Part shown: positions 1 through 64,000 of the stretch, one piece after another
Layout: every line of letters begins with the position of its first letter
Numbering within the stretch: position 1 is the first letter of the stretch
Source of the DNA: Pseudooceanicola pacificus
GTDB taxonomy: Bacteria > Pseudomonadota > Alphaproteobacteria > Rhodobacterales > Rhodobacteraceae
Length of the DNA stretch: 64,000 nt
NCBI RefSeq assembly: GCF_009789075.1
Contig: NZ_WNXQ01000008.1
Location: forward strand, 1-64,000
Direction: 5' to 3'
Program-made: the position numbers and the translations under genes
The notes under the pieces: model-generated
Databases searched by the model: none
What the model was told of the DNA's origin: nothing
What the model saw: only the letters and a program-made list of their open reading frames with translations

Positions 1-168
1 CAGCCCCTTGCCCAGGATCGGGCCGGTCGGCAGGTTTGTCGGCGACCCTCCGGCAGGCTCCACCGTGATCTCGTAAAGCTGCTGCGGATGCGGCGCGGGC
101 AGCCCGTCGATCATCAGCGTCCCGGACCGGCCCGATGCTTGGCGCACGGGCCCCGCTCCGGTTTTGGG
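1..168 (-). pseudogene. C-terminal fragment of an anti-sigma factor (RskA type)
   Basis: Reading leftwards off the window edge, the minus strand encodes a piece ending in YEITVEPAGGSPTNLPTGP, which is the hallmark C-terminal motif of RskA-family anti-sigma factors (EPxGGSPTGxPTGP). An in-frame TGA lies at 169-171, so at most about 55 codons remain. The roughly 180 upstream residues of a full anti-sigma factor are absent, because the fic gene occupies that DNA. The only near start is a GTG at 145-147 without a ribosome site. I read it as a truncated relic marking the edge of an insertion; the rest lies outside the window. Confidence 0.5.
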
Positions 169-233
169 TCATCGCCTCCTGCATGTCCTATGAGCGATAG
201 ACTTGACCTCTATGCCTCAAATATGATCTAACA

Positions 234-264
234 ATGAGTTATAGAACAGGTATCTATAACTCAT
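234..264. promoter_or_regulatory. Palindromic operator overlapping the fic start codon
   Basis: The two arms ATGAGTTATAGA (234-245) and TCTATAACTCAT (253-264) are perfect 12-bp inverted repeats separated by 7 bp. The right arm runs into the ATG of the fic gene (263-265). A possible -35 TTGACC is at 203-208, with only a weak -10 near 222-235. A protein bound here would block both transcription and access to the start codon. The Fic protein itself ends in a winged-helix-like segment, so autoregulation is the simplest idea (inference). Confidence 0.65.
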
Positions 265-1375
265 GGCTTGGAACTGGACGCTACTCGGCTGGCCGGATTT
301 CCGGTACGACACCTCCGCTCTGGAACCGTTCGAGCAGAGGTTTCTGCTGTCGTCCGGGGAAATCCTCGGTGCGGTCCATCATGTCAGCCAGTCGGAGCGC
401 GAACAACTCCGCATCGAACTGCTCAGCGAGGAAGCGATGCGGACGAGCGCCATCGAGGGCGAAATCCTCGACCGGCTCAGTGTCCAGTCTTCGCTGCGCC
501 GCCATCTGGGCCTCGATCCGGGCAGCACCCCTGCCAGACCGCGCGAACAGGGCGTCGCGGAAATGATGGTCGACGTCTATTCCAGCTTTGCGGACCCGCT
601 CAGTCACGAGACGCTGTACCGCTGGCACCGGATGCTTTTGTCCCATGACCGTCGGCTGGAAACTGTCGGGGCCTACCGACACCACGCCGAGGCGATGCAA
701 ATCGTTTCCGGCCGCCTCGACCGCCCGACGATCCATTTCGAAGCGCCTCCCTCAGAGCGGGTCATGCCTGAGATGGAGCGATACGCGGATTGGTTCAACA
801 CGACCGGGCCGGGGGGAGCAGAGCCGCTTCCAGCGCTGACGCGCTCGGGGCTAAGCCACCTCTATTTCGAAAGCATCCATCCTTTTGAGGACGGCAACGG
901 CCGCCTGGGCCGCGCCCTCGCGGAAAAGTCGCTGGCGCAGAACATCGGCCAGCCGACCCTCATCTCGCTCGCCTTCACCATCGAGAAGGAGCGCAAGGCG
1001 TATTACGACCAGCTCGAACGGCATCAAAGAACGCTCGATGTGACCGAGTGGCTCGTCTGGTTCGCGGAAATTGTCCTGAAGGCCCAACAGGTCACACTCG
1101 ACCGCGTGGGCTTCTTCATCAACAAGGCGCATTTCTACAATCGGCACAGAGACCAGCTGAACGCACGCCAGGCCAAGGCCGTCGCCCGAATGTTCCGGGA
1201 AGGTCCCGACGGTTTCAAAGGCGGCCTCAGCGCTGACAACTATCTCAAGATCACCGGAACCTCACGCGCCACCGCGACCCGCGATCTGCAGGACCTGGTC
1301 GAGAAAGGCGCGCTCAGCCGAACCGGTGAGCGACGCCATACAAGGTACTGGTTGACCCTAGATCGGACGGCGTGA
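263..1375 (+). CDS. Fic family protein with N-terminal inhibitory helix and C-terminal winged helix
   Basis: This 370-residue protein has the DUF4172-type N-terminus, then the class II inhibitory motif TSAIEG at residues 61-66, fitting (S/T)xxxE(G/N). The Fic core carries the catalytic HPFEDGNGR at 206-214 with all key residues present. The last ~60 residues look like a winged helix-turn-helix (TSRATATRDLQDL). Fic enzymes usually transfer AMP from ATP to a protein hydroxyl; the N-terminal inhibitory Glu is expected to block ATP binding until relieved. The start codon lies inside a perfect palindrome and has only a weak AGG ribosome site. No antitoxin-like partner gene is adjacent, consistent with inhibition built into the same chain. 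The target is unknown. Confidence 0.9.
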   Translation: MAWNWTLLGWPDFRYDTSALEPFEQRFLLSSGEILGAVHHVSQSEREQLRIELLSEEAMRTSAIEGEILDRLSVQSSLRRHLGLDPGSTPARPREQGVAEMMVDVYSSFADPLSHETLYRWHRMLLSHDRRLETVGAYRHHAEAMQIVSGRLDRPTIHFEAPPSERVMPEMERYADWFNTTGPGGAEPLPALTRSGLSHLYFESIHPFEDGNGRLGRALAEKSLAQNIGQPTLISLAFTIEKERKAYYDQLERHQRTLDVTEWLVWFAEIVLKAQQVTLDRVGFFINKAHFYNRHRDQLNARQAKAVARMFREGPDGFKGGLSADNYLKITGTSRATATRDLQDLVEKGALSRTGERRHTRYWLTLDRTA

Positions 1376-1559
1376 CGGGTTGGCAGGCAGCCCGGGATGT
1401 TCCCAATTGCCAGATACGGCCTGACGCGCAGCGCCAGAGCGAATGTTCCCTGTTTGCGCCGGCCAAAGGAGAATGCCCGTCAAAAGGGATGGGGCCGGAT
1501 TGCTCGGGTCCGTTGCATGAGCGGCAGAGGACTGTACTTGTCGTCGCTTTGCGCACCTG

Positions 1560-1912
1560 TCACGCGGCCTCCTGGGACAGTTTGGTGGCCAAGGCGATCT
1601 TGCCGGCATCACAATTCTCGAACTGGCCCTTTCGGATGGCGCGGAAAGTTTCGCGGCCAGCGTCTGGACCCCGGGGATGTGACGCAATCGCTGCTTCATT
1701 GCGGCACGATCACTCTCGATCCAATTGTTCAGATACTTGCGGTGAATGTGACGGATATTCATCTCGCGCGCCCGGCGGCCTTGCGGTTTGGAAGTCGCCG
1801 TTGCCGCGCCAAGCGCCAATAGATTGGCACGCAGCTTCACCGGCACGCCATGCTTGGGATCGCTGACCAGCTGATCGTGCACCGTCAGGGCCGTCCCCGA
1901 CCGAAAGGACAC
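1560..1912 (-). pseudogene. Frameshifted, truncated IS6-type transposase remnant
   Basis: One minus-strand frame contains HRKYLNNWIESDRAAMKQR, the region around the catalytic Glu (YLNNxxExDH/R) of IS6/IS26-family DDE transposases. The continuation FRAIRKGQFENCDAGKI, followed by about ten more residues and a TGA at 1560-1562, is in a different frame, so at least one frameshift lies near 1650. The N-terminal two thirds are not recognisable. GGTCCGTTGCA at about 1507-1517 could be what is left of the terminal inverted repeat. It cannot encode an active transposase and marks an old insertion between fic and the replicon. Confidence 0.7.
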
Positions 1913-2472
1913 AGTTTCAAGGGTTTCCGCGCGCCCGGAGGTGACCCGGCTCGGCAGTTGCGGTAGGTTTCAGTGGTCGATCGCGATGGTGGCGGGCTGG
2001 GATGTCATGCCGCGAGGCTGGTTCACGACGGCGCTTTCCTTCACCAAATAGCATTCAAACCGCCCCGCCTTGCCGGCCCTCATTTTGTCCAATAAGTTTG
2101 CCTTATCGGTCATAGCGGTAGATGCTCGGCGCCATGTCGCGTAACAGCGAGAAATCGCGACCAGGGACGGCAAATGAGCCTCTGCCCGACGCGGAGGACG
2201 GGAGAGATCGCCGCGGTGGCGAGGCCCGCAGCTTGCCAGAGATGACCAGTATCTTTCTGTCCGCGCTGACAAGCCCCTGCCCTCTCGATCTCGACACGTG
2301 ACCGCCGTCTGTTCGCATTCGCCTGGGCCGTCTCGCAGCGGGTATCGGCGTGCCTCAGCGCGGCTATCGCGGCTGATGGATCCTGGTTCCTGGTCAGTGC
2401 CACGTTGCGTGTCACCACACGTCAGACCTCTTTTGGCGGCAATATGCACCGATGAGCTGGGCTGTCTCTGCT
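1913..2472. other. Intergenic stretch without a recognised gene
   Basis: About 560 bp between the transposase remnant and repC. Short open frames exist on both strands, but none has a convincing ribosome site, codon pattern or recognisable motif. The piece nearest 1980-2110 reads on the minus strand as a plausible but unidentified peptide and may be another degraded gene. The 1376-1559 stretch just to the left is similarly featureless apart from the possible IS end. Confidence 0.4.
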
Positions 2473-3831
2473 TCATGCCGCCCGACCGCCAAGCCGGCCG
2501 TAGAAGCTGCGTTCAAGGTGCAACTCCCCTGCCCCGGCTTTCTCCACCATGCCCCGCAGATATCCGCCCGGTGACGCGACCTCGCCCGTGCTGTGCTTTT
2601 CGAACACCAGGGCAAGGGCTGCCGTGGCTGCCTGTTTGCCAAGCCTGTCCTGCGCGACGTTCCAGGCATGTTCGGTCACGCCGATCATGGGCCTCAGCTG
2701 CCCTGCCACCCGGTGCAGATCGTTCCAAGTCTTGAGGAAGCCGCCGACATGCCGCGCCCAGGAGGCGAATTCGGGACAGGCCTGCAGGACCGTGCTCAGA
2801 TTCAAGGCTGTTGGCACCTTGGGCACTTTGCTTTCCCGGTCTTTCAGCGCCCGGTCCTGCGGTGTCTCGGTTGCCATATGTGGCACGAGGGTTGAAGTTT
2901 TCCCCGTATCGCAGGGATTACATCCTACAGGTTCGAGTTGTTTTGTAGTTGGTGTGTGGGGGTCGTAACTGGACCTCTTGGGGTCCATTTCCCGGGCTTT
3001 GGTCGGCAATTGCCCCGGAGTTTCCGCCGCGTTTTCCACAGCCTCATCCACCTGCGTCGCGGCGAGGTAGCTCTGCTCCACCTGCGCCTGAAGGTCCCGG
3101 AACCAGGCGAACAGGCGGCCAAGGCGATCCGACGTGTCATGTCGGCGTGGAAGCTGACCCAGAAGCTGTTCGAAAAGGTCGACAAGCTGCGCCCAGGGGC
3201 CGCTGAGTGCCGCGTTGATGGCGGCCTCGATCCGCGCGCGGATCATCCTGCGGGCGACCGTGATCTGGCGCTTCAGACGCTGGCACAGCGCCCGTTCGGC
3301 CTGCAGATGCGCGTGCAACTGTTCGAACTCTGCCGCCCGTGCCGCGAGCGGCGAGAGGTCGAAGCCATAGGCCTCGACGATCCGCCCCTCCGCGTCCCTG
3401 CGGCCCCAGCGTTTGCCGTTCGGGCTGTCCCTGAAGGAGATCACGCCGAGCTCGGCCAGCCGCCGCGCATGGCGTTTGAGCGCCGAGAGCGAAAACCCCG
3501 TCTGCTCCATCAGATAGGCATTGGAGGCCCAGACGATCGGGCGCTGCCCTTCCGTCCAGTCCTGGGCCTGGGTAAAGGCTCCGAGTGTGTCGAGCAGCAG
3601 CATGTCACCGGCCTTGAGCCCGATTTTCGCCCCGACCCGTTTGACCGCCACGAAGGCGCGCGTCTTGTGAATATCCTGCTGCTCACCGGCGTTGGCCAGC
3701 TGTTCGGCCATGCCAAGTGCGGGCGTCTGCTTGCGCCATCCGGATGTCTGGTCGGCCGCAAGCACAGCTTTCCCGGTCTGAGGCGTCCCTGCCCCAGTTG
3801 CCCCGTGCGGAGCATCCTCATGTTGTCTCAT
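2473..3831 (-). CDS. repC: Plasmid replication initiator RepC
   Basis: A 452-residue protein with the RepC signature: an N-terminal winged-helix region (near residues 70-160, with IVWASNAYLMEQTGFS and RDSPNGKRWGRR), then GFDLSPLAARAAEFEQL and a long basic coiled segment, and a C-terminal RepC domain. RepC binds the origin of repABC plasmids, and in characterised members the origin lies inside repC itself; the lowest-GC stretch here is near 2870-2960 (inference that oriV is there). It is the third gene of the rep operon, separated from repB by a 174-bp gap that holds the antisense RNA. The start ATG at 3831 is preceded by ACAGG. The length is slightly above the usual ~400 residues. Confidence 0.93.
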   Translation of the reverse strand: MRQHEDAPHGATGAGTPQTGKAVLAADQTSGWRKQTPALGMAEQLANAGEQQDIHKTRAFVAVKRVGAKIGLKAGDMLLLDTLGAFTQAQDWTEGQRPIVWASNAYLMEQTGFSLSALKRHARRLAELGVISFRDSPNGKRWGRRDAEGRIVEAYGFDLSPLAARAAEFEQLHAHLQAERALCQRLKRQITVARRMIRARIEAAINAALSGPWAQLVDLFEQLLGQLPRRHDTSDRLGRLFAWFRDLQAQVEQSYLAATQVDEAVENAAETPGQLPTKAREMDPKRSSYDPHTPTTKQLEPVGCNPCDTGKTSTLVPHMATETPQDRALKDRESKVPKVPTALNLSTVLQACPEFASWARHVGGFLKTWNDLHRVAGQLRPMIGVTEHAWNVAQDRLGKQAATAALALVFEKHSTGEVASPGGYLRGMVEKAGAGELHLERSFYGRLGGRAA

Positions 3832-3879
3832 CCTGTGTCAGCTGACAAAGAAATCCCGTGCGCTCAGGAGCGTTTTTTC

Positions 3880-3908
3880 TTGTACGACGATTCGCTGACT
3901 GCTAGATT
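3880..3908 (+). promoter_or_regulatory. Promoter of the repABC counter-transcribed RNA
   Basis: TTGTAC at 3880-3885 and TAGATT at 3903-3908 are separated by exactly 17 bp on the plus strand, opposite to the rep operon. This position, in the repB-repC gap, is where ctRNA promoters occur in repABC plasmids. Confidence 0.6.
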
Positions 3909-3914
3909 CCAGGT

Positions 3915-3976
3915 GTCTAGTCTAAGAATTGCGCTATGCGCAGCAGCCCTCGAAGCTTCGGTTTCGGGGGTTTTCT
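3915..3976 (+). ncRNA. Counter-transcribed RNA (incompatibility RNA) of the repABC operon
   Basis: Transcription from the promoter at 3880-3908 would begin near 3915 and end at the hairpin at 3947-3970 with its T-run, giving an RNA of about 60 nt. It is antisense to the repB-repC leader on the minus strand. In characterised repABC plasmids such an RNA represses repC expression and sets copy number and incompatibility. The identification rests on position, promoter spacing and terminator; the exact ends are inferred. Confidence 0.7.
3947..3976 (+). terminator. Rho-independent terminator of the ctRNA
   Basis: CCCTCGAA (3947-3954) pairs with TTCGGGGG (3963-3970) through eight base pairs, one of them G-U, around an 8-nt loop. 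It is followed by TTTTCTTT. In the ctRNA family this stem-loop is also the part that contacts the target mRNA. Confidence 0.65.
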
Positions 3977-4005
3977 TTGGTCGCCTTCCTCCTTTCTGCT
4001 CTTCC

Positions 4006-4977
4006 TCAGGTGTCGTCCCCCGGGTTTACATCTGTAAACTCGGCATAGGATTTCTTGATGATCTCATCGAGATTCTGTTCCAGCCAGGCCGCGAAACCGG
4101 CATTGGCCCCGGCCTTTTTCACCGACAGCGATAGCGTGCTGCGGCTGGATTTGATCACGACGCCGTCCACCGGAACGGATTCCTGCAAGCCCGCCGTGGT
4201 CTTGGCGCCCCGCTTGGTCGCTTCGCGGATGAGCGCGTCGAGCCGCTGATCGGACGTCAGCGTTGTGTCGAGCCTGGACAGCAGATCCAGCGCTGCCTTT
4301 TCGGTGATCTTCTTCTCGGCAAAAAGGTCCGCCAGCTCGGTCCATCTCGGCCGTCCGGATTTGGGCGCAGACCCGATCAGATCTCCTGCCCGCGACGGCA
4401 CATTCTGGGTGACCTTGGTCAGATGAGAATGCCCCGAGGCCGAGAGGTTCAGCACCTGGCGGACAGTCTTGGCATCATGGCCCGCCGCCTGAATGGCCGC
4501 GGCAAAGCGGGCTTTTTCATAGAACGACAGGTTGCGCCGCGCGGCGTTTTCCAGCCCTTTGGCCAGCAAGGCGGTGGCGTCGTCGATGTCCTGAACATTG
4601 GCGCGCACCTTGATGCCAAGTTCCCGGCAGGCTTTCAGACGCCGCCGCCCATAGATCGCCTGATACCGGCCCTCGGCGGTCGCGGACCGGCGTACAAGGA
4701 TCGGCACCTGTTGACCGCCGTCGCGGATGCTGGCGACCAGCGTGTCAAAGCTGTCGCTGTCGTCATCGTCGTTTACAGCTGTAAACTCGTCCAGCCGGTC
4801 CACCGGGCCCCAGTCGTCGATCAGGCCCGGGTCGATTTCCCGGATCGACGCCAGGGAACCCTGCAGGGCGCCAAGTGCGGGCGCCGAGGTCTTGCGCACC
4901 GTTTCGGGCGCGGATCCGCCGGACCGCGCAATCGTATTGGCGATGCCGGACATGTCGCGAAGCGATTTGCGTGCCAT
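4006..4977 (-). CDS. repB: Plasmid partitioning protein RepB (ParB family)
   Basis: A 323-residue ParB-family protein. Recognisable parts are the nuclease/CTP-binding-type core (residues ~85-155, with GQQVPILVRR, IYGRRRLKACRELG and ENAARRNLSFYEKA) and a helix-turn-helix near LNLSASGHSHLTKV. RepB binds the parS palindromes and, with RepA, moves plasmid copies to daughter cells. Its ATG follows the repA TAA directly (TAAATG), so translation is probably coupled. Two parS-like palindromes lie inside the gene itself, one near each end. Confidence 0.95.
   Translation of the reverse strand: MARKSLRDMSGIANTIARSGGSAPETVRKTSAPALGALQGSLASIREIDPGLIDDWGPVDRLDEFTAVNDDDDSDSFDTLVASIRDGGQQVPILVRRSATAEGRYQAIYGRRRLKACRELGIKVRANVQDIDDATALLAKGLENAARRNLSFYEKARFAAAIQAAGHDAKTVRQVLNLSASGHSHLTKVTQNVPSRAGDLIGSAPKSGRPRWTELADLFAEKKITEKAALDLLSRLDTTLTSDQRLDALIREATKRGAKTTAGLQESVPVDGVVIKSSRSTLSLSVKKAGANAGFAAWLEQNLDEIIKKSYAEFTDVNPGDDT
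4024..4039. repeat. parS-like centromere site (degenerate copy)
   Basis: GTTTACATCTGTAAAC, a 16-bp palindrome with one central mismatch to the other two sites. It lies in the last codons of repB. Apart from the central GC it fits the published repABC parS consensus GTTNNNNGCNNNNAAC. Confidence 0.65.
4771..4786. repeat. parS-like centromere site
   Basis: GTTTACAGCTGTAAAC is a perfect 16-bp palindrome matching the repABC parS consensus GTTNNNNGCNNNNAAC. It lies within the 5' part of repB. Identical to the site at 6309-6324. Confidence 0.85.
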
Positions 4978-6162
4978 TTACTTGCGCCCCCATGCCTGGT
5001 GAATCATGACCTCGACCTCGCGCCCGACAGCATCCATCGAGCCCTTGGCCCGGTCATAGGTCCCGCGTGTCATCTCGGAGCGGACGACCTCATAGATCGA
5101 CTGTTTGAGCATGGTGGCATCGCTGATAGCCGTGCTTTTCAGTGCGGTCGCCGACATCACCCGATCCTGGAACAGCGCCCGCATGAACGAGGTCAGCTGT
5201 TGCGAGGGCACATCCGTCGGCTCGTCGCGGGTGATCAGGAATTTGAAGTTGTCGTATTGCAGCTTGGCGCCGGCTTCCTCGATCACGCCCATATAGGCGC
5301 CCGCCAGTTCCAGAAATTGCGCGGTGGAGGAGACATCCAGCATCGACGGCGTCAAAGGCACCACCAGAGAGCTGGCGGCCGCCATGCCGGCAATGGTCAG
5401 GAAACCCAGCTGCGGCGGGCTGTCCATCAGGACGATATCGAAGTCGTTCTCGACCTCGGCCAGGGCATTGCGGATGCGGGTGAAGAACGGCTGATCCGGG
5501 TTCGAATGAACCGCGGATTCAGTCTCGAACTCGGACAAAAGCAGGCGGGCAGGGGCGATCGACAGCCCCGGGAAATAGGTCGGTACGACAACCTCGGCCA
5601 TGCTCACCGGATCGTCGTAGCGGATCGCGTCATAGACGGTCAGCCCGTCGAATTCGATTTCCGGGCTGATGCCGCACATCGACGTCAGAGACCCCTGCGG
5701 ATCGAGATCGACGGCCAGCACCCGGTAGCCGCGCAGCGCAAAGTAATGGGCGAGGTGCACGCTGGTCGTGCTCTTGCTCGACCCGCCCTTGAAGTTCATC
5801 AGCTGCCAGACCTGGAGCTTTTCGTCACCGGATCGGCCGGGCAGATAGCGGCCCTTCTTGCGCGATGACTTTTCGAGAACCTGGCGGGCGTCCCAGATCT
5901 CCTGCGCGGTGTAATGGCGCCGGCCGCCACGCACATCCTTGGGCTCGGGGATCGTATTCTCGGCGTGCAGTTTGCGCATGAACTGGCCGGAAACGCCCAG
6001 CAATGCAGCTGCCTCGGGCGCCGAGAACGAACGCAGCGTTTTTGTATTGTCCGGCGCGAAAGCCGAGAGCAAATGCTCTCTGATCGCAGCGTTCAACCGC
6101 TCGGAAATTTCTGTCGCTAGAACCGAAGGTCTGTCATTGGCCAGCGGTGTCACAGGAATCAT
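4978..6162 (-). CDS. repA: Plasmid partitioning ATPase RepA (ParA family)
   Basis: RepA is a ParA-type ATPase that segregates the plasmid and usually autorepresses the rep operon. Counting from the ATG at 6160-6162 (394 residues), an N-terminal MerR-like helix-turn-helix region spans about 45-95 (FSAPEAAALLGVS, GRRHYTAQEI). The deviant Walker A KGGSSKST is at 125-132, followed by AVDLDPQGS and the Walker B-like IVLMDSPPQLG. The ATG has GGGG about 7 nt upstream. An in-frame GTG at 6198 would add 12 residues but has no ribosome site, so I prefer the ATG. The stop is immediately followed by the repB start. Confidence 0.95.
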   Translation of the reverse strand: MIPVTPLANDRPSVLATEISERLNAAIREHLLSAFAPDNTKTLRSFSAPEAAALLGVSGQFMRKLHAENTIPEPKDVRGGRRHYTAQEIWDARQVLEKSSRKKGRYLPGRSGDEKLQVWQLMNFKGGSSKSTTSVHLAHYFALRGYRVLAVDLDPQGSLTSMCGISPEIEFDGLTVYDAIRYDDPVSMAEVVVPTYFPGLSIAPARLLLSEFETESAVHSNPDQPFFTRIRNALAEVENDFDIVLMDSPPQLGFLTIAGMAAASSLVVPLTPSMLDVSSTAQFLELAGAYMGVIEEAGAKLQYDNFKFLITRDEPTDVPSQQLTSFMRALFQDRVMSATALKSTAISDATMLKQSIYEVVRSEMTRGTYDRAKGSMDAVGREVEVMIHQAWGRK

Positions 6163-6253
6163 GTAGTTGCCCCAATTTCGAAAATGTGGCAATTCCACGC
6201 CACTTGGGGGTTAAGAGCCGTGATTCACCGGCCTAAGTCAAGATTTTTCCCTT

Positions 6254-6287
6254 ATATAGTGTCTATTGCGCAATTCAGAGACTATAT
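6254..6287. promoter_or_regulatory. Operator/promoter palindrome upstream of repA
   Basis: ATATAGTGTCT (6254-6264) and AGAGACTATAT (6277-6287) are inverted repeats matching at 10 of 11 positions, enclosing a second palindrome ATTGCGCAAT (6265-6274). The minus-strand reading contains TATATA, a likely -10 for repA. This is the expected place for RepA (with RepB) autorepression; binding is inferred. Confidence 0.55.
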
Positions 6288-6308
6288 GCACCGAACCTTG
6301 CCAGAGGC

Positions 6309-6324
6309 GTTTACAGCTGTAAAC
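6309..6324. repeat. parS-like centromere site upstream of repA
   Basis: GTTTACAGCTGTAAAC, a perfect copy of the palindrome in repB, lying about 147 bp upstream of the repA ATG. The region 6163-6497 otherwise contains the rep promoter/operator and no gene. Confidence 0.85.
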
Positions 6325-6497
6325 GGAGTTTCCACAGCATGGTTCCCCGAACGTCTCAGCGTCCGTCGCGCGTTACTCCGCGCCTCACCCCGCTCCCGGA
6401 GCAGAGAAGGGCAGGGGGGGTGACACTGGTACGGGGCGGGTCTGCCTGACTCTGATCGGGTTTTGAAATGATGTATCCGGCGGGCGGGGCAGGGGGA

Positions 6498-7448
6498 TCA
6501 GTTGCCCCAGACAATCGCGTTCTCGTGCCGCTTGATCGTAGTGCTGAGGTGCCGGAACCCGTGGGTCACATGATCGAACAGCTTTTGCGCGGCGGGCGTC
6601 TGCTGAGAGTTCTTTGTGCGGAGAATGCCCAGGCTGCGGGCCGGCTGCGGGATCTTGACGGGCAGCACGGAAATATTGTGGGTCTTGCGATGCGCGAAGA
6701 CAACCGAATGGGGCAGCACCGTGAGCGCGTCCGTCTCTTCGAGATAGTTGTAGACGGACATCAGCGACCCGCCGGAAAAGCGCACCGAAATGTCCGTCAC
6801 GCCAACCGCCAGCAGGATGGCATGCAGATCCGCCAGAAGCGGCGAGCCCGGCAACGGCGCCACCCAGGGGAAATCCACCAGATCGCGGGTCGAGATCCGG
6901 CCGCGCCGATGCAGCGGATGCCCCCCGCGACAGGCCAGGACATTCCGGCCGGGGAGGATCTCGGTAAACTCCATCTCGGGCGCGGCCTCGACCAGACCCA
7001 GCGGACAGACCGCGAAATCCAGCTGATGCGACAGCAGGCGCTTCTGCAGGTCCGGCAGGTTGCCATAGGACTGGTCCACGCGGATGCCGGGCTCCTGAAC
7101 GTGGAACGTGCCGATCATGCGGCTGATGTAGGCATCCATGAAGAACGGCACGCCGCCAACCTTGACGGTGCCCGAACTGCCGCTGCGCAGACTGCGCAGG
7201 GCCTCGGTCGCCTGGCGTGAGGCTTCGAGGATCTGACGGCCGTGGAGCGCAAGCGTTTCGCCGATCAGCGTCGGCCTGAGCGGACGGCGGCCCGGCTCGA
7301 ACAGCGGCTCCCCCAGGCGTTTCTCAAGCGTGGAAAGCACGCGCGAAATGGCGGGCTGGCTGATTCCCAGCAACTCGGCCGCGCGGGTGACGCTGCCAAG
7401 GTCGACCACGGCGGCCAGTTGAACGAGGTGGCGTTCTTCGATCTTCAT
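6498..7448 (-). CDS. LysR family transcriptional regulator
   Basis: A 316-residue LysR-type regulator: the N-terminal winged helix covers residues 1-60 (GSVTRAAELLGISQPAISRVLSTLE), followed by a two-lobed effector-binding domain. It is divergent from the hydroxyquinol dioxygenase operon with an 84-bp shared intergenic region, the classic arrangement for a LysR activator responding to an aromatic or ring-cleavage intermediate. Within that gap TTAT (7458-7461) and ATAA (7475-7478) form a possible half-site pair. It is closest in general type to the regulators of hydroxyquinol/chlorocatechol operons, but the effector is not deducible. Confidence 0.92.
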   Translation of the reverse strand: MKIEERHLVQLAAVVDLGSVTRAAELLGISQPAISRVLSTLEKRLGEPLFEPGRRPLRPTLIGETLALHGRQILEASRQATEALRSLRSGSSGTVKVGGVPFFMDAYISRMIGTFHVQEPGIRVDQSYGNLPDLQKRLLSHQLDFAVCPLGLVEAAPEMEFTEILPGRNVLACRGGHPLHRRGRISTRDLVDFPWVAPLPGSPLLADLHAILLAVGVTDISVRFSGGSLMSVYNYLEETDALTVLPHSVVFAHRKTHNISVLPVKIPQPARSLGILRTKNSQQTPAAQKLFDHVTHGFRHLSTTIKRHENAIVWGN

Positions 7449-7532
7449 ATCAATTTGTTATAGTGGAGACGAAAATAATAATCCTCAAGGCAAATTTCTC
7501 GCAATACCGTTGAGTCGGGAGGAGTTTGCAGG

Positions 7533-8393
7533 ATGGTCGCACAGTCGATTTCCGAACGTTCGCATGTCGCGGAGGATTTCGCGCAGCGCCTGAAAAATGC
7601 CGAAGATCCGCGCGCTGCACAGACGGTGCGCCTGGCGGTCGAGGCGATCTGCGACATCATTGCCAAACTGCAGCCGACGCGGGCCGAGCTGCAGCAGGTC
7701 ATCGCCTTCCTCACTGCCGTGGGCGAGGCCTGTCACGACACGCGCCACGAATGGGTGCTGCTGTGCGATGTGCTGGGCATCACCAGCGAGGTCGAGGCGC
7801 ATCTGGCCCCGACCGACGAAGGCCTGACGCCGCCGACGCTGACCGGCCCGTTCTATCGGCCGGATGCCGCGTTTCGCAAAGACGGCGAGTCGATCTCGCT
7901 GGACGGGCGCGGGGTTCCGCTGGAGGTCGTGGCGCATGTGCATGACATCGACGGCACCCCGATCGAGGGCGCGGTGATCGAGGTCTGGCAGGCGAATGGC
8001 GACGGACTGTACGAAAACCAGGACCCCGACGCGCAGCCCGAATTCAACCTGCGCGGCCGCTACCGGGTGCCTGCCTCGGGACGGGCCAGCATCCGCACGG
8101 TGCGGCCCGCAGGCTACCGTGTGCCCGATGACGGGCCCGTGGGCGCCCTGATGAAACTGCTGGGTCTGGGTCTCGATCGGCCCGCCCATATCCATTTCCG
8201 GATCAGCGCGCCGGGGCACCGCACGCTGACGACCCATGTTTTCGACCGCACCGATCCCTGCATCGCGGATGACCCGCTGCTTGCGGTGCGCCCCGAACTG
8301 CTGGCCGACTTCACCGAAACCGGCGACGGCGGCCTGCAAACGGAGTTCCGTTTCGTGCTGGCCGCGAACCGGACCCACGACATTCAGAGCTGA
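7533..8393 (+). CDS. Intradiol ring-cleavage dioxygenase, hydroxyquinol/catechol 1,2-dioxygenase family (copy 1)
   Basis: A 286-residue non-haem Fe(III) intradiol dioxygenase with the helical N-terminal dimerisation domain (about 1-105) and the beta-sandwich catalytic domain. The ligands are visible as Y160, Y195 (GYRVPDDGP), H219 and H221 (RPAHIHF), with spacing 35-24-2, close to catechol 1,2-dioxygenase. It would cleave hydroxyquinol to maleylacetate (or a catechol to a muconate). GGGAGGAG lies 11 nt before the ATG. First gene of the operon and clearly diverged from the second copy at 17523, so the two probably prefer different substrates. Confidence 0.92.
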   Translation: MVAQSISERSHVAEDFAQRLKNAEDPRAAQTVRLAVEAICDIIAKLQPTRAELQQVIAFLTAVGEACHDTRHEWVLLCDVLGITSEVEAHLAPTDEGLTPPTLTGPFYRPDAAFRKDGESISLDGRGVPLEVVAHVHDIDGTPIEGAVIEVWQANGDGLYENQDPDAQPEFNLRGRYRVPASGRASIRTVRPAGYRVPDDGPVGALMKLLGLGLDRPAHIHFRISAPGHRTLTTHVFDRTDPCIADDPLLAVRPELLADFTETGDGGLQTEFRFVLAANRTHDIQS

Positions 8394-8411
8394 CCAAATC
8401 AGGAGGACACA

Positions 8412-9368
8412 ATGAAAATCAGCGGATATCACCACCTCACGCTATCGACGCATGGCGCCCAGGAGGATTTCGACTTCTACACCAAGACCCTGGGTCTGCA
8501 TTCGGTGAAGCGTACGGTGCTTTTCGACGGGGTGCTGCCGGTCTATCACCTGTACTACGGCTCCAGGAACGGCGATGCCTCGACCATCATCACCACCTTC
8601 CCGTTCAAGAAGCCGGGCGTCTTTGGCCGGCGCGGGACCAACCAGTCCAAGATCGTGATGCAGTCCATCCCGATGGGCGCGGCCGATTTCTGGGTGAACC
8701 GCCTGAACGAACGTGGCATCGACGCGGTCAAGACTTCGCGCTTTGGCGCGGACCGGGTGGTGTTCGCGCATCCCTGCGGCATCCCGCATGAACTGGTCGA
8801 AAGCCCGGACGATCCGCGCGACCCGATCACCAATGACGCACAGGGCATCGGCAAGGACCACGGGATCAAGGGGATCTACGGCGGCGCCGTTGCCGTGATG
8901 GACCGAACCGCGATGGACGATTTCATGACCATCGCCCTGCCGCTTGAGAAAGAGGCCGACAGCGACGAAGGCCTCGTCTTTCGGGTGCCGGACGACAACG
9001 GCATCATCCAGCGGGTCGAGGTCCTGCATGAGCCGGACAAGCCGCAGGGGACCTGGACGCTGGCCGGCGGCACGATCCACCACCTCGCGCTGAACACCGG
9101 CGACGAAGACAGCCAGATGAAGCTGCGCGCCCATATCGAGGGCCTCGGCTTTACCGATATCTCGGAGCAGAAGGACCGGATGTACTTCAAGTCCTGCTAC
9201 GTCCGCAGCCCCGGCGGCGCGCTGTTCGAACTCGCCTGGACGGTCCCCGAGGGCTGGGCGCGCGACGAACCGGCCGATGCCATCGGCAAGACGCTCGTCT
9301 TCCCGCCCTGGTTCGAGGGCAAGAAGGAAGAGCTGATGGAAGGCCTCGAAGAGGCGGAATTCGCGTAA
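8412..9368 (+). CDS. VOC-family ring-cleaving dioxygenase (MhqO/PcpA/LinE-like)
   Basis: A 318-residue protein with two vicinal-oxygen-chelate modules. The predicted Fe(II) ligands H8 (YHHL), H224 (IHHL) and E273 (FELAW) have exactly the spacing (216 and 49) reported for PcpA, whose ligands are H11, H227 and E276. PcpA and LinE cleave (chloro)hydroquinones; the Bacillus homologue MhqO handles methylhydroquinone stress. The neighbouring gene is an MhqD-like hydrolase, reproducing the mhqO-mhqD pairing. AGGAGG precedes the ATG. The stop codon TAA overlaps the next ATG by one base. Confidence 0.88.
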   Translation: MKISGYHHLTLSTHGAQEDFDFYTKTLGLHSVKRTVLFDGVLPVYHLYYGSRNGDASTIITTFPFKKPGVFGRRGTNQSKIVMQSIPMGAADFWVNRLNERGIDAVKTSRFGADRVVFAHPCGIPHELVESPDDPRDPITNDAQGIGKDHGIKGIYGGAVAVMDRTAMDDFMTIALPLEKEADSDEGLVFRVPDDNGIIQRVEVLHEPDKPQGTWTLAGGTIHHLALNTGDEDSQMKLRAHIEGLGFTDISEQKDRMYFKSCYVRSPGGALFELAWTVPEGWARDEPADAIGKTLVFPPWFEGKKEELMEGLEEAEFA

Positions 9369-10006
9369 TGGCAGAAACGCTGCATCACGGCGCGGCGGCG
9401 GAGGCGGCAAAAGCCGTCTGCGTCGTCGTCCACGGGCGGGGGCAGACCCAGCAGGACATGATGGACATGATCGTGTCCCGTCTGGACGTCCCCGGCATCC
9501 GCTACGTGCTGCCCAAGTCCGAGGGCGAGGCCTGGTATGACGCCAAGGCCGTCGATCCCCTGACGGACGACACCACCCGCCAGCTCGACGCGGCGCTTCA
9601 CGCGGTCGGGGCCTGTATCGAGGCGGCCCGGCAGGAGGGCCTGCCTCTCGTCCTGATCGGCTTCTCGCAGGGGGCCTGCATGGCGGCGGAATGGCTGATG
9701 CGGGGCGGCAGGGTCACCTCGGCGGCGCTGCTCACGGCCTGCCGTGTGGGCGCGGTGCAGGATGACCTCGTCCGCGCGGGCCTCTCCGGGCTGCCGGTCT
9801 ATACCACCAACGGCGACAACGATCCGTGGATCCCGCTCTGGGCGCATCGCAAGCTGGTCGGCGAGCTGTCGGAATGCGGCGCGCGGCTGCGCATGGACAT
9901 CTTCCCCGGTCGCGGCCACGAGGTGAGTGAAGCCGAAATAGAGACACTTTCGGGCCTGCTCGACGCGGCGGTCGCGGGCCGCACGGCACTGGAGCCGGTG
10001 GCATGA
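9368..10006 (+). CDS. MhqD-like serine hydrolase (phospholipase/carboxylesterase family)
   Basis: A 212-residue alpha/beta hydrolase with a visible catalytic triad: S100 in GFSQG, D152 in GDNDPW and H184 in GRGHEV. It belongs to the small phospholipase/carboxylesterase family that includes MhqD, coexpressed with MhqO in hydroquinone-stress operons. In this operon it may hydrolyse an ester precursor, or an acyl halide/lactone formed by ring cleavage (inference). Overlaps the upstream gene by 1 bp (TAATG) and the next by 4 bp (ATGA). Confidence 0.85.
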   Translation: MAETLHHGAAAEAAKAVCVVVHGRGQTQQDMMDMIVSRLDVPGIRYVLPKSEGEAWYDAKAVDPLTDDTTRQLDAALHAVGACIEAARQEGLPLVLIGFSQGACMAAEWLMRGGRVTSAALLTACRVGAVQDDLVRAGLSGLPVYTTNGDNDPWIPLWAHRKLVGELSECGARLRMDIFPGRGHEVSEAEIETLSGLLDAAVAGRTALEPVA

Positions 10007-11076
10007 ACGACCTGATGCAAGGCTTCACTTTTCCCGGCATTCGCACGCGCGTCGTCTTTGGCTCGGGCACGCTGGCCAGGGTTGGCGCAGAGGTCGAGGC
10101 GCTCGGCCGGTCCCGCGCGCTGGTGCTGTCGACGCCCCCGCAGGCCGAGTCCGCGGCGGCACTGGCCAAGGATCTCGGCGCGCTCTCCGCCGGAACCTTC
10201 ACCGGGGCCGCCATGCACACGCCGCTCGACGTGACCGAGGCGGCGATGGAGGCGTACAGGTCAACGGGCGCGGATTGCGTCGTCTCTTACGGCGGCGGGT
10301 CGACCATCGGGCTGGGCAAGGCGATTGCCACGCGGACCGGGGCGGATCACGTCGCGATCCCCACGACCTATGCCGGCTCCGAGATGACGGATATTCTGGG
10401 CGAGACGGTGGATGGCGAAAAGACCACCCGCCGCGACGCCTCGATCCGGCCCGAAACCGTGATCTACGATGTCGACACCACTCTGACGCTGCCCGTCGAG
10501 ATGACGGTGACATCCTCGCTCAACGCGATCTCGCACGGGATCGAGGCGCTGTATGCCGAGGACCGCAATCCGATCCTCAGCCAGATGGCGGTGGAGGCGA
10601 TGCGCGTCTTCAAGCGCAGCCTGCACCGGGTCACCGAGGATCCGCAGGACCGCGCCGCGCGGACCGATGTGCTCTATGGTGCATGGCTCTGCTCTACCGC
10701 GCTTGGCTACGTGTCGATGGCGCTGCACCACAAGCTGGCCCATGTCATCGGCGGATCCTTCGGGATGCCGCATGCGGAAACCCATGCGATCCTTCTGCCG
10801 CATACGACAGGGTTCAATGCCGCCGCCACGCAGGACCTTCTGGCCCCGGTCGCCGAGATCTTTGGCGGATCCGTCGGGGGCGGGTTGTGGGATTTCGCCA
10901 AAGGGGCAGGGGCCCCGCTGCGGCTGCGCGACCTTGGGCTGAGCGAGGCGGACATGGACCGCGCCGCCGAGATCGCGACCCGCGCGCCTTACCCCAATCC
11001 GCGGCCGTTCGACCGCAGCGATATCAGGACCCTGCTTCAGGCCGCGTGGGAGGGCACGCGGCCGCAGGAGGGATAA
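10003..11076 (+). CDS. Maleylacetate reductase
   Basis: A 357-residue member of the iron-containing-alcohol-dehydrogenase superfamily. It starts with the maleylacetate-reductase pattern FxFPGIRTRVVFGSG and has the NAD(P)-binding SYGGGSTIGLGKA, IPTTYAGSEMT and HHKLAHVIGGSFGMPHAETH. It reduces maleylacetate, the product of hydroxyquinol intradiol cleavage, to 3-oxoadipate with NAD(P)H. The gene overlaps the MhqD-like gene by 4 bp and lies in the same operon as two candidate hydroxyquinol dioxygenases, which strongly supports the assignment. Confidence 0.92.
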   Translation: MNDLMQGFTFPGIRTRVVFGSGTLARVGAEVEALGRSRALVLSTPPQAESAAALAKDLGALSAGTFTGAAMHTPLDVTEAAMEAYRSTGADCVVSYGGGSTIGLGKAIATRTGADHVAIPTTYAGSEMTDILGETVDGEKTTRRDASIRPETVIYDVDTTLTLPVEMTVTSSLNAISHGIEALYAEDRNPILSQMAVEAMRVFKRSLHRVTEDPQDRAARTDVLYGAWLCSTALGYVSMALHHKLAHVIGGSFGMPHAETHAILLPHTTGFNAAATQDLLAPVAEIFGGSVGGGLWDFAKGAGAPLRLRDLGLSEADMDRAAEIATRAPYPNPRPFDRSDIRTLLQAAWEGTRPQEG

Positions 11077-11123
11077 CAGAACCGCCTGACGCGCAGACGT
11101 CGGGCACTTTGGGAGGAAGAAAG

Positions 11124-12404
11124 ATGATCAATCGGAGAAAGCTGCTCAAGACAGGGGCGGCGGCGGGGTTTGCGGTCAGCGCCGGCGGGCTGGCCATGCC
11201 GGCGCTCGCCCAGGGGACCCGGGTGAAGATCGGCTATGTCTCGCCGCAATCGGGGCCGCTGGCCGGATTCGCGGAATCCGACGCCTTTGCGCTTGAGATG
11301 TTCAAGCGCGTCGCGGCGGAGAAAGGCATGGATGTCGAGGTCCTGGTGAAGGACAGCCAGTCCAATCCGAACCGCGCGGCCGACGTGGCGCAAGAGCTGA
11401 TCATCGACGACGGCGTGCATCTGATGCTGGTCGCCTCGACTCCCGAGACGACGAACCCGGTCACCACCGTCTGTGAGAACGAATTCATTCCCTGCATCTC
11501 GACCATGGCGCCCTGGCAGCCGTGGTTCATCGGCCAGCAGGGCAATCCCGGGGACCCGGCCAGCTGGCGGCCCTTCGACTATGCCTTCCATTACTTCTGG
11601 GGGCTGGAAGATGTCATCGCCGTCTTTACCAACATGTGGGATCAGCTGGACACCAACAAGAAGGTCGCCGGGCTGTTCCCCAACGATGCCGACGGCAATG
11701 CCTGGGGCGATCCGCAGAATGGCGTGGCGCCCGGCTTTGCCGCGGACGGGTACGAGACCGTTGATCCCGGCCGCTACCAGAACCTGACGGACGACTTCTC
11801 GGCCCAGATCAACGCCTTCAAACAGGCCGATTGCGAGATCGTCACCGGCGTGGTCATCCCGCCGGATTTCACCACTTTCCGCAACCAGGCTCTGCAGCAG
11901 GGCTTTTCGCCCAAGGCGATTACGGTGGCCAAGGCGATCCTGTTCCCGCAATCGGTCGAGACGCTGGGCGAGTCCGGCCATAACCTCAGTTCCGAGGTCT
12001 GGTGGTCCAAGAACCATCCCTTTACCTCCTCGCTGACCGGGCAGGGCTGCGAGGCGCTTGCGGCCGACTTTACCAAGGCGACGGGGCGGCCCTGGACCCA
12101 GCCGATCGGCTATATCCATTCGCTGTTCGAAATGGCGGCGGATGTGATCCAGCGCGCCGAGGATCCGACCGATCCCGACCTGATGGCCGAGACCATCGCG
12201 GCGACGGATCTGCAGACCATCGTGGGCCGGATCGTGTTCAACGGCGAGGGGCTGCCGCCATTCGCGGCGACCAATGTCTGCAAGACCCCGCTGGTTGGCG
12301 GGCAATGGCGGCGGCAGGACGACGGCAGTTTCGAGCTGCTGGTCGTCGACAACAAGACGGCGCCGGATATCCCCACCCAGGGCAGCATGGAACCGCTGAG
12401 CTGA
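11124..12404 (+). CDS. ABC transporter substrate-binding protein (Liv/aromatic type, Tat-like signal)
   Basis: A 426-residue periplasmic-binding protein of the branched-chain-amino-acid/amide class. The N-terminus NRRKLLKTGAAAGFAV ending in ALA is a Tat-type signal peptide. Mature features include KIGYVSPQSGPLAGFAE. The ATG at 11124 follows GGGAGGAAG, and the open frame running further upstream is only the shadow of the preceding gene. It heads a five-gene importer (SBP, two ATPases, two permeases) embedded between maleylacetate reductase and the monooxygenase. It most likely captures the aromatic growth substrate rather than an amino acid. Confidence 0.9.
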   Translation: MINRRKLLKTGAAAGFAVSAGGLAMPALAQGTRVKIGYVSPQSGPLAGFAESDAFALEMFKRVAAEKGMDVEVLVKDSQSNPNRAADVAQELIIDDGVHLMLVASTPETTNPVTTVCENEFIPCISTMAPWQPWFIGQQGNPGDPASWRPFDYAFHYFWGLEDVIAVFTNMWDQLDTNKKVAGLFPNDADGNAWGDPQNGVAPGFAADGYETVDPGRYQNLTDDFSAQINAFKQADCEIVTGVVIPPDFTTFRNQALQQGFSPKAITVAKAILFPQSVETLGESGHNLSSEVWWSKNHPFTSSLTGQGCEALAADFTKATGRPWTQPIGYIHSLFEMAADVIQRAEDPTDPDLMAETIAATDLQTIVGRIVFNGEGLPPFAATNVCKTPLVGGQWRRQDDGSFELLVVDNKTAPDIPTQGSMEPLS

Positions 12405-12405
12405 C

Positions 12406-13133
12406 ATGGCAGATGCCGGGACCCTCCTGTCGCTTGAGGGCGTCACGAAACGCTTCGGCTCCCTCGTGGTGGCCGATGCGGTGACGCTCGACCTGCCGCG
12501 CGGGCAGGCCCTGGGTATCATCGGGCCGAACGGGGCAGGGAAATCGACCCTGCTCAATCTGATTGCGGGCAATCTGATGCCGGATCAGGGACTGATCAGG
12601 CTGAATGGCCGGGACATCACCGGGACAAGCCTGACGCAGCGCTGCCGCATGGGAATGGGGCGGGCTTTCCAGATCCCGCAGACGTTTTCACGGCTGACGG
12701 TGTTCGAAACCCTGCTGGTCGCGGCCTCTCAGGGCCGCGGCATCAGCGAAAGCGAGGCGGCGGGGGATTGCGTGTCGATCCTGGAGCGTACCGGGCTGCT
12801 GGACCGGGCCAATCAGGTTTCCGGCTCGCTGAACCTGCTGCAGCGAAAACGGCTCGAACTTGCCCGCGCCCTGGCCACGGGGCCGGACCTTCTGCTGCTG
12901 GACGAGATCGCCGGCGGGCTGACCGAGGCGGAATGCGCCTCGCTGGTGGGCACGATCCGGTCGCTGCATGCCGGTGGCACGACAATCGTGTGGATCGAAC
13001 ATGTGCTGCATGCGCTGAACTCGGTGGTCGAGCGGCTGATCGTGCTGGATTTCGGCCGGGTCATTCAGGACGGGGCGCCCGACGCGGTCATGGCCAGCCG
13101 CGAGGTTCAGGAAATCTATCTGGGGATCGAGGC

Positions 13134-13137
<4 letters not shown>
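12406..13137 (+). CDS. ABC transporter ATP-binding protein, LivG type
   Basis: A 243-residue ATPase with Walker A GPNGAGKST at 40-48 and Walker B LLLLDEIAGGL. The signature loop is unusual: LNLLQRKRLELARAL replaces the LSYGQQRRLEIARAL normally seen in LivG, so the SGG core of the ABC signature is missing while the following helix is conserved. The second ATPase of the pair has a normal signature, so one canonical composite site would remain. It starts 2 bp after the binding-protein stop and overlaps the next gene by ATGA. Confidence 0.9.
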
Positions 13138-13840
<703 letters not shown>

Positions 13841-13844
<4 letters not shown>

Positions 13845-14704
13845 TCTGGGTCGACACCGTGGTGCAGGGCATCCTGCTTGGCGGACTCTACGCGCTGTTC
13901 GCGGCGGGGCTGAGCCTCGTCTTCGGCATCATGCGGGTGGTGAACCTCGCCCATGGCGATCTGATCGTGATGGCGGCCTATCTGATCCTCGTGCTTGTCA
14001 CGGCGCTGAACCTCAGCCCGCTTATCGCGCTGTTGCTAGCGGCCCCGCTTATGTTCGCGGTCGGGTGGCTGTTGCAGCAACTGGTCCTGAACCGCACCGT
14101 GGGTGAGGACGTGCTGCCGCCGCTGCTCGTCACCTTTGGCCTGTCGGTGGTGATCCAGAACGCGCTGCTGGAGGGGTTCAATGCCGACAGCCGCCGGATC
14201 GGGGCCGGATCGCTTGAAATCGCCTCCTTCTCCGTCGGGCCGATCACCATCGGGGTCATGCCGGCGCTGACCTTTGCCACCGCCATCCTCGTGACCCTGG
14301 CGCTGCAACTCATCTTCTATCGCACCGCATTGGGCCGGGCCTTCCGCGCCACCAGCGACGATCCCGACACGGCAAGCCTGATGGGCATCCGGCCCGGCAA
14401 TATCTTTGCCGTCGCAACCGGTCTGGGCATGGTCGTCGCGACCATCGCCGCGCTTTACCTGGGCATGCGGGCCAATTTCGATCCGACCATCGGCCCGGCG
14501 CGGCTGATCTATGCCTTCGAGGCGGTGATCATCGGCGGGATGGGCAGCCTCTGGGGCACGCTGATCGGCGGCATCGTCATCGGCGTCGCGCAGACCGTGG
14601 GCGCCGCGATTGATCCGGAATGGCAGATCCTGTCGGGCCATCTGGCCTTCCTCGTGATCCTTCTGGTGCGCCCGCGCGGGCTCTTTCCGGCAGGGGGGCG
14701 CTGA
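13841..14704 (+). CDS. ABC transporter permease, LivH type
   Basis: A 287-residue inner-membrane permease of the branched-chain-amino-acid family, with about eight hydrophobic segments. The family features GILLGGLYALFAAGLSLVFG and MRVVNLAHGD are at the N-terminus and EAVIIGGMGSLWGTLIGG near the C-terminus. It forms the transmembrane channel with the LivM-like partner that follows immediately (stop TGA, then ATG). Confidence 0.93.
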
Positions 14705-15751
14705 ATGCGGTATCGTGTTCAAACGGGGCAGGGCGGCAGCTGGATTGTCGCGCTTGCGGCGCTTGTGATCGTTGTCGTCTTTGCCGCGCTGCCGTTCTTC
14801 GGATCGCGCAGCCTGATGCAGGACCTGTTCTTCGTCTTCACCATGCTGACTCTGGCGCAGTTCTGGAACCTGCTGGCGGGCTATGGCGGGCTGGTCAGCG
14901 TCGGCCAGCAGATGTTTGTCGGGGCAGGGGCCTATGGCGTGTTTGCGGCGGCGATCCTCTGGGGGATCAATCCGGTTGCCGGGCTGGCGGTTTCGGCTGT
15001 GGCGGCGCTGGTGCTTGCGCTTGTCTCTGCCGTCTTCGTCTTTCGCCTGAACGACGCCTATTTCGCCATCGGCACCTGGGTCGTGGCCGAAGTCGCCCGG
15101 CTCAGTTTCGCGCAATGGAAAGCGGTTGGCGGCGGCACCGGCACCTCTCTCCCACGCGAGGCGCGGCGGAACATGTGGGGCGCGGACTGGGTGGAACAGG
15201 TGACCGGCCTGCGCGCGGCGGCGGCGATGGATGTCGTCTCCTACTGGCTGGCGCTTGCCCTCGTCGTGGCGACAATCGGCGGCATCTACTGGCTGATGCG
15301 GCGCAAGACGGGCCTCGCGCTGGCGGCGATGCGCGACAACCCGCAGGCGGCCGCCTCGGCGGGGCTGAATGCGGGGCGGATCAAGCTGGCGGTCTACGTG
15401 ATTTCGGCGGTCGGGGCCGGGATCGCGGGCGGGCTGATCTTCATGCAGAACGGACGGGTGTCCCCGGACAGCGCCTTTTCGGTCATCGACTGGACGGCCT
15501 ATGTGATCTTCATCGTGGTGATCGGCGGCATCGGAACGATCGAGGGGCCGATCATCGGCGTCATCGTCTTCTTCCTGCTGCAGTCGCTGCTGGCCGATCT
15601 TGGCAGCTGGTACCTGATGGTGCTGGGGCTCCTGGGCATCCTCATCATGCTGTTCGCCCCCCGTGGCTTGTGGGGGCTGATCTCGGGGCGAACGGGTTTC
15701 GCGCTGTTCCCGATCCAACGCCGCCTGTTCATCGAAGAAAGGGAAGACTGA
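14705..15751 (+). CDS. ABC transporter permease, LivM type
   Basis: A 348-residue polytopic permease with the LivM pattern: LAQFWNLLAGYGGLVSVGQQMFVGAGAY is replaced only slightly from the family norm, and VIGGIGTIEGPIIG occurs near the C-terminus. It completes the five-component importer. Its TGA shares one base with the ATG of the flavin monooxygenase, tying the uptake genes to the catabolic genes. Confidence 0.92.
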   Translation: MRYRVQTGQGGSWIVALAALVIVVVFAALPFFGSRSLMQDLFFVFTMLTLAQFWNLLAGYGGLVSVGQQMFVGAGAYGVFAAAILWGINPVAGLAVSAVAALVLALVSAVFVFRLNDAYFAIGTWVVAEVARLSFAQWKAVGGGTGTSLPREARRNMWGADWVEQVTGLRAAAAMDVVSYWLALALVVATIGGIYWLMRRKTGLALAAMRDNPQAAASAGLNAGRIKLAVYVISAVGAGIAGGLIFMQNGRVSPDSAFSVIDWTAYVIFIVVIGGIGTIEGPIIGVIVFFLLQSLLADLGSWYLMVLGLLGILIMLFAPRGLWGLISGRTGFALFPIQRRLFIEERED

Positions 15752-17508
15752 TGGAATTCGAATACGAGACGGAGGTCCTGATTGTCGGAACCGGCCCGGC
15801 GGGCGGCGCCACCGGCGCGCTGCTGGCCAGCTACGGCGTCCCGAACATGATGATCAACCGCTACCGCTGGCTGGCCAATACGCCGCGCGCCCATATCACC
15901 AACCAGCGCACGATGGAGGTGCTGCGCGATCTGGGCCGCAGCGTCGAGGACGAGGCCTATCTGCACGCGACCGAGCAGGAGCTGATGGGCAACAACGTCT
16001 TCTGCGAAAGCCTGGCCGGGGAAGAGCTGGGCCGGATGCGCAGCTGGGGCACCCATCCCGACAGCATGGCCGAGCATCTGCTGTCCTCGCCCTGCCGGAT
16101 GAACGACCTGCCCCAGACCTTCATGGAGCCGATCCTGTTCAAGACCGCCTGTTCGCGCGGCTCTGCGGCGCGGATGAGCACCGAGTACCTCTCGCATGAG
16201 CAGGACGGCGACGGGGTCACCACGACCTGCCGCGACCGGCTGTCCGGGCGAGAGTTCCTTATCCGCTCGAAATACCTGGTTGGCGCCGATGGCGGCAATT
16301 CCGCCGTGGCCGAACACCTCGGCCTGCCGTTCGAAGGCAAGATGGGTGTCGGGGGGTCGATGAACATCCTGTTCCGCGCCGACCTCTCGCACCTCGTCGC
16401 GCATCGGCCTTCGGTCCTTTACTGGGTGATGCAGCCGGGCGCGGATGTGGGCGGGATCGGCATGGGTCTGGTTCGCATGGTCCGGCCCTGGAACGAATGG
16501 CTGATCGTCTGGGGATACGACATCAACGAACCCGCGCCCGACGTGACGCCCGAATTCGCGCAAGGAGTCGCGCGCCAGCTTGTCGGCGATCCGGATCTTG
16601 AGATCGAACTGCTGAGCGCGAATGTCTGGACCGTGAACGACATGTTCGCCACCCATATGCAGAAGGACCGGGTCTTCATCATGGGCGATGCCGCGCACCG
16701 GCATCCGCCGTCGAACGGGCTGGGGTCGAACACCTCGATCCAGGACGGGTTCAACCTGGCCTGGAAACTCGCCGCCGTCCTCAAGGGGCAGGCGGGGCCG
16801 GGGCTGCTGGACAGCTATTCAGAGGAACGCGCGCCGGTCGCGCGCCAGATCGTGACCCGCGCCAACAAGTCGATTGGCGAATTCGGCCCGATCTTCGAGG
16901 CGCTCGGCATGGATGGCGGTGTCGATCCCGAGAAGATCCAGCAGAACATGTCCGCCCGCGCCGATGCTTCGGAAGCCGGCGAAGCGCAGCGCGCCGCCCT
17001 GCGCAAGGCGATCGAGCTGAAATCCTATGAATTCGACTGTCACGGCGTGGAGATGAACCAGCGCTATGCCTCGGGCGCGGTGGTCACGGACGGCCAGCCG
17101 GAACCTGCCTTCGACCGCGATCCCGAGCTGCATTATCAGCCCACCACATGGCCCGGCGCGCGGTTGCCGCATGTCTGGATCTTCGACCGCGCCGGGCGCA
17201 AGCTCTCGACGCTCGACATCTGCGGACACGGGCGGTTCACCCTTCTCACCGGCATCGGCGGGGACGGCTGGGTCGCGGCCGCGAAACAGATCGCGGACGA
17301 GCTGGGCATCCCGCTTGGGGCCCATGTCATCGGTCCCCGCCGCGACTACGAAGATCACACCGGCGATTGGGCCCGCGCCCGCGAAATCCGCGACAGCGGC
17401 TGTGTCCTGGTCCGCCCGGATCACCATGTGGCCTGGCGCAGCGACATCCTGGGCGGCGACCCCGCGCAGGAGCTGCGGCGCGTGCTCACTTCAATTCTGA
17501 ACAGATGA
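15751..17508 (+). CDS. TfdB-like FAD-dependent phenol monooxygenase
   Basis: A 585-residue class A flavoprotein monooxygenase. It has GTGPAG at residues 13-18 (FAD-binding GxGxxG), TPRAHITNQRTMEVLRDLG as in 2,4-dichlorophenol hydroxylase, the DG motif VGADGGNSAV, the GD motif RVFIMGDAAHRHPPSNGLGSN, and a C-terminal thioredoxin-like domain. It would ortho-hydroxylate a phenol or resorcinol with NADPH and O2, delivering hydroxyquinol or a (chloro)catechol to the adjacent dioxygenases. Start ATG overlaps the permease stop; longer upstream frame is a shadow. Substrate unresolved between resorcinol-type and chlorophenol-type. Confidence 0.88.
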   Translation: MEFEYETEVLIVGTGPAGGATGALLASYGVPNMMINRYRWLANTPRAHITNQRTMEVLRDLGRSVEDEAYLHATEQELMGNNVFCESLAGEELGRMRSWGTHPDSMAEHLLSSPCRMNDLPQTFMEPILFKTACSRGSAARMSTEYLSHEQDGDGVTTTCRDRLSGREFLIRSKYLVGADGGNSAVAEHLGLPFEGKMGVGGSMNILFRADLSHLVAHRPSVLYWVMQPGADVGGIGMGLVRMVRPWNEWLIVWGYDINEPAPDVTPEFAQGVARQLVGDPDLEIELLSANVWTVNDMFATHMQKDRVFIMGDAAHRHPPSNGLGSNTSIQDGFNLAWKLAAVLKGQAGPGLLDSYSEERAPVARQIVTRANKSIGEFGPIFEALGMDGGVDPEKIQQNMSARADASEAGEAQRAALRKAIELKSYEFDCHGVEMNQRYASGAVVTDGQPEPAFDRDPELHYQPTTWPGARLPHVWIFDRAGRKLSTLDICGHGRFTLLTGIGGDGWVAAAKQIADELGIPLGAHVIGPRRDYEDHTGDWARAREIRDSGCVLVRPDHHVAWRSDILGGDPAQELRRVLTSILNR

Positions 17509-17522
17509 AACGGAGGCAGCAC

Positions 17523-18401
17523 ATGCCCGCGAACACCAACGCCTATTTCACCGAGGAAAGCTCCGTCGAGGTCGTGACCAGCCGCAACGGCGCGGCTGAA
17601 AACGAACGGCTGGCGGAGGTCATGAACGTGATCATCCGCAAGCTGCACGAGGCGGTGAAGGAGATCGAGCCGACGCAGGAGGAATGGTTCAAGGCCATCA
17701 TGTTCCTGACCCAGACCGGGCATATGTGCGACGAGTGGCGGCAGGAATTCATCCTGCTGTCGGACGTGCTGGGCGTGTCGATGCTGGTCGATGCGATCAA
17801 CAACCGCAAACCCTCGGGGGCCTCCGAGTCGACGGTCCTGGGGCCGTTCCACGTGGATGGCGCGCCCGAGAGGGAGCTGGGCGCGAACATCTGTCTGGAC
17901 CAGAAGGGCGAGCCGATGCTGGTGCGGGGCCGGATCCTGGACCTGGACGGCGCGCCGATCGCCAATGCCAAGATCGACGTCTGGCAGGCGAATGACGAAG
18001 GCTTCTACGACGTGCAGCAAAAGGGCATCCAGCCGGATTTCAACCTGCGCGGCGTGTTCCGGACGAACGAGAAGGGGGAGTACTGGTTTCGCGGCGTGAA
18101 GCCGAAATACTACCCGATCCCGGATGATGGCCCCGTGGGCAAGTTGCTCGGCGCGCTTGGCCGGCATCCCTATCGCCCGGCGCATCTGCATTACATCATC
18201 GAGGCCGAGGGGTTCGAGACGCTGGTCACGCATATCTTCGACCCGGACGATCCCTATATCGAAACAGATGCGGTCTTTGGGGTGAAGGACAGCCTGATGG
18301 CCAAGTTCGAGTTGATCGAGGCCCCCGACCGGATCGCTGAGGCCGGGTTCGACACGCCCTATTTCGAAGTCGTGCACGATTTCGTCCTGTCCCGCGCCTG
18401 A
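17523..18401 (+). CDS. Hydroxyquinol 1,2-dioxygenase (copy 2)
   Basis: A 292-residue intradiol dioxygenase very like characterised hydroxyquinol 1,2-dioxygenases: N-terminal helical domain with QTGHMCDEWRQEFILLSDVLG, ESTVLGPFH, WQANDEGFYDVQ. Iron ligands are Y162, Y197 (YYPIPDDGP), H221 and H223 (RPAHLHY), spacing 35-24-2. It opens 1,2,4-trihydroxybenzene to maleylacetate, the substrate of the reductase encoded upstream. GGAGG precedes the ATG by 7-8 nt. Compared with copy 1 it is the better match to bona fide hydroxyquinol enzymes. Confidence 0.92.
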   Translation: MPANTNAYFTEESSVEVVTSRNGAAENERLAEVMNVIIRKLHEAVKEIEPTQEEWFKAIMFLTQTGHMCDEWRQEFILLSDVLGVSMLVDAINNRKPSGASESTVLGPFHVDGAPERELGANICLDQKGEPMLVRGRILDLDGAPIANAKIDVWQANDEGFYDVQQKGIQPDFNLRGVFRTNEKGEYWFRGVKPKYYPIPDDGPVGKLLGALGRHPYRPAHLHYIIEAEGFETLVTHIFDPDDPYIETDAVFGVKDSLMAKFELIEAPDRIAEAGFDTPYFEVVHDFVLSRA

Positions 18402-18421
18402 TCCCGAATTCCTGAGCTTTC

Positions 18422-19504
18422 ATGACACGATCCTATCGCCCCGCCGATCTGCACGCCGGGTCGGCCGGGGCGCTGCACCTTGCCGCGCAGGGGTATTTCT
18501 GGACCGGGTTGCAGACGGTCGATCTGCCTGGCGGCAAGGCCCTGCGCGGGCAGATGTACGTGGAATACTGGATCCCGGCCGATCTGCGTCATCCGCTGCC
18601 CATCGTGATGATCCACGGCGGCGGCGGGCAGGGGCTGGATTACCTCGGCACCGCCGAGGGCGGCGAGGGCTGGGCGCACTGGTTCGTCCGCCAGGGCTAT
18701 GCCGTCTATGTGGTGGACCGGCCCGGTCATGGCCGTGCGCCGCATCACCCGGCGGTGCAGGGCGAAATGGGGCCGCCGCCGGTTGCGGGCAGTATCGAAA
18801 GGCTGTTCACCCGGCCCGAGGCCTTTCCCGATCAATACGCGACCGCCGCGCTGCACGACAAATGGCCGGGCAGCGGGCAGTTGGGCGATCCGGCCTTCGA
18901 TGCCTTTTTCGCCGGTGCCGGGCCGATGGGCGCGGATATGGAACAGAGCCACCGGGACTGTCAGACCGCCGGGGCCGCGCTGCTGGACCTGATCGGTCCC
19001 GCGGTCCTTCTGACACACAGCGCGGGCGGGCCGACCGGCTGGCTGATAGCCGATGCACGCCCGGGCCTTGTGGCGGGGATCGTCGCAGTGGAACCCCTGG
19101 GCCCGCCCTTTGCCGAGCGGGCGGGCGGGCGGCTCGCCTGGGGCATCACCGCGGCCCCGATGACCTATAATCCGCCTGCCGCACGGGCGGAGGAGATCGC
19201 GACCGAGGAGCGGCCCGCCCCCTTTGACGGCGCCGTTGCCTGCCGGGTTCAGGCAGACCCGGCCCGCCGCCTGCCCAACCTCTGCGGTTTCCCGATTGTC
19301 GTGGTCACGGCCGAGGCCTCGTGGATGTCGGCGGACAACCACGGGACGGTCGACTTCCTCGCGCAGGCCGGGGCCGAGGTGGCGCATCTGCGGCTGGAGC
19401 AGCACGGGATCCACGGCAACGGCCATGCCATGATGCTGGAGCGCAACAGCCGCGAGATCGCGGCCCTGATCGAGGGCTGGTTGCGCGGCAACGGCCTGTC
19501 GTGA
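18422..19504 (+). CDS. Alpha/beta hydrolase (esterase)
   Basis: A 360-residue alpha/beta hydrolase with oxyanion-type IHGGGGQG (64-71), DRPGHGRAPHHP (99-110), nucleophile S200 in THSAGG and a C-terminal HGIHGNGH histidine. No signal peptide, so cytoplasmic. It ends the operon and could release an aromatic alcohol or acid from an ester before hydroxylation, or act on a ring-cleavage product (both inference). It converges with the CaiB gene with only 18 bp between stops. Confidence 0.8.
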   Translation: MTRSYRPADLHAGSAGALHLAAQGYFWTGLQTVDLPGGKALRGQMYVEYWIPADLRHPLPIVMIHGGGGQGLDYLGTAEGGEGWAHWFVRQGYAVYVVDRPGHGRAPHHPAVQGEMGPPPVAGSIERLFTRPEAFPDQYATAALHDKWPGSGQLGDPAFDAFFAGAGPMGADMEQSHRDCQTAGAALLDLIGPAVLLTHSAGGPTGWLIADARPGLVAGIVAVEPLGPPFAERAGGRLAWGITAAPMTYNPPAARAEEIATEERPAPFDGAVACRVQADPARRLPNLCGFPIVVVTAEASWMSADNHGTVDFLAQAGAEVAHLRLEQHGIHGNGHAMMLERNSREIAALIEGWLRGNGLS

Positions 19505-19522
19505 CAGCGCGCCCGGGGGCGG

Positions 19523-20719
19523 TCAGTCCTTGGCGTCGGGCTTGATCAGCGCGTCACCGAAACCTTCGGGATCGAGGTCCAGTTCGGCCATCACCTCGGC
19601 GCTGTGCTGGGCAAAGGAGGGCGGCTTGCGGTCGTAGCGCGCGGGGCTGCGCGACAGCTTGATCGGGCTGCCGGTGCCGCGATAGTCGTCGATATCCACC
19701 ACCATCTCGCGATGCTGCGTATGCGGATCGGCGATCACCTGGTCAATCGAGCGCACCATGCCGCAGGGCACCCCGGCCTTGATCAGATCGTCGGCCAGTT
19801 GCGCGCAGTCGCTGGTGGCCATGGCGGCCTCCAGCTCGCCCTTCAGCGCATCGCGGTTCTGGTTGCGGTCGCTGTTGTCGGCGAAACGGGGATCCCGGGC
19901 CAGGTCCTCGCGGCCGATCATCCGGCAGAGCGTGGCGAACTGACGGTTGTTCCCGACGGCGAGGAAAATCGGATCCGTCCCGGTGGCGAAGGTGTCGTAG
20001 GGGCAGATGTTGGGATGGGCGTTGCCCGAGGGGCCGGGCACCTTGCCCGACAGGTAGTGGTTGGGCAGATGCGGATGCAGCAGCGAAAACCCGCAGTCGT
20101 AAAGCGTGGTTTCGACGAACTGGCCCTTGCCGCTGGTGTGGCGTTCGTTGATCGCCATCAGGATGCCGATCACCGCGTTCAGGCCGGTGGTCATGTCGAC
20201 AACCGGCAGGCCGATGCGCAGGGGCTGGCCGCCCAGCTCTCCGTTCACGCTCATCAATCCGGCCGAGGCCTGGATCGCCGCGTCATAGCCCGGCATGCCG
20301 CCAAGCGGGCCGTCCGCGCCGAACCCGGAGACGCGGCAATGGACAAGGCGGGGGAAGCGGCGTTCGATCTCGTCCTCGGAGAGGCCCCATTTGTCCAGCG
20401 TGCCGGTCTTGAAGTTCTCGATGAAGACATCCGCCGTCTCAAGCAGCTTGCCCAGCAGGGCCTGTCCGGCCTCCTGCCGCAGGTCGATGGCCATGCCCCG
20501 CTTGTTGCGGTTGACGCCGATGAAATAACTGGCCGCATCGCCCTTGAAGGGAGGGCCCCACCCGCGGGTTTCGTCGCCCGAGGGCGGTTCGACCTTGATG
20601 ACATCCGCTCCGTGGTCGGCCAGGATCTGCCCGGCATAGGGGCCGCCCAGAACACGGCTGGCATCAATCACGCGAAGCCCGGCAAGGGCGCCGGACGGGG
20701 GTGTCTGAGGGTTGGTCAC
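19523..20719 (-). CDS. CaiB/BaiF type III CoA-transferase
   Basis: A 398-residue family III CoA-transferase. The N-terminal VIDASRVLGGPYAGQILADHGADVIKVEPP and the catalytic Asp (D175 in LPVVDMTTG) are present. It moves CoA between carboxylic acids by a mixed-anhydride mechanism. It is the last gene of a minus-strand operon (IclR, CoA-transferase alpha, beta, CaiB) and overlaps the beta subunit by 4 bp, so both CoA-transferase types probably serve one acid-degradation route. Donor and acceptor cannot be assigned. Confidence 0.9.
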   Translation of the reverse strand: MTNPQTPPSGALAGLRVIDASRVLGGPYAGQILADHGADVIKVEPPSGDETRGWGPPFKGDAASYFIGVNRNKRGMAIDLRQEAGQALLGKLLETADVFIENFKTGTLDKWGLSEDEIERRFPRLVHCRVSGFGADGPLGGMPGYDAAIQASAGLMSVNGELGGQPLRIGLPVVDMTTGLNAVIGILMAINERHTSGKGQFVETTLYDCGFSLLHPHLPNHYLSGKVPGPSGNAHPNICPYDTFATGTDPIFLAVGNNRQFATLCRMIGREDLARDPRFADNSDRNQNRDALKGELEAAMATSDCAQLADDLIKAGVPCGMVRSIDQVIADPHTQHREMVVDIDDYRGTGSPIKLSRSPARYDRKPPSFAQHSAEVMAELDLDPEGFGDALIKPDAKD

Positions 20720-21498
20720 ACAGTGGCCTTTCTGTCGGTGGTCTCGATGCCCGCGCGCAGTTCTGCGGCGAAGGCGGGATAGGTTTCGGCAAGTTCGTCC
20801 ATCACGCGGGTCCGCAGCAGATGCAGCGTCGCCGCGTCGGGGCCGGGAGTCGTGGCGGGATCGGGATCGTGGTCGAAGGCAAAGCCGGTCGCCTCGGTCA
20901 CCTCCGCCAGCGTATGGTCGGGGTGAAGCGACTTCAGCCGGAACCCGCGCTTGTCCTTGTTGAAGTCGAACAGCGCCTTGCCGGTCAGCAGGGCATAGGG
21001 CCCGCCCGGGCGGTAGGTGCCGGGTTCGCTGGTGCCGGGGGTCGATATGAAATCAACCTTGTCGACAAAGACGCGGGGGGAGTGTTCCTCGCGGTAGAGG
21101 ATCACCCGGGGCACCACATAGTAGAGGTAACCGGAGCCAAAGCTTCCGGGCCAGCGCGGCGCGCTGCGCGGGTAGTCGCCAAGGCCGACGAGGTTGATAT
21201 TGCCCTGCCGGTCGATCTGCCCGCCGCCCAGAAAGAACGCGTCGATCCGCCCCTGTCCGGCGGCATCGAAGAGTTCGACCGAGCCGTTGGTAAAGAAGTT
21301 ATGGGCCTCGGACCCGAGGATCGAGATCCGGAGCGGCGGTTCCCCGGTCGAGTCGCGCAGCGCGCGTGCCAGCATGGCACCGGCGGCGGGCACGGGCGAG
21401 GCCGCGCCGACAGCCACGCAGCGGCACCCGTCGAGCAGACCGGCAACCGTGCAGATCAGGATTTCGCGGGGGGTGGCGGGGGTCATGTCCTGTGTCAC
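20716..21498 (-). CDS. CoA-transferase beta subunit (GctB/IpdB-like)
   Basis: A 260-residue protein of the class I CoA-transferase fold. Typical elements are GSEAHNFFTNGSVELFD, FFLGGGQIDRQGNINLVGLGDY and FVDKVDFISTPG, which resemble the beta subunits of glutaconate CoA-transferase and of the steroid-ring hydrolase IpdAB. Whether it is a transferase or an IpdB-type ring hydrolase depends on the catalytic glutamate in the pair, which I cannot place without alignment. Overlaps alpha (21495-21498) and CaiB (20716-20719) genes by 4 bp each. Confidence 0.85.
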   Translation of the reverse strand: MTQDMTPATPREILICTVAGLLDGCRCVAVGAASPVPAAGAMLARALRDSTGEPPLRISILGSEAHNFFTNGSVELFDAAGQGRIDAFFLGGGQIDRQGNINLVGLGDYPRSAPRWPGSFGSGYLYYVVPRVILYREEHSPRVFVDKVDFISTPGTSEPGTYRPGGPYALLTGKALFDFNKDKRGFRLKSLHPDHTLAEVTEATGFAFDHDPDPATTPGPDAATLHLLRTRVMDELAETYPAFAAELRAGIETTDRKATV

Positions 21499-22304
21499 GA
21501 TACCACCTCTGCCGCCCTGGCGGCGATATAGTCGGCAAAGCCATCGTCACTGCGCGCGGCCCTGGCATAGCGCGCCATTTCGGCCTGATCGACGGGGTAG
21601 GCGCCCCACAGCCCGTAGGGCCATGCGCCGTTTTCAGCGACGGCGACATCCGTCACGTAGAGCCCCGGAAGGGTCCCGGCGGCCATCTTTTCGTCGTCCA
21701 GCAGCCGCGTCTCCGACATCCGTTCGACCGTAACAAAGGTCCGGCGGGCGGCATAGGCCATCGCCGCCAGTTCACGGCGGCGGCCGATCCAGACATTGCC
21801 TTCGCGGTCGGCCATCGGGGCGTGGAAGATCGCGACATCGGGATGGATCGCGGGGATCAGGACGATGGGATCGGGGGTGTCCGAGGTCGGGTTGTCGATC
21901 ACCGTCCAGTCCGGCCGGTTGCGCAGCAGGTCGCTGCCGATCAGCCCGCGCATGGGCATGAAGGGAACGCCTTTCTGGGCCGCCAGAAGGCCCGCGTGAA
22001 TCGCGGGGCAGGTGGCGTCGCGCAGCGCGATGCTGCCCTCCTTGACCGCGGCATTGAACCGGGGCGCGCCGCCGGCTTCGCCAAGGCTGACGGCGCTCGT
22101 CTCGATCGCGCGGACCTGGCCGGCCCCGATCAGCATGTCCGCCTGCATCCCGCCCGTGGGCACGCAGATCAGCGTCAGGTCCCTGGTGCCGATCTCGATC
22201 AGCGCCCGGGTGAAAGCCATCGAGACGCCGGCGTAATCGACTGGGATCGCAACCGAGCTGCCCGGAGCGATCTGCGCGGCCAGTCTGTGCACATCGGTGG
22301 CCAT
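21495..22304 (-). CDS. CoA-transferase alpha subunit (GctA/IpdA-like)
   Basis: A 269-residue alpha subunit of a class I CoA-transferase-fold heterodimer, with LICVPTGGMQADMLIGAGQV, GVPFMPMRGLIGSDLL, HPDVAIFHAPMADREGNVWIG and RRTFVTVERMSE. I chose the ATG at 22304 because AGAGG lies about 8-12 nt upstream; an in-frame ATG at 22355 would add 17 poorly conserved residues overlapping a likely operator. It pairs with the overlapping beta gene. Confidence 0.85.
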   Translation of the reverse strand: MATDVHRLAAQIAPGSSVAIPVDYAGVSMAFTRALIEIGTRDLTLICVPTGGMQADMLIGAGQVRAIETSAVSLGEAGGAPRFNAAVKEGSIALRDATCPAIHAGLLAAQKGVPFMPMRGLIGSDLLRNRPDWTVIDNPTSDTPDPIVLIPAIHPDVAIFHAPMADREGNVWIGRRRELAAMAYAARRTFVTVERMSETRLLDDEKMAAGTLPGLYVTDVAVAENGAWPYGLWGAYPVDQAEMARYARAARSDDGFADYIAARAAEVVS

Positions 22305-22336
22305 CGAAGTACCTCTTGGTGGTGAGAAACCTGTGT

Positions 22337-22352
22337 GTTCTATATTATGAAC
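22337..22352. promoter_or_regulatory. Candidate IclR operator before the CoA-transferase genes
   Basis: GTTCTATATTATGAAC: inverted GTTC/GAAC arms around 8 AT-rich bases, 33 bp upstream of the chosen alpha-subunit start. A similar site, GTTCTACTATACGGAAC, lies upstream of the iclR gene itself (23253-23269). The shape fits the GGAA/TTCC-type palindromes bound by many IclR proteins (inference). Confidence 0.45.
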
Positions 22353-22418
22353 CACTGTTCTAGAAAAACATGAAGCCGCAGATGAGTCAATCTGGTCGGA
22401 CAGGCGGACCGGAGGGGG

Positions 22419-23189
22419 TCAGCTGTCGCCGAAATATCCCAGGCTGGCAGAGGTGTCTTTTGCCGCGGAAACCACGTGTTGGGAAAACTCGCGCAGCTGT
22501 CGCGTCTTCAGTCTGACATCGGGGCCGGAGATGCCGATCGCCCCGGCCAGCCGGCCGTTGGGCCCCAGGATCGCGCAGGCGCAGGCGGCAATGCCATCGC
22601 GCCATTCACCCTGCGGCACGATGGCGTAGCCCTGGCGCCTGACCTTCTGCAGGTCGGCGCGCAGATCCTCCAGCCGGGTCCGTGTGGTCGCGGTGTACGG
22701 GGTCAGATCGGGGCCAAGCGAGTCTATATAGTCATCCGGCATCTGCGCGAGCATCGCCTTGCCCGTCGCCATCGTATAGGCGGGCGCGCGGGCGCCGATG
22801 CGGGTATGGGCGCGCACGTGGTGGTCGCTTTCGATCTTGTCGATATAGACGATGTCGTGACCCTGCAGGATGGACAGGTGCACCGTTTCGCGCGTCAGCT
22901 CTGCCAGGCGCTGCATGGCGGGGCGGGCGGCGCTGACCAGGTCCACCCGGCGCAGCACGCGCAATCCCAGCTCCCATATCTTGATGGTCAGCTCATAGGT
23001 GCTCTGATGCGGGACCTGCTGGACAAAGCCATTCGCCTGAAGCGTGGCCAGCAGGCGGTGGACGTTGCTCTTGGTCAGTTCCAGTTCGGCGGCCAGATCC
23101 GTGACGCCACGGGGACGGTCGCTGTTGGCCAGCGCCTCGATCAGCCGGATGCCTTTGGTAAATGCCTTGTCCATGTCCGGACCATCCAT
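22419..23189 (-). CDS. IclR family transcriptional regulator
   Basis: A 256-residue IclR regulator: N-terminal winged helix (about residues 10-70, GVTDLAAELELTKSNVHRLLATL) and a GAF-like effector domain (HLSILQGHDIVYIDKIES, TATGKAMLAQ, GIAACACAIL, AIGISGP). It lies upstream of the CoA-transferase genes on the same strand and is divergent from the TRAP operon at 23559. It probably controls one or both. An alternative ATG five codons downstream (23174) cannot be excluded, since neither start has a strong ribosome site. Confidence 0.92.
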   Translation of the reverse strand: MDGPDMDKAFTKGIRLIEALANSDRPRGVTDLAAELELTKSNVHRLLATLQANGFVQQVPHQSTYELTIKIWELGLRVLRRVDLVSAARPAMQRLAELTRETVHLSILQGHDIVYIDKIESDHHVRAHTRIGARAPAYTMATGKAMLAQMPDDYIDSLGPDLTPYTATTRTRLEDLRADLQKVRRQGYAIVPQGEWRDGIAACACAILGPNGRLAGAIGISGPDVRLKTRQLREFSQHVVSAAKDTSASLGYFGDS

Positions 23190-23252
23190 CGGCTGACGGG
23201 AAAACGCAACGACCCTCGCCGAGGGCGGACCCGCCCGACCTGTCGGAAATTC

Positions 23253-23269
23253 GTTCTACTATACGGAAC
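23253..23269. promoter_or_regulatory. Candidate IclR operator in the divergent iclR/TRAP region
   Basis: GTTCTACTATACGGAAC has GTTC and GAAC arms around 9 bp, 64 bp upstream of iclR. It shares GTTCTA and GAAC with the site at 22337-22352. The 369-bp region 23190-23558 contains this site and the GntR-type box at 23368-23377 but no gene. Confidence 0.45.
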
Positions 23270-23367
23270 ATAGTATCTCTATCTGAGACGATTTCGGCAA
23301 CTTCGGCGTAACTGACTGTTTCATCGCCATACAATAGGTTTGACAGATCGGTTTGGAGTATTGCATT

Positions 23368-23377
23368 TTGCATACAA
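23368..23377. promoter_or_regulatory. GntR-type box TTGCATACAA upstream of TRAP operon 1
   Basis: TTGCATACAA occurs here about 180 bp before dctP, again at 27845-27854 just before the gntR gene, and as the perfect palindrome TTGCATGCAA at 33352-33361. FadR/FCD-type GntR proteins commonly bind TTGTATACAA-like palindromes, so these three are a candidate regulon. Confidence 0.5.
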
Positions 23378-23558
23378 GACCTGGGTGAAGAGGAGTCGCT
23401 GAGGTTCGGCAAGGTCGGCGTCGCGGGCAATCCTGCATGGTGACGAGGGCCCCAGGTCGCAGTCCGCGCCTCAGCTTTGGGTGGGCAGGCGGCCGCATGC
23501 ACCGCGCGGGCGGGCATCAAAGTTACGGGACGGTCTTGTGACCGCGGGAGGAGAAAAA

Positions 23559-24572
23559 ATGAAATACTCAGGACGTATCACGTCGTCGATTCTGGCTGCG
23601 ACAATTTCCCTGGCGATGGCCGGCGGAGCGCAGTCCGAAGAAGCTCTGCGCTTTGGCTCGGGGCAGGCGAACGACAGCCCGCTGTATCAGCTGACCTACA
23701 AGAAGTGGGTGGACGCGATCAATGAGGAGGCGGCCGGCGAACTGACCATCACCAACTTCCCGCCGCCTTTCGCGGATGCCACGAACACCTGGGAACGTGT
23801 CGTTCAGGGCGTTGCCGACATCGGTGTCGCAGGGCTTCCGATCTCGGGCATTCCGCTGAAACGGACGCTGGTGACCACGCTGCCCTCGACCGAGGTGACC
23901 GATATGACGGCTGCCTCTATCGCGCTGGCGGAAACCTATGAAAAAGGCCTGCTTGATCCTTCGCTGGACGAGGTCAAGATTCTCGCGCTCTACACGGTCC
24001 TGCCGTCCCGCTTCTTCAGCCGCGAGCCGATCGAAGATGTCGAACAGCTCAAGGGCATGAAGGTGCGCGCCCAGGATTCCAACATGGTCAAGGCGATGGA
24101 CAAGCTGGGGGCGGCGGCGGTTTCGATCCCCTTCTCCGAAGGCTACCAAGCGATTTCGCGCGGCGTGGTCGAAGCGTCTTCGGGCAACGAGATCACCCAG
24201 TACACCTACAAGTGGTCCGACTACCTCAAGCACGGGATCGAGGACATCACCTTTGGCATGACGCCCTTCGCGATCATCATGAACAAGGAAAAGTACGAGA
24301 GCCTGTCGCCCGAGATGAAGGCGATCATCGACAAGCATTCCGGCATGACGCTGACCAAGATGCTGGCGACCGCCCAGACGGGTATCCAGAAGAAATTCTC
24401 GGACGAAATGGTGGCTGACGGCCGTCTGACCTGGCACAAACTGTCGCCCGAGCAATACGAGATCTGGAAGGCCGCGATCGCGCCTGTGGTCGACGAATGG
24501 CTCGCAAAAGGTGACGGCGTGCAAGAGACCTATGACGCCTTCCTTGCAAGCTACAAGGCAGCTCTGAAGTGA
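23559..24572 (+). CDS. TRAP transporter substrate-binding protein (DctP family), system 1
   Basis: A 337-residue periplasmic binding protein with signal peptide (residues 1-24, ending AGGAQSEE) and TRAP features such as GVADIGVAG, QLKGMKVRAQDSNMVKAMDKLGA and FAIIMNKEKYESL. The ATG at 23559 follows GGGAGGAG with an A-rich spacer. It delivers an organic acid to the fused QM membrane protein, whose GTG start overlaps its stop. Located between the IclR operon and a flavin monooxygenase, so an aromatic or alicyclic acid is the likely ligand. Confidence 0.93.
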   Translation: MKYSGRITSSILAATISLAMAGGAQSEEALRFGSGQANDSPLYQLTYKKWVDAINEEAAGELTITNFPPPFADATNTWERVVQGVADIGVAGLPISGIPLKRTLVTTLPSTEVTDMTAASIALAETYEKGLLDPSLDEVKILALYTVLPSRFFSREPIEDVEQLKGMKVRAQDSNMVKAMDKLGAAAVSIPFSEGYQAISRGVVEASSGNEITQYTYKWSDYLKHGIEDITFGMTPFAIIMNKEKYESLSPEMKAIIDKHSGMTLTKMLATAQTGIQKKFSDEMVADGRLTWHKLSPEQYEIWKAAIAPVVDEWLAKGDGVQETYDAFLASYKAALK

Positions 24573-26545
24573 GCGAGGCGACCGTGACTCTTCCGCCCAC
24601 TGCCAACGACCGTCATATCGAACTGTACGGCTCGGAGCATCACGGTCGCCAAATCGACGGGCTGCTGGCCCGCATTGATACCAGATTGGCCGGGTTCAAC
24701 CGGCTGATCGCCCTGGTCGGGGTCGTGGCGATCCTTGTCACTGCGCTGATCCAGACACTGGACGTGATCGTGATGCGGGCGATCTTCAGCTCTCCGCTCA
24801 CGGGCATCAACGAAATCTTCTCGACCGTGTTCCCCGTGTCCATCGCTGCCGTGCTGGCGGCCGGGCTGTCGCAGCGTGCGACGCTGGAAGTGGACATGAT
24901 GGCCGGGTTCCTGTCGCCCCGCGCCGTGCGGTATCTGCGCGGGATCGGGGCTGTCCTCTATCTGGGCGCGCTTATCCTGATCTTCTGGGGCGTGACGCTT
25001 CAGGCGCAGTCGACCCTGCACCGGGGCACCTACACGATCCTGAACGAAATCCCCGTCGGCCCATTCTATGTCGCCGTTGCCGTGCTGTTCCTGCTGACCA
25101 TCCCCACCCAGCTGGTTGTCGCCCTGCGCCTGGCGCTTGAGGCGCATCCCCGGTGGCCCGTGGCGCTTGCGATGGTCTTTGTTCCCGGTGTGCTGGTCCT
25201 GGCCTTCTTCACCTGGATCGCGCTGACCTTTGGCGCCTTCTTCATGACGAACATGGTGGCCTCGATGCTGGCCATCGTGGCGCTGATCTGGGTGCTGATC
25301 TTTACCTTCGTTCCGGTGGCCGCCACGCTGACGCTGTGTTCGATCCTGGGTATCGCCCTGATATTCGGGGCCAAGGGCGCCGTCGCCACGCTGGGCAGCG
25401 AAACCATGACCCTGCTGTCGAGCTATGACATCGCGGTCGTGCCGTTCTTTCTGATCATGGGCGGGCTTGCCGTGCGATCCGGCATGGCGGCCGATATCTA
25501 CAATTTCGCCTCCGCGATTTCGGCTCCGTTCCGCGGGGGGCTTGCGCTTGGCACGATTGGCGGATGCGCCGGCTTTGGCGCGCTGACCGGATCGTCGGTC
25601 GCCACGGTCGCCACCATCGGCAAGGCGGCCTTTCCAGAGATGAAAAGCCGGGGATATTCGCCCCTGTTGTCGAGTGGCGTGATCGCCGCCGGCGGCACGC
25701 TTGGCCAGCTCGTGCCGCCCTCCACTGTCGTCGTCATCTTTGCCATGATGACCGAGCAGTCGATCGGGCTGATGTATGCGGCGATCTTCGTGCCTGCCCT
25801 GATCACCATTGTGCTCTACATCGCCGCCGTCTTTCTGTTCCTTGCCGTCGCGCCCGGCAGCGCGCCGCGCGAAACCAACTGGGACGCCGGAGAGATCATG
25901 CGCTGCGGGTACCGGGCCCTGCCGGCGGTTTCCATGTTCGTGGTCATCTTTGGCGGCATGTTCGGCGGGATCTTCACGGCCAGCGAAGCCGCCGCAGTCG
26001 GCGCCGTTTTTGCCGCCCTTGTGCTGGTGCTGCGAAAATCCTATCGGCTGCGCGACACGCCCGAGATCGTGGCCGAGGTCACCGCCACGACCTCGATGAT
26101 CTACATGCTGATGATCGGCGGCTTTGCCTCGACCTTCTTCTTTTCGGCCACCGGCCTGCCGGAACTTGCCGCGCGCTCGATTGGCGGTCTGCCCCTGCCG
26201 GGCTGGGTTATCGTCTGTCTGATCTGCCTCGCCTTCCTGGTGATCGGAACGATCATGGACTCCATCGCGGTGATGATGGTCACGGCATCGGTCACGGCCT
26301 CCATCGTGTCGTCGCTTGGCTACGATGTGATCTGGTGGGGCGTCGTCATGGTGGTCATCGTGGAACTGGGTGTGATCACGCCGCCCTTCGGGCTGAACCT
26401 CTTCGCGCTCAAGAGCGTCGCGCCCGAAATCACGATCCGGCAAATCTATGGTGGCGTCCTGCCCTTCGTGGCGGCCGATGTTGTCAAGCTCGTGCTGCTG
26501 ATCGCCTTCCCGGCCTTGGCGCTCTGGCTTCCCTCTTTGATGTGA
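24569..26545 (+). CDS. TRAP transporter fused small and large permease (DctQM)
   Basis: A 658-residue membrane protein. Residues 40-190 form the DctQ four-helix unit (IQTLDVIVMRAIFSSPLTGINEI), then two extra hydrophobic helices connect to a DctM domain (about 240-658) with VVPFFLIMGGLAVRSG, GALTGSSVATVATIG, AAGGTLGQLVPPSTV and ITPPFGLNLFALKS. It uses a sodium gradient to move the ligand of the upstream DctP. Start is GTG (GTGA overlap with dctP). Fusion of Q and M is seen in a minority of TRAP systems; the other three membrane systems in this window keep them separate. Confidence 0.93.
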   Translation: MSEATVTLPPTANDRHIELYGSEHHGRQIDGLLARIDTRLAGFNRLIALVGVVAILVTALIQTLDVIVMRAIFSSPLTGINEIFSTVFPVSIAAVLAAGLSQRATLEVDMMAGFLSPRAVRYLRGIGAVLYLGALILIFWGVTLQAQSTLHRGTYTILNEIPVGPFYVAVAVLFLLTIPTQLVVALRLALEAHPRWPVALAMVFVPGVLVLAFFTWIALTFGAFFMTNMVASMLAIVALIWVLIFTFVPVAATLTLCSILGIALIFGAKGAVATLGSETMTLLSSYDIAVVPFFLIMGGLAVRSGMAADIYNFASAISAPFRGGLALGTIGGCAGFGALTGSSVATVATIGKAAFPEMKSRGYSPLLSSGVIAAGGTLGQLVPPSTVVVIFAMMTEQSIGLMYAAIFVPALITIVLYIAAVFLFLAVAPGSAPRETNWDAGEIMRCGYRALPAVSMFVVIFGGMFGGIFTASEAAAVGAVFAALVLVLRKSYRLRDTPEIVAEVTATTSMIYMLMIGGFASTFFFSATGLPELAARSIGGLPLPGWVIVCLICLAFLVIGTIMDSIAVMMVTASVTASIVSSLGYDVIWWGVVMVVIVELGVITPPFGLNLFALKSVAPEITIRQIYGGVLPFVAADVVKLVLLIAFPALALWLPSLM

Positions 26546-26593
26546 GGATGCGGTCCCGCCCGCATCGCGACTAGCGAAATCGAAAGGTCTGGA

Positions 26594-27769
26594 ATGAAAG
26601 AGTCTGTAATCATCGTTGGCGGCGGGCCCGTCGGGCTTCTGACGGCGCTTGGCCTGGGTCAGAAGGGCATCGACGTGACCGTGCTGGAGGCCGAAGACAA
26701 GCCCAACGACAGCCCGCGCGCCCTGGCCTATCCGGGACCGATCCTTGAATATTTCGACAACCTCGGCATCCTTGAGACCTGCAAGAGCCTGGGTATTGTC
26801 AAAACGGCAGTGGACTGGCTTGTCCATGATACCGGCGAGTTCCTGCACATGAGCATGGATTGCATGAAGGAGGTGTCGGACTACCCGATCAGCCTTCACG
26901 TCGGACAGGACAAGATCGCCCTGGTGGTTCTTGAGAAACTGGCGGATTTGCCGAATGTCACGGTGCGCTATTCCGCCAGGGTGAAGGACATCGCTCAGGA
27001 TCAGGCCGGTGTGCGGGTGACCCTGGATGGCGCCGCCGACGGTGAGGTTGTCGAAGGCCGCTGGCTCGTCGGGTGCGACGGCGCGTCGAGCGTGGTGCGT
27101 GAACGCGTGATGCAGACCAATTTCTTTGGCATCACCTGGCCCGAGCGGTTTGTCGCGACAAACATCTATTTCGATTTCGAAGCCGAGGGCTATACCGCGA
27201 CGACCTTTCAGGTGGATCACGAACACGGCGCGGTCATCGTCAAGATCGACCCGGAAGGGCTGTGGCGCTGCACCTACATGGAAAGCGAGGCGCTGCCGGT
27301 CGAGACGGTGGGCGACCGGATTGCCGAACGGTTCAAGGCCCTGCTGCCGGGTGACGGGGCGTGGAAGCTGAAGCAGCATTCGCCTTACCGGATGCACCAG
27401 CGCTGCGCCGATACGATGCGCGACGGGCGAATCCTTCTGGCAGGGGACGCCGCGCATATCACCAATCCGACCGGCGGGCTGGGGCTGACCAGCGGCGTTC
27501 TGGACAGCATGGCGCTGGTCGAGGCCCTGGGACAGGTCATCACCGACGGCCGCAACAGCGCCATCCTGACCGAATATTCCGATGACCGCCGGCGCAAGTT
27601 CCTTGAGATCGCCTCGCCGCGTGCCTCGGAAAACAAGAAGATCGTCTATCACATGGCACCCGGACAGCAGCGCGACGAATGGGTCGACTACATGCGCAGC
27701 GCCGCGCAAAGCCCGGATATCCTGCGGCAGATGTTCTCGTTCTCGGAACAATTGGTCACCCGCTTCTGA
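26594..27769 (+). CDS. FAD-dependent monooxygenase, single-domain (MhpA-like)
   Basis: A 391-residue class A flavin monooxygenase: GGGPVG at 9-14, DG motif LVGCDGASSVVRE, GD motif GRILLAGDAAHITNPTGGLG. It lacks the C-terminal thioredoxin-like domain of the two larger monooxygenases here (585 and 564 residues). It should hydroxylate an aromatic or heteroaromatic acid imported by the TRAP system encoded directly upstream. GAAAGG precedes the ATG. Confidence 0.88.
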   Translation: MKESVIIVGGGPVGLLTALGLGQKGIDVTVLEAEDKPNDSPRALAYPGPILEYFDNLGILETCKSLGIVKTAVDWLVHDTGEFLHMSMDCMKEVSDYPISLHVGQDKIALVVLEKLADLPNVTVRYSARVKDIAQDQAGVRVTLDGAADGEVVEGRWLVGCDGASSVVRERVMQTNFFGITWPERFVATNIYFDFEAEGYTATTFQVDHEHGAVIVKIDPEGLWRCTYMESEALPVETVGDRIAERFKALLPGDGAWKLKQHSPYRMHQRCADTMRDGRILLAGDAAHITNPTGGLGLTSGVLDSMALVEALGQVITDGRNSAILTEYSDDRRRKFLEIASPRASENKKIVYHMAPGQQRDEWVDYMRSAAQSPDILRQMFSFSEQLVTRF

Positions 27770-27844
27770 TGGGCTACGGTCGGCCATATGGGCGTTGTGC
27801 CCTGGCTGTGGCCGATCACAGGGTGCTTGCCATGAACTTGCACA

Positions 27845-27854
27845 TTGCATACAA
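27845..27854. promoter_or_regulatory. GntR-type box TTGCATACAA before the gntR gene
   Basis: Exact copy of the box at 23368-23377, ending 30 bp before the GTG start of the GntR regulator, where binding would repress or autoregulate that transcript. Confidence 0.5.
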
Positions 27855-27884
27855 AAAGTGAGCAATCGGAAGGAGAAGGCCAGC

Positions 27885-28571
27885 GTGGAAGACAGCAGAC
27901 GACGGGTCCTGGATATCAAGCGCCAGCCAACCGTGCATCTGGTTGCGGACCGCCTTCGCGAGGCCATCATCGAAGGCCATTTCGCGATTGGCGAACCGCT
28001 GAGCGAGGCGCGCCTGGCGCAGGAGTTCAACGTCAGCCGGACGCCGCTGCGCGAAGTCTTCCGCATTCTGGAAACCGAACGGCTGCTGAGCTCCGAGCCC
28101 TATCGCGGGGTGCGGGTCTTCACCATGGATGACGACGAGACGGAGGAGATCACCGCCTTTCGGATCCATATCGAAACCATCGCCCTGCGCGAGGCCGCGC
28201 GCCTGGCCAAGGAGCCGCTGCTTGCCGATCTGCGCGAGGTCACCGCGCGGATCGAAAAGGTCGTATCGGCCGGGCAGCGGGATCTCTTTGCCGCGCTCGA
28301 CACCGAATTTCACGACGTCTTTGTCACCCACGCCGGCAACCGCTATGTCGGCCGGGCGTTCGACCTGTTCCGCTGGCGGTTCGCGGCCCTGCGCCATCTG
28401 CTCAAGCACGATGAACAGGTGCTTGAACGTTCGTGCAACGGCCATCGCCAGATCATCGAGATGATTGCCCAGGACCGCATCGACGATGCCTGCGAGATCC
28501 TTGGGGAGCATATTCAGAACGGCAAGAACCGGTTCATGCAAAGCCTGAAAGAGGCGCTTCCACAGAAATAA
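27885..28571 (+). CDS. GntR family regulator, FCD subfamily (1)
   Basis: A 228-residue FadR-type regulator: winged helix at about 15-80 (AIIEGHFAIGEPLSEARLAQEFNVSRTPLREVFRIL, split into family-typical blocks) and an all-helical FCD ligand domain with metal-site residues in LDTEFHDVF and in the C-terminal HRQIIEMI helix. Start GTG at 27885 follows AGGAG by 9 nt; the open frame to its left belongs to the previous gene. It sits between the monooxygenase and the molybdoenzyme, with a TTGCATACAA box at its promoter. Confidence 0.9.
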   Translation: MEDSRRRVLDIKRQPTVHLVADRLREAIIEGHFAIGEPLSEARLAQEFNVSRTPLREVFRILETERLLSSEPYRGVRVFTMDDDETEEITAFRIHIETIALREAARLAKEPLLADLREVTARIEKVVSAGQRDLFAALDTEFHDVFVTHAGNRYVGRAFDLFRWRFAALRHLLKHDEQVLERSCNGHRQIIEMIAQDRIDDACEILGEHIQNGKNRFMQSLKEALPQK

Positions 28572-28627
28572 TCATCGGCGCCATCGGCCGGGCCGAAATT
28601 CGCGACACAGCCGGGAACGACAGGAAC

Positions 28628-30928
28628 ATGCAAAAGACCATCCGCCACAGCAGCCATTGGGGTGTCTTCGACCTAGACGTGGACGACAACCAGATCGTAG
28701 CGGTCCGGCCCTTCCACAAGGACCCGAACCCTTCGGAAATCATCCAGTCGGTCAGTGACTGGGCGACCTCGCCGCGCCGGCTGACCTTTCCCGTGGTGCG
28801 CCGCGGATGGCTGGAAAACCGTGACCGCAGCGGCCGGGGCGAGGACAGCTATGTCCGCGTCAGCTGGGACGAGGCCGAAGAGCTGGTCGCAGGTGAAATC
28901 AAGCGCGTCGCCGGCACCTATGGCAACGAAGCGATCTTTGCCGGGTCCTACGGATGGACCAGCGCCGGGCGCTTCCACCATGCCGCGACCCTGCTGAAAC
29001 GGATGCTGGGCCTGGCGGGCGGATATGTCGGACATGTGGATACCTATTCCATCGCGGCCGGGCCGGTGATCCTGCGTCACATCCTGGGTGAGGCGCATGC
29101 CTGTCAGGGCAGGGGAAGCACGCTCGACACCGTTGTCGAGCACAGCGAGATCGTGGTGATCTTTGGTGCCCTTTCTCCGCGCACGGCCCAGAACGAGGCC
29201 GGCGGCGTCGCACGGCACCGGCTCGAAGACTATCTCAAGGAACTGGTGGAGCGGGGCACGCGCATCGTGCTTGTGTCCCCCAGCCGCGACAACCTGCCCG
29301 ACTGGGTGCCCGCCGAATGGTGGCCGATCCGGCCGGGCACCGACGCCGCCCTCATGCTGGCGCTGTCGCAAGAGATCGTCGCCACCGGGCAGCACGACCG
29401 GGCCCTGATCGACCGGCTTGCCTCGGGCGTGGATGAATTCCTCGCCCATCTGGCTGGGCGCGGGGACGGTGTGACCAAATCCGCGGACTGGGCCGAAGGG
29501 ATCACCGGCATCGACGCGGATCGCATCCGCGCGCTGGCCGCGGATATCGCGCGCAAGCGCACGATGCTGCTGGCAAGCTGGAGCCTTCAGCGGGCGCAAT
29601 ACGGGGAACAGCCGTATTGGGCGGCGGTTGCCCTGGCCTGCGTGGCCGGGCAGATCGGCCTGCCCGGCGGCGGTGTGGGTTTCGGTTTCGGCTCCCTCGC
29701 CTGTGTCGGTGCGCCTTTCGGGACCGGACGCTCCCCGGCGATGTCGGCGGGGCCTAATCCGACCGGGCTGTCCATCCCCGTCGCGCGGGTGAGCGACATG
29801 CTCCTGAACCCCGGTGCGCCCTTCGATTACGAGGGGCAGACCCGGCACTTCCCCGATATCCGCCTGATCTACTGGGCCGGGGGCAATCCGTACCACCACC
29901 ATCAGGACCTCACCCGGCTGATGCAGGGATGGCAGCGCCCCGAGACCATCATCGTGCAGGATCCGATGTGGACCGCCACGGCGCAGCGCGGCGATATCGT
30001 CCTGCCCGCCAGCACCTCGCTGGAACGTAACGACATTTCGGGGTCGCGCCGCTCGGATCACATCGTCGCCATGCAGCAGGCCATTGCCCCGCTGGGCGAG
30101 GCACGGTCGGATTACGAGATCTTTTCGGCCATCGCCGCGCGGCTCGGCGTCAGTGAGGCCTTTACCGAGGGGCGGGATGAAATGGGCTGGCTGCGCCATA
30201 TCTACGACCTCACCCGGTCGGACGCGCAGGACCGCCTCGGTTTCGAGATGCCGGATTTCGACAGCTTCTGGGCCGAGGGTGATGCCCCGATGCCGGTGCA
30301 GTCGGGCACGACCTACCTGTCGGACTTCCGCGCAGACCCCGAGGCCGCGCCGCTGGCCACGCCGACCGGGCGCATCCTGCTGCACAGCGACCTGCTGGCC
30401 GAAAAGGGCTATGACGATTGCCCGCCCGTGCCCAGCTGGCTGCCGCCGACGGAATGGACAGACGGGCCGGACCGGAGCGCGCCGGACGTCTTTCACATGC
30501 TGACCCCGCAGCCCATCGGGCGGCTGCATTCCCAGCTGGAATCCGCCCCGTCGAGCCTGGAGATGAAACACGACGGCCTGGAACGGCTGCGCATGGCCCC
30601 GTCCGATGCCGAAAGGCTCGACCTGACCGACGGCACCAGCCTGCTCGTGTCCAACGGGCGCGGCCGCTGCCTGGCGAGCCTGTCAGTCGACCCCGACCTT
30701 GCCCCGGGCGTGGTCTGCCTGCCCACGGGGGCCTGGCTGGCACTGGACGACGGGTTGGAGATGTCAGGCAATCCCAACATCCTGACCCGGGACATTCCCG
30801 CCTCGCAGTTCAGCCAGGGCTGCGCGGCGCAGACCTGCCTTGTACGGGTCGAACCCTATCGCGGCAACCTGTCCCGGCAGGATGACCGTCACCACCCCGC
30901 GCGCTGGATCGTATCCGCAGCAGAATGA
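28628..30928 (+). CDS. Molybdopterin-dependent oxidoreductase, BisC/DMSO-reductase family
   Basis: A 766-residue bis-MGD molybdoenzyme. There is no Tat signal and no N-terminal [4Fe-4S] cysteine motif, as in cytoplasmic BisC. The predicted Mo ligand is S112 in SYGWTSAGRFHH, aligned with the serine of DMSO/TMAO/biotin-sulfoxide reductases. YWAGGNPYHHHQDLTRL and VQDPMWTATAQRGDIVLPAST are cofactor-binding family segments. Possible roles are S- or N-oxide reduction, or, as in pyrogallol transhydroxylase of the same superfamily, hydroxyl chemistry on a ring. ATG at 28628 follows AGGA; no partner subunit or chaperone is encoded nearby. Confidence 0.88.
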   Translation: MQKTIRHSSHWGVFDLDVDDNQIVAVRPFHKDPNPSEIIQSVSDWATSPRRLTFPVVRRGWLENRDRSGRGEDSYVRVSWDEAEELVAGEIKRVAGTYGNEAIFAGSYGWTSAGRFHHAATLLKRMLGLAGGYVGHVDTYSIAAGPVILRHILGEAHACQGRGSTLDTVVEHSEIVVIFGALSPRTAQNEAGGVARHRLEDYLKELVERGTRIVLVSPSRDNLPDWVPAEWWPIRPGTDAALMLALSQEIVATGQHDRALIDRLASGVDEFLAHLAGRGDGVTKSADWAEGITGIDADRIRALAADIARKRTMLLASWSLQRAQYGEQPYWAAVALACVAGQIGLPGGGVGFGFGSLACVGAPFGTGRSPAMSAGPNPTGLSIPVARVSDMLLNPGAPFDYEGQTRHFPDIRLIYWAGGNPYHHHQDLTRLMQGWQRPETIIVQDPMWTATAQRGDIVLPASTSLERNDISGSRRSDHIVAMQQAIAPLGEARSDYEIFSAIAARLGVSEAFTEGRDEMGWLRHIYDLTRSDAQDRLGFEMPDFDSFWAEGDAPMPVQSGTTYLSDFRADPEAAPLATPTGRILLHSDLLAEKGYDDCPPVPSWLPPTEWTDGPDRSAPDVFHMLTPQPIGRLHSQLESAPSSLEMKHDGLERLRMAPSDAERLDLTDGTSLLVSNGRGRCLASLSVDPDLAPGVVCLPTGAWLALDDGLEMSGNPNILTRDIPASQFSQGCAAQTCLVRVEPYRGNLSRQDDRHHPARWIVSAAE

Positions 30929-30995
30929 TCGCCACCCCGCGGCGCCCGCGTACCGGCAAGGCCGGACGTGCACCCTATTCACGAAAGGTAGACCC

Positions 30996-31583
30996 ATGAG
31001 CACCAAACCCGTCAGCCGCTTTCCCGTGCCCTCGCTGGACGACATGCCCGAGGACATCGCCACGCGCATCCGCGAGGTGCAGGAGAAATCCGGCTTTGTT
31101 CCCAATGTCTTTCTGGCCCTTGCGGCACGGCCCGACGAATTCCGCGCCTTCTTTGCCTATCACGACGCGCTGATGGACAAGCCCGGCAATCTGACCAAGG
31201 CCGAACGCGAGATGATCGTGGTCGCCACCAGTGCGTTGAACCAGTGCCAGTATTGTGTCGTGGCTCATGGGGCCATCCTGCGCATCCGGGCCAAGAACCC
31301 GCTGATTGCCGATCAGGTGGCGGCGAACTATCGCAAGGCCGATATCACCCCGCGCCAGAAGGCGATGATCGACTATGCGGTGAAGATCTCGGCCCGCGCA
31401 CAAGAGGTGAATGACGCGGATTTCGCCCTGCTGGCCGAGCATGGCTTTACCGAGGACGATATCTGGGACATCGGCATGATCTCGGCCTTCTTCGGCATGT
31501 CCAACCGGATCGCCAACATCACCTCGCTGCGGCCGAACGACGAATTCTACGCCCTCGGCCGGGATATGCCGATCCCGGCGTGA
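30996..31583 (+). CDS. AhpD-like / carboxymuconolactone decarboxylase-family protein
   Basis: A 195-residue protein of the peroxidase-related AhpD-like group, with the redox/catalytic motif C84-x-x-C87 and H91 (NQCQYCVVAHG). Relatives act as alkylhydroperoxidase partners or have unknown roles. The ATG at 30996 has GAAAGG upstream. It follows the molybdoenzyme by 67 bp in the same direction and precedes a strong hairpin, so it is likely the last gene of the unit; peroxide protection of that enzyme is a guess. Confidence 0.85.
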   Translation: MSTKPVSRFPVPSLDDMPEDIATRIREVQEKSGFVPNVFLALAARPDEFRAFFAYHDALMDKPGNLTKAEREMIVVATSALNQCQYCVVAHGAILRIRAKNPLIADQVAANYRKADITPRQKAMIDYAVKISARAQEVNDADFALLAEHGFTEDDIWDIGMISAFFGMSNRIANITSLRPNDEFYALGRDMPIPA

Positions 31584-31588
31584 GTCAT

Positions 31589-31627
31589 CGGCAGGGGCCC
31601 GGCGTGGCAGCGCCAGGGCCCTTGCCG
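31589..31627 (+). terminator. Hairpin terminator after the molybdoenzyme unit
   Basis: CGGCAGGGGCCC (31589-31600) pairs with GGGCCCTTGCCG (31616-31627), one wobble pair, with an inner GGCG/CGCC stem. There is no T-run, so termination strength is uncertain. Confidence 0.5.
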
Positions 31628-32002
31628 GATGTGTTGAACCGTCACGCACATCCCCGGGTGCGGCCTGGCACAGCCTGCAGGTTTGCTTTGCGGGCGTGGC
31701 GCAACGGTGACTATTCGCAAGAGCGGGTTTCGCGCGACCCTGTCCGGGCCGGGACCTGGTCTATCGTGGTCTCTTAGGTCCGGATGGACTGAGAGCCAAT
31801 GGTACCGTCCTGACCAAAGACCATCTTCATAAAATCGACGGCACGCAAAATTTCCTATAGGCCTTGTTATGTAAAGCCTCGGCCGACCGGTCAAAGGCCG
31901 TGGTTCTCCGTTTAGCGGATAGCCTGCAGGTCAGGGCTCGAATCGGGCGACCGCACATTCGACGCGCTCCTTCGCCCCCGACCGCCACCTTCAACACATC
32001 CG
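31628..32002. other. Intergenic stretch without a gene
   Basis: No coding frame stands out in this ~375-bp stretch. It holds a tRNA-like decoy: GGCCGACCGGTCAAAGGC at 31881-31898 resembles a class II tRNA D-arm, and CTCGAATC near 31937-31944 a T-loop, but no acceptor stem can be formed. It may be a degraded tRNA fragment. Confidence 0.35.
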
Positions 32003-32036
32003 AAAAGGCCCTGGCGTGGGAGACACCAGGGCCTTT
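32003..32036. terminator. Strong bidirectional hairpin terminator
   Basis: AAAGGCCCTGG (32004-32014) and CCAGGGCCTTT (32026-32036) are perfect 11-bp complements around an 11-nt loop. On the minus strand the stem is followed by TTTTC, which suits termination of the enolase-family gene ending at 32112. Confidence 0.7.
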
Positions 32037-32111
32037 CAGCGACCAGCCCTTCCTGTCGGAAGGTGATCGGGCCCGCGCCGACCGGGAACCGCTCCTGCCG
32101 GCGCGAATGTC

Positions 32112-33320
32112 TCAGCCGACGGTGAAGCGGCGGGCCTTTGCTGCGTCCAGAGCTGCGTCGACCAGGTCGATGCCCAGCCCGGGCGCGTCGGGGGCGCTCA
32201 TCACCCCGTCCTTCGGCTGCAGATCAATGGTGCAGAGCTCGCGGTTGGCGGGCTGGCGGGCATAGACATGGTGTTCGTGGATCTCGAAATTCGGGATCGC
32301 GGTTTCCACATGCAGCGCCACGGCTGTCGCGACGGGCGATCCGCAGACATGGCCCTGTACGGTGATGTCGTAGAGATGGGCCAGATCGCAAACCTTCTTG
32401 CCCTCGGTGATCCCGCCGACCAGGCCGAAATCGGGCTGCAGCATGTCGATGGCATTTGACGACAGATAGGGCTCGGCCCCCCACCTTGTATAAAGCCGCT
32501 CACCGGCGGCAAAGCGCGTCTCGGGGAAACTTTCGGACAGGCGGATCTGGGCGTTCGGGTTGGCGTAATGCACCGGCTCTTCCACCAGGTAGAGGCCCAC
32601 ATGGCGGCAGGCTTCGATCAGCTGGCGAGCGCCGGTCAGGCTTGGCAGGGAGTGCAGTTCCAGGATGATGCCGGTCGACGGTCCGACGCCATCGCGCACC
32701 GCCTCCATCCGCCGGACGTAAAGGTCCAGCTCGGCCGCAGTGAACATGCCGCGCACGTGGTCGTCGATCTTGCCGTCCTTGCCGATCATGACCGGATCGA
32801 CCTTCACGCAGTCATAGCCGTCGGCAACGGCCTTGACGCCCGCGTCGCGATAGGCGGCGGGATCGGTCAGGTCCTTGCGGTCGGTTTCGGACCAGTCGAA
32901 CTGGATCTGGCTGGCGTAGCAGCGCAGCGGGCGCGCGGCTGCGCCGCCCAGCAGGCGCCAGACGGGCAGCCCAAGCGCCTTGCCCTTGATATCCCAGAGC
33001 GCGGTGTCGATGGCGCTCATCGCGCCGATGACCACGGGACCGCCGCCCTCGGCCCAGAAGGACCGCCGGTAGATCCGTTCCCACAGCGCCTCATGCGCCA
33101 TGGCGTCGGCCCCGATGACGAAGGCCTCGCCCAGGGCTTCGAGCATGCCGATGGCCGAGGCCGCCCCCACGCCATAGGCCAGGCCGACCTCGCCGATCCC
33201 GGTCAGGCCGTCTTCGGTGGTGATGCGGACAAAAATCGGATTCCATCGGGCGATTCCGGCCGCTCCCGACATCGGGACATGGATGATCTCCATCCCCCTG
33301 ATCCTGTTGCTCGTACCCAT
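32112..33320 (-). CDS. Enolase-superfamily enzyme (mandelate racemase/dehydratase group)
   Basis: A 402-residue enolase-superfamily protein. Expected Mg ligands are E221 (LELHS), E247 (LVEEPV) and E273 (AGERLYTR), with general bases K173 (KVDP) and H324 (GHVCGS). The pattern is that of the mandelate racemase subgroup, which contains sugar-acid dehydratases and cycloisomerases; the exact reaction is not deducible. The ATG at 33320 is chosen because AGAGGAA lies 10 nt upstream; a frame opening further up at 33368 lacks this and would overlap the GntR-type box. It may act on a hydroxy- or ring-opened acid. Confidence 0.85.
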   Translation of the reverse strand: MGTSNRIRGMEIIHVPMSGAAGIARWNPIFVRITTEDGLTGIGEVGLAYGVGAASAIGMLEALGEAFVIGADAMAHEALWERIYRRSFWAEGGGPVVIGAMSAIDTALWDIKGKALGLPVWRLLGGAAARPLRCYASQIQFDWSETDRKDLTDPAAYRDAGVKAVADGYDCVKVDPVMIGKDGKIDDHVRGMFTAAELDLYVRRMEAVRDGVGPSTGIILELHSLPSLTGARQLIEACRHVGLYLVEEPVHYANPNAQIRLSESFPETRFAAGERLYTRWGAEPYLSSNAIDMLQPDFGLVGGITEGKKVCDLAHLYDITVQGHVCGSPVATAVALHVETAIPNFEIHEHHVYARQPANRELCTIDLQPKDGVMSAPDAPGLGIDLVDAALDAAKARRFTVG

Positions 33321-33351
33321 GCGCGGTCGTTCCTCTGAGTCAAAGTGTAGA

Positions 33352-33361
33352 TTGCATGCAA
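33352..33361. promoter_or_regulatory. GntR-type palindrome TTGCATGCAA upstream of the enolase-family gene
   Basis: A perfect 10-bp palindrome 32 bp upstream of the chosen start, one base different from the TTGCATACAA boxes at 23368 and 27845. Suggests common control by the GntR protein at 27885. Confidence 0.5.
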
Positions 33362-33592
33362 AGTGCAATAACTGCCCCGACCTGTCAACGTTCCATGATC
33401 GCCAGGCCGGAACGGTTCACCCCAAAGCCAATCCATCACATCCTGGACAAGGCCATCGCGGTCGGGATCATCGCGACCGCGTAGGTGTCGAATGCCGTGC
33501 TCAGGCGACTGGAACCGGACCCCCGACGTGGCATGCGCGGGTGTCTGCACAGCGGACTTTGCTGCCATTGGGCAATGTGCTTAAGGAGCGCC

Positions 33593-34120
33593 ATGACACA
33601 GCACATGATCAATACTGAACGACTGCTGCTGCGAGGCTGGAAGCCTGATGATCACGCACCATTTGCAGCAATGTGCGCTGACCCGGACGTCATGCGCTAC
33701 ATCGGAAATGGGAAAACGCGAACCGCGGACGACGCGGCACGACACATCGCGTCCTTTGAGAAAGAGTGGAGCGAACGAGGCTTCGGGTTGTTCGCCGTCG
33801 AATCCAAGCAAACCGGTGACCTGATTGGCTTCACAGGGTTCTCCTGGCCGAACTTCTTGCCCGAAGTGTTCCCCTCTGTCGAAATTGGCTGGAGGTTTTC
33901 CAGGCCGAGTTGGGGGAAAGGCTACGCAAGCGAAGCAGCGGCGGCCGCGCTTTCCTTCGGCATTGATGAATTGGGCATCACCGATATCGTGAGCATTTAC
34001 CAAATCGAGAACGGCGCTTCGGCGCGCATCATGCAAAAGCTCGGCATGACCTTTGACCGAAGAACGATTGACCCGACCTGTGAACGGGAGGTCGAGGTTT
34101 ATCGTCTACCTCAGCAATAA
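33593..34120 (+). CDS. GNAT family N-acetyltransferase
   Basis: A 175-residue RimJ/RimL-type GNAT: TERLLLRGWKPDDHAPFAAM at the start, acetyl-CoA loop region RPSWGKGYASEA (Q/RxxGxG/A variant) and IYQIENGASARIMQKLGM. It transfers an acetyl group from acetyl-CoA to an unidentified amine. The ATG at 33593 follows AAGGAG by about 7 nt; the frame extends upstream without support. It is a single gene between catabolic units and looks like accessory cargo. Confidence 0.88.
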   Translation: MTQHMINTERLLLRGWKPDDHAPFAAMCADPDVMRYIGNGKTRTADDAARHIASFEKEWSERGFGLFAVESKQTGDLIGFTGFSWPNFLPEVFPSVEIGWRFSRPSWGKGYASEAAAAALSFGIDELGITDIVSIYQIENGASARIMQKLGMTFDRRTIDPTCEREVEVYRLPQQ

Positions 34121-34123
34121 AGA

Positions 34124-34261
34124 CAGGTCTGGGCTCTTCCCCGCCGCAAGGCGCTGTACGAAAGCTACGGCTTTCTGCCGCTCACACCGAACCCGCTGAG
34201 GATGTTCTTGCCAGTCGGCGTCGCTCGCAAGCTGAACGCCGAGGCGACCGAAGGCAGCTGA
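34124..34261 (+). pseudogene. C-terminal fragment of a TacT-like GNAT protein
   Basis: The frame ending in TGA at 34259-34261 reads ALYESYGFLPLTPNPLRMF and then LPVGVARKL, matching the C-terminal helix-strand of GNAT toxins of the TacT type (ALxFYxxxGFxPxxxxPxRMFLP). No start codon or acetyl-CoA loop remains. It is a relic of a toxin-antitoxin locus, unrelated in detail to the intact GNAT just upstream. Confidence 0.55.
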
Positions 34262-34325
34262 CAGGACCTTGAGGCATACTGTCGGTCTGATCGGGCAAGC
34301 CGGACCGCATCCGTTACAGCACGTC

Positions 34326-34622
34326 TCACTTGTTCCCGTCGATCCACTTCGACATGAGCCCCTTGTCGCGGAAGCATTCGTCCGGGACGGCGCGCTGTTT
34401 GATCCGGGCAAGCTTTTCGGCAAAGGCCACCTGCTTGGAGGTGGGCCGCCGGTTCGCCCCCGAAACCGGTTTCAGCCTGGCCTGGGCTTCGATCCAGGCG
34501 CTCAGGGACCGACGGTCCTGCTGAATCTCCCTGGGCAGGAGGGTCTGGTTGCGCAGGGCGAGCAGGCGGGCATAGGCGATCTGCTTGGGCGTCGCAGGCA
34601 GGGCATGCGTGGTGGGTTCCAT
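34326..34622 (-). CDS. 98-residue protein with two tandem 37-residue repeats
   Basis: Residues 11-47 and 61-97 align without gaps, exactly 50 residues apart: TxKQ(I/V)A(Y/F)AxxLA, then P-x-E, D, and finally S-x-W-I. GGAAGGGAG precedes the ATG. Similar KQ-A-A-LA...D...W repeats occur at the C-termini of some plasmid DNA-processing proteins in alphaproteobacteria (recollection of the motif, not a search), so nucleic-acid binding is possible. Function unknown; cytoplasmic, basic overall. Confidence 0.75.
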   Translation of the reverse strand: MEPTTHALPATPKQIAYARLLALRNQTLLPREIQQDRRSLSAWIEAQARLKPVSGANRRPTSKQVAFAEKLARIKQRAVPDECFRDKGLMSKWIDGNK

Positions 34623-34662
34623 TGGGATACTCCCTTCCTGATTTTCTTAAGATATAGAACAT

Positions 34663-35113
34663 AACGGGAACAAAATCAACCCAAGCGTTCGGGATGCGCC
34701 GGGTCGATTGGCCGAGGGACGCCGGGAAAGATCAGGCCTGAGGGTGCCCGAAAACGGCGTCCGGGCCTGTCCCCACCCCGCATTCCGGGGTTTTCCGATG
34801 ACCCGTCCCGCGTCCGTTGCACCTTTCGTTCCTGGTCCCTCCGCTGATCGCGACCGGTGCGAGCGCCGCCGCGGCCAGGCGGACCGGGCGCCGGCACACG
34901 GACCGGACTGACCGGATCGTATCGCAGAGCGAACAGATCTCAGGTCTTTGTTTACGGCGCGCGGCTGGCGTCATTTTATCGACAAAACTGCCATTTCAGC
35001 GATTCTGCCGCTGATCTGAAGCAAGGCCCGCGCAGGGCTGATGCACTGCGCGATCAAAATCGCCTGAAACCGGAGAGGAGACCGGGATCAGGCCGCAAGG
35101 AGGAGATCACACC
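34663..35113. other. Intergenic stretch without a gene
   Basis: About 450 bp between the repeat protein and TRAP system 2. It should contain the promoter of the TRAP operon, but I see no clear -35/-10 pair, palindrome or coding frame. A good ribosome site (AAGGAGGAG) lies at its right end. Confidence 0.4.
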
Positions 35114-36175
35114 ATGAAGTACGTCAAATACCTGGCCTTTGCCCTCGCCCTGCCCGTGATGGGCACATCGGCCTATGCGACCGAGACCATTCGCATGACC
35201 ATTGCCGCCGGCCTGCCCGTGCACAGCACAGGCGTTGCCTATCTTGAGAACTTCCTGATCCCGGAAGTGGACAAGCGGCTGGCTGAAACGGGCGACTATC
35301 AGATCGAATGGACGAAAGGCTGGGGCGGCACGATCGCCGGGCAGTTCGACATGTTCGAAGCGGTCGAGGACGGCATCGTCGACATGGCCTATGTGAACAC
35401 GCTCTTCGAAGGCGCAAAACTGCCTCTCGAACAGATCACCTTCGTCACCCCGTTCGGAAGTACCGATCTGAAGCAGACGATGGCAACCTTCGACAAGGTG
35501 CGCGGACAGATACCGGAACTCGATGAACAGTTCCTCAAGCACAACCAGCGGCGGCTCGCGATTTCGGGCCTCGTCAACTACCACATGGTGTCGACCTTCG
35601 AGATCAATTCGCTGGACGACCTCCAGGGCCGGAAGTTCGGCGCGCCCGGACTTGCCGCGAACTGGCTGGAAGGCACCGGCGCGACACCTGTCTCGGGGTC
35701 TCTTTCGGAATATTACAATTCGCTCAAGACGGGGGTCTACGACGGTATCCTGATGTTTGAATCCGGTATCCCCACCTTCAAGTTCTACGAGGTGGCGCCG
35801 ATCATCACGCGCGTCGGGTTCGGCTCGCAGCTCACCACGAACATCACGATCAACGAGGACAAATGGCAGAGCCTGCCGGAAGAGGTTCAGCAGGTCTTGA
35901 CGGATGTGTCGGACGAGTACGAGGCCCAGCTGGTCGAAGCGACCGTGGAACGCGCGGCGAAAGGGCTCCAGACGGCCGTCGACAACGGGGCCACCATCAA
36001 CGACATGCCGAAGGACGAGATCGCCGCATTGGCAGCCTCATTGCCAAATATTGCAAAGCTCTGGGCGACGACGACAGACGAAAAGGGCCTGCCGGGGACC
36101 AAAATGCTGGAGACCTGGATGCAGGCATCGCGGGATGCCGGCGTGACCTTCGCACGTGACTGGGACAAAGAGTAA
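35114..36175 (+). CDS. TRAP transporter substrate-binding protein (DctP), system 2
   Basis: A 353-residue periplasmic protein with signal peptide ending AYATE near residue 24, then typical DctP elements (GWGGTIAGQFDMFEAVEDGIVDMAYV, split here only for description, and LQGRKFGAPG). The ATG has AAGGAGGAG 8 nt upstream. It is followed by separate dctQ and dctM genes and a GntR gene. The ligand is unknown; downstream FAH-family hydrolase suggests a keto-acid or aromatic acid route. Confidence 0.92.
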   Translation: MKYVKYLAFALALPVMGTSAYATETIRMTIAAGLPVHSTGVAYLENFLIPEVDKRLAETGDYQIEWTKGWGGTIAGQFDMFEAVEDGIVDMAYVNTLFEGAKLPLEQITFVTPFGSTDLKQTMATFDKVRGQIPELDEQFLKHNQRRLAISGLVNYHMVSTFEINSLDDLQGRKFGAPGLAANWLEGTGATPVSGSLSEYYNSLKTGVYDGILMFESGIPTFKFYEVAPIITRVGFGSQLTTNITINEDKWQSLPEEVQQVLTDVSDEYEAQLVEATVERAAKGLQTAVDNGATINDMPKDEIAALAASLPNIAKLWATTTDEKGLPGTKMLETWMQASRDAGVTFARDWDKE

Positions 36176-36196
36176 CCCGCTCGGGAGGTCGTCGAC

Positions 36197-36781
36197 GTGA
36201 CCACGCAATCGAGGCGAGCAGAGTCCATCATCCTTGCGGTCGCGCGGGTGATGGCCTTTCCGACGACCGCTTTGGCCGTCATCGGGTCGGTCTGGATCTT
36301 CGCCATCATGATCCTGGTGAATGCGGATGTCTTTGGCCGGGCCCTGCTATCTCGTCCGATCGACGGTGTGCCCGAGATTGTCTCGCTTTCGATCGTCGGC
36401 ATCGTGTTCCTGCAGATGGCGAATACCCTGCGCATGGGGCGGTTCATCAGCTCTGACATGCTCCTGTCGCGCGTTCAGGCCTGGCGGCCCAGACTGGGAC
36501 AGGCCCTCGAGGCGCTCTATCACGCCTTCGGCGTGGTCACCTTTGCGGTCGTCACCTGGTACGTGACGCCGAAATTCATCGAGGCCTGGGTGGACGGAAC
36601 CTATGTCGGCAGTCTCGGCCGCTTCACGATGGAGATCTGGCCGATCCTGTTGATCATCGTCGTCGGATCGGCCCTGACCCTGCTGCAATACCTGGCGCAT
36701 GCCCTGCATCACCTCCTCGCCGCGGCCAACCTCGCGGCGCCCCCGGCGCCCCACCCCGGCGATCATGCCGAATTCGATTGA
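36197..36781 (+). CDS. TRAP transporter small permease (DctQ), system 2
   Basis: A 194-residue protein with four hydrophobic segments and the DctQ-type N-terminal half (NADVFGRALLSRPIDGVPEIV). Start is GTG with GGGAGG upstream. It stabilises and couples the binding protein to the large permease encoded next. The C-terminus ends in a proline/alanine-rich tail (AAPPAPHPG). Confidence 0.9.
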   Translation: MTTQSRRAESIILAVARVMAFPTTALAVIGSVWIFAIMILVNADVFGRALLSRPIDGVPEIVSLSIVGIVFLQMANTLRMGRFISSDMLLSRVQAWRPRLGQALEALYHAFGVVTFAVVTWYVTPKFIEAWVDGTYVGSLGRFTMEIWPILLIIVVGSALTLLQYLAHALHHLLAAANLAAPPAPHPGDHAEFD

Positions 36782-36796
36782 ACGGAGCGTTTGATT

Positions 36797-38107
36797 ATGG
36801 ACCCGTCCACCATCGGACTGATTTCTCTGGCGCTCATGATCCTGCTGATCCAGCTCGGCATTCACATCGCGCTTGTCCTGCTGGTTCTGTCCTTCGTGGC
36901 GACCTGGATGATCCGTGGGAATATCGACGTGGCCGGCAGCCTGCTGGCCAAGGCAGTGGAAACCTCTCTGCAAAGCTATTCCTTCGGCGTCATCCCCCTG
37001 TTCGTTGCCATGGGTCTGCTGATCAGCGTCTCGGGCGTGGGGCGCGATACGTTCGACGTGGCGGGGCGCGCTTTCCGTCGCGTTGCCGGGGGACTCGGCA
37101 TGGCAACGGTGGCGGCGAATGCGGTCTTCGCCGCGATCAACGGCAGCTCCATCGCATCCGCTTCGGTCTTTACCAAACTGGCAGTGCCCGAGCTGATGCG
37201 TCAGGGCTACACGCCGCGCTTCTCGGTCGGGGTCGTCGCCGGATCGTCCGTGCTGGGCATGCTGATCCCGCCCAGCCTGCTGCTGATCTTCTTCGGCATC
37301 ATCGCAGAGGTGTCCATCGGCGATCTGTTCACCGCCGGCATCCTGCCCGGCCTGCTTCTGGCCGGTGCCTTCATGCTGGTCATCAAACTGCTGATCCGGA
37401 TCAACCCCGGCCTGGTTCAGTCGGAACAGATGGCGTCGGCTCCGGACAGCGACACGACGCTTGGCAAGGCCCTGTTGAAGCTTCTGCCGATCGCATCGCT
37501 GATTGTCATCGTGCTGGGCGGTATCTACGGCGGGGTCTTCACGCCGGTCGAGGCGGGCGGAGTCGGCGCCCTGGCCGCGCTGATCCTTGCAGCCCTGAAA
37601 CGACGCCTGACCCTGCGCGGTCTGTGGCATGTCCTGACCGAAACCGGCTATGTCACTGCGTCGATCTCGGCCCTGATCATCGCCGCGCATATGTACGCCA
37701 ACATGCTTGCCCTGTCGCGGCTACCCAACCTGCTGGGCAACTGGTTCGCCGAGGCCGAATTCAGCTTTGCCGTGCTGCTGTTGATCTACCTCGTTGCGAT
37801 CCTTCTGCTGGGTACAATCCTTGACGCGATCTCGATCATCCTGATCCTGTTGCCGCTGGTTCAGCCGATCATGATGGCGCAGGGCGTGGACATGGTCTGG
37901 TTCGGAATCGTCACGATCATCGCGGTCGAGATCGGGCTGCTGACCCCGCCGCTTGGCCTCGCGGTCTTTGTCATCAAGACCAATCTGAACGATCCCGATA
38001 TCTCGCTCAACGATATCTTCCTGGGCACGATGCCATTCGCCCTGACCATGCTATTTGTGTTGGCGCTGATTGTGATGTTTCCGATTATCACGCTCGCATT
38101 GGTGTAG
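36797..38107 (+). CDS. TRAP transporter large permease (DctM), system 2
   Basis: A 436-residue polytopic permease with DctM motifs: VIPLFVAMGLLISVSGVGRD, NGSSIASASVFTKLAVPEL, GMLIPPSLLLIFFGI and LLTPPLGLAVFVIKTN. I use the ATG at 36797 (GGAG 10 nt upstream) rather than an in-frame TTG two codons earlier. It is the sodium-coupled translocation subunit of system 2. Its TAG is one base from an upstream GTG of the GntR frame, so the regulator is cotranscribed. Confidence 0.92.
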   Translation: MDPSTIGLISLALMILLIQLGIHIALVLLVLSFVATWMIRGNIDVAGSLLAKAVETSLQSYSFGVIPLFVAMGLLISVSGVGRDTFDVAGRAFRRVAGGLGMATVAANAVFAAINGSSIASASVFTKLAVPELMRQGYTPRFSVGVVAGSSVLGMLIPPSLLLIFFGIIAEVSIGDLFTAGILPGLLLAGAFMLVIKLLIRINPGLVQSEQMASAPDSDTTLGKALLKLLPIASLIVIVLGGIYGGVFTPVEAGGVGALAALILAALKRRLTLRGLWHVLTETGYVTASISALIIAAHMYANMLALSRLPNLLGNWFAEAEFSFAVLLLIYLVAILLLGTILDAISIILILLPLVQPIMMAQGVDMVWFGIVTIIAVEIGLLTPPLGLAVFVIKTNLNDPDISLNDIFLGTMPFALTMLFVLALIVMFPIITLALV

Positions 38108-38133
38108 TGACGGATTTGAGGGGACCAGGCGAC

Positions 38134-38826
38134 ATGGTCAACGCCCGCCAAGCAATAGAAGCTCAGTCGGATGGCGGCAAACTGCTGATGTCCGACGTCT
38201 ATCAGCGAATACGCGAAGACATCATCATGGGTCGGCTTGAAGCCGGTCGCAAACTTCGCATCGAAGAGCTGAAGGCAGAGTATGGCACCGGGGCCTCTCC
38301 GTTGCGCGAGGCCCTGTCACTGCTGATCCCCGAAGGGTTTGTCGACCGGCTGGAAAATCGCGGTTTCCGGGTGTCCGGCGTGACCCTCACCGATTTCGAC
38401 GACCTTCTCGATATGCGGTGCTGGTCGGAAAGCCGCGCCCTGCGCAGGTCGATCGAACGGGGTGGCAAGGAGTGGGAGGGCGAGATCGTCCTGGCCCTCT
38501 ACTGGTTTTCCCAGGCCTTTCCCGACCATGATGCGCATGACGACCGAGCCAGCGAACGCCGTCGCCTGCACAAGACCTTCCACATGGCGCTGATTGCCGA
38601 ATGCGGATCACCCATGCTTATGGAACTGTGCAGCCGACTGTTCGACCGGAACGACCGGTACCGGTCCCTCGTGAACTTCGCTGCGACTGCCGAACGCAAC
38701 CATGTGGCGGAGCATGAACAGATCGTGGAGGCCGTGCTGCGCCGCGATGCCGACGCCGCAGTCAGCGCCCTTGCCGAGCATTATGGAAAACTCAGGCGCC
38801 AGATCGAGCCCATACTCACCCCCTGA
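38134..38826 (+). CDS. GntR family regulator, FCD subfamily (2)
   Basis: A 230-residue FadR-type regulator: winged helix (DVYQRIREDIIMGRLEAG, LKAEYGTGASPLREALSLL) and FCD domain (HKTFHMALIAECGSP, VAEHEQIVEAVLRRDADAA). ATG at 38134 with GAGGGG 10 nt upstream is preferred over a GTG at 38107 that overlaps the dctM stop. Its position between TRAP system 2 and a FAH-family hydrolase suggests it senses the transported acid or its product. No clear copy of the TTGCATACAA box is seen near this operon. Confidence 0.9.
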   Translation: MVNARQAIEAQSDGGKLLMSDVYQRIREDIIMGRLEAGRKLRIEELKAEYGTGASPLREALSLLIPEGFVDRLENRGFRVSGVTLTDFDDLLDMRCWSESRALRRSIERGGKEWEGEIVLALYWFSQAFPDHDAHDDRASERRRLHKTFHMALIAECGSPMLMELCSRLFDRNDRYRSLVNFAATAERNHVAEHEQIVEAVLRRDADAAVSALAEHYGKLRRQIEPILTP

Positions 38827-38882
38827 GCCGCACCCGCGCCCGGGGCCAATTCAGAACCCAGCAACGATGATGGAACTCGCTC

Positions 38883-39725
38883 ATGCGCCTCATTTCTTTC
38901 CTTCGCCCGGATGGCACAGCCAGCTATGGCACAACCGACGGCAAATCGGTCTTTGATGCCGGGGCCGAGCTGTCGCAGACCTATTCCGATCTGCGCGCCA
39001 TCCTGACGGCTGGCGCCCAATCGGAGCTCAAGGATCGCGGGCCTGTCCTGGCCCTCGACGAGGTGACGTTGCAATCGCCCGTACCGAACCCCGACAAGAT
39101 CCTTTGTGTCGGTCTCAACTACATGAGCCACATCAGGGAAAGCGGGCGCGACAAGCCGACCTATCCGTCGATCTTCACCCGGTATCCGTCTTCGATTCTG
39201 GGGCATGGGACACCTCTGATCCGTCCCAAAGTCTCGGACAGGTTCGACTACGAGGGCGAACTGGCCGTGATCATCGGCAAGACATGCCGCCATGTCCCGG
39301 CAGATGCGGCCTGGGATGTGATTTCGGGTTACAGCTGTTTCAATGACGGCTCCATCCGGGACTATCAGGTGCACACGTCACAGTTCTGGCCAGGCAAGAG
39401 CTTTGAAGGCTCCGGTTCCATGGGGCCGTGGATCGTAACCCCGGACGAGGTCGGCGATATCACCAGGCAGACGCTGACCACCCGGATCAACGGCAATATC
39501 GAACAGCAGGCCCCCATTGATGACCTTGCGATCACGATCCCCGAAATCATCGCCTATCTGTCGCAGGTCCTGACGTTATTGCCGGGCGATGTCATTGCGA
39601 CCGGCACGCCCGGGGGCGTTGGCCGGTTCCGCGAGCCGCAGCTCTACCTGGAGCCGGGCATGACCGCCGAGATCGAAATCACCGGCGTCGGTATCTTGTC
39701 GAACGGCGTGGCAGACGAAGCCTGA
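38883..39725 (+). CDS. Fumarylacetoacetate hydrolase (FAH) family protein (copy 1)
   Basis: A 280-residue FAH-family enzyme. Predicted divalent-metal ligands are E124 and E126 (YEGELAV) and D155 (CFNDGSIRD), with H83 in the NYMSHIRE loop. The family includes fumarylpyruvate hydrolase and 2-oxo-acid decarboxylases/hydratases; the reaction normally cleaves or decarboxylates a beta-diketo or enol acid. It is a clear paralogue of the protein at 44932, sharing YPSIFTRYPSS and CFNDGSIRDYQ. Last gene of the TRAP 2 unit. Confidence 0.87.
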   Translation: MRLISFLRPDGTASYGTTDGKSVFDAGAELSQTYSDLRAILTAGAQSELKDRGPVLALDEVTLQSPVPNPDKILCVGLNYMSHIRESGRDKPTYPSIFTRYPSSILGHGTPLIRPKVSDRFDYEGELAVIIGKTCRHVPADAAWDVISGYSCFNDGSIRDYQVHTSQFWPGKSFEGSGSMGPWIVTPDEVGDITRQTLTTRINGNIEQQAPIDDLAITIPEIIAYLSQVLTLLPGDVIATGTPGGVGRFREPQLYLEPGMTAEIEITGVGILSNGVADEA

Positions 39726-39783
39726 CGGCGTATCCGCGATCAATGTCCTGCCGGACCACGTCAGGGCGACATGACCTTGCCTG

Positions 39784-39810
39784 ACAGGACGCCGCAGTGT
39801 GGCGTCCTGT
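39784..39810. terminator. Bidirectional hairpin terminator between convergent genes
   Basis: ACAGGACGCC (39784-39793) and GGCGTCCTGT (39801-39810) form a perfect 10-bp stem with a 7-nt loop, placed between the convergent FAH and BKACE genes. T-run is short. Confidence 0.65.
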
Positions 39811-39825
39811 TCGTGCCTCGCCCAC

Positions 39826-40695
39826 CTACAGGCCGATTGCCGCACGCGCTTGCGCTGGCGACATCAGCGGGAAACCGAGGTCCTCTAGCAGTCGTGACGC
39901 TTTCAGGACCATGGCGGCATTTGACGGAGCCTTTTCTCCTTTGCCGAGCCAGACGGCATCCTCCATACCAATCCGTACATTCCCGCCCAGAAGTGCCGAT
40001 TGCGCAACCATCGGAAAGGCCTGTGCGCCAGTCCCGAAGCCGGTCCAGATCGCCGGCTTGGGCAGAAGGTTCCGGGCATAGATCAGCGTTTCAGGCAGCG
40101 GCACAAACCCATGCTTGACCCCGGTGACAATCGAACAGAGCGGTGTGTGGTCAAAGGCATTTTCGGACATGAGCTGATTGAGAATGGAAATGTCCCCGCT
40201 GTCGAACAGTTCGATCTCGGGCCGCACGCCCACGCTTTGAATCAGTTCCGCCATTCTGCGTATCGACGGCAGCGTGTTGATCACCACCTCGCCGCCAAAA
40301 ACCATGGTATTCAGGTCCAGTGTGGCGATGTCCGGCTTCAGGGCAAGGATATGTTCGACCCGCGCATCGGGCGGAAGCAGGTTCGTCCTCGGTCCCGGCA
40401 CGACCGGATTGTCCGGGGACGGATCGAAGCGCCCGCCATTGCCCGTGGTCAGGTTGATGATGAGGTCGTCGTTCTCCTGCCGGATCCGGTCGACCACTTC
40501 CCGGTATAATGCGACCTCCATCGAGGGCATCCCCGTGGCCGGGTCCCTGACGTGGACATGGACGATCGCTGCCCCGGCTTTCGCAGCCTCAAGGGCCTGC
40601 GTCGCCAATTCTTGCGGCGTTATCGGCAGGTTCTCGTTTTGCGCCCTGGTCGAAAAGTTTCCGACGAGGGCGCAGGTCAGGAATACCGGCTGCAT
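39826..40695 (-). CDS. Beta-keto acid cleavage enzyme (BKACE / Kce family)
   Basis: A 289-residue TIM-barrel enzyme of the 3-keto-5-aminohexanoate cleavage family. Zn ligands H46 and H48 (VHVHVRDPATG) coincide with those of characterised Kce; the third ligand region is E245 (IGMEDA). These enzymes condense a beta-keto acid with acetyl-CoA, giving acetoacetate and a new acyl-CoA. ATG at 40695 has AAGGA upstream; an ATG at 40719 would add eight residues. It lies at the end of the minus-strand TRAP Q-M unit, separated from it by about 57 bp in the direction DctM then BKACE. Confidence 0.88.
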   Translation of the reverse strand: MQPVFLTCALVGNFSTRAQNENLPITPQELATQALEAAKAGAAIVHVHVRDPATGMPSMEVALYREVVDRIRQENDDLIINLTTGNGGRFDPSPDNPVVPGPRTNLLPPDARVEHILALKPDIATLDLNTMVFGGEVVINTLPSIRRMAELIQSVGVRPEIELFDSGDISILNQLMSENAFDHTPLCSIVTGVKHGFVPLPETLIYARNLLPKPAIWTGFGTGAQAFPMVAQSALLGGNVRIGMEDAVWLGKGEKAPSNAAMVLKASRLLEDLGFPLMSPAQARAAIGL

Positions 40696-40752
40696 GATGG
40701 TTCCTTTCGAAAGTTCCATTGGTTTCAGAAAGATTGGGCGCGGACCGCCCCG

Positions 40753-42051
40753 TCACATCACCGACGGCAGCCACAACGTGACCTGGGGGAACAGGACGAG
40801 GATGAGGATCCGGACGCAATCGGCGAAAAAGAATGGGAGGATACCCCGATAGATCGTGGTCAACGGAATGTCCGCGCGCATCGCGTTCAACAGCATGACG
40901 TTGATCCCGATCGGTGGCGTCAGCATGCCCACGCCAATCAGCGCCACGTTGAGGATGCCCCACCAAACCGGGTCATATCCCAAGGACAGAATGATCGGCA
41001 GAACAAAGGGCAGGGTCACGACGACGGCGGCGACTTCATCGAAGAAGGCGCCCAGCACCAGGTAGATGAGCACCAGCACGAAGATGACGCCAAGCGGCGG
41101 CAGCCCGAGGCTTTCGATGGCGCCCATCATTTCGCCGCTTACGCCGCTGAGGCTGATGAAATACGAAAAGATCATCGCGCCGAAAACGATCACGTAGATC
41201 ATGACGGTGGCGACGCTGGCCTCTGACAGGACCGACAGAAAGGTGTCCCTGTTCAGCTTTCCCCGGGCAAGCGCAAAGAAGAATGCGAACACAACGCCGA
41301 CGGCGGCGGCTTCGTTCACGGTGAAGACGCCGGAATAGATGCCGCCCAGGACAATGATCGCCAGGGTGATCGCCCCCCAGGATCGGCCAATGGCAAGGAT
41401 GCGGGTCCGCAATGGCAGCTTCCGGGAACCTGGCATCGCCTCGGGCCTGCGCCGGGCGACCACCGCGATGGCCGCCAGATACAGCACCACGGAAAGCAAT
41501 GCCGGCAAAATGGCCGCGGTAAACAGTTTCAGGACGGATTCTTCGGTCAGGACGCCGTAGAGAACCATGATGCTTGACGGCGGGACTATGATCCCGAGCG
41601 TGCCGCCCGCCGCGACGGCCCCGGCAGAGCTGCCCTTGGCATAGCCCCGTTCGATCATTTCGGGCAAAGCGACCCGGCCGAATGTCGCCGTGGTTGCCAC
41701 GGACGACCCGCAAACGGCACCGAAACCCGCGCTGGCGACGATGGTCGTCGCGGCCAGCCCGCCCGGGCGATGGCCCACCAGCGCTTCGGCCGTCTCGAAG
41801 ATGTCCCGGGCCAGGCCACCGGTTGCAGCAAGACTCCCCATCAGCATGAACAGCGGGATCACCGCGAGGTCGAGGTTGGCCATGGTTGCCGCCGGTTCGG
41901 ACGCCAGCAACTTGATCGCGGGCCCCCAGCCGGTCATCGAGGCAAAGCCGCCGATCCCGACCACGGCCATCGAGATCCCGATCGGGACATGCAATGCGAT
42001 CAGGACAAACATGCACATGAGGCCCAGCAGGGCGATCGTTGCCGGATCCAT
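40753..42051 (-). CDS. TRAP transporter large permease (DctM), system 3
   Basis: A 432-residue DctM protein: VIPLFMLMGSLAATGGLARD, GAVCGSSVATTATFGRVALPEM, GGTLGIIVPPSSIMVLYG and LTPPIGINVMLLNA. The ATG at 42051 shares its first base with the TAA of the dctQ gene. The open frame running on to 42411 is a shadow of dctQ. No DctP gene lies next to this pair, which is unusual. Confidence 0.92.
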   Translation of the reverse strand: MDPATIALLGLMCMFVLIALHVPIGISMAVVGIGGFASMTGWGPAIKLLASEPAATMANLDLAVIPLFMLMGSLAATGGLARDIFETAEALVGHRPGGLAATTIVASAGFGAVCGSSVATTATFGRVALPEMIERGYAKGSSAGAVAAGGTLGIIVPPSSIMVLYGVLTEESVLKLFTAAILPALLSVVLYLAAIAVVARRRPEAMPGSRKLPLRTRILAIGRSWGAITLAIIVLGGIYSGVFTVNEAAAVGVVFAFFFALARGKLNRDTFLSVLSEASVATVMIYVIVFGAMIFSYFISLSGVSGEMMGAIESLGLPPLGVIFVLVLIYLVLGAFFDEVAAVVVTLPFVLPIILSLGYDPVWWGILNVALIGVGMLTPPIGINVMLLNAMRADIPLTTIYRGILPFFFADCVRILILVLFPQVTLWLPSVM

Positions 42052-42593
42052 TATCGCGCCCCTTTGTCCGACGTCACGGTGCCGCCCCCCGAGGCGCGCG
42101 GACCGAAACTGTCGAACACGGCAATAGTGTCCTTGATGACGTTCGATGCCTGGATGATCGCGGCGTAGTAAAGACATGCGGTCGCGACGCTCCACCACGG
42201 CCAGACTGGCCAGGCCAGAACCCAGGTCCTGCGTCCGCTCGTGTACATGCCTTCGACGAAGGGAACGAACTGCACGGCCATCAGAAAGACGAAGCCGAAG
42301 ATCACGAAACTGGAAAACAGCGTCAGCAGTTCGTTCGCGCGCACGCCCAGTATGGCCCCGAGAACCTCGACCGAGATATTCTTTCTGTCCGACAGGTTGG
42401 CGGGGATGCAACTTGCGATGACGACGGCCATGACGACGGCGCTGACATCATTCACCCCGTGCAATGGGGCCGAGAAGAAGGTCCGCAGGATGGCGTCCAG
42501 GGTCATCATGATGGCCAGTGCCAGCAGGCCGACAAATCCGACCAGTGCCAGCCAGCGGGCGCCAATCCGCAAAATGCGGTCCAAACGTGCCAA
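42051..42593 (-). CDS. TRAP transporter small permease (DctQ), system 3
   Basis: A 180-residue DctQ protein with four hydrophobic helices (IMMTLDAILRTFFSAPLHGVND in helix 2 region). The best start is a TTG at 42593, because GGGGAGG lies about 6-8 nt upstream; an earlier TTG at 42638 has no ribosome site. It precedes and overlaps dctM. Divergence from other Q proteins in the window suggests an independent origin. Confidence 0.85.
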   Translation of the reverse strand: MARLDRILRIGARWLALVGFVGLLALAIMMTLDAILRTFFSAPLHGVNDVSAVVMAVVIASCIPANLSDRKNISVEVLGAILGVRANELLTLFSSFVIFGFVFLMAVQFVPFVEGMYTSGRRTWVLAWPVWPWWSVATACLYYAAIIQASNVIKDTIAVFDSFGPRASGGGTVTSDKGAR

Positions 42594-42680
42594 AGCCGTT
42601 CCTCCCCTGAGCCTCGGTTCTGAAAGCTCTACCTGCAACGGAGAATTCTCTCCGCCGGCATCTCGAAACTGTTCGCAGCC

Positions 42681-42706
42681 CGAACATCGCGCCCGAATAT
42701 CGCGCC
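42681..42706. repeat. Tandem 13-bp direct repeat upstream of dctQ 3
   Basis: CGAACATCGCGCC (42681-42693) is followed directly by CGAATATCGCGCC (42694-42706), 12 of 13 identical. It sits between the IclR gene and dctQ on the minus strand, in the likely promoter of TRAP system 3, so it may be a regulator-binding repeat. Confidence 0.5.
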
Positions 42707-42724
42707 GGAACGTCGGGCCTGCGG

Positions 42725-43528
42725 TCAGCTGGCTTCGCGGAACTGGGCGATCTCTGCCGACGTCAACTTGCCCACCAGGTCGCGCGAGATAGCGTCGGCG
42801 GTCCGCAAGAGCTTGTCACGATAGAGCACCAGGCTCTTTTCCAGGGGCAGCGAGCTTGTGGACCATATGAGTGTCAGGCAGGCGAACACCTGGTCCTCGT
42901 ACCAGATCGGCGCAGAGATGCTGCCCGTCTCCGGTGTGAAATCGGCGACGCGGAAGCCGACGCCCAGTTTCCGCACCTTGGCGATAATGGCGTCGATGCC
43001 GCCGTCCTTCATGACGAATGGCGGTTTCACACCCGAGGTTTCCGACAACAACGTCAGCAGCGCCTGCCGATCCGGCTCGGACATATTCGCCAGCAGGACG
43101 CGGCCGCTTGCCGTCTCGATCAGGGGGATCTGCTTGCCGACCATTCCGTGGTGAACGGAATAGGGGCTGATCTGATGCGTGGATTCACGCACCTCCATCG
43201 CGCATCCGCGCAACGTCACCAGATCGAGCGGCCAGAGCACATCGCGGCCGAGTTCGATCATATGCGGCACCGCGACCTGGCAAACCCAGTCTTCCTCCCT
43301 AAAGCCCGAGCTGAGCGATTTGACATGCCGGGTCGGACGCCAGCGGTTGGAAAAATGGTCTTTCGAGACCATCCCCATCTCTGACAGCGTCCTCAGCAGC
43401 CGATAAATGGAAGGGCGCGGAATACCTGTCGCATCGGCGATATCGCCCGGCTTCGCGCCATTGAGCCGGTTTACCGCCTGAAGGACTGCGACGCCTCGCT
43501 CAAGAGCTCTGATCGATGAATCGGAAAT
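42725..43528 (-). CDS. IclR family transcriptional regulator with probable ATT start
   Basis: The frame encodes a complete 267-residue IclR protein if started at the ATT at 43526-43528, preceded by GGGAGGGAAGG with a 7-nt gap from GGAGG. The N-terminal helix-turn-helix is then intact (SSIRALERGVAVLQAVNRL, PSIYRLLRTLSEMG) and aligns with the IclR at 49194. The first ATG (43378) would delete the whole DNA-binding domain, and there is no ATG, GTG or TTG between the upstream stop and the conserved region. It is divergent from the extradiol dioxygenase operon and upstream of TRAP system 3. Confidence 0.8.
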   Translation of the reverse strand: MSDSSIRALERGVAVLQAVNRLNGAKPGDIADATGIPRPSIYRLLRTLSEMGMVSKDHFSNRWRPTRHVKSLSSGFREEDWVCQVAVPHMIELGRDVLWPLDLVTLRGCAMEVRESTHQISPYSVHHGMVGKQIPLIETASGRVLLANMSEPDRQALLTLLSETSGVKPPFVMKDGGIDAIIAKVRKLGVGFRVADFTPETGSISAPIWYEDQVFACLTLIWSTSSLPLEKSLVLYRDKLLRTADAISRDLVGKLTSAEIAQFREAS

Positions 43529-43902
43529 GGCCTTCCCTCCCCACGGCGTTTTTCAAAGCCAACCGGGTTGGCATGTATGCTGTCGAAATTGGTGTCAAAG
43601 GAATTTGCCCGCGCCGAGGGCTGGGCCCAACCCGGGTCGGCATTCTGGAAAAAGCATATCTTAACCTTCCTGCACCGCAGTCTTCTACCTTCTCAGATAG
43701 CTGGCCAAGTGAGTCCCGAGAAAGGTAATCTGGGGCCTGTTCGGCAGGTGAACACGATCGAGTTTGCGAAAGCGCGGCGGAACAAGCGACGTTAAAGGTT
43801 TGACCAACAGTGTAACGGTCGCCTGCGTGGACCGTCTTGGCCTTGTTGGCAGAGCGATACATCCGATCGGGACCGATACACCAGCTTGAGAGGAACACGC
43901 CC
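43529..43902. other. Regulatory region between divergent IclR gene and ring-cleavage operon
   Basis: A 374-bp non-coding region. It contains two related GC-rich palindromic elements at 43558-43574 and 43625-43643 (separate entry) and presumably both promoters. Short frames inside it have no coding support. Confidence 0.5.
43558..43643. promoter_or_regulatory. Pair of related operator-like palindromes
   Basis: GCCAACCGGGTTGGC at 43558-43572 is a perfect odd-centred palindrome, followed by AT. A variant GCCCAACCCGGGTCGGC plus AT lies at 43625-43643. The 67-bp spacing is about six helical turns. Two similar sites upstream of a divergent IclR gene suggest cooperative binding by that regulator (inference). 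Confidence 0.5.
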
Positions 43903-44883
43903 ATGTCGATTGCAGCGCTTGGCTATATCGGGATCAACTCAAAGAAACTGAGGGATTGGGACGACTTCGCGACCAATTTGCTGGGAATGCAAAAGGTCGA
44001 CACAGGTGGAAATTCCGGGCTCTTCCGGATGGACGACAGGAAACAACGGCTGATCGTCACCGGCGAAGGCGAAGAGGATCTGGCCTTCATGGGGTGGGAG
44101 GTGGAAACGCCCGAACATCTCGATGCCCTGGCGTCCCGGCTGGAAGATCACGGGGTCAAGGTCACCTGGCATGGTGCGTCCCTGGCCGATCAGCGCCATG
44201 TCGCGCGGCTGATCTCTTTCTGCGATCCCGACGGCAACCGGCTGGAGGCCTTTTGCGGGCCCGAAGTCGCCAGCGATCCTTTCCTGTCCGGGCGGCCGAT
44301 TTCGGGTTTCAAGACAGGGTCGCTTGGTATGGGCCACGCGGTCCTTCATGTCGAAAACGTTCAGGGCATCCTGCATTTCTATCGCGACATTCTGGGCTTC
44401 AACGTCACCGATTACGGTCTGACGCCCTACCCTCTCTACTTCTTCCATGTGAACGGGCGGCACCACAGCTTTGCCATGGTGGGATCGGGCCGCAAGGGCA
44501 TCCATCACTTCATGGTCGAACTGCTGTCTCTGGACGATGTCGGGCAGGGCTATGACATCGCGCAGGAACGCGATGAAGGGGTGGCCTACACATTGGGTCG
44601 GCACTCGAACGACCACATGATGAGCTTTTACACCAATACGCCGTCCAAATTCTTCGTGGAATACGGCTGGGGCGCGCAGATCGTCGACCCCGACACCTGG
44701 CAACCGTTCGAGACGACCGAGGGCCCGTCTACCTGGGGTCACGAACGCATCCACCTTCCCGAGGACGACGCGGTGCGCAAGCGGATGCGGGAAATGCGTC
44801 ACGAGACCGCCCGTACCGGGTTCCGCGCGCCCGACCCTCAACCGAATTGCGCCTGGCTGGATCGCGTCGTTCACACGGAATGA
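43903..44883 (+). CDS. Extradiol ring-cleavage dioxygenase (VOC/BphC-like)
   Basis: A 326-residue two-module VOC protein. Likely Fe(II) ligands are H145 (MGHAVLHV), H201/H202 (IHHFMVEL) and E253 (FFVEYGWG), arranged as in BphC-type 2,3-dihydroxybiphenyl dioxygenases. It would cleave a catechol-like ring next to the hydroxyls. The ATG at 43903 has AGAGGA about 9 nt upstream. It leads an operon with a FAH hydrolase, monooxygenase, MDR and GST, so it probably performs the ring-opening step. Confidence 0.87.
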   Translation: MSIAALGYIGINSKKLRDWDDFATNLLGMQKVDTGGNSGLFRMDDRKQRLIVTGEGEEDLAFMGWEVETPEHLDALASRLEDHGVKVTWHGASLADQRHVARLISFCDPDGNRLEAFCGPEVASDPFLSGRPISGFKTGSLGMGHAVLHVENVQGILHFYRDILGFNVTDYGLTPYPLYFFHVNGRHHSFAMVGSGRKGIHHFMVELLSLDDVGQGYDIAQERDEGVAYTLGRHSNDHMMSFYTNTPSKFFVEYGWGAQIVDPDTWQPFETTEGPSTWGHERIHLPEDDAVRKRMREMRHETARTGFRAPDPQPNCAWLDRVVHTE

Positions 44884-44931
44884 TCGCTGTCTGCCCGACA
44901 GACGGCAGTCACCAAACGAGGAGACCAACTG

Positions 44932-45777
44932 TTGAAGATTTCTTCCTACGTCCTGCCGGGCGGTACCGAGTCCTACGGACGCCTTGAGGGCGATACCGTC
45001 GTTGACGCGGGGACCACGCTTCGCGGGACCTATCCGGACCTGCGCGCGCTGCTGGCAGGCGACGCGATCCACAGGCTCGCATCGGCTGATGGTCCGTCGC
45101 TTCCGGTGTCCGACGTGACGATGCTGCCGACAATTCCAAAGCCGGACAAGATCGTCTGCATTGGTCTCAACTACCTTGGCCATATCAAGGAAACCGGCCG
45201 GGACCGACCGGAATACCCGTCCATCTTCACCCGCTACCCCTCGTCAGTTGTAGGTCATGGCGCACCGTTGGTCCGCCCGAAGGTCTCGCAGAATTTCGAT
45301 TTCGAGGGCGAATTTACCGTCGTCATCGGCAAACCCGGACGCCATATCGCCAGGGACAGGGCCTATGATCATGTCGCCGGCTATACCTGCTTCAACGACG
45401 GGTCGATCCGGGACTATCAGCGGCACACGACACAGTTCTGGGGCGGCAAGAACTTCTGGCAATCCGGCTCGATGGGGCCCTGCCTTGTGACGCCGGACGA
45501 ACTGGGCGACCCGACAGAACCGCGGATGGTCACGCGCCTGAACGGCGAGATCATGCAGGACACCTCGGTCGGCGATCTCGCCTTCGATATTCCCGACCTG
45601 ATCGCCTATGTCTCGACGATCATCGACCTGGCGCCGGGCGACATCATCGCAACCGGCACGCCAAGCGGCGTCGGCAATTTCCGCGACCCCAAGGTCTTCA
45701 TGAAGCCCGGCGATACGATCGAAGTCGAAATCGACGGGATCGGAACGCTGTCGAACCCGATCATCGACGAAACCTGA
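44932..45777 (+). CDS. Fumarylacetoacetate hydrolase (FAH) family protein (copy 2)
   Basis: A 281-residue paralogue of the protein at 38883, with H84, E125, E127 and D156 in the same motifs (NYLGHIKE, FEGEFTV, CFNDGSIRD). Start is TTG at 44932 with AGGAG upstream, and there is no ATG in a sensible position. Following an extradiol dioxygenase, it probably hydrolyses the ring-cleavage product to smaller acids such as pyruvate or fumarate derivatives. Confidence 0.87.
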   Translation: MKISSYVLPGGTESYGRLEGDTVVDAGTTLRGTYPDLRALLAGDAIHRLASADGPSLPVSDVTMLPTIPKPDKIVCIGLNYLGHIKETGRDRPEYPSIFTRYPSSVVGHGAPLVRPKVSQNFDFEGEFTVVIGKPGRHIARDRAYDHVAGYTCFNDGSIRDYQRHTTQFWGGKNFWQSGSMGPCLVTPDELGDPTEPRMVTRLNGEIMQDTSVGDLAFDIPDLIAYVSTIIDLAPGDIIATGTPSGVGNFRDPKVFMKPGDTIEVEIDGIGTLSNPIIDET

Positions 45778-45801
45778 ACACGACCCATCGGGAGACAACC
45801 C

Positions 45802-47496
45802 ATGTCTGAGGTACACACAGACGTCGCCATCATCGGCGGCGGCCCGGTCGGGCTGAGCGCGGCTTGCATGCTGGGGCACCTGGGGCTGTCCTGCATCCTC
45901 TACGAACAGAACGACACGACCTCGTTCCACCCGCGCGGCCATGTCGTCAATACGCGGACGATGGAGATCTTTCGTTCGCTCGGCGTGGCGGCCGACGTCG
46001 ATGCCGTCTCGCTCCCGCTTGAGCGGCATGCCGGCATCGGGTTCGTGACCAGCCTTGCCGGCGAAGAGATCGGCGTCATCGAAACCCGGGCCAATCCCGA
46101 ATGGGCGCGGATCGAACGGTTGCAAAGCCCAGTCTTCAAAAGGTCCTGTCCTCAGGATGTACTGGAGCCGGTTCTCAGGACCCATGCGGAAGCCTGCGAC
46201 TGTGTCGAGACACGGTTCGGACACAGGATCACCGGGATTGAACAGGACGAGACCGGGGTCACCCTGAGCTGGGAGTCAGCCTCGGGCGCCACTGGCCGGA
46301 CGCGGGCGAAATACCTGATCGCCGCGGACGGCCCGCGCAGTTTTTCACGCGGCCGCGTCGGCATCGGGATGCAGGGCCGGTCCATTGGACAGCAGATCGG
46401 CGTCTATTTCCACGCGGACCTCTGGCACCTTGTCGAGACGCGCCCCTACCTGCTCTACTGGATCTACAATGCGACGACGTCGGGCGTCCTGATCTCGCTC
46501 GATGGACGACGGCGCTGGACGTACAACTTCGGCTATTCCGAAAACGAGTCCCGCGAGGATTTCACGGCCGACCGGTGTCTGGCCATCCTGCGCGCTGTCA
46601 TCGGGGATCCGGCCGTTCCGATCGAGATCAAGAACGTGATGCCCTGGCGGATGCAGGCCCGCATTGCCGACACGATGGCGTCTGGCCGGGTGTTCATCGC
46701 AGGTGACGCGGCGCATCCGCTTCCGCCGACCGGCGGCCAGGGTATGAACACCGGCGTTGCCGATGTTCAGAACCTTATCTGGAAACTCAACCTCGTGCTG
46801 CGGGGCGCTGCACCGGACAGCCTGCTCGACACCTATGATGTCGAACGGAGACCGGTCGCGAAATTCAATGTCGAGCAAAGCGCCCGGAATGCCGAAGCGA
46901 TGGTCAGGAAGGGCCTGTCGGGCATGCTGGCCAATGAAAGCGCGCTCTTGTCGAACCTCGAAGGCCCCGAAGGCGCGGCGAACCGGGCGAAACTGGCCGA
47001 AGGCATTCCCGAACAGCGGGCGCATTTCGACTATCCGGGGCAGACGTTCGGCTACCACTACGAATCCGCCCTCATCACGCCGGATGGCACTGCCCTGCCG
47101 GAATTTTCCGTCGCCGAATACCGGCCGACCGCCAGACCCGGCCACCGCGCGCCACATCTGACGCTTGGCGACACCCCGGATACTTCCCTTCTGGACATCT
47201 TCGATATCGGGCATTTTACACTTCTTGCCGGACCCGACGGGCAAGACTGGGCCCTGGCGGCACGCTCTGCCGCGGATGCCCTGGACGTTCCGCTGAACGC
47301 ATTCCGGATCGGCACGGATGTGGATACGGATGTCGACGCATGGGGCCGGCTTTACGGCGTGTCGGCGGATGGGGCTGTCCTGATCCGACCGGATGGGCAT
47401 GTCGCCTGGCGGTCCAGGAGCACGGGCGCCGCGCGTGACTTGCACGATGCTCTTGCCCGGGCCGTTTCGCGGTCGGATGCGACCGTCTCTGCATGA
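45802..47496 (+). CDS. FAD-dependent aromatic monooxygenase (TfdB/MhpA family)
   Basis: A 564-residue class A flavin monooxygenase with GGGPVG at 12-17, FHPRGHVVNTRTMEIFRSLG, DG motif IAADGPRSFSR, GD motif RVFIAGDAAHPLPPTGGQG, and a C-terminal thioredoxin-like domain ending in VLIRPDGHVAWR. It resembles the 585-residue enzyme at 15751 in architecture but is not close in sequence. It should hydroxylate a phenolic acid to make the diol opened by the dioxygenase encoded upstream. Confidence 0.88.
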   Translation: MSEVHTDVAIIGGGPVGLSAACMLGHLGLSCILYEQNDTTSFHPRGHVVNTRTMEIFRSLGVAADVDAVSLPLERHAGIGFVTSLAGEEIGVIETRANPEWARIERLQSPVFKRSCPQDVLEPVLRTHAEACDCVETRFGHRITGIEQDETGVTLSWESASGATGRTRAKYLIAADGPRSFSRGRVGIGMQGRSIGQQIGVYFHADLWHLVETRPYLLYWIYNATTSGVLISLDGRRRWTYNFGYSENESREDFTADRCLAILRAVIGDPAVPIEIKNVMPWRMQARIADTMASGRVFIAGDAAHPLPPTGGQGMNTGVADVQNLIWKLNLVLRGAAPDSLLDTYDVERRPVAKFNVEQSARNAEAMVRKGLSGMLANESALLSNLEGPEGAANRAKLAEGIPEQRAHFDYPGQTFGYHYESALITPDGTALPEFSVAEYRPTARPGHRAPHLTLGDTPDTSLLDIFDIGHFTLLAGPDGQDWALAARSAADALDVPLNAFRIGTDVDTDVDAWGRLYGVSADGAVLIRPDGHVAWRSRSTGAARDLHDALARAVSRSDATVSA

Positions 47497-48515
47497 CTGA
47501 TACAAGGATTACCCAGACTATGGCCATACCCGAGACCCAGACAGCGATTGTCATCACCGGCGCCGGAGGCCCCGACGTTCTGCAACCGCAGACGGTCGAG
47601 GTTCCGGTGCCGGGTTCGGGACAGGTGCTGATCCGGGTGAGCGCCGCCGGCGTCAACCGTCATGACGTCCATCAAAGATCGGGCGGACGGCATAGCGACG
47701 GCACTGCCATCCCGGGGCTGGAGGTCTGCGGGACCATTGCCGCCGTCGGCGCCGGCGTCGACCGGGACCGCATCGCAGAGCGTGTGATGGCCCTGGTTCA
47801 GGGCGGCGGCTATGGCCAGTATGTGATCGCCAGCCAGCACCTCGTCCTGCCGGCGCCCGACACGCTTTCGGACATCGAAGCCGCCGGTTTTCCGGAAGCC
47901 GCGTTCACGACATGGTGGAATTTCTTCCATCTCATGTCGCTCGGGAAAGAAGGGTTCGCCCTGATCCACGGGGGGACCAGTGGCGTCGGCCATATCGCGC
48001 TGCAGGCCATGTCCGCCCTGGGCTACCGGGTCATCGCAACGGCCGGAACAGAGGCCAAGGTCACCGCTGCCAAGGGTTTCGGCGCGCATGCGGCGTTGAG
48101 CTACCGCGACGCGGAACTCGCCGCCAAGGTCATGGAGGCGACCGGCGGTCAGGGCATTTCGGCCCTGCTCGATGTTTCGGCCGGGGCGCATCTGGATCAG
48201 GATCTGAAGATGATGGCCCCGGACGGTCAGATCGCCCACCTGTCGGGCGGCGGCGGGGCCGAACTGGCGCTGCCCCTGCGGGACATCATGGCGAAACGCC
48301 TGCGCATCACCGGGTCGCTGCTGCGTCCGCTGCCGCTGGACCGAAAGGCGCGGGTGGCCGAGGATATCCGGCGCGATGTGCTGCCCCTGCTGGGCACCAG
48401 GGTCCGGCCGACACTCGCCGCCACATTCGATTTCCGGGACGCCGCCAGCGCGCATGCGGAGATGGAACGAAACGATCACATCGGAAAAATCATGCTGACG
48501 GTCGACCACGACTGA
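47493..48515 (+). CDS. Zinc-independent MDR oxidoreductase (quinone oxidoreductase family)
   Basis: A 340-residue medium-chain dehydrogenase/reductase of the NADPH:quinone oxidoreductase type. The catalytic-zinc ligands of classical alcohol dehydrogenases are missing; the NADP-binding HGGTSGVGHIALQAMSALGYRV is clear. It may reduce a quinone formed by autoxidation of the diol intermediate, or an enone ring-cleavage product. The ATG at 47493 overlaps the monooxygenase stop by ATGA; an alternative ATG at 47520 better matches the family N-terminus. Confidence 0.87.
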   Translation: MTDTRITQTMAIPETQTAIVITGAGGPDVLQPQTVEVPVPGSGQVLIRVSAAGVNRHDVHQRSGGRHSDGTAIPGLEVCGTIAAVGAGVDRDRIAERVMALVQGGGYGQYVIASQHLVLPAPDTLSDIEAAGFPEAAFTTWWNFFHLMSLGKEGFALIHGGTSGVGHIALQAMSALGYRVIATAGTEAKVTAAKGFGAHAALSYRDAELAAKVMEATGGQGISALLDVSAGAHLDQDLKMMAPDGQIAHLSGGGGAELALPLRDIMAKRLRITGSLLRPLPLDRKARVAEDIRRDVLPLLGTRVRPTLAATFDFRDAASAHAEMERNDHIGKIMLTVDHD

Positions 48516-48536
48516 CGCATCAACAAGGAGGCCAAG

Positions 48537-49157
48537 ATGAAGTTCTATTTTTCCCCCGGCGCATGTTCGCTCGGGATTCACTTTCTGCTCGAAGAGATCG
48601 GCGTCGACTACGACGGCGTCGCGATTCACATCAAGAATGGCGACCAGCTCAAGGAAGACTACATTCGTGTGAACCCGAAATCCAAGGTTCCCGCCGTTCT
48701 GCGCGACGATGGTTCGCTCTTGACCGAATTCGGCGTGATCGCCCACTGGCTGGCGCAGACCTACGCCAAAGAGACCTTCGGGCCGGAGAGCTTCGAGGAA
48801 GAGTTGCGCATCCTGGAAACCCTCGACTACATCGTGGCCACGATGCACATGCAGGGCTTTTCCCGGATCCTGCGCCCGCAGAAGTTCACCCCGAACGATG
48901 CCGATCTGGATTGGGTGCAGGGGGCTGGCACAGACATCGTCATGAAAGCGGCGGGTTTCCTGTCCAAGCAGCTTGGCGACGGGCCGTTCATCATGGGCAA
49001 CCGCATGACCATCGCCGATGCCGCGCTGTTTTACACGATGTTCTGGGGCGTTGTCCGGCTTGAACTTGATCTGCCCGACAACCTGATCGCCTATTTCCGG
49101 CGCATGTCGGACCGGCCGGCCGCGCAAAGGGCCATGGCGCTGGAAGGGCTTGTCTGA
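48537..49157 (+). CDS. Beta-class glutathione S-transferase
   Basis: A 206-residue GST with the beta-class signature FYFSPGACS, where C10 is the active-site cysteine, the glutathione-binding KVPAVL and the C-terminal FIMGNRMTIADA. In this operon it could be a glutathione-dependent cis-trans isomerase acting between dioxygenase and FAH hydrolase, as maleylpyruvate isomerase does in gentisate breakdown (inference), or a detoxifier of reactive quinones. AAGGAGG is 6-7 nt before the ATG. Confidence 0.88.
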   Translation: MKFYFSPGACSLGIHFLLEEIGVDYDGVAIHIKNGDQLKEDYIRVNPKSKVPAVLRDDGSLLTEFGVIAHWLAQTYAKETFGPESFEEELRILETLDYIVATMHMQGFSRILRPQKFTPNDADLDWVQGAGTDIVMKAAGFLSKQLGDGPFIMGNRMTIADAALFYTMFWGVVRLELDLPDNLIAYFRRMSDRPAAQRAMALEGLV

Positions 49158-49193
49158 CAGGTCTGATCCGGGCCGCGACGGAGAACCACGACA

Positions 49194-49970
49194 GTGTCGA
49201 AACCCGACAACGGAATTCGCGCGCTTGAACGGGGACTCGCGCTTCTGGAGGAACTGAATCGCTGCGACGGCGCCCGTCCCACGGCGCTGTCGAAAGCGCT
49301 TGGTCTGCCAAGAAGCTCGGTCTACCGCATCCTCGAAACGCTGGAAGAGCTGCACTATGTCGAACGCAGCGCGACGGATTCCCGTTTTCGCGTCACCGAC
49401 CGGGTCTGGCTTCTGGCGCGCGGCGTCACGCGGACCAAGCTGGGATCCGTCGGCGGCCCCGTCATCCGGCGGCTGTCGGCCGAGATCCACTGGCCGGTCG
49501 ATGTCTGCTCCTACGATGCCGGCAAGATGTTCACGCAGGAGACGACACACAGGCTGAGCCCGATGTCTCTGGCGCGCAGCATGGTGGGCTTGCCGCTCCC
49601 CCTGCTGCGGACCGCGTCGGGACGGGCCTTTCTGGCGTTCTGCGATCCCGACGAACAGGCCGCGATGCTGGCTCTGGCCGAAGCGGCAGGGGACCCTGAG
49701 GACCTGCCTTATCTCGACCGGCAGTCGATCAACAGGCTGCTGACGGACACGAGAACCCGCGGCTACAGCATCCGCAGCGGAGAGCCCGCCCTGCCGACCA
49801 GTTCCAGCGACAAGACCAGCAGCATCGGCGTGCCGATCCTGAAAGACGGCCGGCCTGTCGGGGCCATCGTGGTCATCTGGATCACCTCGGCGCTGAGCCT
49901 GACCGAGGCGGTCGGGCAGTTCCTCGCCCCCCTCAGACAGGCCGCTGAAACCATTGCAGCAGAGCTCTGA
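49194..49970 (+). CDS. IclR family transcriptional regulator
   Basis: A 258-residue IclR protein: winged helix (IRALERGLALLEELNRC, RSSVYRILETLEELHYV) and effector domain (RTASGRAFLAFC, SIGVPILKDGRPVGAIVVIW). Start GTG at 49194, with ACGGAGA upstream. It is the last gene of the ring-cleavage operon and clearly homologous to the divergent IclR at the other end, so the operon is flanked by two related regulators. Confidence 0.9.
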   Translation: MSKPDNGIRALERGLALLEELNRCDGARPTALSKALGLPRSSVYRILETLEELHYVERSATDSRFRVTDRVWLLARGVTRTKLGSVGGPVIRRLSAEIHWPVDVCSYDAGKMFTQETTHRLSPMSLARSMVGLPLPLLRTASGRAFLAFCDPDEQAAMLALAEAAGDPEDLPYLDRQSINRLLTDTRTRGYSIRSGEPALPTSSSDKTSSIGVPILKDGRPVGAIVVIWITSALSLTEAVGQFLAPLRQAAETIAAEL

Positions 49971-50165
49971 TCGCTGGCCGGTCCGGGCCTGGCCCCCAAA
50001 CGGGAATTGCACAAAACGCCCGCCTGGCGGACATGTCCGGGACGGTATTGGCTTTCGATGACCCCGGCGCTCACACTCCCTCAGTGACTTCGAGGAGGAG
50101 AGACGTCGCCGCCAGTTCGCGGATCGCGGCTTTCCTCATCCTGACCTGAATGGGGATACCGTCCG

Positions 50166-51737
50166 ATGACCCGGCAGCCGAATATTCTGATGATCATGAC
50201 CGACCAGCTGCGGGCCGACTGTCTTGGATGCTATGGCCACCCCCTGGCAAAGACGCCCAATATCGACGCGCTGGCCCGTACCGGGACGCAGTTCGACCGG
50301 TTCTATGTCGCCTCTCCGGTGTGCATGCCGAACCGGGCCAGCATCATGACGAGCCGTATGCCCTCGGGGCACCGTGGCCGGTTCAACGGCATCGGGCTGG
50401 GGCTGGGCGATGTCACCTTCGTGGATGTACTGCGCCAGGGGGGTTATGACACCGCGCATTTCGGCAAGTCTCATCTGCAGAACTTCTCGACCGTGCCGCC
50501 TGCGATGCTGCACGAACCGCAAGGACGGACCCCCCTGCCCGCCGCCCTTCAAAGCGCTGTGCCGCGTCAGGAGGGCGAGGTATACGCGCAGGAGATGCCG
50601 ACAAGCTGGGCCGACCCCGGCCATCGCGTCGCCACACCCTATTACGGGTTTTCGCACGTCGATCTGGCGACCAATCACGGTGACGAGATCGGCGGCGACT
50701 ACGAGGCGTGGCTGCGCGGGCAGGTCGACGACATCGACTCGGTGCGCGGGCCCGAAAATGGGGTTCCCAAATCGGGATATGACGCGCCCCAGACCTGGTG
50801 TTCGCCCCTGAAGCCGGAACAATGGTCGACCCATTACATCGGTGACCGTGCCTGCGACTGGCTGCGCGACCGCGCGCCGGGCGCCGCGCCCTTCTTTGCC
50901 TCCGTGTCCTTCCCCGATCCGCATCATCCCTTCGTCGTGCCGGAACCCTATTTCAGCATGTACCGGCCCGAAGACATCACTCTGCCGGACACCTTCGCCA
51001 ACCGGATGCCCCTGCCCGCACGGAACCTGCACCAGCAGTTGGCAGACGGCACGGCCATGCGCGGGCATCAGCTGGCTTTCGCCGTCAGCGAGGACGAGGC
51101 GCGGGCGATCATCGCGGTCACGCTCGGCATGATCACCTTCATCGACGATCAGGTCGGCCGGCTGGTCTCGACGCTGAAGGCGACCGGCGACTATGACAAC
51201 ACGATCATCGTCTTCAATTCGGACCACGGGGATTTCCTTGGCGACTACGGGCTGATGCTCAAGTTCGGCATTCACAATGCCGGCGTGACGCGCGTGCCGT
51301 TCATCTGGTCCGATCCGCGCGATGTCGCGTCCAGGGGCGCGGTGCGGTCTGATCTGGCGTCTTCGCTGGATATCGGTCCCAGCTTTCTGGCCGCCGCGGG
51401 GATGGACTGTTTCTCCGGTGCGCAGGGGCGGGATCTGTTCGACGCCGCAATACCGGAACCGGACGGCCTGCTGATCGAGGAGGAATCTCAGCGGCCGGTC
51501 CTGGGGATGTCCCACGCCCTGGTCATGCGGTCCCTGGTGACGCGCGACTGGCGCCTGACCCTGTCTGTCGGCAACGGCAACCACGAACTGGTGCATCTGG
51601 CCAGGGACCCGGGCGAGACACGAAACCTGTGGGACGACCCGCAGAGCGCCGGAACCCGCCACAGGCTGACCGAACAAATGGCGCTGCGGATGATCGAGCT
51701 GGCGGATCGAACGCCTCTGCCGACATCCCGGGCCTGA
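50166..51737 (+). CDS. Sulfatase family hydrolase (FGly type)
   Basis: A 523-residue alkaline-phosphatase-superfamily enzyme with the N-terminal metal site NILMIMTDQLRAD and the sulfatase motif C53-x-P-x-R (PVCMPNRAS), whose cysteine is converted to formylglycine by a maturation enzyme not encoded here. Further metal-site residues are in VFNSDHGDFLGDYG. No signal peptide is visible, so the substrate must be imported. The TRAP genes directly downstream in the same direction could import a sulfate ester. Phosphonate monoester hydrolase activity is a known alternative in this family. Confidence 0.88.
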   Translation: MTRQPNILMIMTDQLRADCLGCYGHPLAKTPNIDALARTGTQFDRFYVASPVCMPNRASIMTSRMPSGHRGRFNGIGLGLGDVTFVDVLRQGGYDTAHFGKSHLQNFSTVPPAMLHEPQGRTPLPAALQSAVPRQEGEVYAQEMPTSWADPGHRVATPYYGFSHVDLATNHGDEIGGDYEAWLRGQVDDIDSVRGPENGVPKSGYDAPQTWCSPLKPEQWSTHYIGDRACDWLRDRAPGAAPFFASVSFPDPHHPFVVPEPYFSMYRPEDITLPDTFANRMPLPARNLHQQLADGTAMRGHQLAFAVSEDEARAIIAVTLGMITFIDDQVGRLVSTLKATGDYDNTIIVFNSDHGDFLGDYGLMLKFGIHNAGVTRVPFIWSDPRDVASRGAVRSDLASSLDIGPSFLAAAGMDCFSGAQGRDLFDAAIPEPDGLLIEEESQRPVLGMSHALVMRSLVTRDWRLTLSVGNGNHELVHLARDPGETRNLWDDPQSAGTRHRLTEQMALRMIELADRTPLPTSRA

Positions 51738-51795
51738 ACCTCTGGCCCGCCCGGCACAAAGAACGACTTCGGACTGACAAGAGGGAGGAGAACCC

Positions 51796-52815
51796 ATGTT
51801 CATGAAGAAAACCGCAACCGCGATGGCGCTGGTCCTTGCCGGCGGCCTGGCCGCATCGGCCGAGACAACGCTGGTGTTCAACCGCTATCTGCCCGACCAG
51901 AACGAGATCATGCGAGCCGGCGTGCTGCCCTGGGCCAAGGCGGTCGAAGAGGCCTCGAACGGCGGTGTGGTGATCGACTTCACCGCATCGTCGCTGGCCC
52001 CCCCGCCCGTGCAACTAGACATGATCCGGTCGGGCATAGCCGACGTGGCGATCAACCTGTCGTCCTTTACCGCAAAACAATGGCTGGCCCCCCTGATCGG
52101 AGAGCTTCCGCTGCAGTTCGATGCGGCCTCGTCCGAAGCCTTCTCCGTCGCGCTCTGGCGGACCTATGACAGGTTTTTCCGCGAAGCCGAAAAACTGGAC
52201 GGCGTGCATGTGGTCGCGCTCTGGGCGCTGACCGGCAACCACGTCTGGAACAACAAGCGCTCGATGGAAAAACTGGCGGACGCCAAGGGGCTCAAGATCC
52301 GCGTCAACCCGAATGGCGCGGCGGTCACGGATGCCATGGGTGCCGTCGTCGTCTCGCGCCCCGCGATCGAGAGCTTCGAGATCATCACCCGCGGTGTGGT
52401 CGACGGGACGGTCCTGCCGATCACATCCGTTCAGGGCCTGCGCCTGCTGGAAGAGCTGAAATACGGCACGCTTTTTGCGGACGGGCTCTATCGTTCGACC
52501 GTGTCCATCATCGTCAACGACACCGTCTGGAACGCCATGCCCGAAGCGGATCGCATGGCCATCGAGAAGGTGAGCGGAGAGCACCTCGCCCGTCTGGCGG
52601 GCAGCAACTTCGACGCGGCCGAAGCCGAAGTCCGGGCTCTGCTGGAGCCAAGCGGGATCGCGGTGACCGAGATGCCGGCGGACGAGATCGAAACCCTTGC
52701 CGAGGCGGTCGCCGGCGAGACGGACGCCTGGGCCGCGCGCGTGAAAGATCTGGGGCTCGATCCCGACGAGGTGCTTGCCTATTTCCGCCAACAGCTTGCC
52801 GACGCAGGAAATTGA
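51796..52815 (+). CDS. TRAP transporter substrate-binding protein (DctP), system 4
   Basis: A 339-residue periplasmic protein with signal peptide MKKTATAMALVLAGG...ASA (cleavage near residue 22) and DctP features (IRSGIADVAINLSSF, LADAKGLKIRVNPNGAAV). GGGAGGAG lies before the ATG. It is the first of three coupled genes (P-Q-M) after the sulfatase; its ligand may be an organosulfate or related acid (inference). Confidence 0.92.
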   Translation: MFMKKTATAMALVLAGGLAASAETTLVFNRYLPDQNEIMRAGVLPWAKAVEEASNGGVVIDFTASSLAPPPVQLDMIRSGIADVAINLSSFTAKQWLAPLIGELPLQFDAASSEAFSVALWRTYDRFFREAEKLDGVHVVALWALTGNHVWNNKRSMEKLADAKGLKIRVNPNGAAVTDAMGAVVVSRPAIESFEIITRGVVDGTVLPITSVQGLRLLEELKYGTLFADGLYRSTVSIIVNDTVWNAMPEADRMAIEKVSGEHLARLAGSNFDAAEAEVRALLEPSGIAVTEMPADEIETLAEAVAGETDAWAARVKDLGLDPDEVLAYFRQQLADAGN

Positions 52816-52816
52816 C

Positions 52817-53350
52817 ATGGCAGACAGGGCTTCGGGGCAGCAACTGCCCGCAGCCTTCGATCTTGTCCTGAAGGTCATCGTGACCGCGACACTGCTGTGT
52901 ATCGCGGTCATCACCTTCATCGACGTGATCGGGCGCTATTTCTTCAACGCTCCCGTCCCCGGCGCGTTCGAGATTCAGGAATTCGGCATGGGGGTCCTCA
53001 TCTTCTCGGGTCTGCCGCTGGTCACACGGGCGCGCAGCCATATCACCGTGTCCCTTTTCGACGCCGTCTTCGCACGCAATGCCACGGTCCAGGCGCTGAA
53101 ATCCGGGCTGGTCCATCTGATCAGCAGCGGCATCCTTTTCTTTGTCGCCACCTGCCTGTCACGGCAGGCGATGAACGTGCAGAAATGGGGCAGCACCTCG
53201 GTCTTCCTGCAACTGCCGATCTATCCCGTCATCTGGCTGATGGTCGGCATGACCGCCCTCTCGGCGACCATCTGCCTGGTGTTTGCGGCACAGGCCTTTG
53301 CCGGGCGCGCCCCGCAGTCAGACGATTCAACGAAGGACAGTATCCTATGA
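52817..53350 (+). CDS. TRAP transporter small permease (DctQ), system 4
   Basis: A 177-residue four-helix DctQ protein (FIDVIGRYFFNAPVPGAFEIQE is the conserved helix-2 region). The ATG at 52817 is two bases from the dctP stop, indicating coupling; the frame upstream is the end of dctP. Overlaps dctM by ATGA. Confidence 0.91.
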   Translation: MADRASGQQLPAAFDLVLKVIVTATLLCIAVITFIDVIGRYFFNAPVPGAFEIQEFGMGVLIFSGLPLVTRARSHITVSLFDAVFARNATVQALKSGLVHLISSGILFFVATCLSRQAMNVQKWGSTSVFLQLPIYPVIWLMVGMTALSATICLVFAAQAFAGRAPQSDDSTKDSIL

Positions 53351-54639
53351 CCCTGGGACTCCTTGGCCTTGGCGTGCTTTTGCTGGTCGCCTTTATCGGC
53401 GTGCCCCTCGGGTTGACGATGATGATCGTCGGGTTCGGCGGGTTTGCGATGGTCCGTGGCATCGACGCCGGCATGGCCATGGTCGGGCAGACGATCACGT
53501 CAAACAGCATGTCGTACGGCTTCATCGTCGTGCCGCTGTTCGTGCTGATGGGCAACTTCATCTTCCGCGCCGATCTGGCGCGTGATCTCTACCGCGCCTC
53601 CTATGTCTGGTTGGGGCGCTATCCGGGCGGGCTGGCCATGTCGACCATCGTCGCCTGCGGTGGCTTTTCCGCCGTCAGCGGATCCTCTGTGGCCACCGCC
53701 GCCACCATGGGCCAGGTGACCTATCCCGAGATGCGCCGCTATGGCTATAGCAAGGAGCTTTCGGCAGGCACCATCGCGGCCGGCGGCACGCTTGGCATCC
53801 TGATCCCGCCTTCGGTCGTTCTGGTTCTCTACGGCCTGCTGGTCGAAGGCGACATCGGGGCCCTGTTCATCGCCGGGATCCTGCCGGGCGTCATTTCGAT
53901 CCTCAGCTACCTCATCCTGATCGCCGCATTGTGCAAGATCTTTCCCGGAATCGGACCGAGGGGCGAGGTTTTCCCCATGTCGGAACGCCTCAGCTCGCTG
54001 CGCGGTGTCTGGCCGGTCATGGCGCTGTTTCTTTTCGTGATCGGGGGCATCTATTTCGGCGTCTTCACCCCGACCGAGGCCGGCGGGATCGGCGCGGTCG
54101 GCGCGCTTGGCTTCTGCATCCTGCGCGGCCGGATGTCCTGGAAGGTCTTCTTCGAGTCGATCTTCGAGGCGGGCCGCATGTCCGCGATGATCTTCACGGT
54201 GGCGCTTGGCGCGATGATCTTCTCGAACTTCATCGAAATCTCGCGGATGCCGGCAAACCTGCTGGAGTGGGTCGAGGCCATGAACCTGTCCCCGATGAGC
54301 GTCATGTGGATCATCCTTGCCATCTATCTGGTGCTGGGCTGCGTCTTCGACGGGCCGGCGATGGTGCTTCTGACGGTGCCGCTCTTTGCGCCGCTGGTCG
54401 CACTTCTGGGCTTTGACCTGATCTGGTTCGGCATTGTCGTGGTCGTCGTGACCGAGATCTCGATGGTGACACCGCCAATCGGGATCAATGCCTTCGTGCT
54501 GAAAAGCGTCCTGCCGGAACTGTCGCTGTCCCAGGTCTTCCGCGGGATCGCGCCGTTCTGGATCGCCGATATTGCGCGACTGTTGCTGATCGTTCTCTAT
54601 CCGCCGATCGCCCTGTACCTGCCGACCGTGATGGGATGA
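53347..54639 (+). CDS. TRAP transporter large permease (DctM), system 4
   Basis: A 430-residue polytopic permease with FIVVPLFVLMGNFIFRADLARD, SGSSVATAATMGQVTYPEM, GGTLGILIPPSVVLVLYG and VTPPIGINAFVLKSVL, all standard DctM elements. The true start is ATG 53347, overlapping dctQ by 4 bp. Confidence 0.93.
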   Translation: MTLGLLGLGVLLLVAFIGVPLGLTMMIVGFGGFAMVRGIDAGMAMVGQTITSNSMSYGFIVVPLFVLMGNFIFRADLARDLYRASYVWLGRYPGGLAMSTIVACGGFSAVSGSSVATAATMGQVTYPEMRRYGYSKELSAGTIAAGGTLGILIPPSVVLVLYGLLVEGDIGALFIAGILPGVISILSYLILIAALCKIFPGIGPRGEVFPMSERLSSLRGVWPVMALFLFVIGGIYFGVFTPTEAGGIGAVGALGFCILRGRMSWKVFFESIFEAGRMSAMIFTVALGAMIFSNFIEISRMPANLLEWVEAMNLSPMSVMWIILAIYLVLGCVFDGPAMVLLTVPLFAPLVALLGFDLIWFGIVVVVVTEISMVTPPIGINAFVLKSVLPELSLSQVFRGIAPFWIADIARLLLIVLYPPIALYLPTVMG

Positions 54640-55090
54640 CCCCCGTGCCTTGCCGATTGCGGCAGGGCACGATGTTCCGTCCGTCTGTCGGCGTTCCCGG
54701 ACATGCGCCCGCCAACGCGCTGTCGAGTGGGCAAAACGCGTCGGCCTGCCCCCTGCGCCCCGCCTTGCGCGGGCGCGCGATGAAGCGGTCCGGCGTCATC
54801 GGCCGCTTTGTCGTGCCGGTCAGTCCTGACGCGGTTGGCCCGGTATCGGCGGTTCAGCGCGGCCAGCCTTGGCGACGCGCGTATAGCTCTCGCTGGCTTT
54901 CAAAGCTCTGCCGCGGGATTGGTGCCTGAAACGGTGTCCGCTCTGACATCGGGCAGTACGCCGTTCAATCTTGTCCGGCCATCACCTCACGACATCAAGA
55001 AACAGGGGCGGCAGTTATGCTCTGCCGTCCCCTTTGCTCGACGCTCACGCAGTATCCGATACAGGCGATGCCTCCGACGGGAGGATCCGG
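54640..55090. other. Intergenic stretch with two hairpins between convergent units
   Basis: No gene is visible. GTGCCTTGCCG (54645-54655) pairs with CGGCAGGGCAC (54660-54670) just after dctM and may terminate it. A second hairpin, GGGGCGGCAG (55005-55014) with CTGCCGTCCCC (55022-55032), one bulge, is followed on the minus strand by TGTTTCTT and may terminate the orphan dctP. Confidence 0.5.
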
Positions 55091-56134
55091 TTACTCGGCG
55101 GCCTCGTGAACTGCGGCGGTAAAGGCATCGTAGATCGCCTGACCATTTGGGGTCTGAGCAATCCAGGCATCCGTGACCGTCTGCAGCCTTTCGTCCCACA
55201 GGGCCTGTTGTTCGTCCGTCAGCGTGGTGAAGGTGCGCGTCTCGTCTGCCATCGCCGCGGATCGGAATTTCTCGATGGCGCCGTCGAATTGCTCACCCCA
55301 CAGGCGCGCGAATGGCGCGCCGGAGTTCTTGTCGATCGCCGCTCGGGCCTCTTCCGGCAGGCTGTCGTACTTGTCCTTGTTCATGACCACCATCAGTGGC
55401 GACGCGCCAAGGTTGATGTTCAAATGGTTCTTCGCGACTTCGGCCACACCGAAAATGGTCAATGCGACCCATTCATTGATCGTGCCGTCGATCAGACCGC
55501 GCGACAGGCTTTCGGCAAGCTGAGGCGACGTGATGCCGCCGACCGGCGTTGCACCAATGGCATTGATCGTGGCCAGCAGCGTGGGACCCGCGCCCCGCAG
55601 TTTCCTGCCCGCGACATCGTCGAGCGTCTCGACCTTGTTCATCGTCGTCAGGATGGTCGGCGCGGTCGAGAAGGCTCCGAGAACCTTGACGTTTTCCATG
55701 CCCTGCCCTGGCCAGAGTCCGTCTTCGACCATCTTCGTCGCGGCCAGAGATCCGGCCAGGGCACTGGGCGTGGACCCGGGAAGTTCCAGGATCGTGGCCT
55801 CGTTCACCGCGCCGGGCGTATATCCCGGCACGATGTAGGAAATGTCCGCGATCCCGTCCCGCGCCATATCCAGATGGGTGGCCGGATCCCGCCCCAGGGT
55901 GCCGGCCGGGAACATCTGGATGTCCAGCGTGCCATTGGAGTCGTCTATGACACGCTGCGCCCAAACCGACAGAATATCGGCGTAGATGAAAGACGGGGCC
56001 GGAACACTGGTCGTGAAGCGCAGTGACTCCTGCGCCTGCGCCTGTCCGGTCACGAACGATATTGCCAGTGTTGCCGCACAGCCCAGCAGGCCACGACCCA
56101 AAATACCCCGCACGCTCTTGCGAATGGTAGACAT
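55091..56134 (-). CDS. Orphan TRAP transporter substrate-binding protein (DctP)
   Basis: A 347-residue binding protein with signal peptide ending GQAQAQE near residue 35 and DctP features (ARDGIADISYIVPGYTPG, DDVAGRKLRGAGPTLLATIN). The ATG at 56134 has GGGAGGAAG upstream. No dctQ or dctM accompanies it: to one side are hairpins and the convergent TRAP 4 genes, to the other the TonB receptor. It might serve the P-less system 3 at 40753-42593. Confidence 0.9.
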   Translation of the reverse strand: MSTIRKSVRGILGRGLLGCAATLAISFVTGQAQAQESLRFTTSVPAPSFIYADILSVWAQRVIDDSNGTLDIQMFPAGTLGRDPATHLDMARDGIADISYIVPGYTPGAVNEATILELPGSTPSALAGSLAATKMVEDGLWPGQGMENVKVLGAFSTAPTILTTMNKVETLDDVAGRKLRGAGPTLLATINAIGATPVGGITSPQLAESLSRGLIDGTINEWVALTIFGVAEVAKNHLNINLGASPLMVVMNKDKYDSLPEEARAAIDKNSGAPFARLWGEQFDGAIEKFRSAAMADETRTFTTLTDEQQALWDERLQTVTDAWIAQTPNGQAIYDAFTAAVHEAAE

Positions 56135-56323
56135 GTCTTCCTCCCTTTGTTCCGGATTTGACCGGTGTTGCCCGGAAGCAGAGGCGCGATGACGTCCAGA
56201 CGCCGAGCCCATGTCATTCCGAACTCTCAGGCAGCGTAAGCTCCGTCCGGCACTTCACAATCGCATTTGCCAAAGTGTTCGCCCTTCGAAAGAACACGCG
56301 GTCGGGAGGACCTGTCCGTTGCG

Positions 56324-58360
56324 TCAGAACGTCTTTGACAGCGACACTTTGAAGGTCCTGCCCGGAGCTTTGCGACTGGGGGACGACAGGTGGCCGACGT
56401 AATCCGCGTCCAAAAGGTTTTCGACCCCGAAACGCACCTCGCTTCCATCCAGCCACGCTTGCCCCTGAGGCTTCCAGGTCGCACGCAGGTTGTGCACGGT
56501 GCTGTTGGACAGATCGGCGCCAAACGCGTCACGGCGATCCGCGGCATGGACGATTTCCCAGCTGAGATCGAAGCGGTCATCCCATTTCTTGCCCAGTGTC
56601 AGCTGCGCCCGGTCCGCCGGGCTGTTGCGCCAGGTTGCGTTGGTGCCATCGGGATTGAACTCGGTACCCTTGCCAAGGTGTCCGGCGAAATCGACATAGA
56701 AGCCGTTCGCCATGCCGTATGAGGCCTCCAGTTCGAAGCCGCGCGAGTCGACACGGTCCAGTTCGGTCGACGCCGCACCGGCGACCGTGTAGCTGGTGAT
56801 GTCCCAGAGCTCTGTCTGATAAATGTTGCCGCGAACGGTGAAGGTGTCGCCAGCGGCGAAAACACCCGTGCCGGTGTATTCAGCGCCAAGCTCGAATGTA
56901 CGGGATTTCTCGGACAGACGGATCCGCCGTTGCTCGGTCGCGCCGGTGCCCAGATCGTCGATGATCGGAAGCCCTTCGGTATAGGCCGCCGAGCCGAAGA
57001 CCGTCAGCCCGTTGCCGAAATCGTAGGCCAGCGCGAGACCGCCCATCAGCGCGTCTTTTTCATAGGTGTCGGGAACACCTGCGAGGGCTTTTTCGCTGTC
57101 AATTCGGGATTTTTCATAGCGCAGGGCCGGCGTGAGCGTGACTGGCCCGATCGTCATCTCGTTCACCACAAAGAATGCCAGCCGGTCGTTGGTGCCGCCC
57201 GGCGCGCTTGACTGATCGGCGCGCTTGCGGCGCTGCAGCTCAAAGCCCGCCAGCATGTCATGGGATACGGCGCCCGTGTCAAAGAGCGCACGGTTGCTGA
57301 CGGTCAGTTTTGTCGTCTCGTAGCGGTGATCGGCATTCACCAGCGGAAGGAGGAAGGGAAAGCTCGGCGTGCCTTCCAGGGGCGACGAGCCAGAGACATA
57401 GTCGGATTCGATGTCCTGGTTGGCGTAGGACAGGTTTGCACGCAGGTCGATCAGGTCGCTCGCCGGATTGAACCTGTATTCCAGAACGGTTTGCGTCGTC
57501 TCGGTCAGGCGGTCGACGCGGCCAAAGGAGTCGGCCGTCGTGACGAACTGGTCAAAGGGTACGTCCTTGTCATCCGCGACGGTGCTCGAATGGCTGAATG
57601 TCAGCGAATGCGCGTCGTCCTGCCCGAAGGTGAACTTGCCCTTCACAAGGTATGTGGGCGTGCGGAACGCGCTGTTGCCGATGATCGAGCCGTCGCCCGC
57701 CGTCAGGTCGCCCTGATCGCGCAGGGAATAGTTGAGCAGAAATTCGGCGCCTTCCGTCGGCATCCAGGCGAGATTGGTCGAACTGACCCAACCGTTTCCG
57801 TTCGAGCTGAACTCGAGCGTCTGGGAACCACCGAACCCCGGCACGCCGCCCGTGAAATCGGATGCATCTTTCGTCTCCAGCTTTACGACACCGCCGACGA
57901 TGCCGGACCCGTAGGCAAAGCTGCCGATGGTGCCGCGCAACACCTCGACCTCTCGATAGAGCAGCGGGTCGGTGAACAGCTGAGTCCCGATGCGATACAG
58001 TTCTTCCGACCCGACCGAGGCCCCGTCAATCTGCACCGCGATCTTCTGGTCCGAACCATAGGTCGTATTCGCACCAAACCCGCGAATGTTGATGCCCGAA
58101 CCTTGCGGCGTGGTGCCGTTCACAAGCGTGACGCCGGGCACCGAGTCGATGAGTTGCGCGACGGTGCTGGCTTGACGGTCCTGGATCTCTTCCTCGCCGA
58201 CGACTGTCCTGGACAGGGCCGTGCCAAAGCTGAGATCGCGTTTGCCGCCGGTGAGTATGAGCGTGCCGAGAAAGCCGGGATTGCTGTCTTGCGCCATTGC
58301 GGGCACGGCGATCGACAGACAGACGAGCGCGGTCGTGCCGCGCATCAGGGAAGTGAGCAT
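56324..58360 (-). CDS. TonB-dependent haem receptor
   Basis: A 678-residue outer-membrane receptor: signal peptide (1-23, ending PAMA), plug domain (about 45-160, with VAQLIDSVPGVTLVNG, GSGINIRGFG, EVEVLRGTIGSFAYGSGIVGG) and a 22-strand-type barrel with the TonB-dependent C-terminal ending in Phe (VSLSKTF). The YGSG..GGVV element and the divergent hmuSTUV operon point to haem/haemoglobin uptake. The 199-bp gap to hmuS should carry iron-responsive promoters for both directions. Confidence 0.9.
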   Translation of the reverse strand: MLTSLMRGTTALVCLSIAVPAMAQDSNPGFLGTLILTGGKRDLSFGTALSRTVVGEEEIQDRQASTVAQLIDSVPGVTLVNGTTPQGSGINIRGFGANTTYGSDQKIAVQIDGASVGSEELYRIGTQLFTDPLLYREVEVLRGTIGSFAYGSGIVGGVVKLETKDASDFTGGVPGFGGSQTLEFSSNGNGWVSSTNLAWMPTEGAEFLLNYSLRDQGDLTAGDGSIIGNSAFRTPTYLVKGKFTFGQDDAHSLTFSHSSTVADDKDVPFDQFVTTADSFGRVDRLTETTQTVLEYRFNPASDLIDLRANLSYANQDIESDYVSGSSPLEGTPSFPFLLPLVNADHRYETTKLTVSNRALFDTGAVSHDMLAGFELQRRKRADQSSAPGGTNDRLAFFVVNEMTIGPVTLTPALRYEKSRIDSEKALAGVPDTYEKDALMGGLALAYDFGNGLTVFGSAAYTEGLPIIDDLGTGATEQRRIRLSEKSRTFELGAEYTGTGVFAAGDTFTVRGNIYQTELWDITSYTVAGAASTELDRVDSRGFELEASYGMANGFYVDFAGHLGKGTEFNPDGTNATWRNSPADRAQLTLGKKWDDRFDLSWEIVHAADRRDAFGADLSNSTVHNLRATWKPQGQAWLDGSEVRFGVENLLDADYVGHLSSPSRKAPGRTFKVSLSKTF

Positions 58361-58559
58361 TGCGCCATCCTTCGTGAGTTTCTGGCCGAAGCTTGCAGAG
58401 GCTGGCGCGGCTGTTTTGGTTGATTTTCGACGAACTTCATCGCGATGGGTTGCAGCAGTAATTGTATCATACTAAAACAGTCAAGTAATTTGAGAGAGCC
58501 ACGCACCGCTTCCCTCCGGGCGCAGCCATCGGACCACAGCCCAACCTCCGAGGACGCCC

Positions 58560-59612
58560 ATGACGCAGCCAGCCGCTGTCAGACCTTCCGATATTCGCGC
58601 TTTTCTGGCGGAAAACCCGAAACTGCGTGCCCGTGATGCGGCGGATGCCCAGGGCATTTCCGAGGCACAGCTCGTGGCCGCCGGCACCGGGCATGGCGCG
58701 ACCCGAATCGCGGCCCATCCCGACCGGATCATTCCTGCCGCCGAACGGCTGGGCGAGGTCATGGCGCTGACACGTGTGGTCGCCTGCGTACATGAAAAGG
58801 TGGGAGAGTACGGCGGGTATCACCCGGGCCAACACGCCGCGATGACCCTGACCGAGAATATCGACCTGCGTATCTTCCCCTCGCATTGGGTGCATGCCTT
58901 TGCGGTCGAAACGATGTCCGGGCAGGGCCCGCGTCGTTCGTTGCAGATTTTCGATGCAGCAGGCGATGCGGTGCACAAGATCCACCTGCGTCACGGCTCG
59001 AACCATGATGCCTGGGCGGACATCGTCGCCGGCCTTGCAGTCGAGGATCAGGCAGACAGTCAGGCCGTTGAAGACCGCAAACCGGTCGAGGGACCCATAT
59101 CCCGTGCCGACAAGGTGGATAGCCTGCGCGAGGAATGGGCGAGGCTCACCGATACGCACCAGTTCCTGCGGTTGTGCTCCAGGCTCAAGATGAACCGGCT
59201 GGGCGCTTACCGGATCGCCGGTGCGCCCTGGGTGCGCCAGCTTGACCCGGGCGCGGCCGATACGATGCTTAAGGCCGTCCGGGATGCGGGCATCGAGGTG
59301 ATGATCTTTGTCGGCAACCGCGGCTGCATCCAGATTCACAGCGGCCCGATTCACACGCTCGAACCGATGGGGCCCTGGCAGAACGTCATGGACCCCGGCT
59401 TCAACCTGCATCTTCGGCTCGACAAGGTGGCCGAGGTCTGGGCGGTCGAAAAGCCCACGCAGCGCGGCCTTGCGGTGTCTGTCGAAGCCTTTGACGCCGA
59501 AGGCGGACTGATCTTCCAGGTGTTTGGTGTCAACAAGGAAGGCCGCCAGATGCGTCCCGCCTGGGCCCGGATCGTCGAAGCGCTGCCGACGCTTGCCGAG
59601 GTTCCGGCATGA
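58560..59612 (+). CDS. hmuS: Hemin-degrading/transfer factor HmuS
   Basis: A 350-residue protein of the HmuS/ChuS/PhuS family, the usual length, with two similar halves (ALTRVVACVHEKVGEY / MIFVGNRGCIQIHSGPI). Such proteins bind cytoplasmic haem and either degrade it or pass it to a haem oxygenase. First gene of the plus-strand haem operon; its stop overlaps hmuT by ATGA. Confidence 0.92.
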   Translation: MTQPAAVRPSDIRAFLAENPKLRARDAADAQGISEAQLVAAGTGHGATRIAAHPDRIIPAAERLGEVMALTRVVACVHEKVGEYGGYHPGQHAAMTLTENIDLRIFPSHWVHAFAVETMSGQGPRRSLQIFDAAGDAVHKIHLRHGSNHDAWADIVAGLAVEDQADSQAVEDRKPVEGPISRADKVDSLREEWARLTDTHQFLRLCSRLKMNRLGAYRIAGAPWVRQLDPGAADTMLKAVRDAGIEVMIFVGNRGCIQIHSGPIHTLEPMGPWQNVMDPGFNLHLRLDKVAEVWAVEKPTQRGLAVSVEAFDAEGGLIFQVFGVNKEGRQMRPAWARIVEALPTLAEVPA

Positions 59613-60505
59613 AATCGAGCAGCAGAATGAGCGCGCCTTGGCTGGCCATGATGACGGCGATGTTCGGCGCGTTGTTTGCCCTGACCGCGAACGCGCAGCA
59701 AAGCGCGCAGCCCCCGAACCCCAATGCGGATGTGCTCTCCATCGGCGGCTCGGTGACGGAAATCGTTGCGGCGCTTGGTCAGCAGCACCGGCTGATGGCG
59801 CGAGACACCACCTCGAGCTATCCACCGGAGGTGACCAGCCTGCCCGATGTGGGCTACATGAGGGCCCTGTCGCCAGAGGGCGTGCTGTCGGTCGGCCCGT
59901 CTCTGATCCTGTCCGAAGAAGGCGCCGGCCCGCCCGAGGCGCTCGATGTGATCCGCGCGGCGGATGTGGACTATGTCGAGGTTCCGGACGCCCTGACGCC
60001 AGAGGGCATCCTGCGCAAGATCGCGATCATCGGCGATGCCCTGGGCGTGCCCGACCGGGCCGACAGGCTGGCCGACGAGGTCAGGATCGCGCTGTCCGCC
60101 GCCCTGACCGATGCGCAGCGCCCAGAAGCCGAGAAGAAGCGCGTGCTTTTCGTGCTGTCCACTCAGGGCGGCAAGATCAACGCGTCGGGCGCCGGGACCG
60201 CCGCGGATGCGCTGATCCGCATGGCCGGTGGCGTGAATGCTGTCACCGATTACGAAGGCTACAGGCAGATCACCGACGAGGCCGTCGGACAGGCCGCGCC
60301 GGATGTGATCCTCATGATGGACAGGGGCGGCGACCATGGCGCGGCAGATGACGAAGTGTTCGCGATGCCCGCGATCAAGCTGACGCCCGCAGCCCGGACC
60401 CGCCAGGTGGTGCGGATGGATGGCCTGCTGATGCTGGGTTTCGGGCCGCGCACGGCCGAGGCGGTGCGCATGTTGCATGACGCGCTTTACACGCAGGGCA
60501 CCTGA
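59609..60505 (+). CDS. hmuT: Hemin ABC transporter substrate-binding protein HmuT
   Basis: A 298-residue class III periplasmic binding protein, with signal peptide ending TANAQ near residue 29, then VLSIGGSVTEIVAALG and DVGYMRALSPEGVLSVGPSLIL. It carries haem across the periplasm from the TonB receptor to HmuUV. ATGA overlap with hmuS. Confidence 0.93.
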   Translation: MKSSSRMSAPWLAMMTAMFGALFALTANAQQSAQPPNPNADVLSIGGSVTEIVAALGQQHRLMARDTTSSYPPEVTSLPDVGYMRALSPEGVLSVGPSLILSEEGAGPPEALDVIRAADVDYVEVPDALTPEGILRKIAIIGDALGVPDRADRLADEVRIALSAALTDAQRPEAEKKRVLFVLSTQGGKINASGAGTAADALIRMAGGVNAVTDYEGYRQITDEAVGQAAPDVILMMDRGGDHGAADDEVFAMPAIKLTPAARTRQVVRMDGLLMLGFGPRTAEAVRMLHDALYTQGT

Positions 60506-60508
60506 ACC

Positions 60509-61576
60509 TTGACCGCCGTGACCGAGATCGAAGCCGCCCCGCGCGACCGCCTGTCCCGTGCCCGTTCGTTGCACTGGGTGCTTGCAGGCGCGCTCGGGCT
60601 GGCCTGCATCGCCAGCCTGCAGATCGGCGCGACGGGCGTAACGCTGTCAGCGATGTTGGCCAAGCTGGGCCAGGGCGAGGCGCTGAGCCAGATGGAACGC
60701 GTCGTTCTGCTGGATATCCGCCTGCCCAGACTGGCGATGTGCGTGCTGGTGGGTGCCGCGCTGGCCGTTTCCGGCGCGGCCATGCAGGGGTTGTTCCGCA
60801 ATCCGCTGGCTGATCCCGGCATCGTGGGTGTCGGTGCGGGTGCCGGCCTTGGCGCGATCCTCGCCATTGTGCTGGGCGCGGTGCTGCCCGCCTGGATCAT
60901 CGACCTGACCGGCAATCAGATGGTGCCCTTTGCCGCCTTCCTCGGGGGGTGGGGTTCGACCATCCTGCTCTATCGCCTGTCCACGCGGCACGGGCGCACC
61001 TCTGTGGCGACCATGCTTCTGGCGGGCATCGCGATTGGCGCGCTGGCCGGCGCCGTGTCGGGCATCCTCGTCTACATCGCGGACGACCGGCAGCTCAGGG
61101 ATCTGACCTTCTGGGGGCTCGGGTCGCTGGCCGGGGCAAGCTGGGCCAAGGTCCTGTCCGCCGGGCCGTTGATCCTGCTGTCTGTCGCAGCCGCGCTCAG
61201 GCTGGGCCGGGCGCTCAACGGGCTCGCGCTAGGTGAGGCGACGGCGGTCCATATCGGCATCGACGTCCAGCGCATGAAATCCCTTGCGATCCTGGCCGTG
61301 GCGGGCGCCACTGGCGCTGCGGTCGCGGTTTCCGGCGGGATCGGATTCATCGGCATCGTCGTGCCGCATCTGCTGCGCCTTGCGTCCGGTCCCGACCATC
61401 GGACGCTGTTGTTCAACTCCGCCCTGCTGGGCGCCGTCCTGCTGATCCTGGCCGACGTGATCGCCCGGGTGGTCATCGCGCCGGCGGAACTGCCCATCGG
61501 GATCGTGACGGCCGTGCTTGGCGCGCCCGTCTTCCTGTGGATACTGCTCAGACGCAGGGGGCTGGTAGAGCTATGA
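60509..61576 (+). CDS. hmuU: Hemin ABC transporter permease HmuU
   Basis: A 355-residue FecCD-family permease with about ten helices and the motifs RLPRLAMCVLVGAALAVSGAAMQGLFRNPLADPG-type start (family hallmark), GGIGFIGIVVPHLLR near the C-terminus. Start is TTG at 60509 or GTG at 60518; neither has a strong ribosome site. Overlaps hmuV by ATGA. Confidence 0.93.
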   Translation: MTAVTEIEAAPRDRLSRARSLHWVLAGALGLACIASLQIGATGVTLSAMLAKLGQGEALSQMERVVLLDIRLPRLAMCVLVGAALAVSGAAMQGLFRNPLADPGIVGVGAGAGLGAILAIVLGAVLPAWIIDLTGNQMVPFAAFLGGWGSTILLYRLSTRHGRTSVATMLLAGIAIGALAGAVSGILVYIADDRQLRDLTFWGLGSLAGASWAKVLSAGPLILLSVAAALRLGRALNGLALGEATAVHIGIDVQRMKSLAILAVAGATGAAVAVSGGIGFIGIVVPHLLRLASGPDHRTLLFNSALLGAVLLILADVIARVVIAPAELPIGIVTAVLGAPVFLWILLRRRGLVEL

Positions 61577-62355
61577 GCCTGATCGCCAAAGGCATCCATG
61601 TCCGCTACGGCACGCGTGAGGCGCTGCGCGGCGTGGGTCTGACCGCCCTGCCCGGGCAAATGACCGCCATTGTCGGCCCGAACGGATCCGGCAAGTCCAC
61701 GTTGCTCGGGGCGATCACGGCCTCTTTGCCCTTTCGCGGGCAGGTCAGCCTGAACGGGCGCGACATCGGTACCATGAAGCCGTGGGAGCTTGCCTCGCAA
61801 CGCGCGGTGCTGCCGCAGGCGTCGCGCCTGGCCTTTCCCTTTAGCGTCATCGAGGTGGTCCGGCTTGGTCTGCAATCCGGCACGGCCGGCGACAGGCCCG
61901 AGGTGCCGATGCAGGCGCTGGCCCGCGTCGGATTGGCCCATTACGCCGACCGGAGCTTTCACGAATTGTCGGGCGGCGAGGCGCAGAGGGTCATGCTGGC
62001 CCGTGTGCTCGCGCAGGTCTGGGCCCCGGTCGAGGACGGCCAGCCGCGCTGGCTGTTGCTGGATGAACCGGTGTCCAGCCTCGATATCGCGCACCAGTTG
62101 CAGGTGATGGAAATAGCCCGCGCCTTCGCCCGTGCGGGTGGCGGGGTGATCGCCGTGATGCATGATCTGAACCTGACCGCCCTTTTCGCCGATCGCGTTG
62201 CGATCCTGGCCGAGGGGCGGCGCCTTGCCTTCGGCACGCCGGGCGAGGTCTTGACCGATGACATCCTGTCGCGCGCCTATGGCTGTGCTCTGCGCGTGTC
62301 GGCGCCGCCTCCGGCGGGCATACCCTATATCCTGCCCCACGCGGCCTCCGCCTGA
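61573..62355 (+). CDS. hmuV: Hemin ABC transporter ATP-binding protein HmuV
   Basis: A 260-residue ATPase with Walker A GPNGSGKST at 35-43, signature LSGGEAQRVMLARVLAQ, Walker B WLLLDEPVSSLD and the H-loop MHDLNLT, all canonical. It powers HmuU. The ATG at 61573 overlaps the hmuU stop. Confidence 0.94.
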   Translation: MSLIAKGIHVRYGTREALRGVGLTALPGQMTAIVGPNGSGKSTLLGAITASLPFRGQVSLNGRDIGTMKPWELASQRAVLPQASRLAFPFSVIEVVRLGLQSGTAGDRPEVPMQALARVGLAHYADRSFHELSGGEAQRVMLARVLAQVWAPVEDGQPRWLLLDEPVSSLDIAHQLQVMEIARAFARAGGGVIAVMHDLNLTALFADRVAILAEGRRLAFGTPGEVLTDDILSRAYGCALRVSAPPPAGIPYILPHAASA

Positions 62356-62366
62356 AGGAACCACCC

Positions 62367-63116
62367 ATGCGCCTGACCTGCCTGCTTCTCGTCCTTGCCC
62401 TGCCTGCGATGGCCGAACCCGTTGCCGACATCGTCATCCTGGGCGAGGTGCACGACAATGCCGATGCGCATCTCGGCCAGGCCGCCGCGGTTCGGGATCT
62501 GCGCCCCACCGCAGTCGTGTTCGAGATGCTGACCGCCGAAGAAGCGGCCCGCGCCGATACGGACCGCAACCGGATCGCCGCCGCATGGGAGGCCAGCGGG
62601 TGGCCGAATTTCCCGATCTACGCGCCGATCTTCGAGGCGCTCGGCCCGGCGCGCATCGTCGGAGCGGCAGCGCCGCGCGACGCGATCCGCGGGGTCTACA
62701 GCAATGGGGCCGCCGCCCTCTTCGGGCAGGACGCGGCGCGTTTCGGCCTGGACAAGGCCCTGCCTGACGACCAGCAACAGGCACGCATGCAGCTGCAGTT
62801 CGACGCGCATTGCGCGGCCATGCCGTTTGAAACGATGGCGGGAATGGTCGCCGTTCAGCGCTACCGCGATGCGGTCTTTGCCCGCGCGGCGCTTGAGGCG
62901 CTGGAGGCCTATGGCCCGCCCGTTGCCGTGATCGCCGGGAACGGCCATGCGCGCACCGATTGGGGCGTGCCCGCGATGATCGCGATGGCCGCCCCCGAGG
63001 TCACGACACATGCGATCGGCTTTGTCGAACAGGACAGCGGCGTACCTTTCGACGAGATCCGCATCGTTGCCCAGGCCGAACGCGACGATCCCTGCACATC
63101 CCTGACATCCAACTGA
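62367..63116 (+). CDS. ChaN-like haem-associated protein
   Basis: A 249-residue protein with the ChaN-family motif ILGEVHDN after a signal peptide (1-16, ending PAMA). ChaN homologues are iron-regulated and bind stacked haems. No lipobox cysteine at the cleavage site is visible, so this one is probably a soluble periplasmic form. It follows hmuV by 11 bp with a GGAACC-type weak ribosome site. Confidence 0.82.
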   Translation: MRLTCLLLVLALPAMAEPVADIVILGEVHDNADAHLGQAAAVRDLRPTAVVFEMLTAEEAARADTDRNRIAAAWEASGWPNFPIYAPIFEALGPARIVGAAAPRDAIRGVYSNGAAALFGQDAARFGLDKALPDDQQQARMQLQFDAHCAAMPFETMAGMVAVQRYRDAVFARAALEALEAYGPPVAVIAGNGHARTDWGVPAMIAMAAPEVTTHAIGFVEQDSGVPFDEIRIVAQAERDDPCTSLTSN

Positions 63117-63126
63117 GGAGCCCACC

Positions 63127-63453
63127 ATGTATCTTGCGATGAACCGATTCACCGTACCGCTGGAGAATGCCGCCGAATTCGAAGAGCTTTGGCTGACGCG
63201 CGAAAGCCGTCTTCGGGACATGGACGGTTTCGTGTCGTTCCACATGCTGAAAGGACCCGAGAGCGAGGGCTCCATTCTCTATGCCTCGCACACCGTCTGG
63301 CAGTCCGAAGCGCATTTCCGTTCCTGGACCACCAGCGAGGAATTCCGCGCCTCGCATGCCCGCGCGGGCCAAAGCCGCAAGCTGCATGAAGGCGCCCCGC
63401 GTTTCGAAGGCTTCACCGCGATCCAGCACATCGACGCCCTGCAATCCGCATGA
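63127..63453 (+). CDS. Antibiotic-biosynthesis-monooxygenase-type haem-degrading protein
   Basis: A 108-residue ferredoxin-like dimeric ABM-fold protein: NRFTVPLENAAEFEELW, RLRDMDGFVSFHMLKG, YASHTVWQSEAHFRSWT. These features match IsdG/HmoA-type haem monooxygenases, which open haem non-canonically to free iron. Located in the haem operon, this is the likely haem-degrading enzyme, alongside HmuS. TGAGGAG precedes the ATG. Confidence 0.83.
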   Translation: MYLAMNRFTVPLENAAEFEELWLTRESRLRDMDGFVSFHMLKGPESEGSILYASHTVWQSEAHFRSWTTSEEFRASHARAGQSRKLHEGAPRFEGFTAIQHIDALQSA

Positions 63454-63572
63454 GGCCCGTACTCACCCGTTCGGCAACCGGCTCTTCTTTCCTGAACGAT
63501 CCCGGGCGTCATGACCGGCACGTCCGACACCGCGGCCCTGCGCCCCAGGTCCCGACAGAAAGGGAATGCATC

Positions 63573-63743
63573 GTGACGACAACCGAGCCACCGGCAGACG
63601 CCCCGCGGCCTGCCAAGGCCAGCAACACCTGGCGTGAGATCGTGCAATCCGGTGCCGTATGTGCTCGGATCGAGGGGGTCTCGCTTGAATTCCTGATCGA
63701 CTTTCAGCGCGACCGCCTGTGCATCGCGGGAGAGGGTCGATGA
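63573..63743 (+). CDS. Unknown 56-residue protein in the haem operon
   Basis: Start GTG at 63573 with AAAGGGAA upstream; ends by overlapping hemP with ATGA, so it is very probably translated. The sequence has a Pro/Ala-rich start, one cysteine (SGAVCARIEGV) and another near the C-terminus (DRLCIAGEG). I do not recognise the family. The Cys residues could bind haem or metal, as the position in the operon hints. Confidence 0.65.
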   Translation: MTTTEPPADAPRPAKASNTWREIVQSGAVCARIEGVSLEFLIDFQRDRLCIAGEGR

Positions 63744-63913
63744 GCCTGATGCAGAACCTGCCGCCCGCCAGTTCCATCGACCGGACCGACGACCCGGCGA
63801 CCTACGACGCCCGCGACCTGATCCGCAATGGCATCCAGGCCCATATCGTGCTGGATGGCCAGACCTACACCCTGCGCATCACCCGCACTGGCAAGCTGAT
63901 CCTGACCAAATGA
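63740..63913 (+). CDS. hemP: Hemin uptake protein HemP
   Basis: A 57-residue HemP/HmuP-family protein with the characteristic C-terminus YTLRITRTGKLILTK. Members are regulators or accessory factors of haem uptake genes and typically sit in hmu operons. The ATG at 63740 overlaps the preceding small gene, and its stop overlaps the next ATG. Confidence 0.9.
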   Translation: MSLMQNLPPASSIDRTDDPATYDARDLIRNGIQAHIVLDGQTYTLRITRTGKLILTK

Positions 63914-64000
63914 CCCGTGCCGCTCATACCGCTGGGGCCGGCGTGGTAGGCCGACTGACCGACATTGCGCCCTGGGAAGCCGAGCTGATCATGTCCATAC
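63910..64000 (+). CDS. Partial gene downstream of hemP
   Basis: An ATG at 63910 overlaps the hemP TGA (ATGA) and the frame stays open to the window end, giving 30 residues with LTDIAPWEAELIMSI. Coupling to hemP suggests a further member of the haem operon. Too short to identify. Confidence 0.55.
   Translation, partial: MTRAAHTAGAGVVGRLTDIAPWEAELIMSI

Follow-up and report, generated by a model that had tools for sequence, protein, structure and literature searches.

A candidate triol-cleavage operon with a BphC-type dioxygenase and an FAH-family hydrolase in Pseudooceanicola pacificus

The window, i.e., the whole stretch of DNA that we analyzed, comprises positions 1 to 64,000 of contig NZ_WNXQ01000008.1 of the alphaproteobacterium Pseudooceanicola pacificus (assembly GCF_009789075.1). 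Five co-directional genes, all open, are packed into one operon that spans exactly positions 43903-49157 (+), with intergenic gaps of 48, 24, -4 and 21 bases in gene order (Table 1). The monooxygenase, ring-cleaving dioxygenase, glutathione S-transferase (GST), FAH hydrolase and MDR reductase named in the initial annotation are thus all present.

Table 1. Genes of the operon and its surroundings in the window
Feature	Position	Strand	Remarks
Second FAH-family enzyme (FAH1)	38883..39725	+	
BKACE (beta-keto acid cleavage enzyme)	39826..40719	-	Predicted to act on beta-keto acid
TRAP transporter DctM + DctQ	40753..42638	-	
IclR-family regulator, divergent from operon	42725..43378	-	Coding similarity runs on upstream to about 43546
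VOC extradiol dioxygenase, type I, two-domain, BphC-like	43903..44883	+	326 aa; C-terminal extension
FAH family enzyme, predicted acylpyruvate hydrolase	44932..45777	+	PF01557 234 bits
Class A FAD phenol monooxygenase (FMO), TfdB/HbpA-like (type A)	45802..47496	+	FAD_binding_3 + Rng_hyd_C
MDR NAD(P)H:quinone oxidoreductase, PIG3 family	47493..48515	+	PIG3-type model 318 bits, cut-off 297
Beta-class GST (Cys10), accessory	48537..49157	+	GstA 118 bits, cut-off 198
IclR-family regulator	49194..49970	+	Best models PRK09834
Sulfatase	50166..51737	+	CxPxR motif; signal peptide absent by eye
TRAP transporter DctP	51796-52815	+	
TRAP transporter DctQ	about 52817-53350	+	
TRAP transporter DctM	about 53347-54639	+	

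The description of the dioxygenase as BphC-like is borne out by 44% identity to BphC of P. putida KF715 and by a score of 289 bits against the BphC equivalog model TIGR03213, which is under the 366 cut-off. For the comparison with its relatives, one VOC row was kept per 90% identity cluster, giving 37 rows including a paralog from the window's own genome. H145, H202 and E253, which we take to be Fe ligands, occur in all 37 rows of the alignment, as do other active-site His, Asn, Asp and Tyr positions, presumably the catecholic active-site residues of type I extradiol enzymes. A search for candidate substrate-binding positions pointed to six further residues. C316, W318 and F251 are invariant in the family (37/37) and absent from the 17 outgroup rows, R282 is equally invariant and occurs in one outgroup row, and the invariant Q30 and Q48 are also found in some outgroup rows. 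The C-terminal extension is missing from the outgroup rows. Plain BphC function was ruled out by the sub-cut-off equivalog score, a loop gap, the C-terminal extension and the finding of no BphD over the cut-off in the ten genomes searched.

The FAH enzyme of the operon shares the GLNYxxHIKE, FEGE, D and K positions with solved FAH enzymes, and we assume that these positions have the same roles. The best solved relatives of the FMO are 2,4-dichlorophenol 6-monooxygenase (6u0p), GrhO5, RubL and 2-hydroxybiphenyl 3-monooxygenase. Since this FMO type is phylogenetically separate from that of most VOC relatives, inferences about substrates are not transferable by themselves. The GST carries SPGACSL with Cys10, which we take to mark the beta class, and matches structures 2gdr and 2dsa, which are presumably BphK. 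Perhaps the MDR protein keeps a triol reduced or acts as an ene-reductase. It and the GST are regarded as accessory, perhaps acting against the quinone formed by triol autoxidation.

Without the own-genome paralog there are 36 non-redundant loci, of which 27 are full-flank (at least 7 kb left and at least 6 kb right); the fragments L063, L075 and L076 were left out of the counts, as were L077 and L078. ORF clusters around the loci contain spurious overlapping frames, and only clusters matching known families were used. Within 10.5 kb of the VOC gene, an FMO is found in 26 of the 27 full-flank loci (20 within 5 kb), an FAH in 21, a TRAP DctP in 18 and a sulfatase in six. FMO, FAH and TRAP DctP are each found at none of 15 outgroup VOC loci, which came from the same search at 36-43% identity and were unfiltered by flank (nine satisfy the flank rule), in a comparison biased toward the family because the partner profiles were derived from clusters around the window VOC family. 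The recurrence of partners exceeds chance. Exceptions are six full-flank loci with no FAH nearby (L014, L023, L027, L028, L031 and L054) and one with no FMO nearby (L013). At locus L012, no FAH other than the counterpart of FAH1 was seen less than 10 kb from the VOC gene, and in the draft Pseudothioglobus genome the cluster FAH is the only FAH gene found. The VOC family is present in SAR11 (18 of 197 genomes of that order), where it is accompanied by monooxygenase types other than that of the window, and clusters of this type also occur in SAR116, Pseudothioglobus, roseobacters and rhizobia. Further FMO-VOC-FAH clusters were met on plasmid matches.

The classical continuation of meta-cleavage is scarce in the ten genomes searched, several of which are incomplete. 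BphD (TIGR03343) exceeds its cut-off in none of them, scoring 354 bits in one genome (G002) and at most 59.2 in the other nine. The 4-hydroxy-2-oxovalerate aldolase (TIGR03217, cut-off 286) exceeds its cut-off only in G002; it reaches 234 bits in G009 and at most 87 bits in the remaining eight, including 63 bits in the window's own genome, which is 66.85% complete. The 14 control genomes likewise have no match over the cut-off for either enzyme. Given that the usual hydrolase and aldolase are mostly missing and that FAH is a steady partner, ring cleavage followed by direct FAH hydrolysis appears to be the best reading.

BKACE enzymes convert a beta-keto acid and acetyl-CoA into an acyl-CoA and acetoacetate. 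A BKACE gene lies 2.2-4.1 kb from the VOC gene in two lineages, whose BKACE enzymes are only 18-22% identical to each other. One lineage consists of the window and loci L001, L002, L012 and L080. The other comprises all 18 loci with enough flank that come from SAR11, gammaproteobacteria and small-genome alphaproteobacteria (by title, nine Pelagibacteraceae, seven uncultured Alphaproteobacteria and two gammaproteobacterial), a highly redundant set of which three are in the non-redundant list. This count leaves out L031, a Rhizobiaceae-group genome without BKACE at the locus, with which it becomes 18/19. The BKACE-like proteins of this second set are divergent and lack one segment. Among non-redundant loci, BKACE is within 10.5 kb of the VOC gene in just three of the 27 with full flanks and in six of the 36 with any flank. 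All ten genomes examined have BKACE genes, and those with a cluster BKACE have more elsewhere.

With rather more belief than doubt, we assign the operon to an oxygenolytic route of the Hcd/orcinol/Mhq type, in which a triol undergoes extradiol cleavage to a 2,4,6-trioxo acid that is then cut by FAH. The substrate would be a phenolic compound, probably an acid whose ring is of the resorcinol or hydroquinone type. It would be imported by the TRAP transporter and hydroxylated by the class A FMO to a 2,3,5-trihydroxyaryl compound, which is a 1,2,4-triol. The BphC-type VOC enzyme would open the ring of this putative substrate beside the side chain, giving the 2,4,6-trioxo acid R-CO-CH2-CO-CH2-CO-COOH. 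The FAH enzyme is then predicted, based on its family, the shared residues, gene linkage and the precedent of hcdC, to split this acylpyruvate into pyruvate and the beta-keto acid R-CO-CH2-COOH. Finally, the adjoining BKACE might, judging by its proximity, use acetyl-CoA to convert the beta-keto acid into R-CO-CoA and acetoacetate. With CH2CH2COOH as R, this beta-keto acid would be 3-oxoadipate; with COOH as R, it would be oxaloacetate. The arguments that favor this route are the partner linkage, the scarce classical continuation, the precedent of hcd and Mhq, and the presence of BKACE in two lineages. Against it stand the loci without FAH or FMO, the rare and redundant BKACE linkage, the separate FMO type, the activity of HcdB on plain catechols and its inactivity on 1,2,4-benzenetriol, and the different FAH cut proposed for hcd (PMC6222606).

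A more ordinary pathway, which we consider unlikely, is meta-cleavage of a 3-substituted catechol, in which the FAH enzyme would serve as a decarboxylase or a 2-hydroxypentadienoate hydratase, while hydrolase and aldolase would be encoded elsewhere in the genome or belong to unrelated families. BphC is the closest enzyme to the VOC protein, models of 3-(3-hydroxyphenyl)propionate hydroxylase match the FMO types B and C near VOC relatives, PRK09834 models match the IclR regulators, and the HpaG decarboxylase model matches the FAH enzyme, although below its cut-off (169 versus 276 bits). Moreover, HcdB, the nearest functional precedent, is reported to cleave plain catechols too (PMC6222606). The scarcity of BphD and the aldolase speaks against such a pathway, within the limits of incomplete genomes and of controls that equally gave no match over the cut-off.

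The initial annotation proposed a gentisate-like series of cleavage, isomerization and hydrolysis, of which the FAH hydrolysis step fits the data and the isomerization by GST does not. Under this proposal, which we judge quite improbable, a hydroquinone-type ring would be opened to a maleyl-type diketone, the GST would use glutathione for cis-to-trans isomerization and FAH would hydrolyze the fumaryl form. VOC-family hydroquinone dioxygenases do exist (LinE/PcpA), FAH is present, and a GST gene follows the MDR gene in the window and in L001, L002, L012 and L080. However, the VOC enzyme is of the catechol-cleaving BphC type and retains the catecholic residues. The "cysteine-type" GST of the annotation is correct insofar as the protein belongs to the beta class, but it is far from maleylacetoacetate isomerase (TIGR01262, 49 bits versus a cut-off of 171). 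Because of this class, the absence of GST near the VOC gene in most relatives (it is within 5 kb in only two of 27 full-flank loci) and, by chemical reasoning, the lack of a cis double bond in the predicted 2,4,6-trioxo product, a role of the GST as maleylpyruvate isomerase was excluded. Less probable still is a cassette directed at xenobiotic phenols, chlorinated or otherwise, suggested by the TfdB-like monooxygenase, whose closest PDB relative is 2,4-dichlorophenol 6-monooxygenase, and by the BphK-like GST, since the TRAP genes, regulators, sulfatase and BKACE found alongside suggest growth-linked catabolism and SAR11 has VOC relatives with other monooxygenase types.

Building on the Hcd/orcinol/Mhq-type route, a wider scheme is possible, although we doubt it more than we believe it. 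A resorcinol-type aromatic acid, perhaps sulfated, might be unzipped as a poly-beta-keto acid by a BphC-type triol dioxygenase, an acylpyruvase and BKACE, yielding pyruvate, acetoacetate and an acyl-CoA without semialdehyde or aldolase steps. This would be a marine pathway not yet assigned, common to SAR11, SAR116, Pseudothioglobus, roseobacters and marine rhizobia, with three exchangeable FMO types feeding one dioxygenase-FAH core. In the part of the open literature available to us, there is apparently no paper on aromatic ring opening in SAR11 or on a marine version of the route. The operon may tie BKACE enzymes to aromatic catabolism. It also yields a definite prediction for genes whose annotation so far goes no further than "VOC family", "fumarylacetoacetate hydrolase family" or MhpA-like. 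Such a small set of genes, whose product can be tested, would make it possible to identify the carbon source through growth or binding assays.

Among known systems, the gentisate route uses a cupin-fold gentisate 1,2-dioxygenase, a zeta-class maleylpyruvate isomerase and fumarylpyruvate hydrolase. The proposed route resembles it in cleaving the ring to an acylpyruvate that FAH would then hydrolyze. The enzymes differ, however: the ring-cleaving enzyme of the window is VOC/BphC-like instead of a cupin, its GST is of the beta rather than the zeta class, and its FAH corresponds to the gentisate-type hydrolase at the superfamily level only (PF01557, 234 bits). With the biphenyl upper pathway the operon shares the VOC subfamily and the beta-class GST (presumably the class of BphK), but it has no ring-hydroxylating dioxygenase or BphD, and has FAH instead.

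The orcinol route reportedly proceeds via trihydroxytoluene and 2,4,6-trioxoheptanoate (Chapman and Ribbons 1976). The triol, extradiol cleavage and trioxo acid are like those proposed here, by description rather than by sequence, although the side chain of the orcinol and methylhydroquinone (Mhq) compounds, as far as described, is an uncharged methyl. A search of sequence collections, including plasmid matches for mhqB, turned up no record with the name hcdB or mhqB. The suggestion of an undescribed meta-cleavage route is too strong, as a legend on the Mhq route already names trihydroxytoluene and 2,4,6-trioxoheptanoate (PMC8571283) and the triad of FMO, type I extradiol dioxygenase and FAA-family hydrolase is known from hcdABC of Pseudomonas mandelii 7HK4 (accessions MH346032-4; PMC6222606). 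According to the latter, this single operon, whose FMO is also of class A, degrades 3-(2,4-dihydroxyphenyl)propionate via 3-(2,3,5-trihydroxyphenyl)propionate, and the ring-cleavage product is a 2,4-dihydroxy-6-oxo (trioxo) acid. The hydroxylated product yielded a quinone. With HcdC extracts, four ordinary catechol cleavage products kept their colour, and in cells with all three Hcd proteins a derivative of the 2,4-dihydroxy-6-oxo product was no longer visible. The authors' FAH cut, to succinate and 2-hydroxy-4-oxopentenoate, was proposed without identified hydrolysis products (PMC6222606).

By gene description, the window has the same triad in its operon, where a class A FMO and FAH accompany the type I extradiol dioxygenase. 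Each system also has an MDR enzyme; HcdE, an alcohol-dehydrogenase-type coumarin reductase induced along with hcd, is not named as PIG3 in the accessible part of its report (PMC7913881). BKACE, GST and TRAP transporter, all three in the window, are not among the components described for hcd in the excerpted text (PMC6222606). Overall, the operon appears to belong to the hcd/Mhq kind, as a variant that has a dioxygenase clade of its own. This variant recurs in marine bacteria, whereas the few pathways with a similar plan are known from soil. Relative to hcdABC, what appears new is the BphC-type clade of the dioxygenase, the exchangeable monooxygenase types, the BKACE linkage in two lineages, and the occurrence in SAR11, SAR116, Pseudothioglobus, roseobacters and rhizobia.

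The gene set that the initial annotation had delimited is a real operon: five open, co-directional genes span exactly that interval, with intergenic gaps of 48, 24, -4 and 21 bases. It lies on a 181-kb contig, and the genome (3.9 Mb) has a completeness rating of 66.85%. The distinct run that includes FAH1 may serve the same route, because in the related locus L012 no FAH other than the FAH1 counterpart lies within 10 kb of the VOC gene.

Features of the window and of related loci
Feature	Position	Strand	Content
Operon	43903-49157	+	BphC-like VOC dioxygenase, then FAH enzyme, class A FAD monooxygenase (FMO), PIG3-type MDR quinone oxidoreductase, beta-class GST
Left of operon			Second TRAP set, beta-keto acid cleavage enzyme (BKACE), second FAH (FAH1, 38883-39725), another IclR gene
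Distinct run	35114-39725		TRAP, GntR, FAH1
IclR gene	42725-43546		ORF start listed at 43378; in-frame likeness to full-length paralog extends to ~43546
Right of operon			IclR regulator, sulfatase, TRAP transporter
DctP-like gene	55091-56212	minus	Additional gene beside TRAP genes (by reading)
TonB-dependent-receptor-like gene	56324-58360	minus	Adjoins TRAP genes (by reading)
Second cluster, outside window	~86.8-97.5 kb of contig C21 (L085, 6798-17526)		Diverged VOC-FAH cluster
SDR-FAH pair	L044, 16418-18000		FAH scores 385 bits to 2,4-didehydro-3-deoxy-L-rhamnonate hydrolase (cut-off 500)

The dioxygenase shares 44% identity with BphC of P. putida KF715; its TIGR03213 score of 289 bits falls short of the cut-off of 366. 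All positions aligned with the BphC residues that we take to be iron ligands or otherwise catalytic are kept, and the loop preceding the PAYFLH segment is six residues shorter than in the BphC of 1HAN. In a C-terminal extension of the family, Cys316 and Trp318 are invariant across the 37 non-redundant family rows, and all 17 outgroup rows lack them.

A search of genome contigs found at least 76 VOC loci, from which near copies of the window's genome were perhaps omitted. Among the matches listed, the family proper (52-95% identity) occurs in roseobacters, rhizobia, SAR116, Pseudothioglobus, a Granulosicoccaceae genome and many Pelagibacteraceae; another gammaproteobacterial single cell also has it. 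Counting the window's genome itself, 10 of 149 genomes in its taxonomic family have it; so do 18 of 197 in the order to which the Pelagibacteraceae genome G005 belongs, G005 included. This marine distribution of the variant is notable.

Partner genes were counted, using profiles made from clustered ORFs, around 27 non-redundant VOC loci with flanks of at least 7 kb on the left and 6 kb on the right. Within 10.5 kb of the VOC gene, FMO occurs in 26 loci, FAH in 21, DctP and IclR in 18 each, MDR in 11, sulfatase in 6, GST in 5 and BKACE in 3, so that FAH is absent nearby in six loci and FMO in one. Within 5 kb, the counts are 20 for FMO, 14 for DctP, 2 for BKACE and 0 for sulfatase. The operon had been likened to the gentisate series of cleavage, isomerisation and hydrolysis, an analogy that is half right: FAH is indeed a partner (within 5 kb in 21 of 27), but GST lies that close in just two. 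GST directly follows MDR in the window and in L001, L002, L012 and L080, three of these five loci having been removed from the counts as redundant. The redundant set of all 64 family loci contains FMO in 60, FAH in 50, DctP in 45, BKACE and sulfatase in 24 each, MDR in 18 and GST in 10. None of 12 partner families was found around 15 outgroup VOC loci (nine with the same flanks), a comparison biased towards the family because the profiles derive from its own surroundings.

A tree of 40 FMOs separates three types. Type A (support 100/98) comprises the window, L012, L003/L079 and L080, and its PDB relatives are 2,4-dichlorophenol 6-monooxygenase, GrhO5 and 2-hydroxybiphenyl 3-monooxygenase. Type B occurs in roseobacters, some rhizobial relatives and the second cluster of the window's genome, and type C in SAR11, SAR116, Roseibium and others. 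All four type B/C proteins scanned pass NF004829 (398-570 bits, cut-off 390), and the window FMO scores 200 bits. Therefore, the hydroxylase is swapped while VOC and FAH are retained. Most FAH rows from the VOC loci belong to one of three clades (SAR11-type, Roseibium-type and window/roseobacter-type), in a tree whose deep branches are weakly supported.

In SAR11, the gene immediately 3′ of the FMO encodes a divergent member of the BKACE family. Such a gene occurs in all 18 SAR11-kind loci with at least 1.8 kb on the right, a highly redundant set that leaves out L031 (9 Pelagibacteraceae, 7 uncultured Alphaproteobacteria and 2 gammaproteobacterial). Sequence identity between these proteins and the BKACEs that lie close to the window operon or to its nearest relatives is 18-22%, and two separate recruitments of the family are therefore probable. 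Four small genomes (G005-G008) have two BKACE genes each, one within the cluster. In the window's genome four exceed the cut-off, and the SAR116 genome G009 carries a single one, on a different contig from the FAH genes found. The link of BKACE to the operon is a prediction.

The VOC of the second cluster is 71% identical to that of the window, with FAH and IclR alongside; scanning identified a type B FMO and a P450. By reading, it also has TRAP genes, a SnoaL-like protein and a carboxymuconolactone-decarboxylase-like protein, the last without a match in the NCBIfam scan. Plasmids of Paraburkholderia, Variovorax, Rhizobium and Allorhizobium (L092, L093, L094 and L095) encode an FMO with 36-47% identity to the R. 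aggregatum enzyme, and FAH and different VOC proteins (177-297 aa) lie nearby; this suggests that the FMO-FAH logic works with several dioxygenase subfamilies. Matches on CP070278.1, a 'Dysgonomonadaceae' plasmid (246,192 bp), are identical to those on the Martelella lutilitoris plasmid NZ_CP066788.1 (246,197 bp); the former record is perhaps mis-assigned or contaminated. The SDR-FAH pair of L044 perhaps belongs to deoxysugar catabolism.

FAH enzymes of this kind cleave acylpyruvates. By chemical reasoning, extradiol cleavage can yield an acylpyruvate only from a 1,2,4-triol, in which a third ring hydroxyl sits para to the C-OH of the bond being broken. BphD was over the cut-off in 0 of 10 genomes, several of them drafts, and the aldolase in one, the Martelella genome G002, where a BphD-like gene (354 bits) shares the contig with it. 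In G009 an aldolase-like gene reaches 234 bits, against a cut-off of 286. Because 14 control genomes gave nothing over the cut-off for either enzyme, G002 is the single positive example. If this pattern holds, FAH must act on the cleavage product itself. The substrate and products of the operon are predictions.

There are partial precedents. A figure legend on the methylhydroquinone (Mhq) route names trihydroxytoluene and 2,4,6-trioxoheptanoate (PMC8571283). In the hcdABC operon of Pseudomonas mandelii 7HK4 (PMC6222606), HcdA yields 3-(2,3,5-trihydroxyphenyl)propionate, which HcdB cleaves; with the FAA-family HcdC present, the cleavage product is no longer detected, whereas extracts with HcdC left the colour of four ordinary catechol cleavage products unchanged. 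The HcdA product also converts to a quinone (PMC6222606), which would give a role to the MDR quinone reductase, and perhaps GST, against a quinone arising from the triol. Alternatively, MDR could be an ene-reductase, as HcdE is (PMC7913881). Against simple transfer, PMC6222606 describes HcdB as taking plain catechols too, with no activity on 1,2,4-benzenetriol, and its authors propose a different FAH cut and identified no hydrolysis product. The succession of triol formation, extradiol cleavage and an FAA-family step in hcdABC (PMC6222606) is nevertheless the logic proposed for the window operon. Rather than the undescribed meta-cleavage route that had been considered, the operon looks like a new variant built on logic that is already known.
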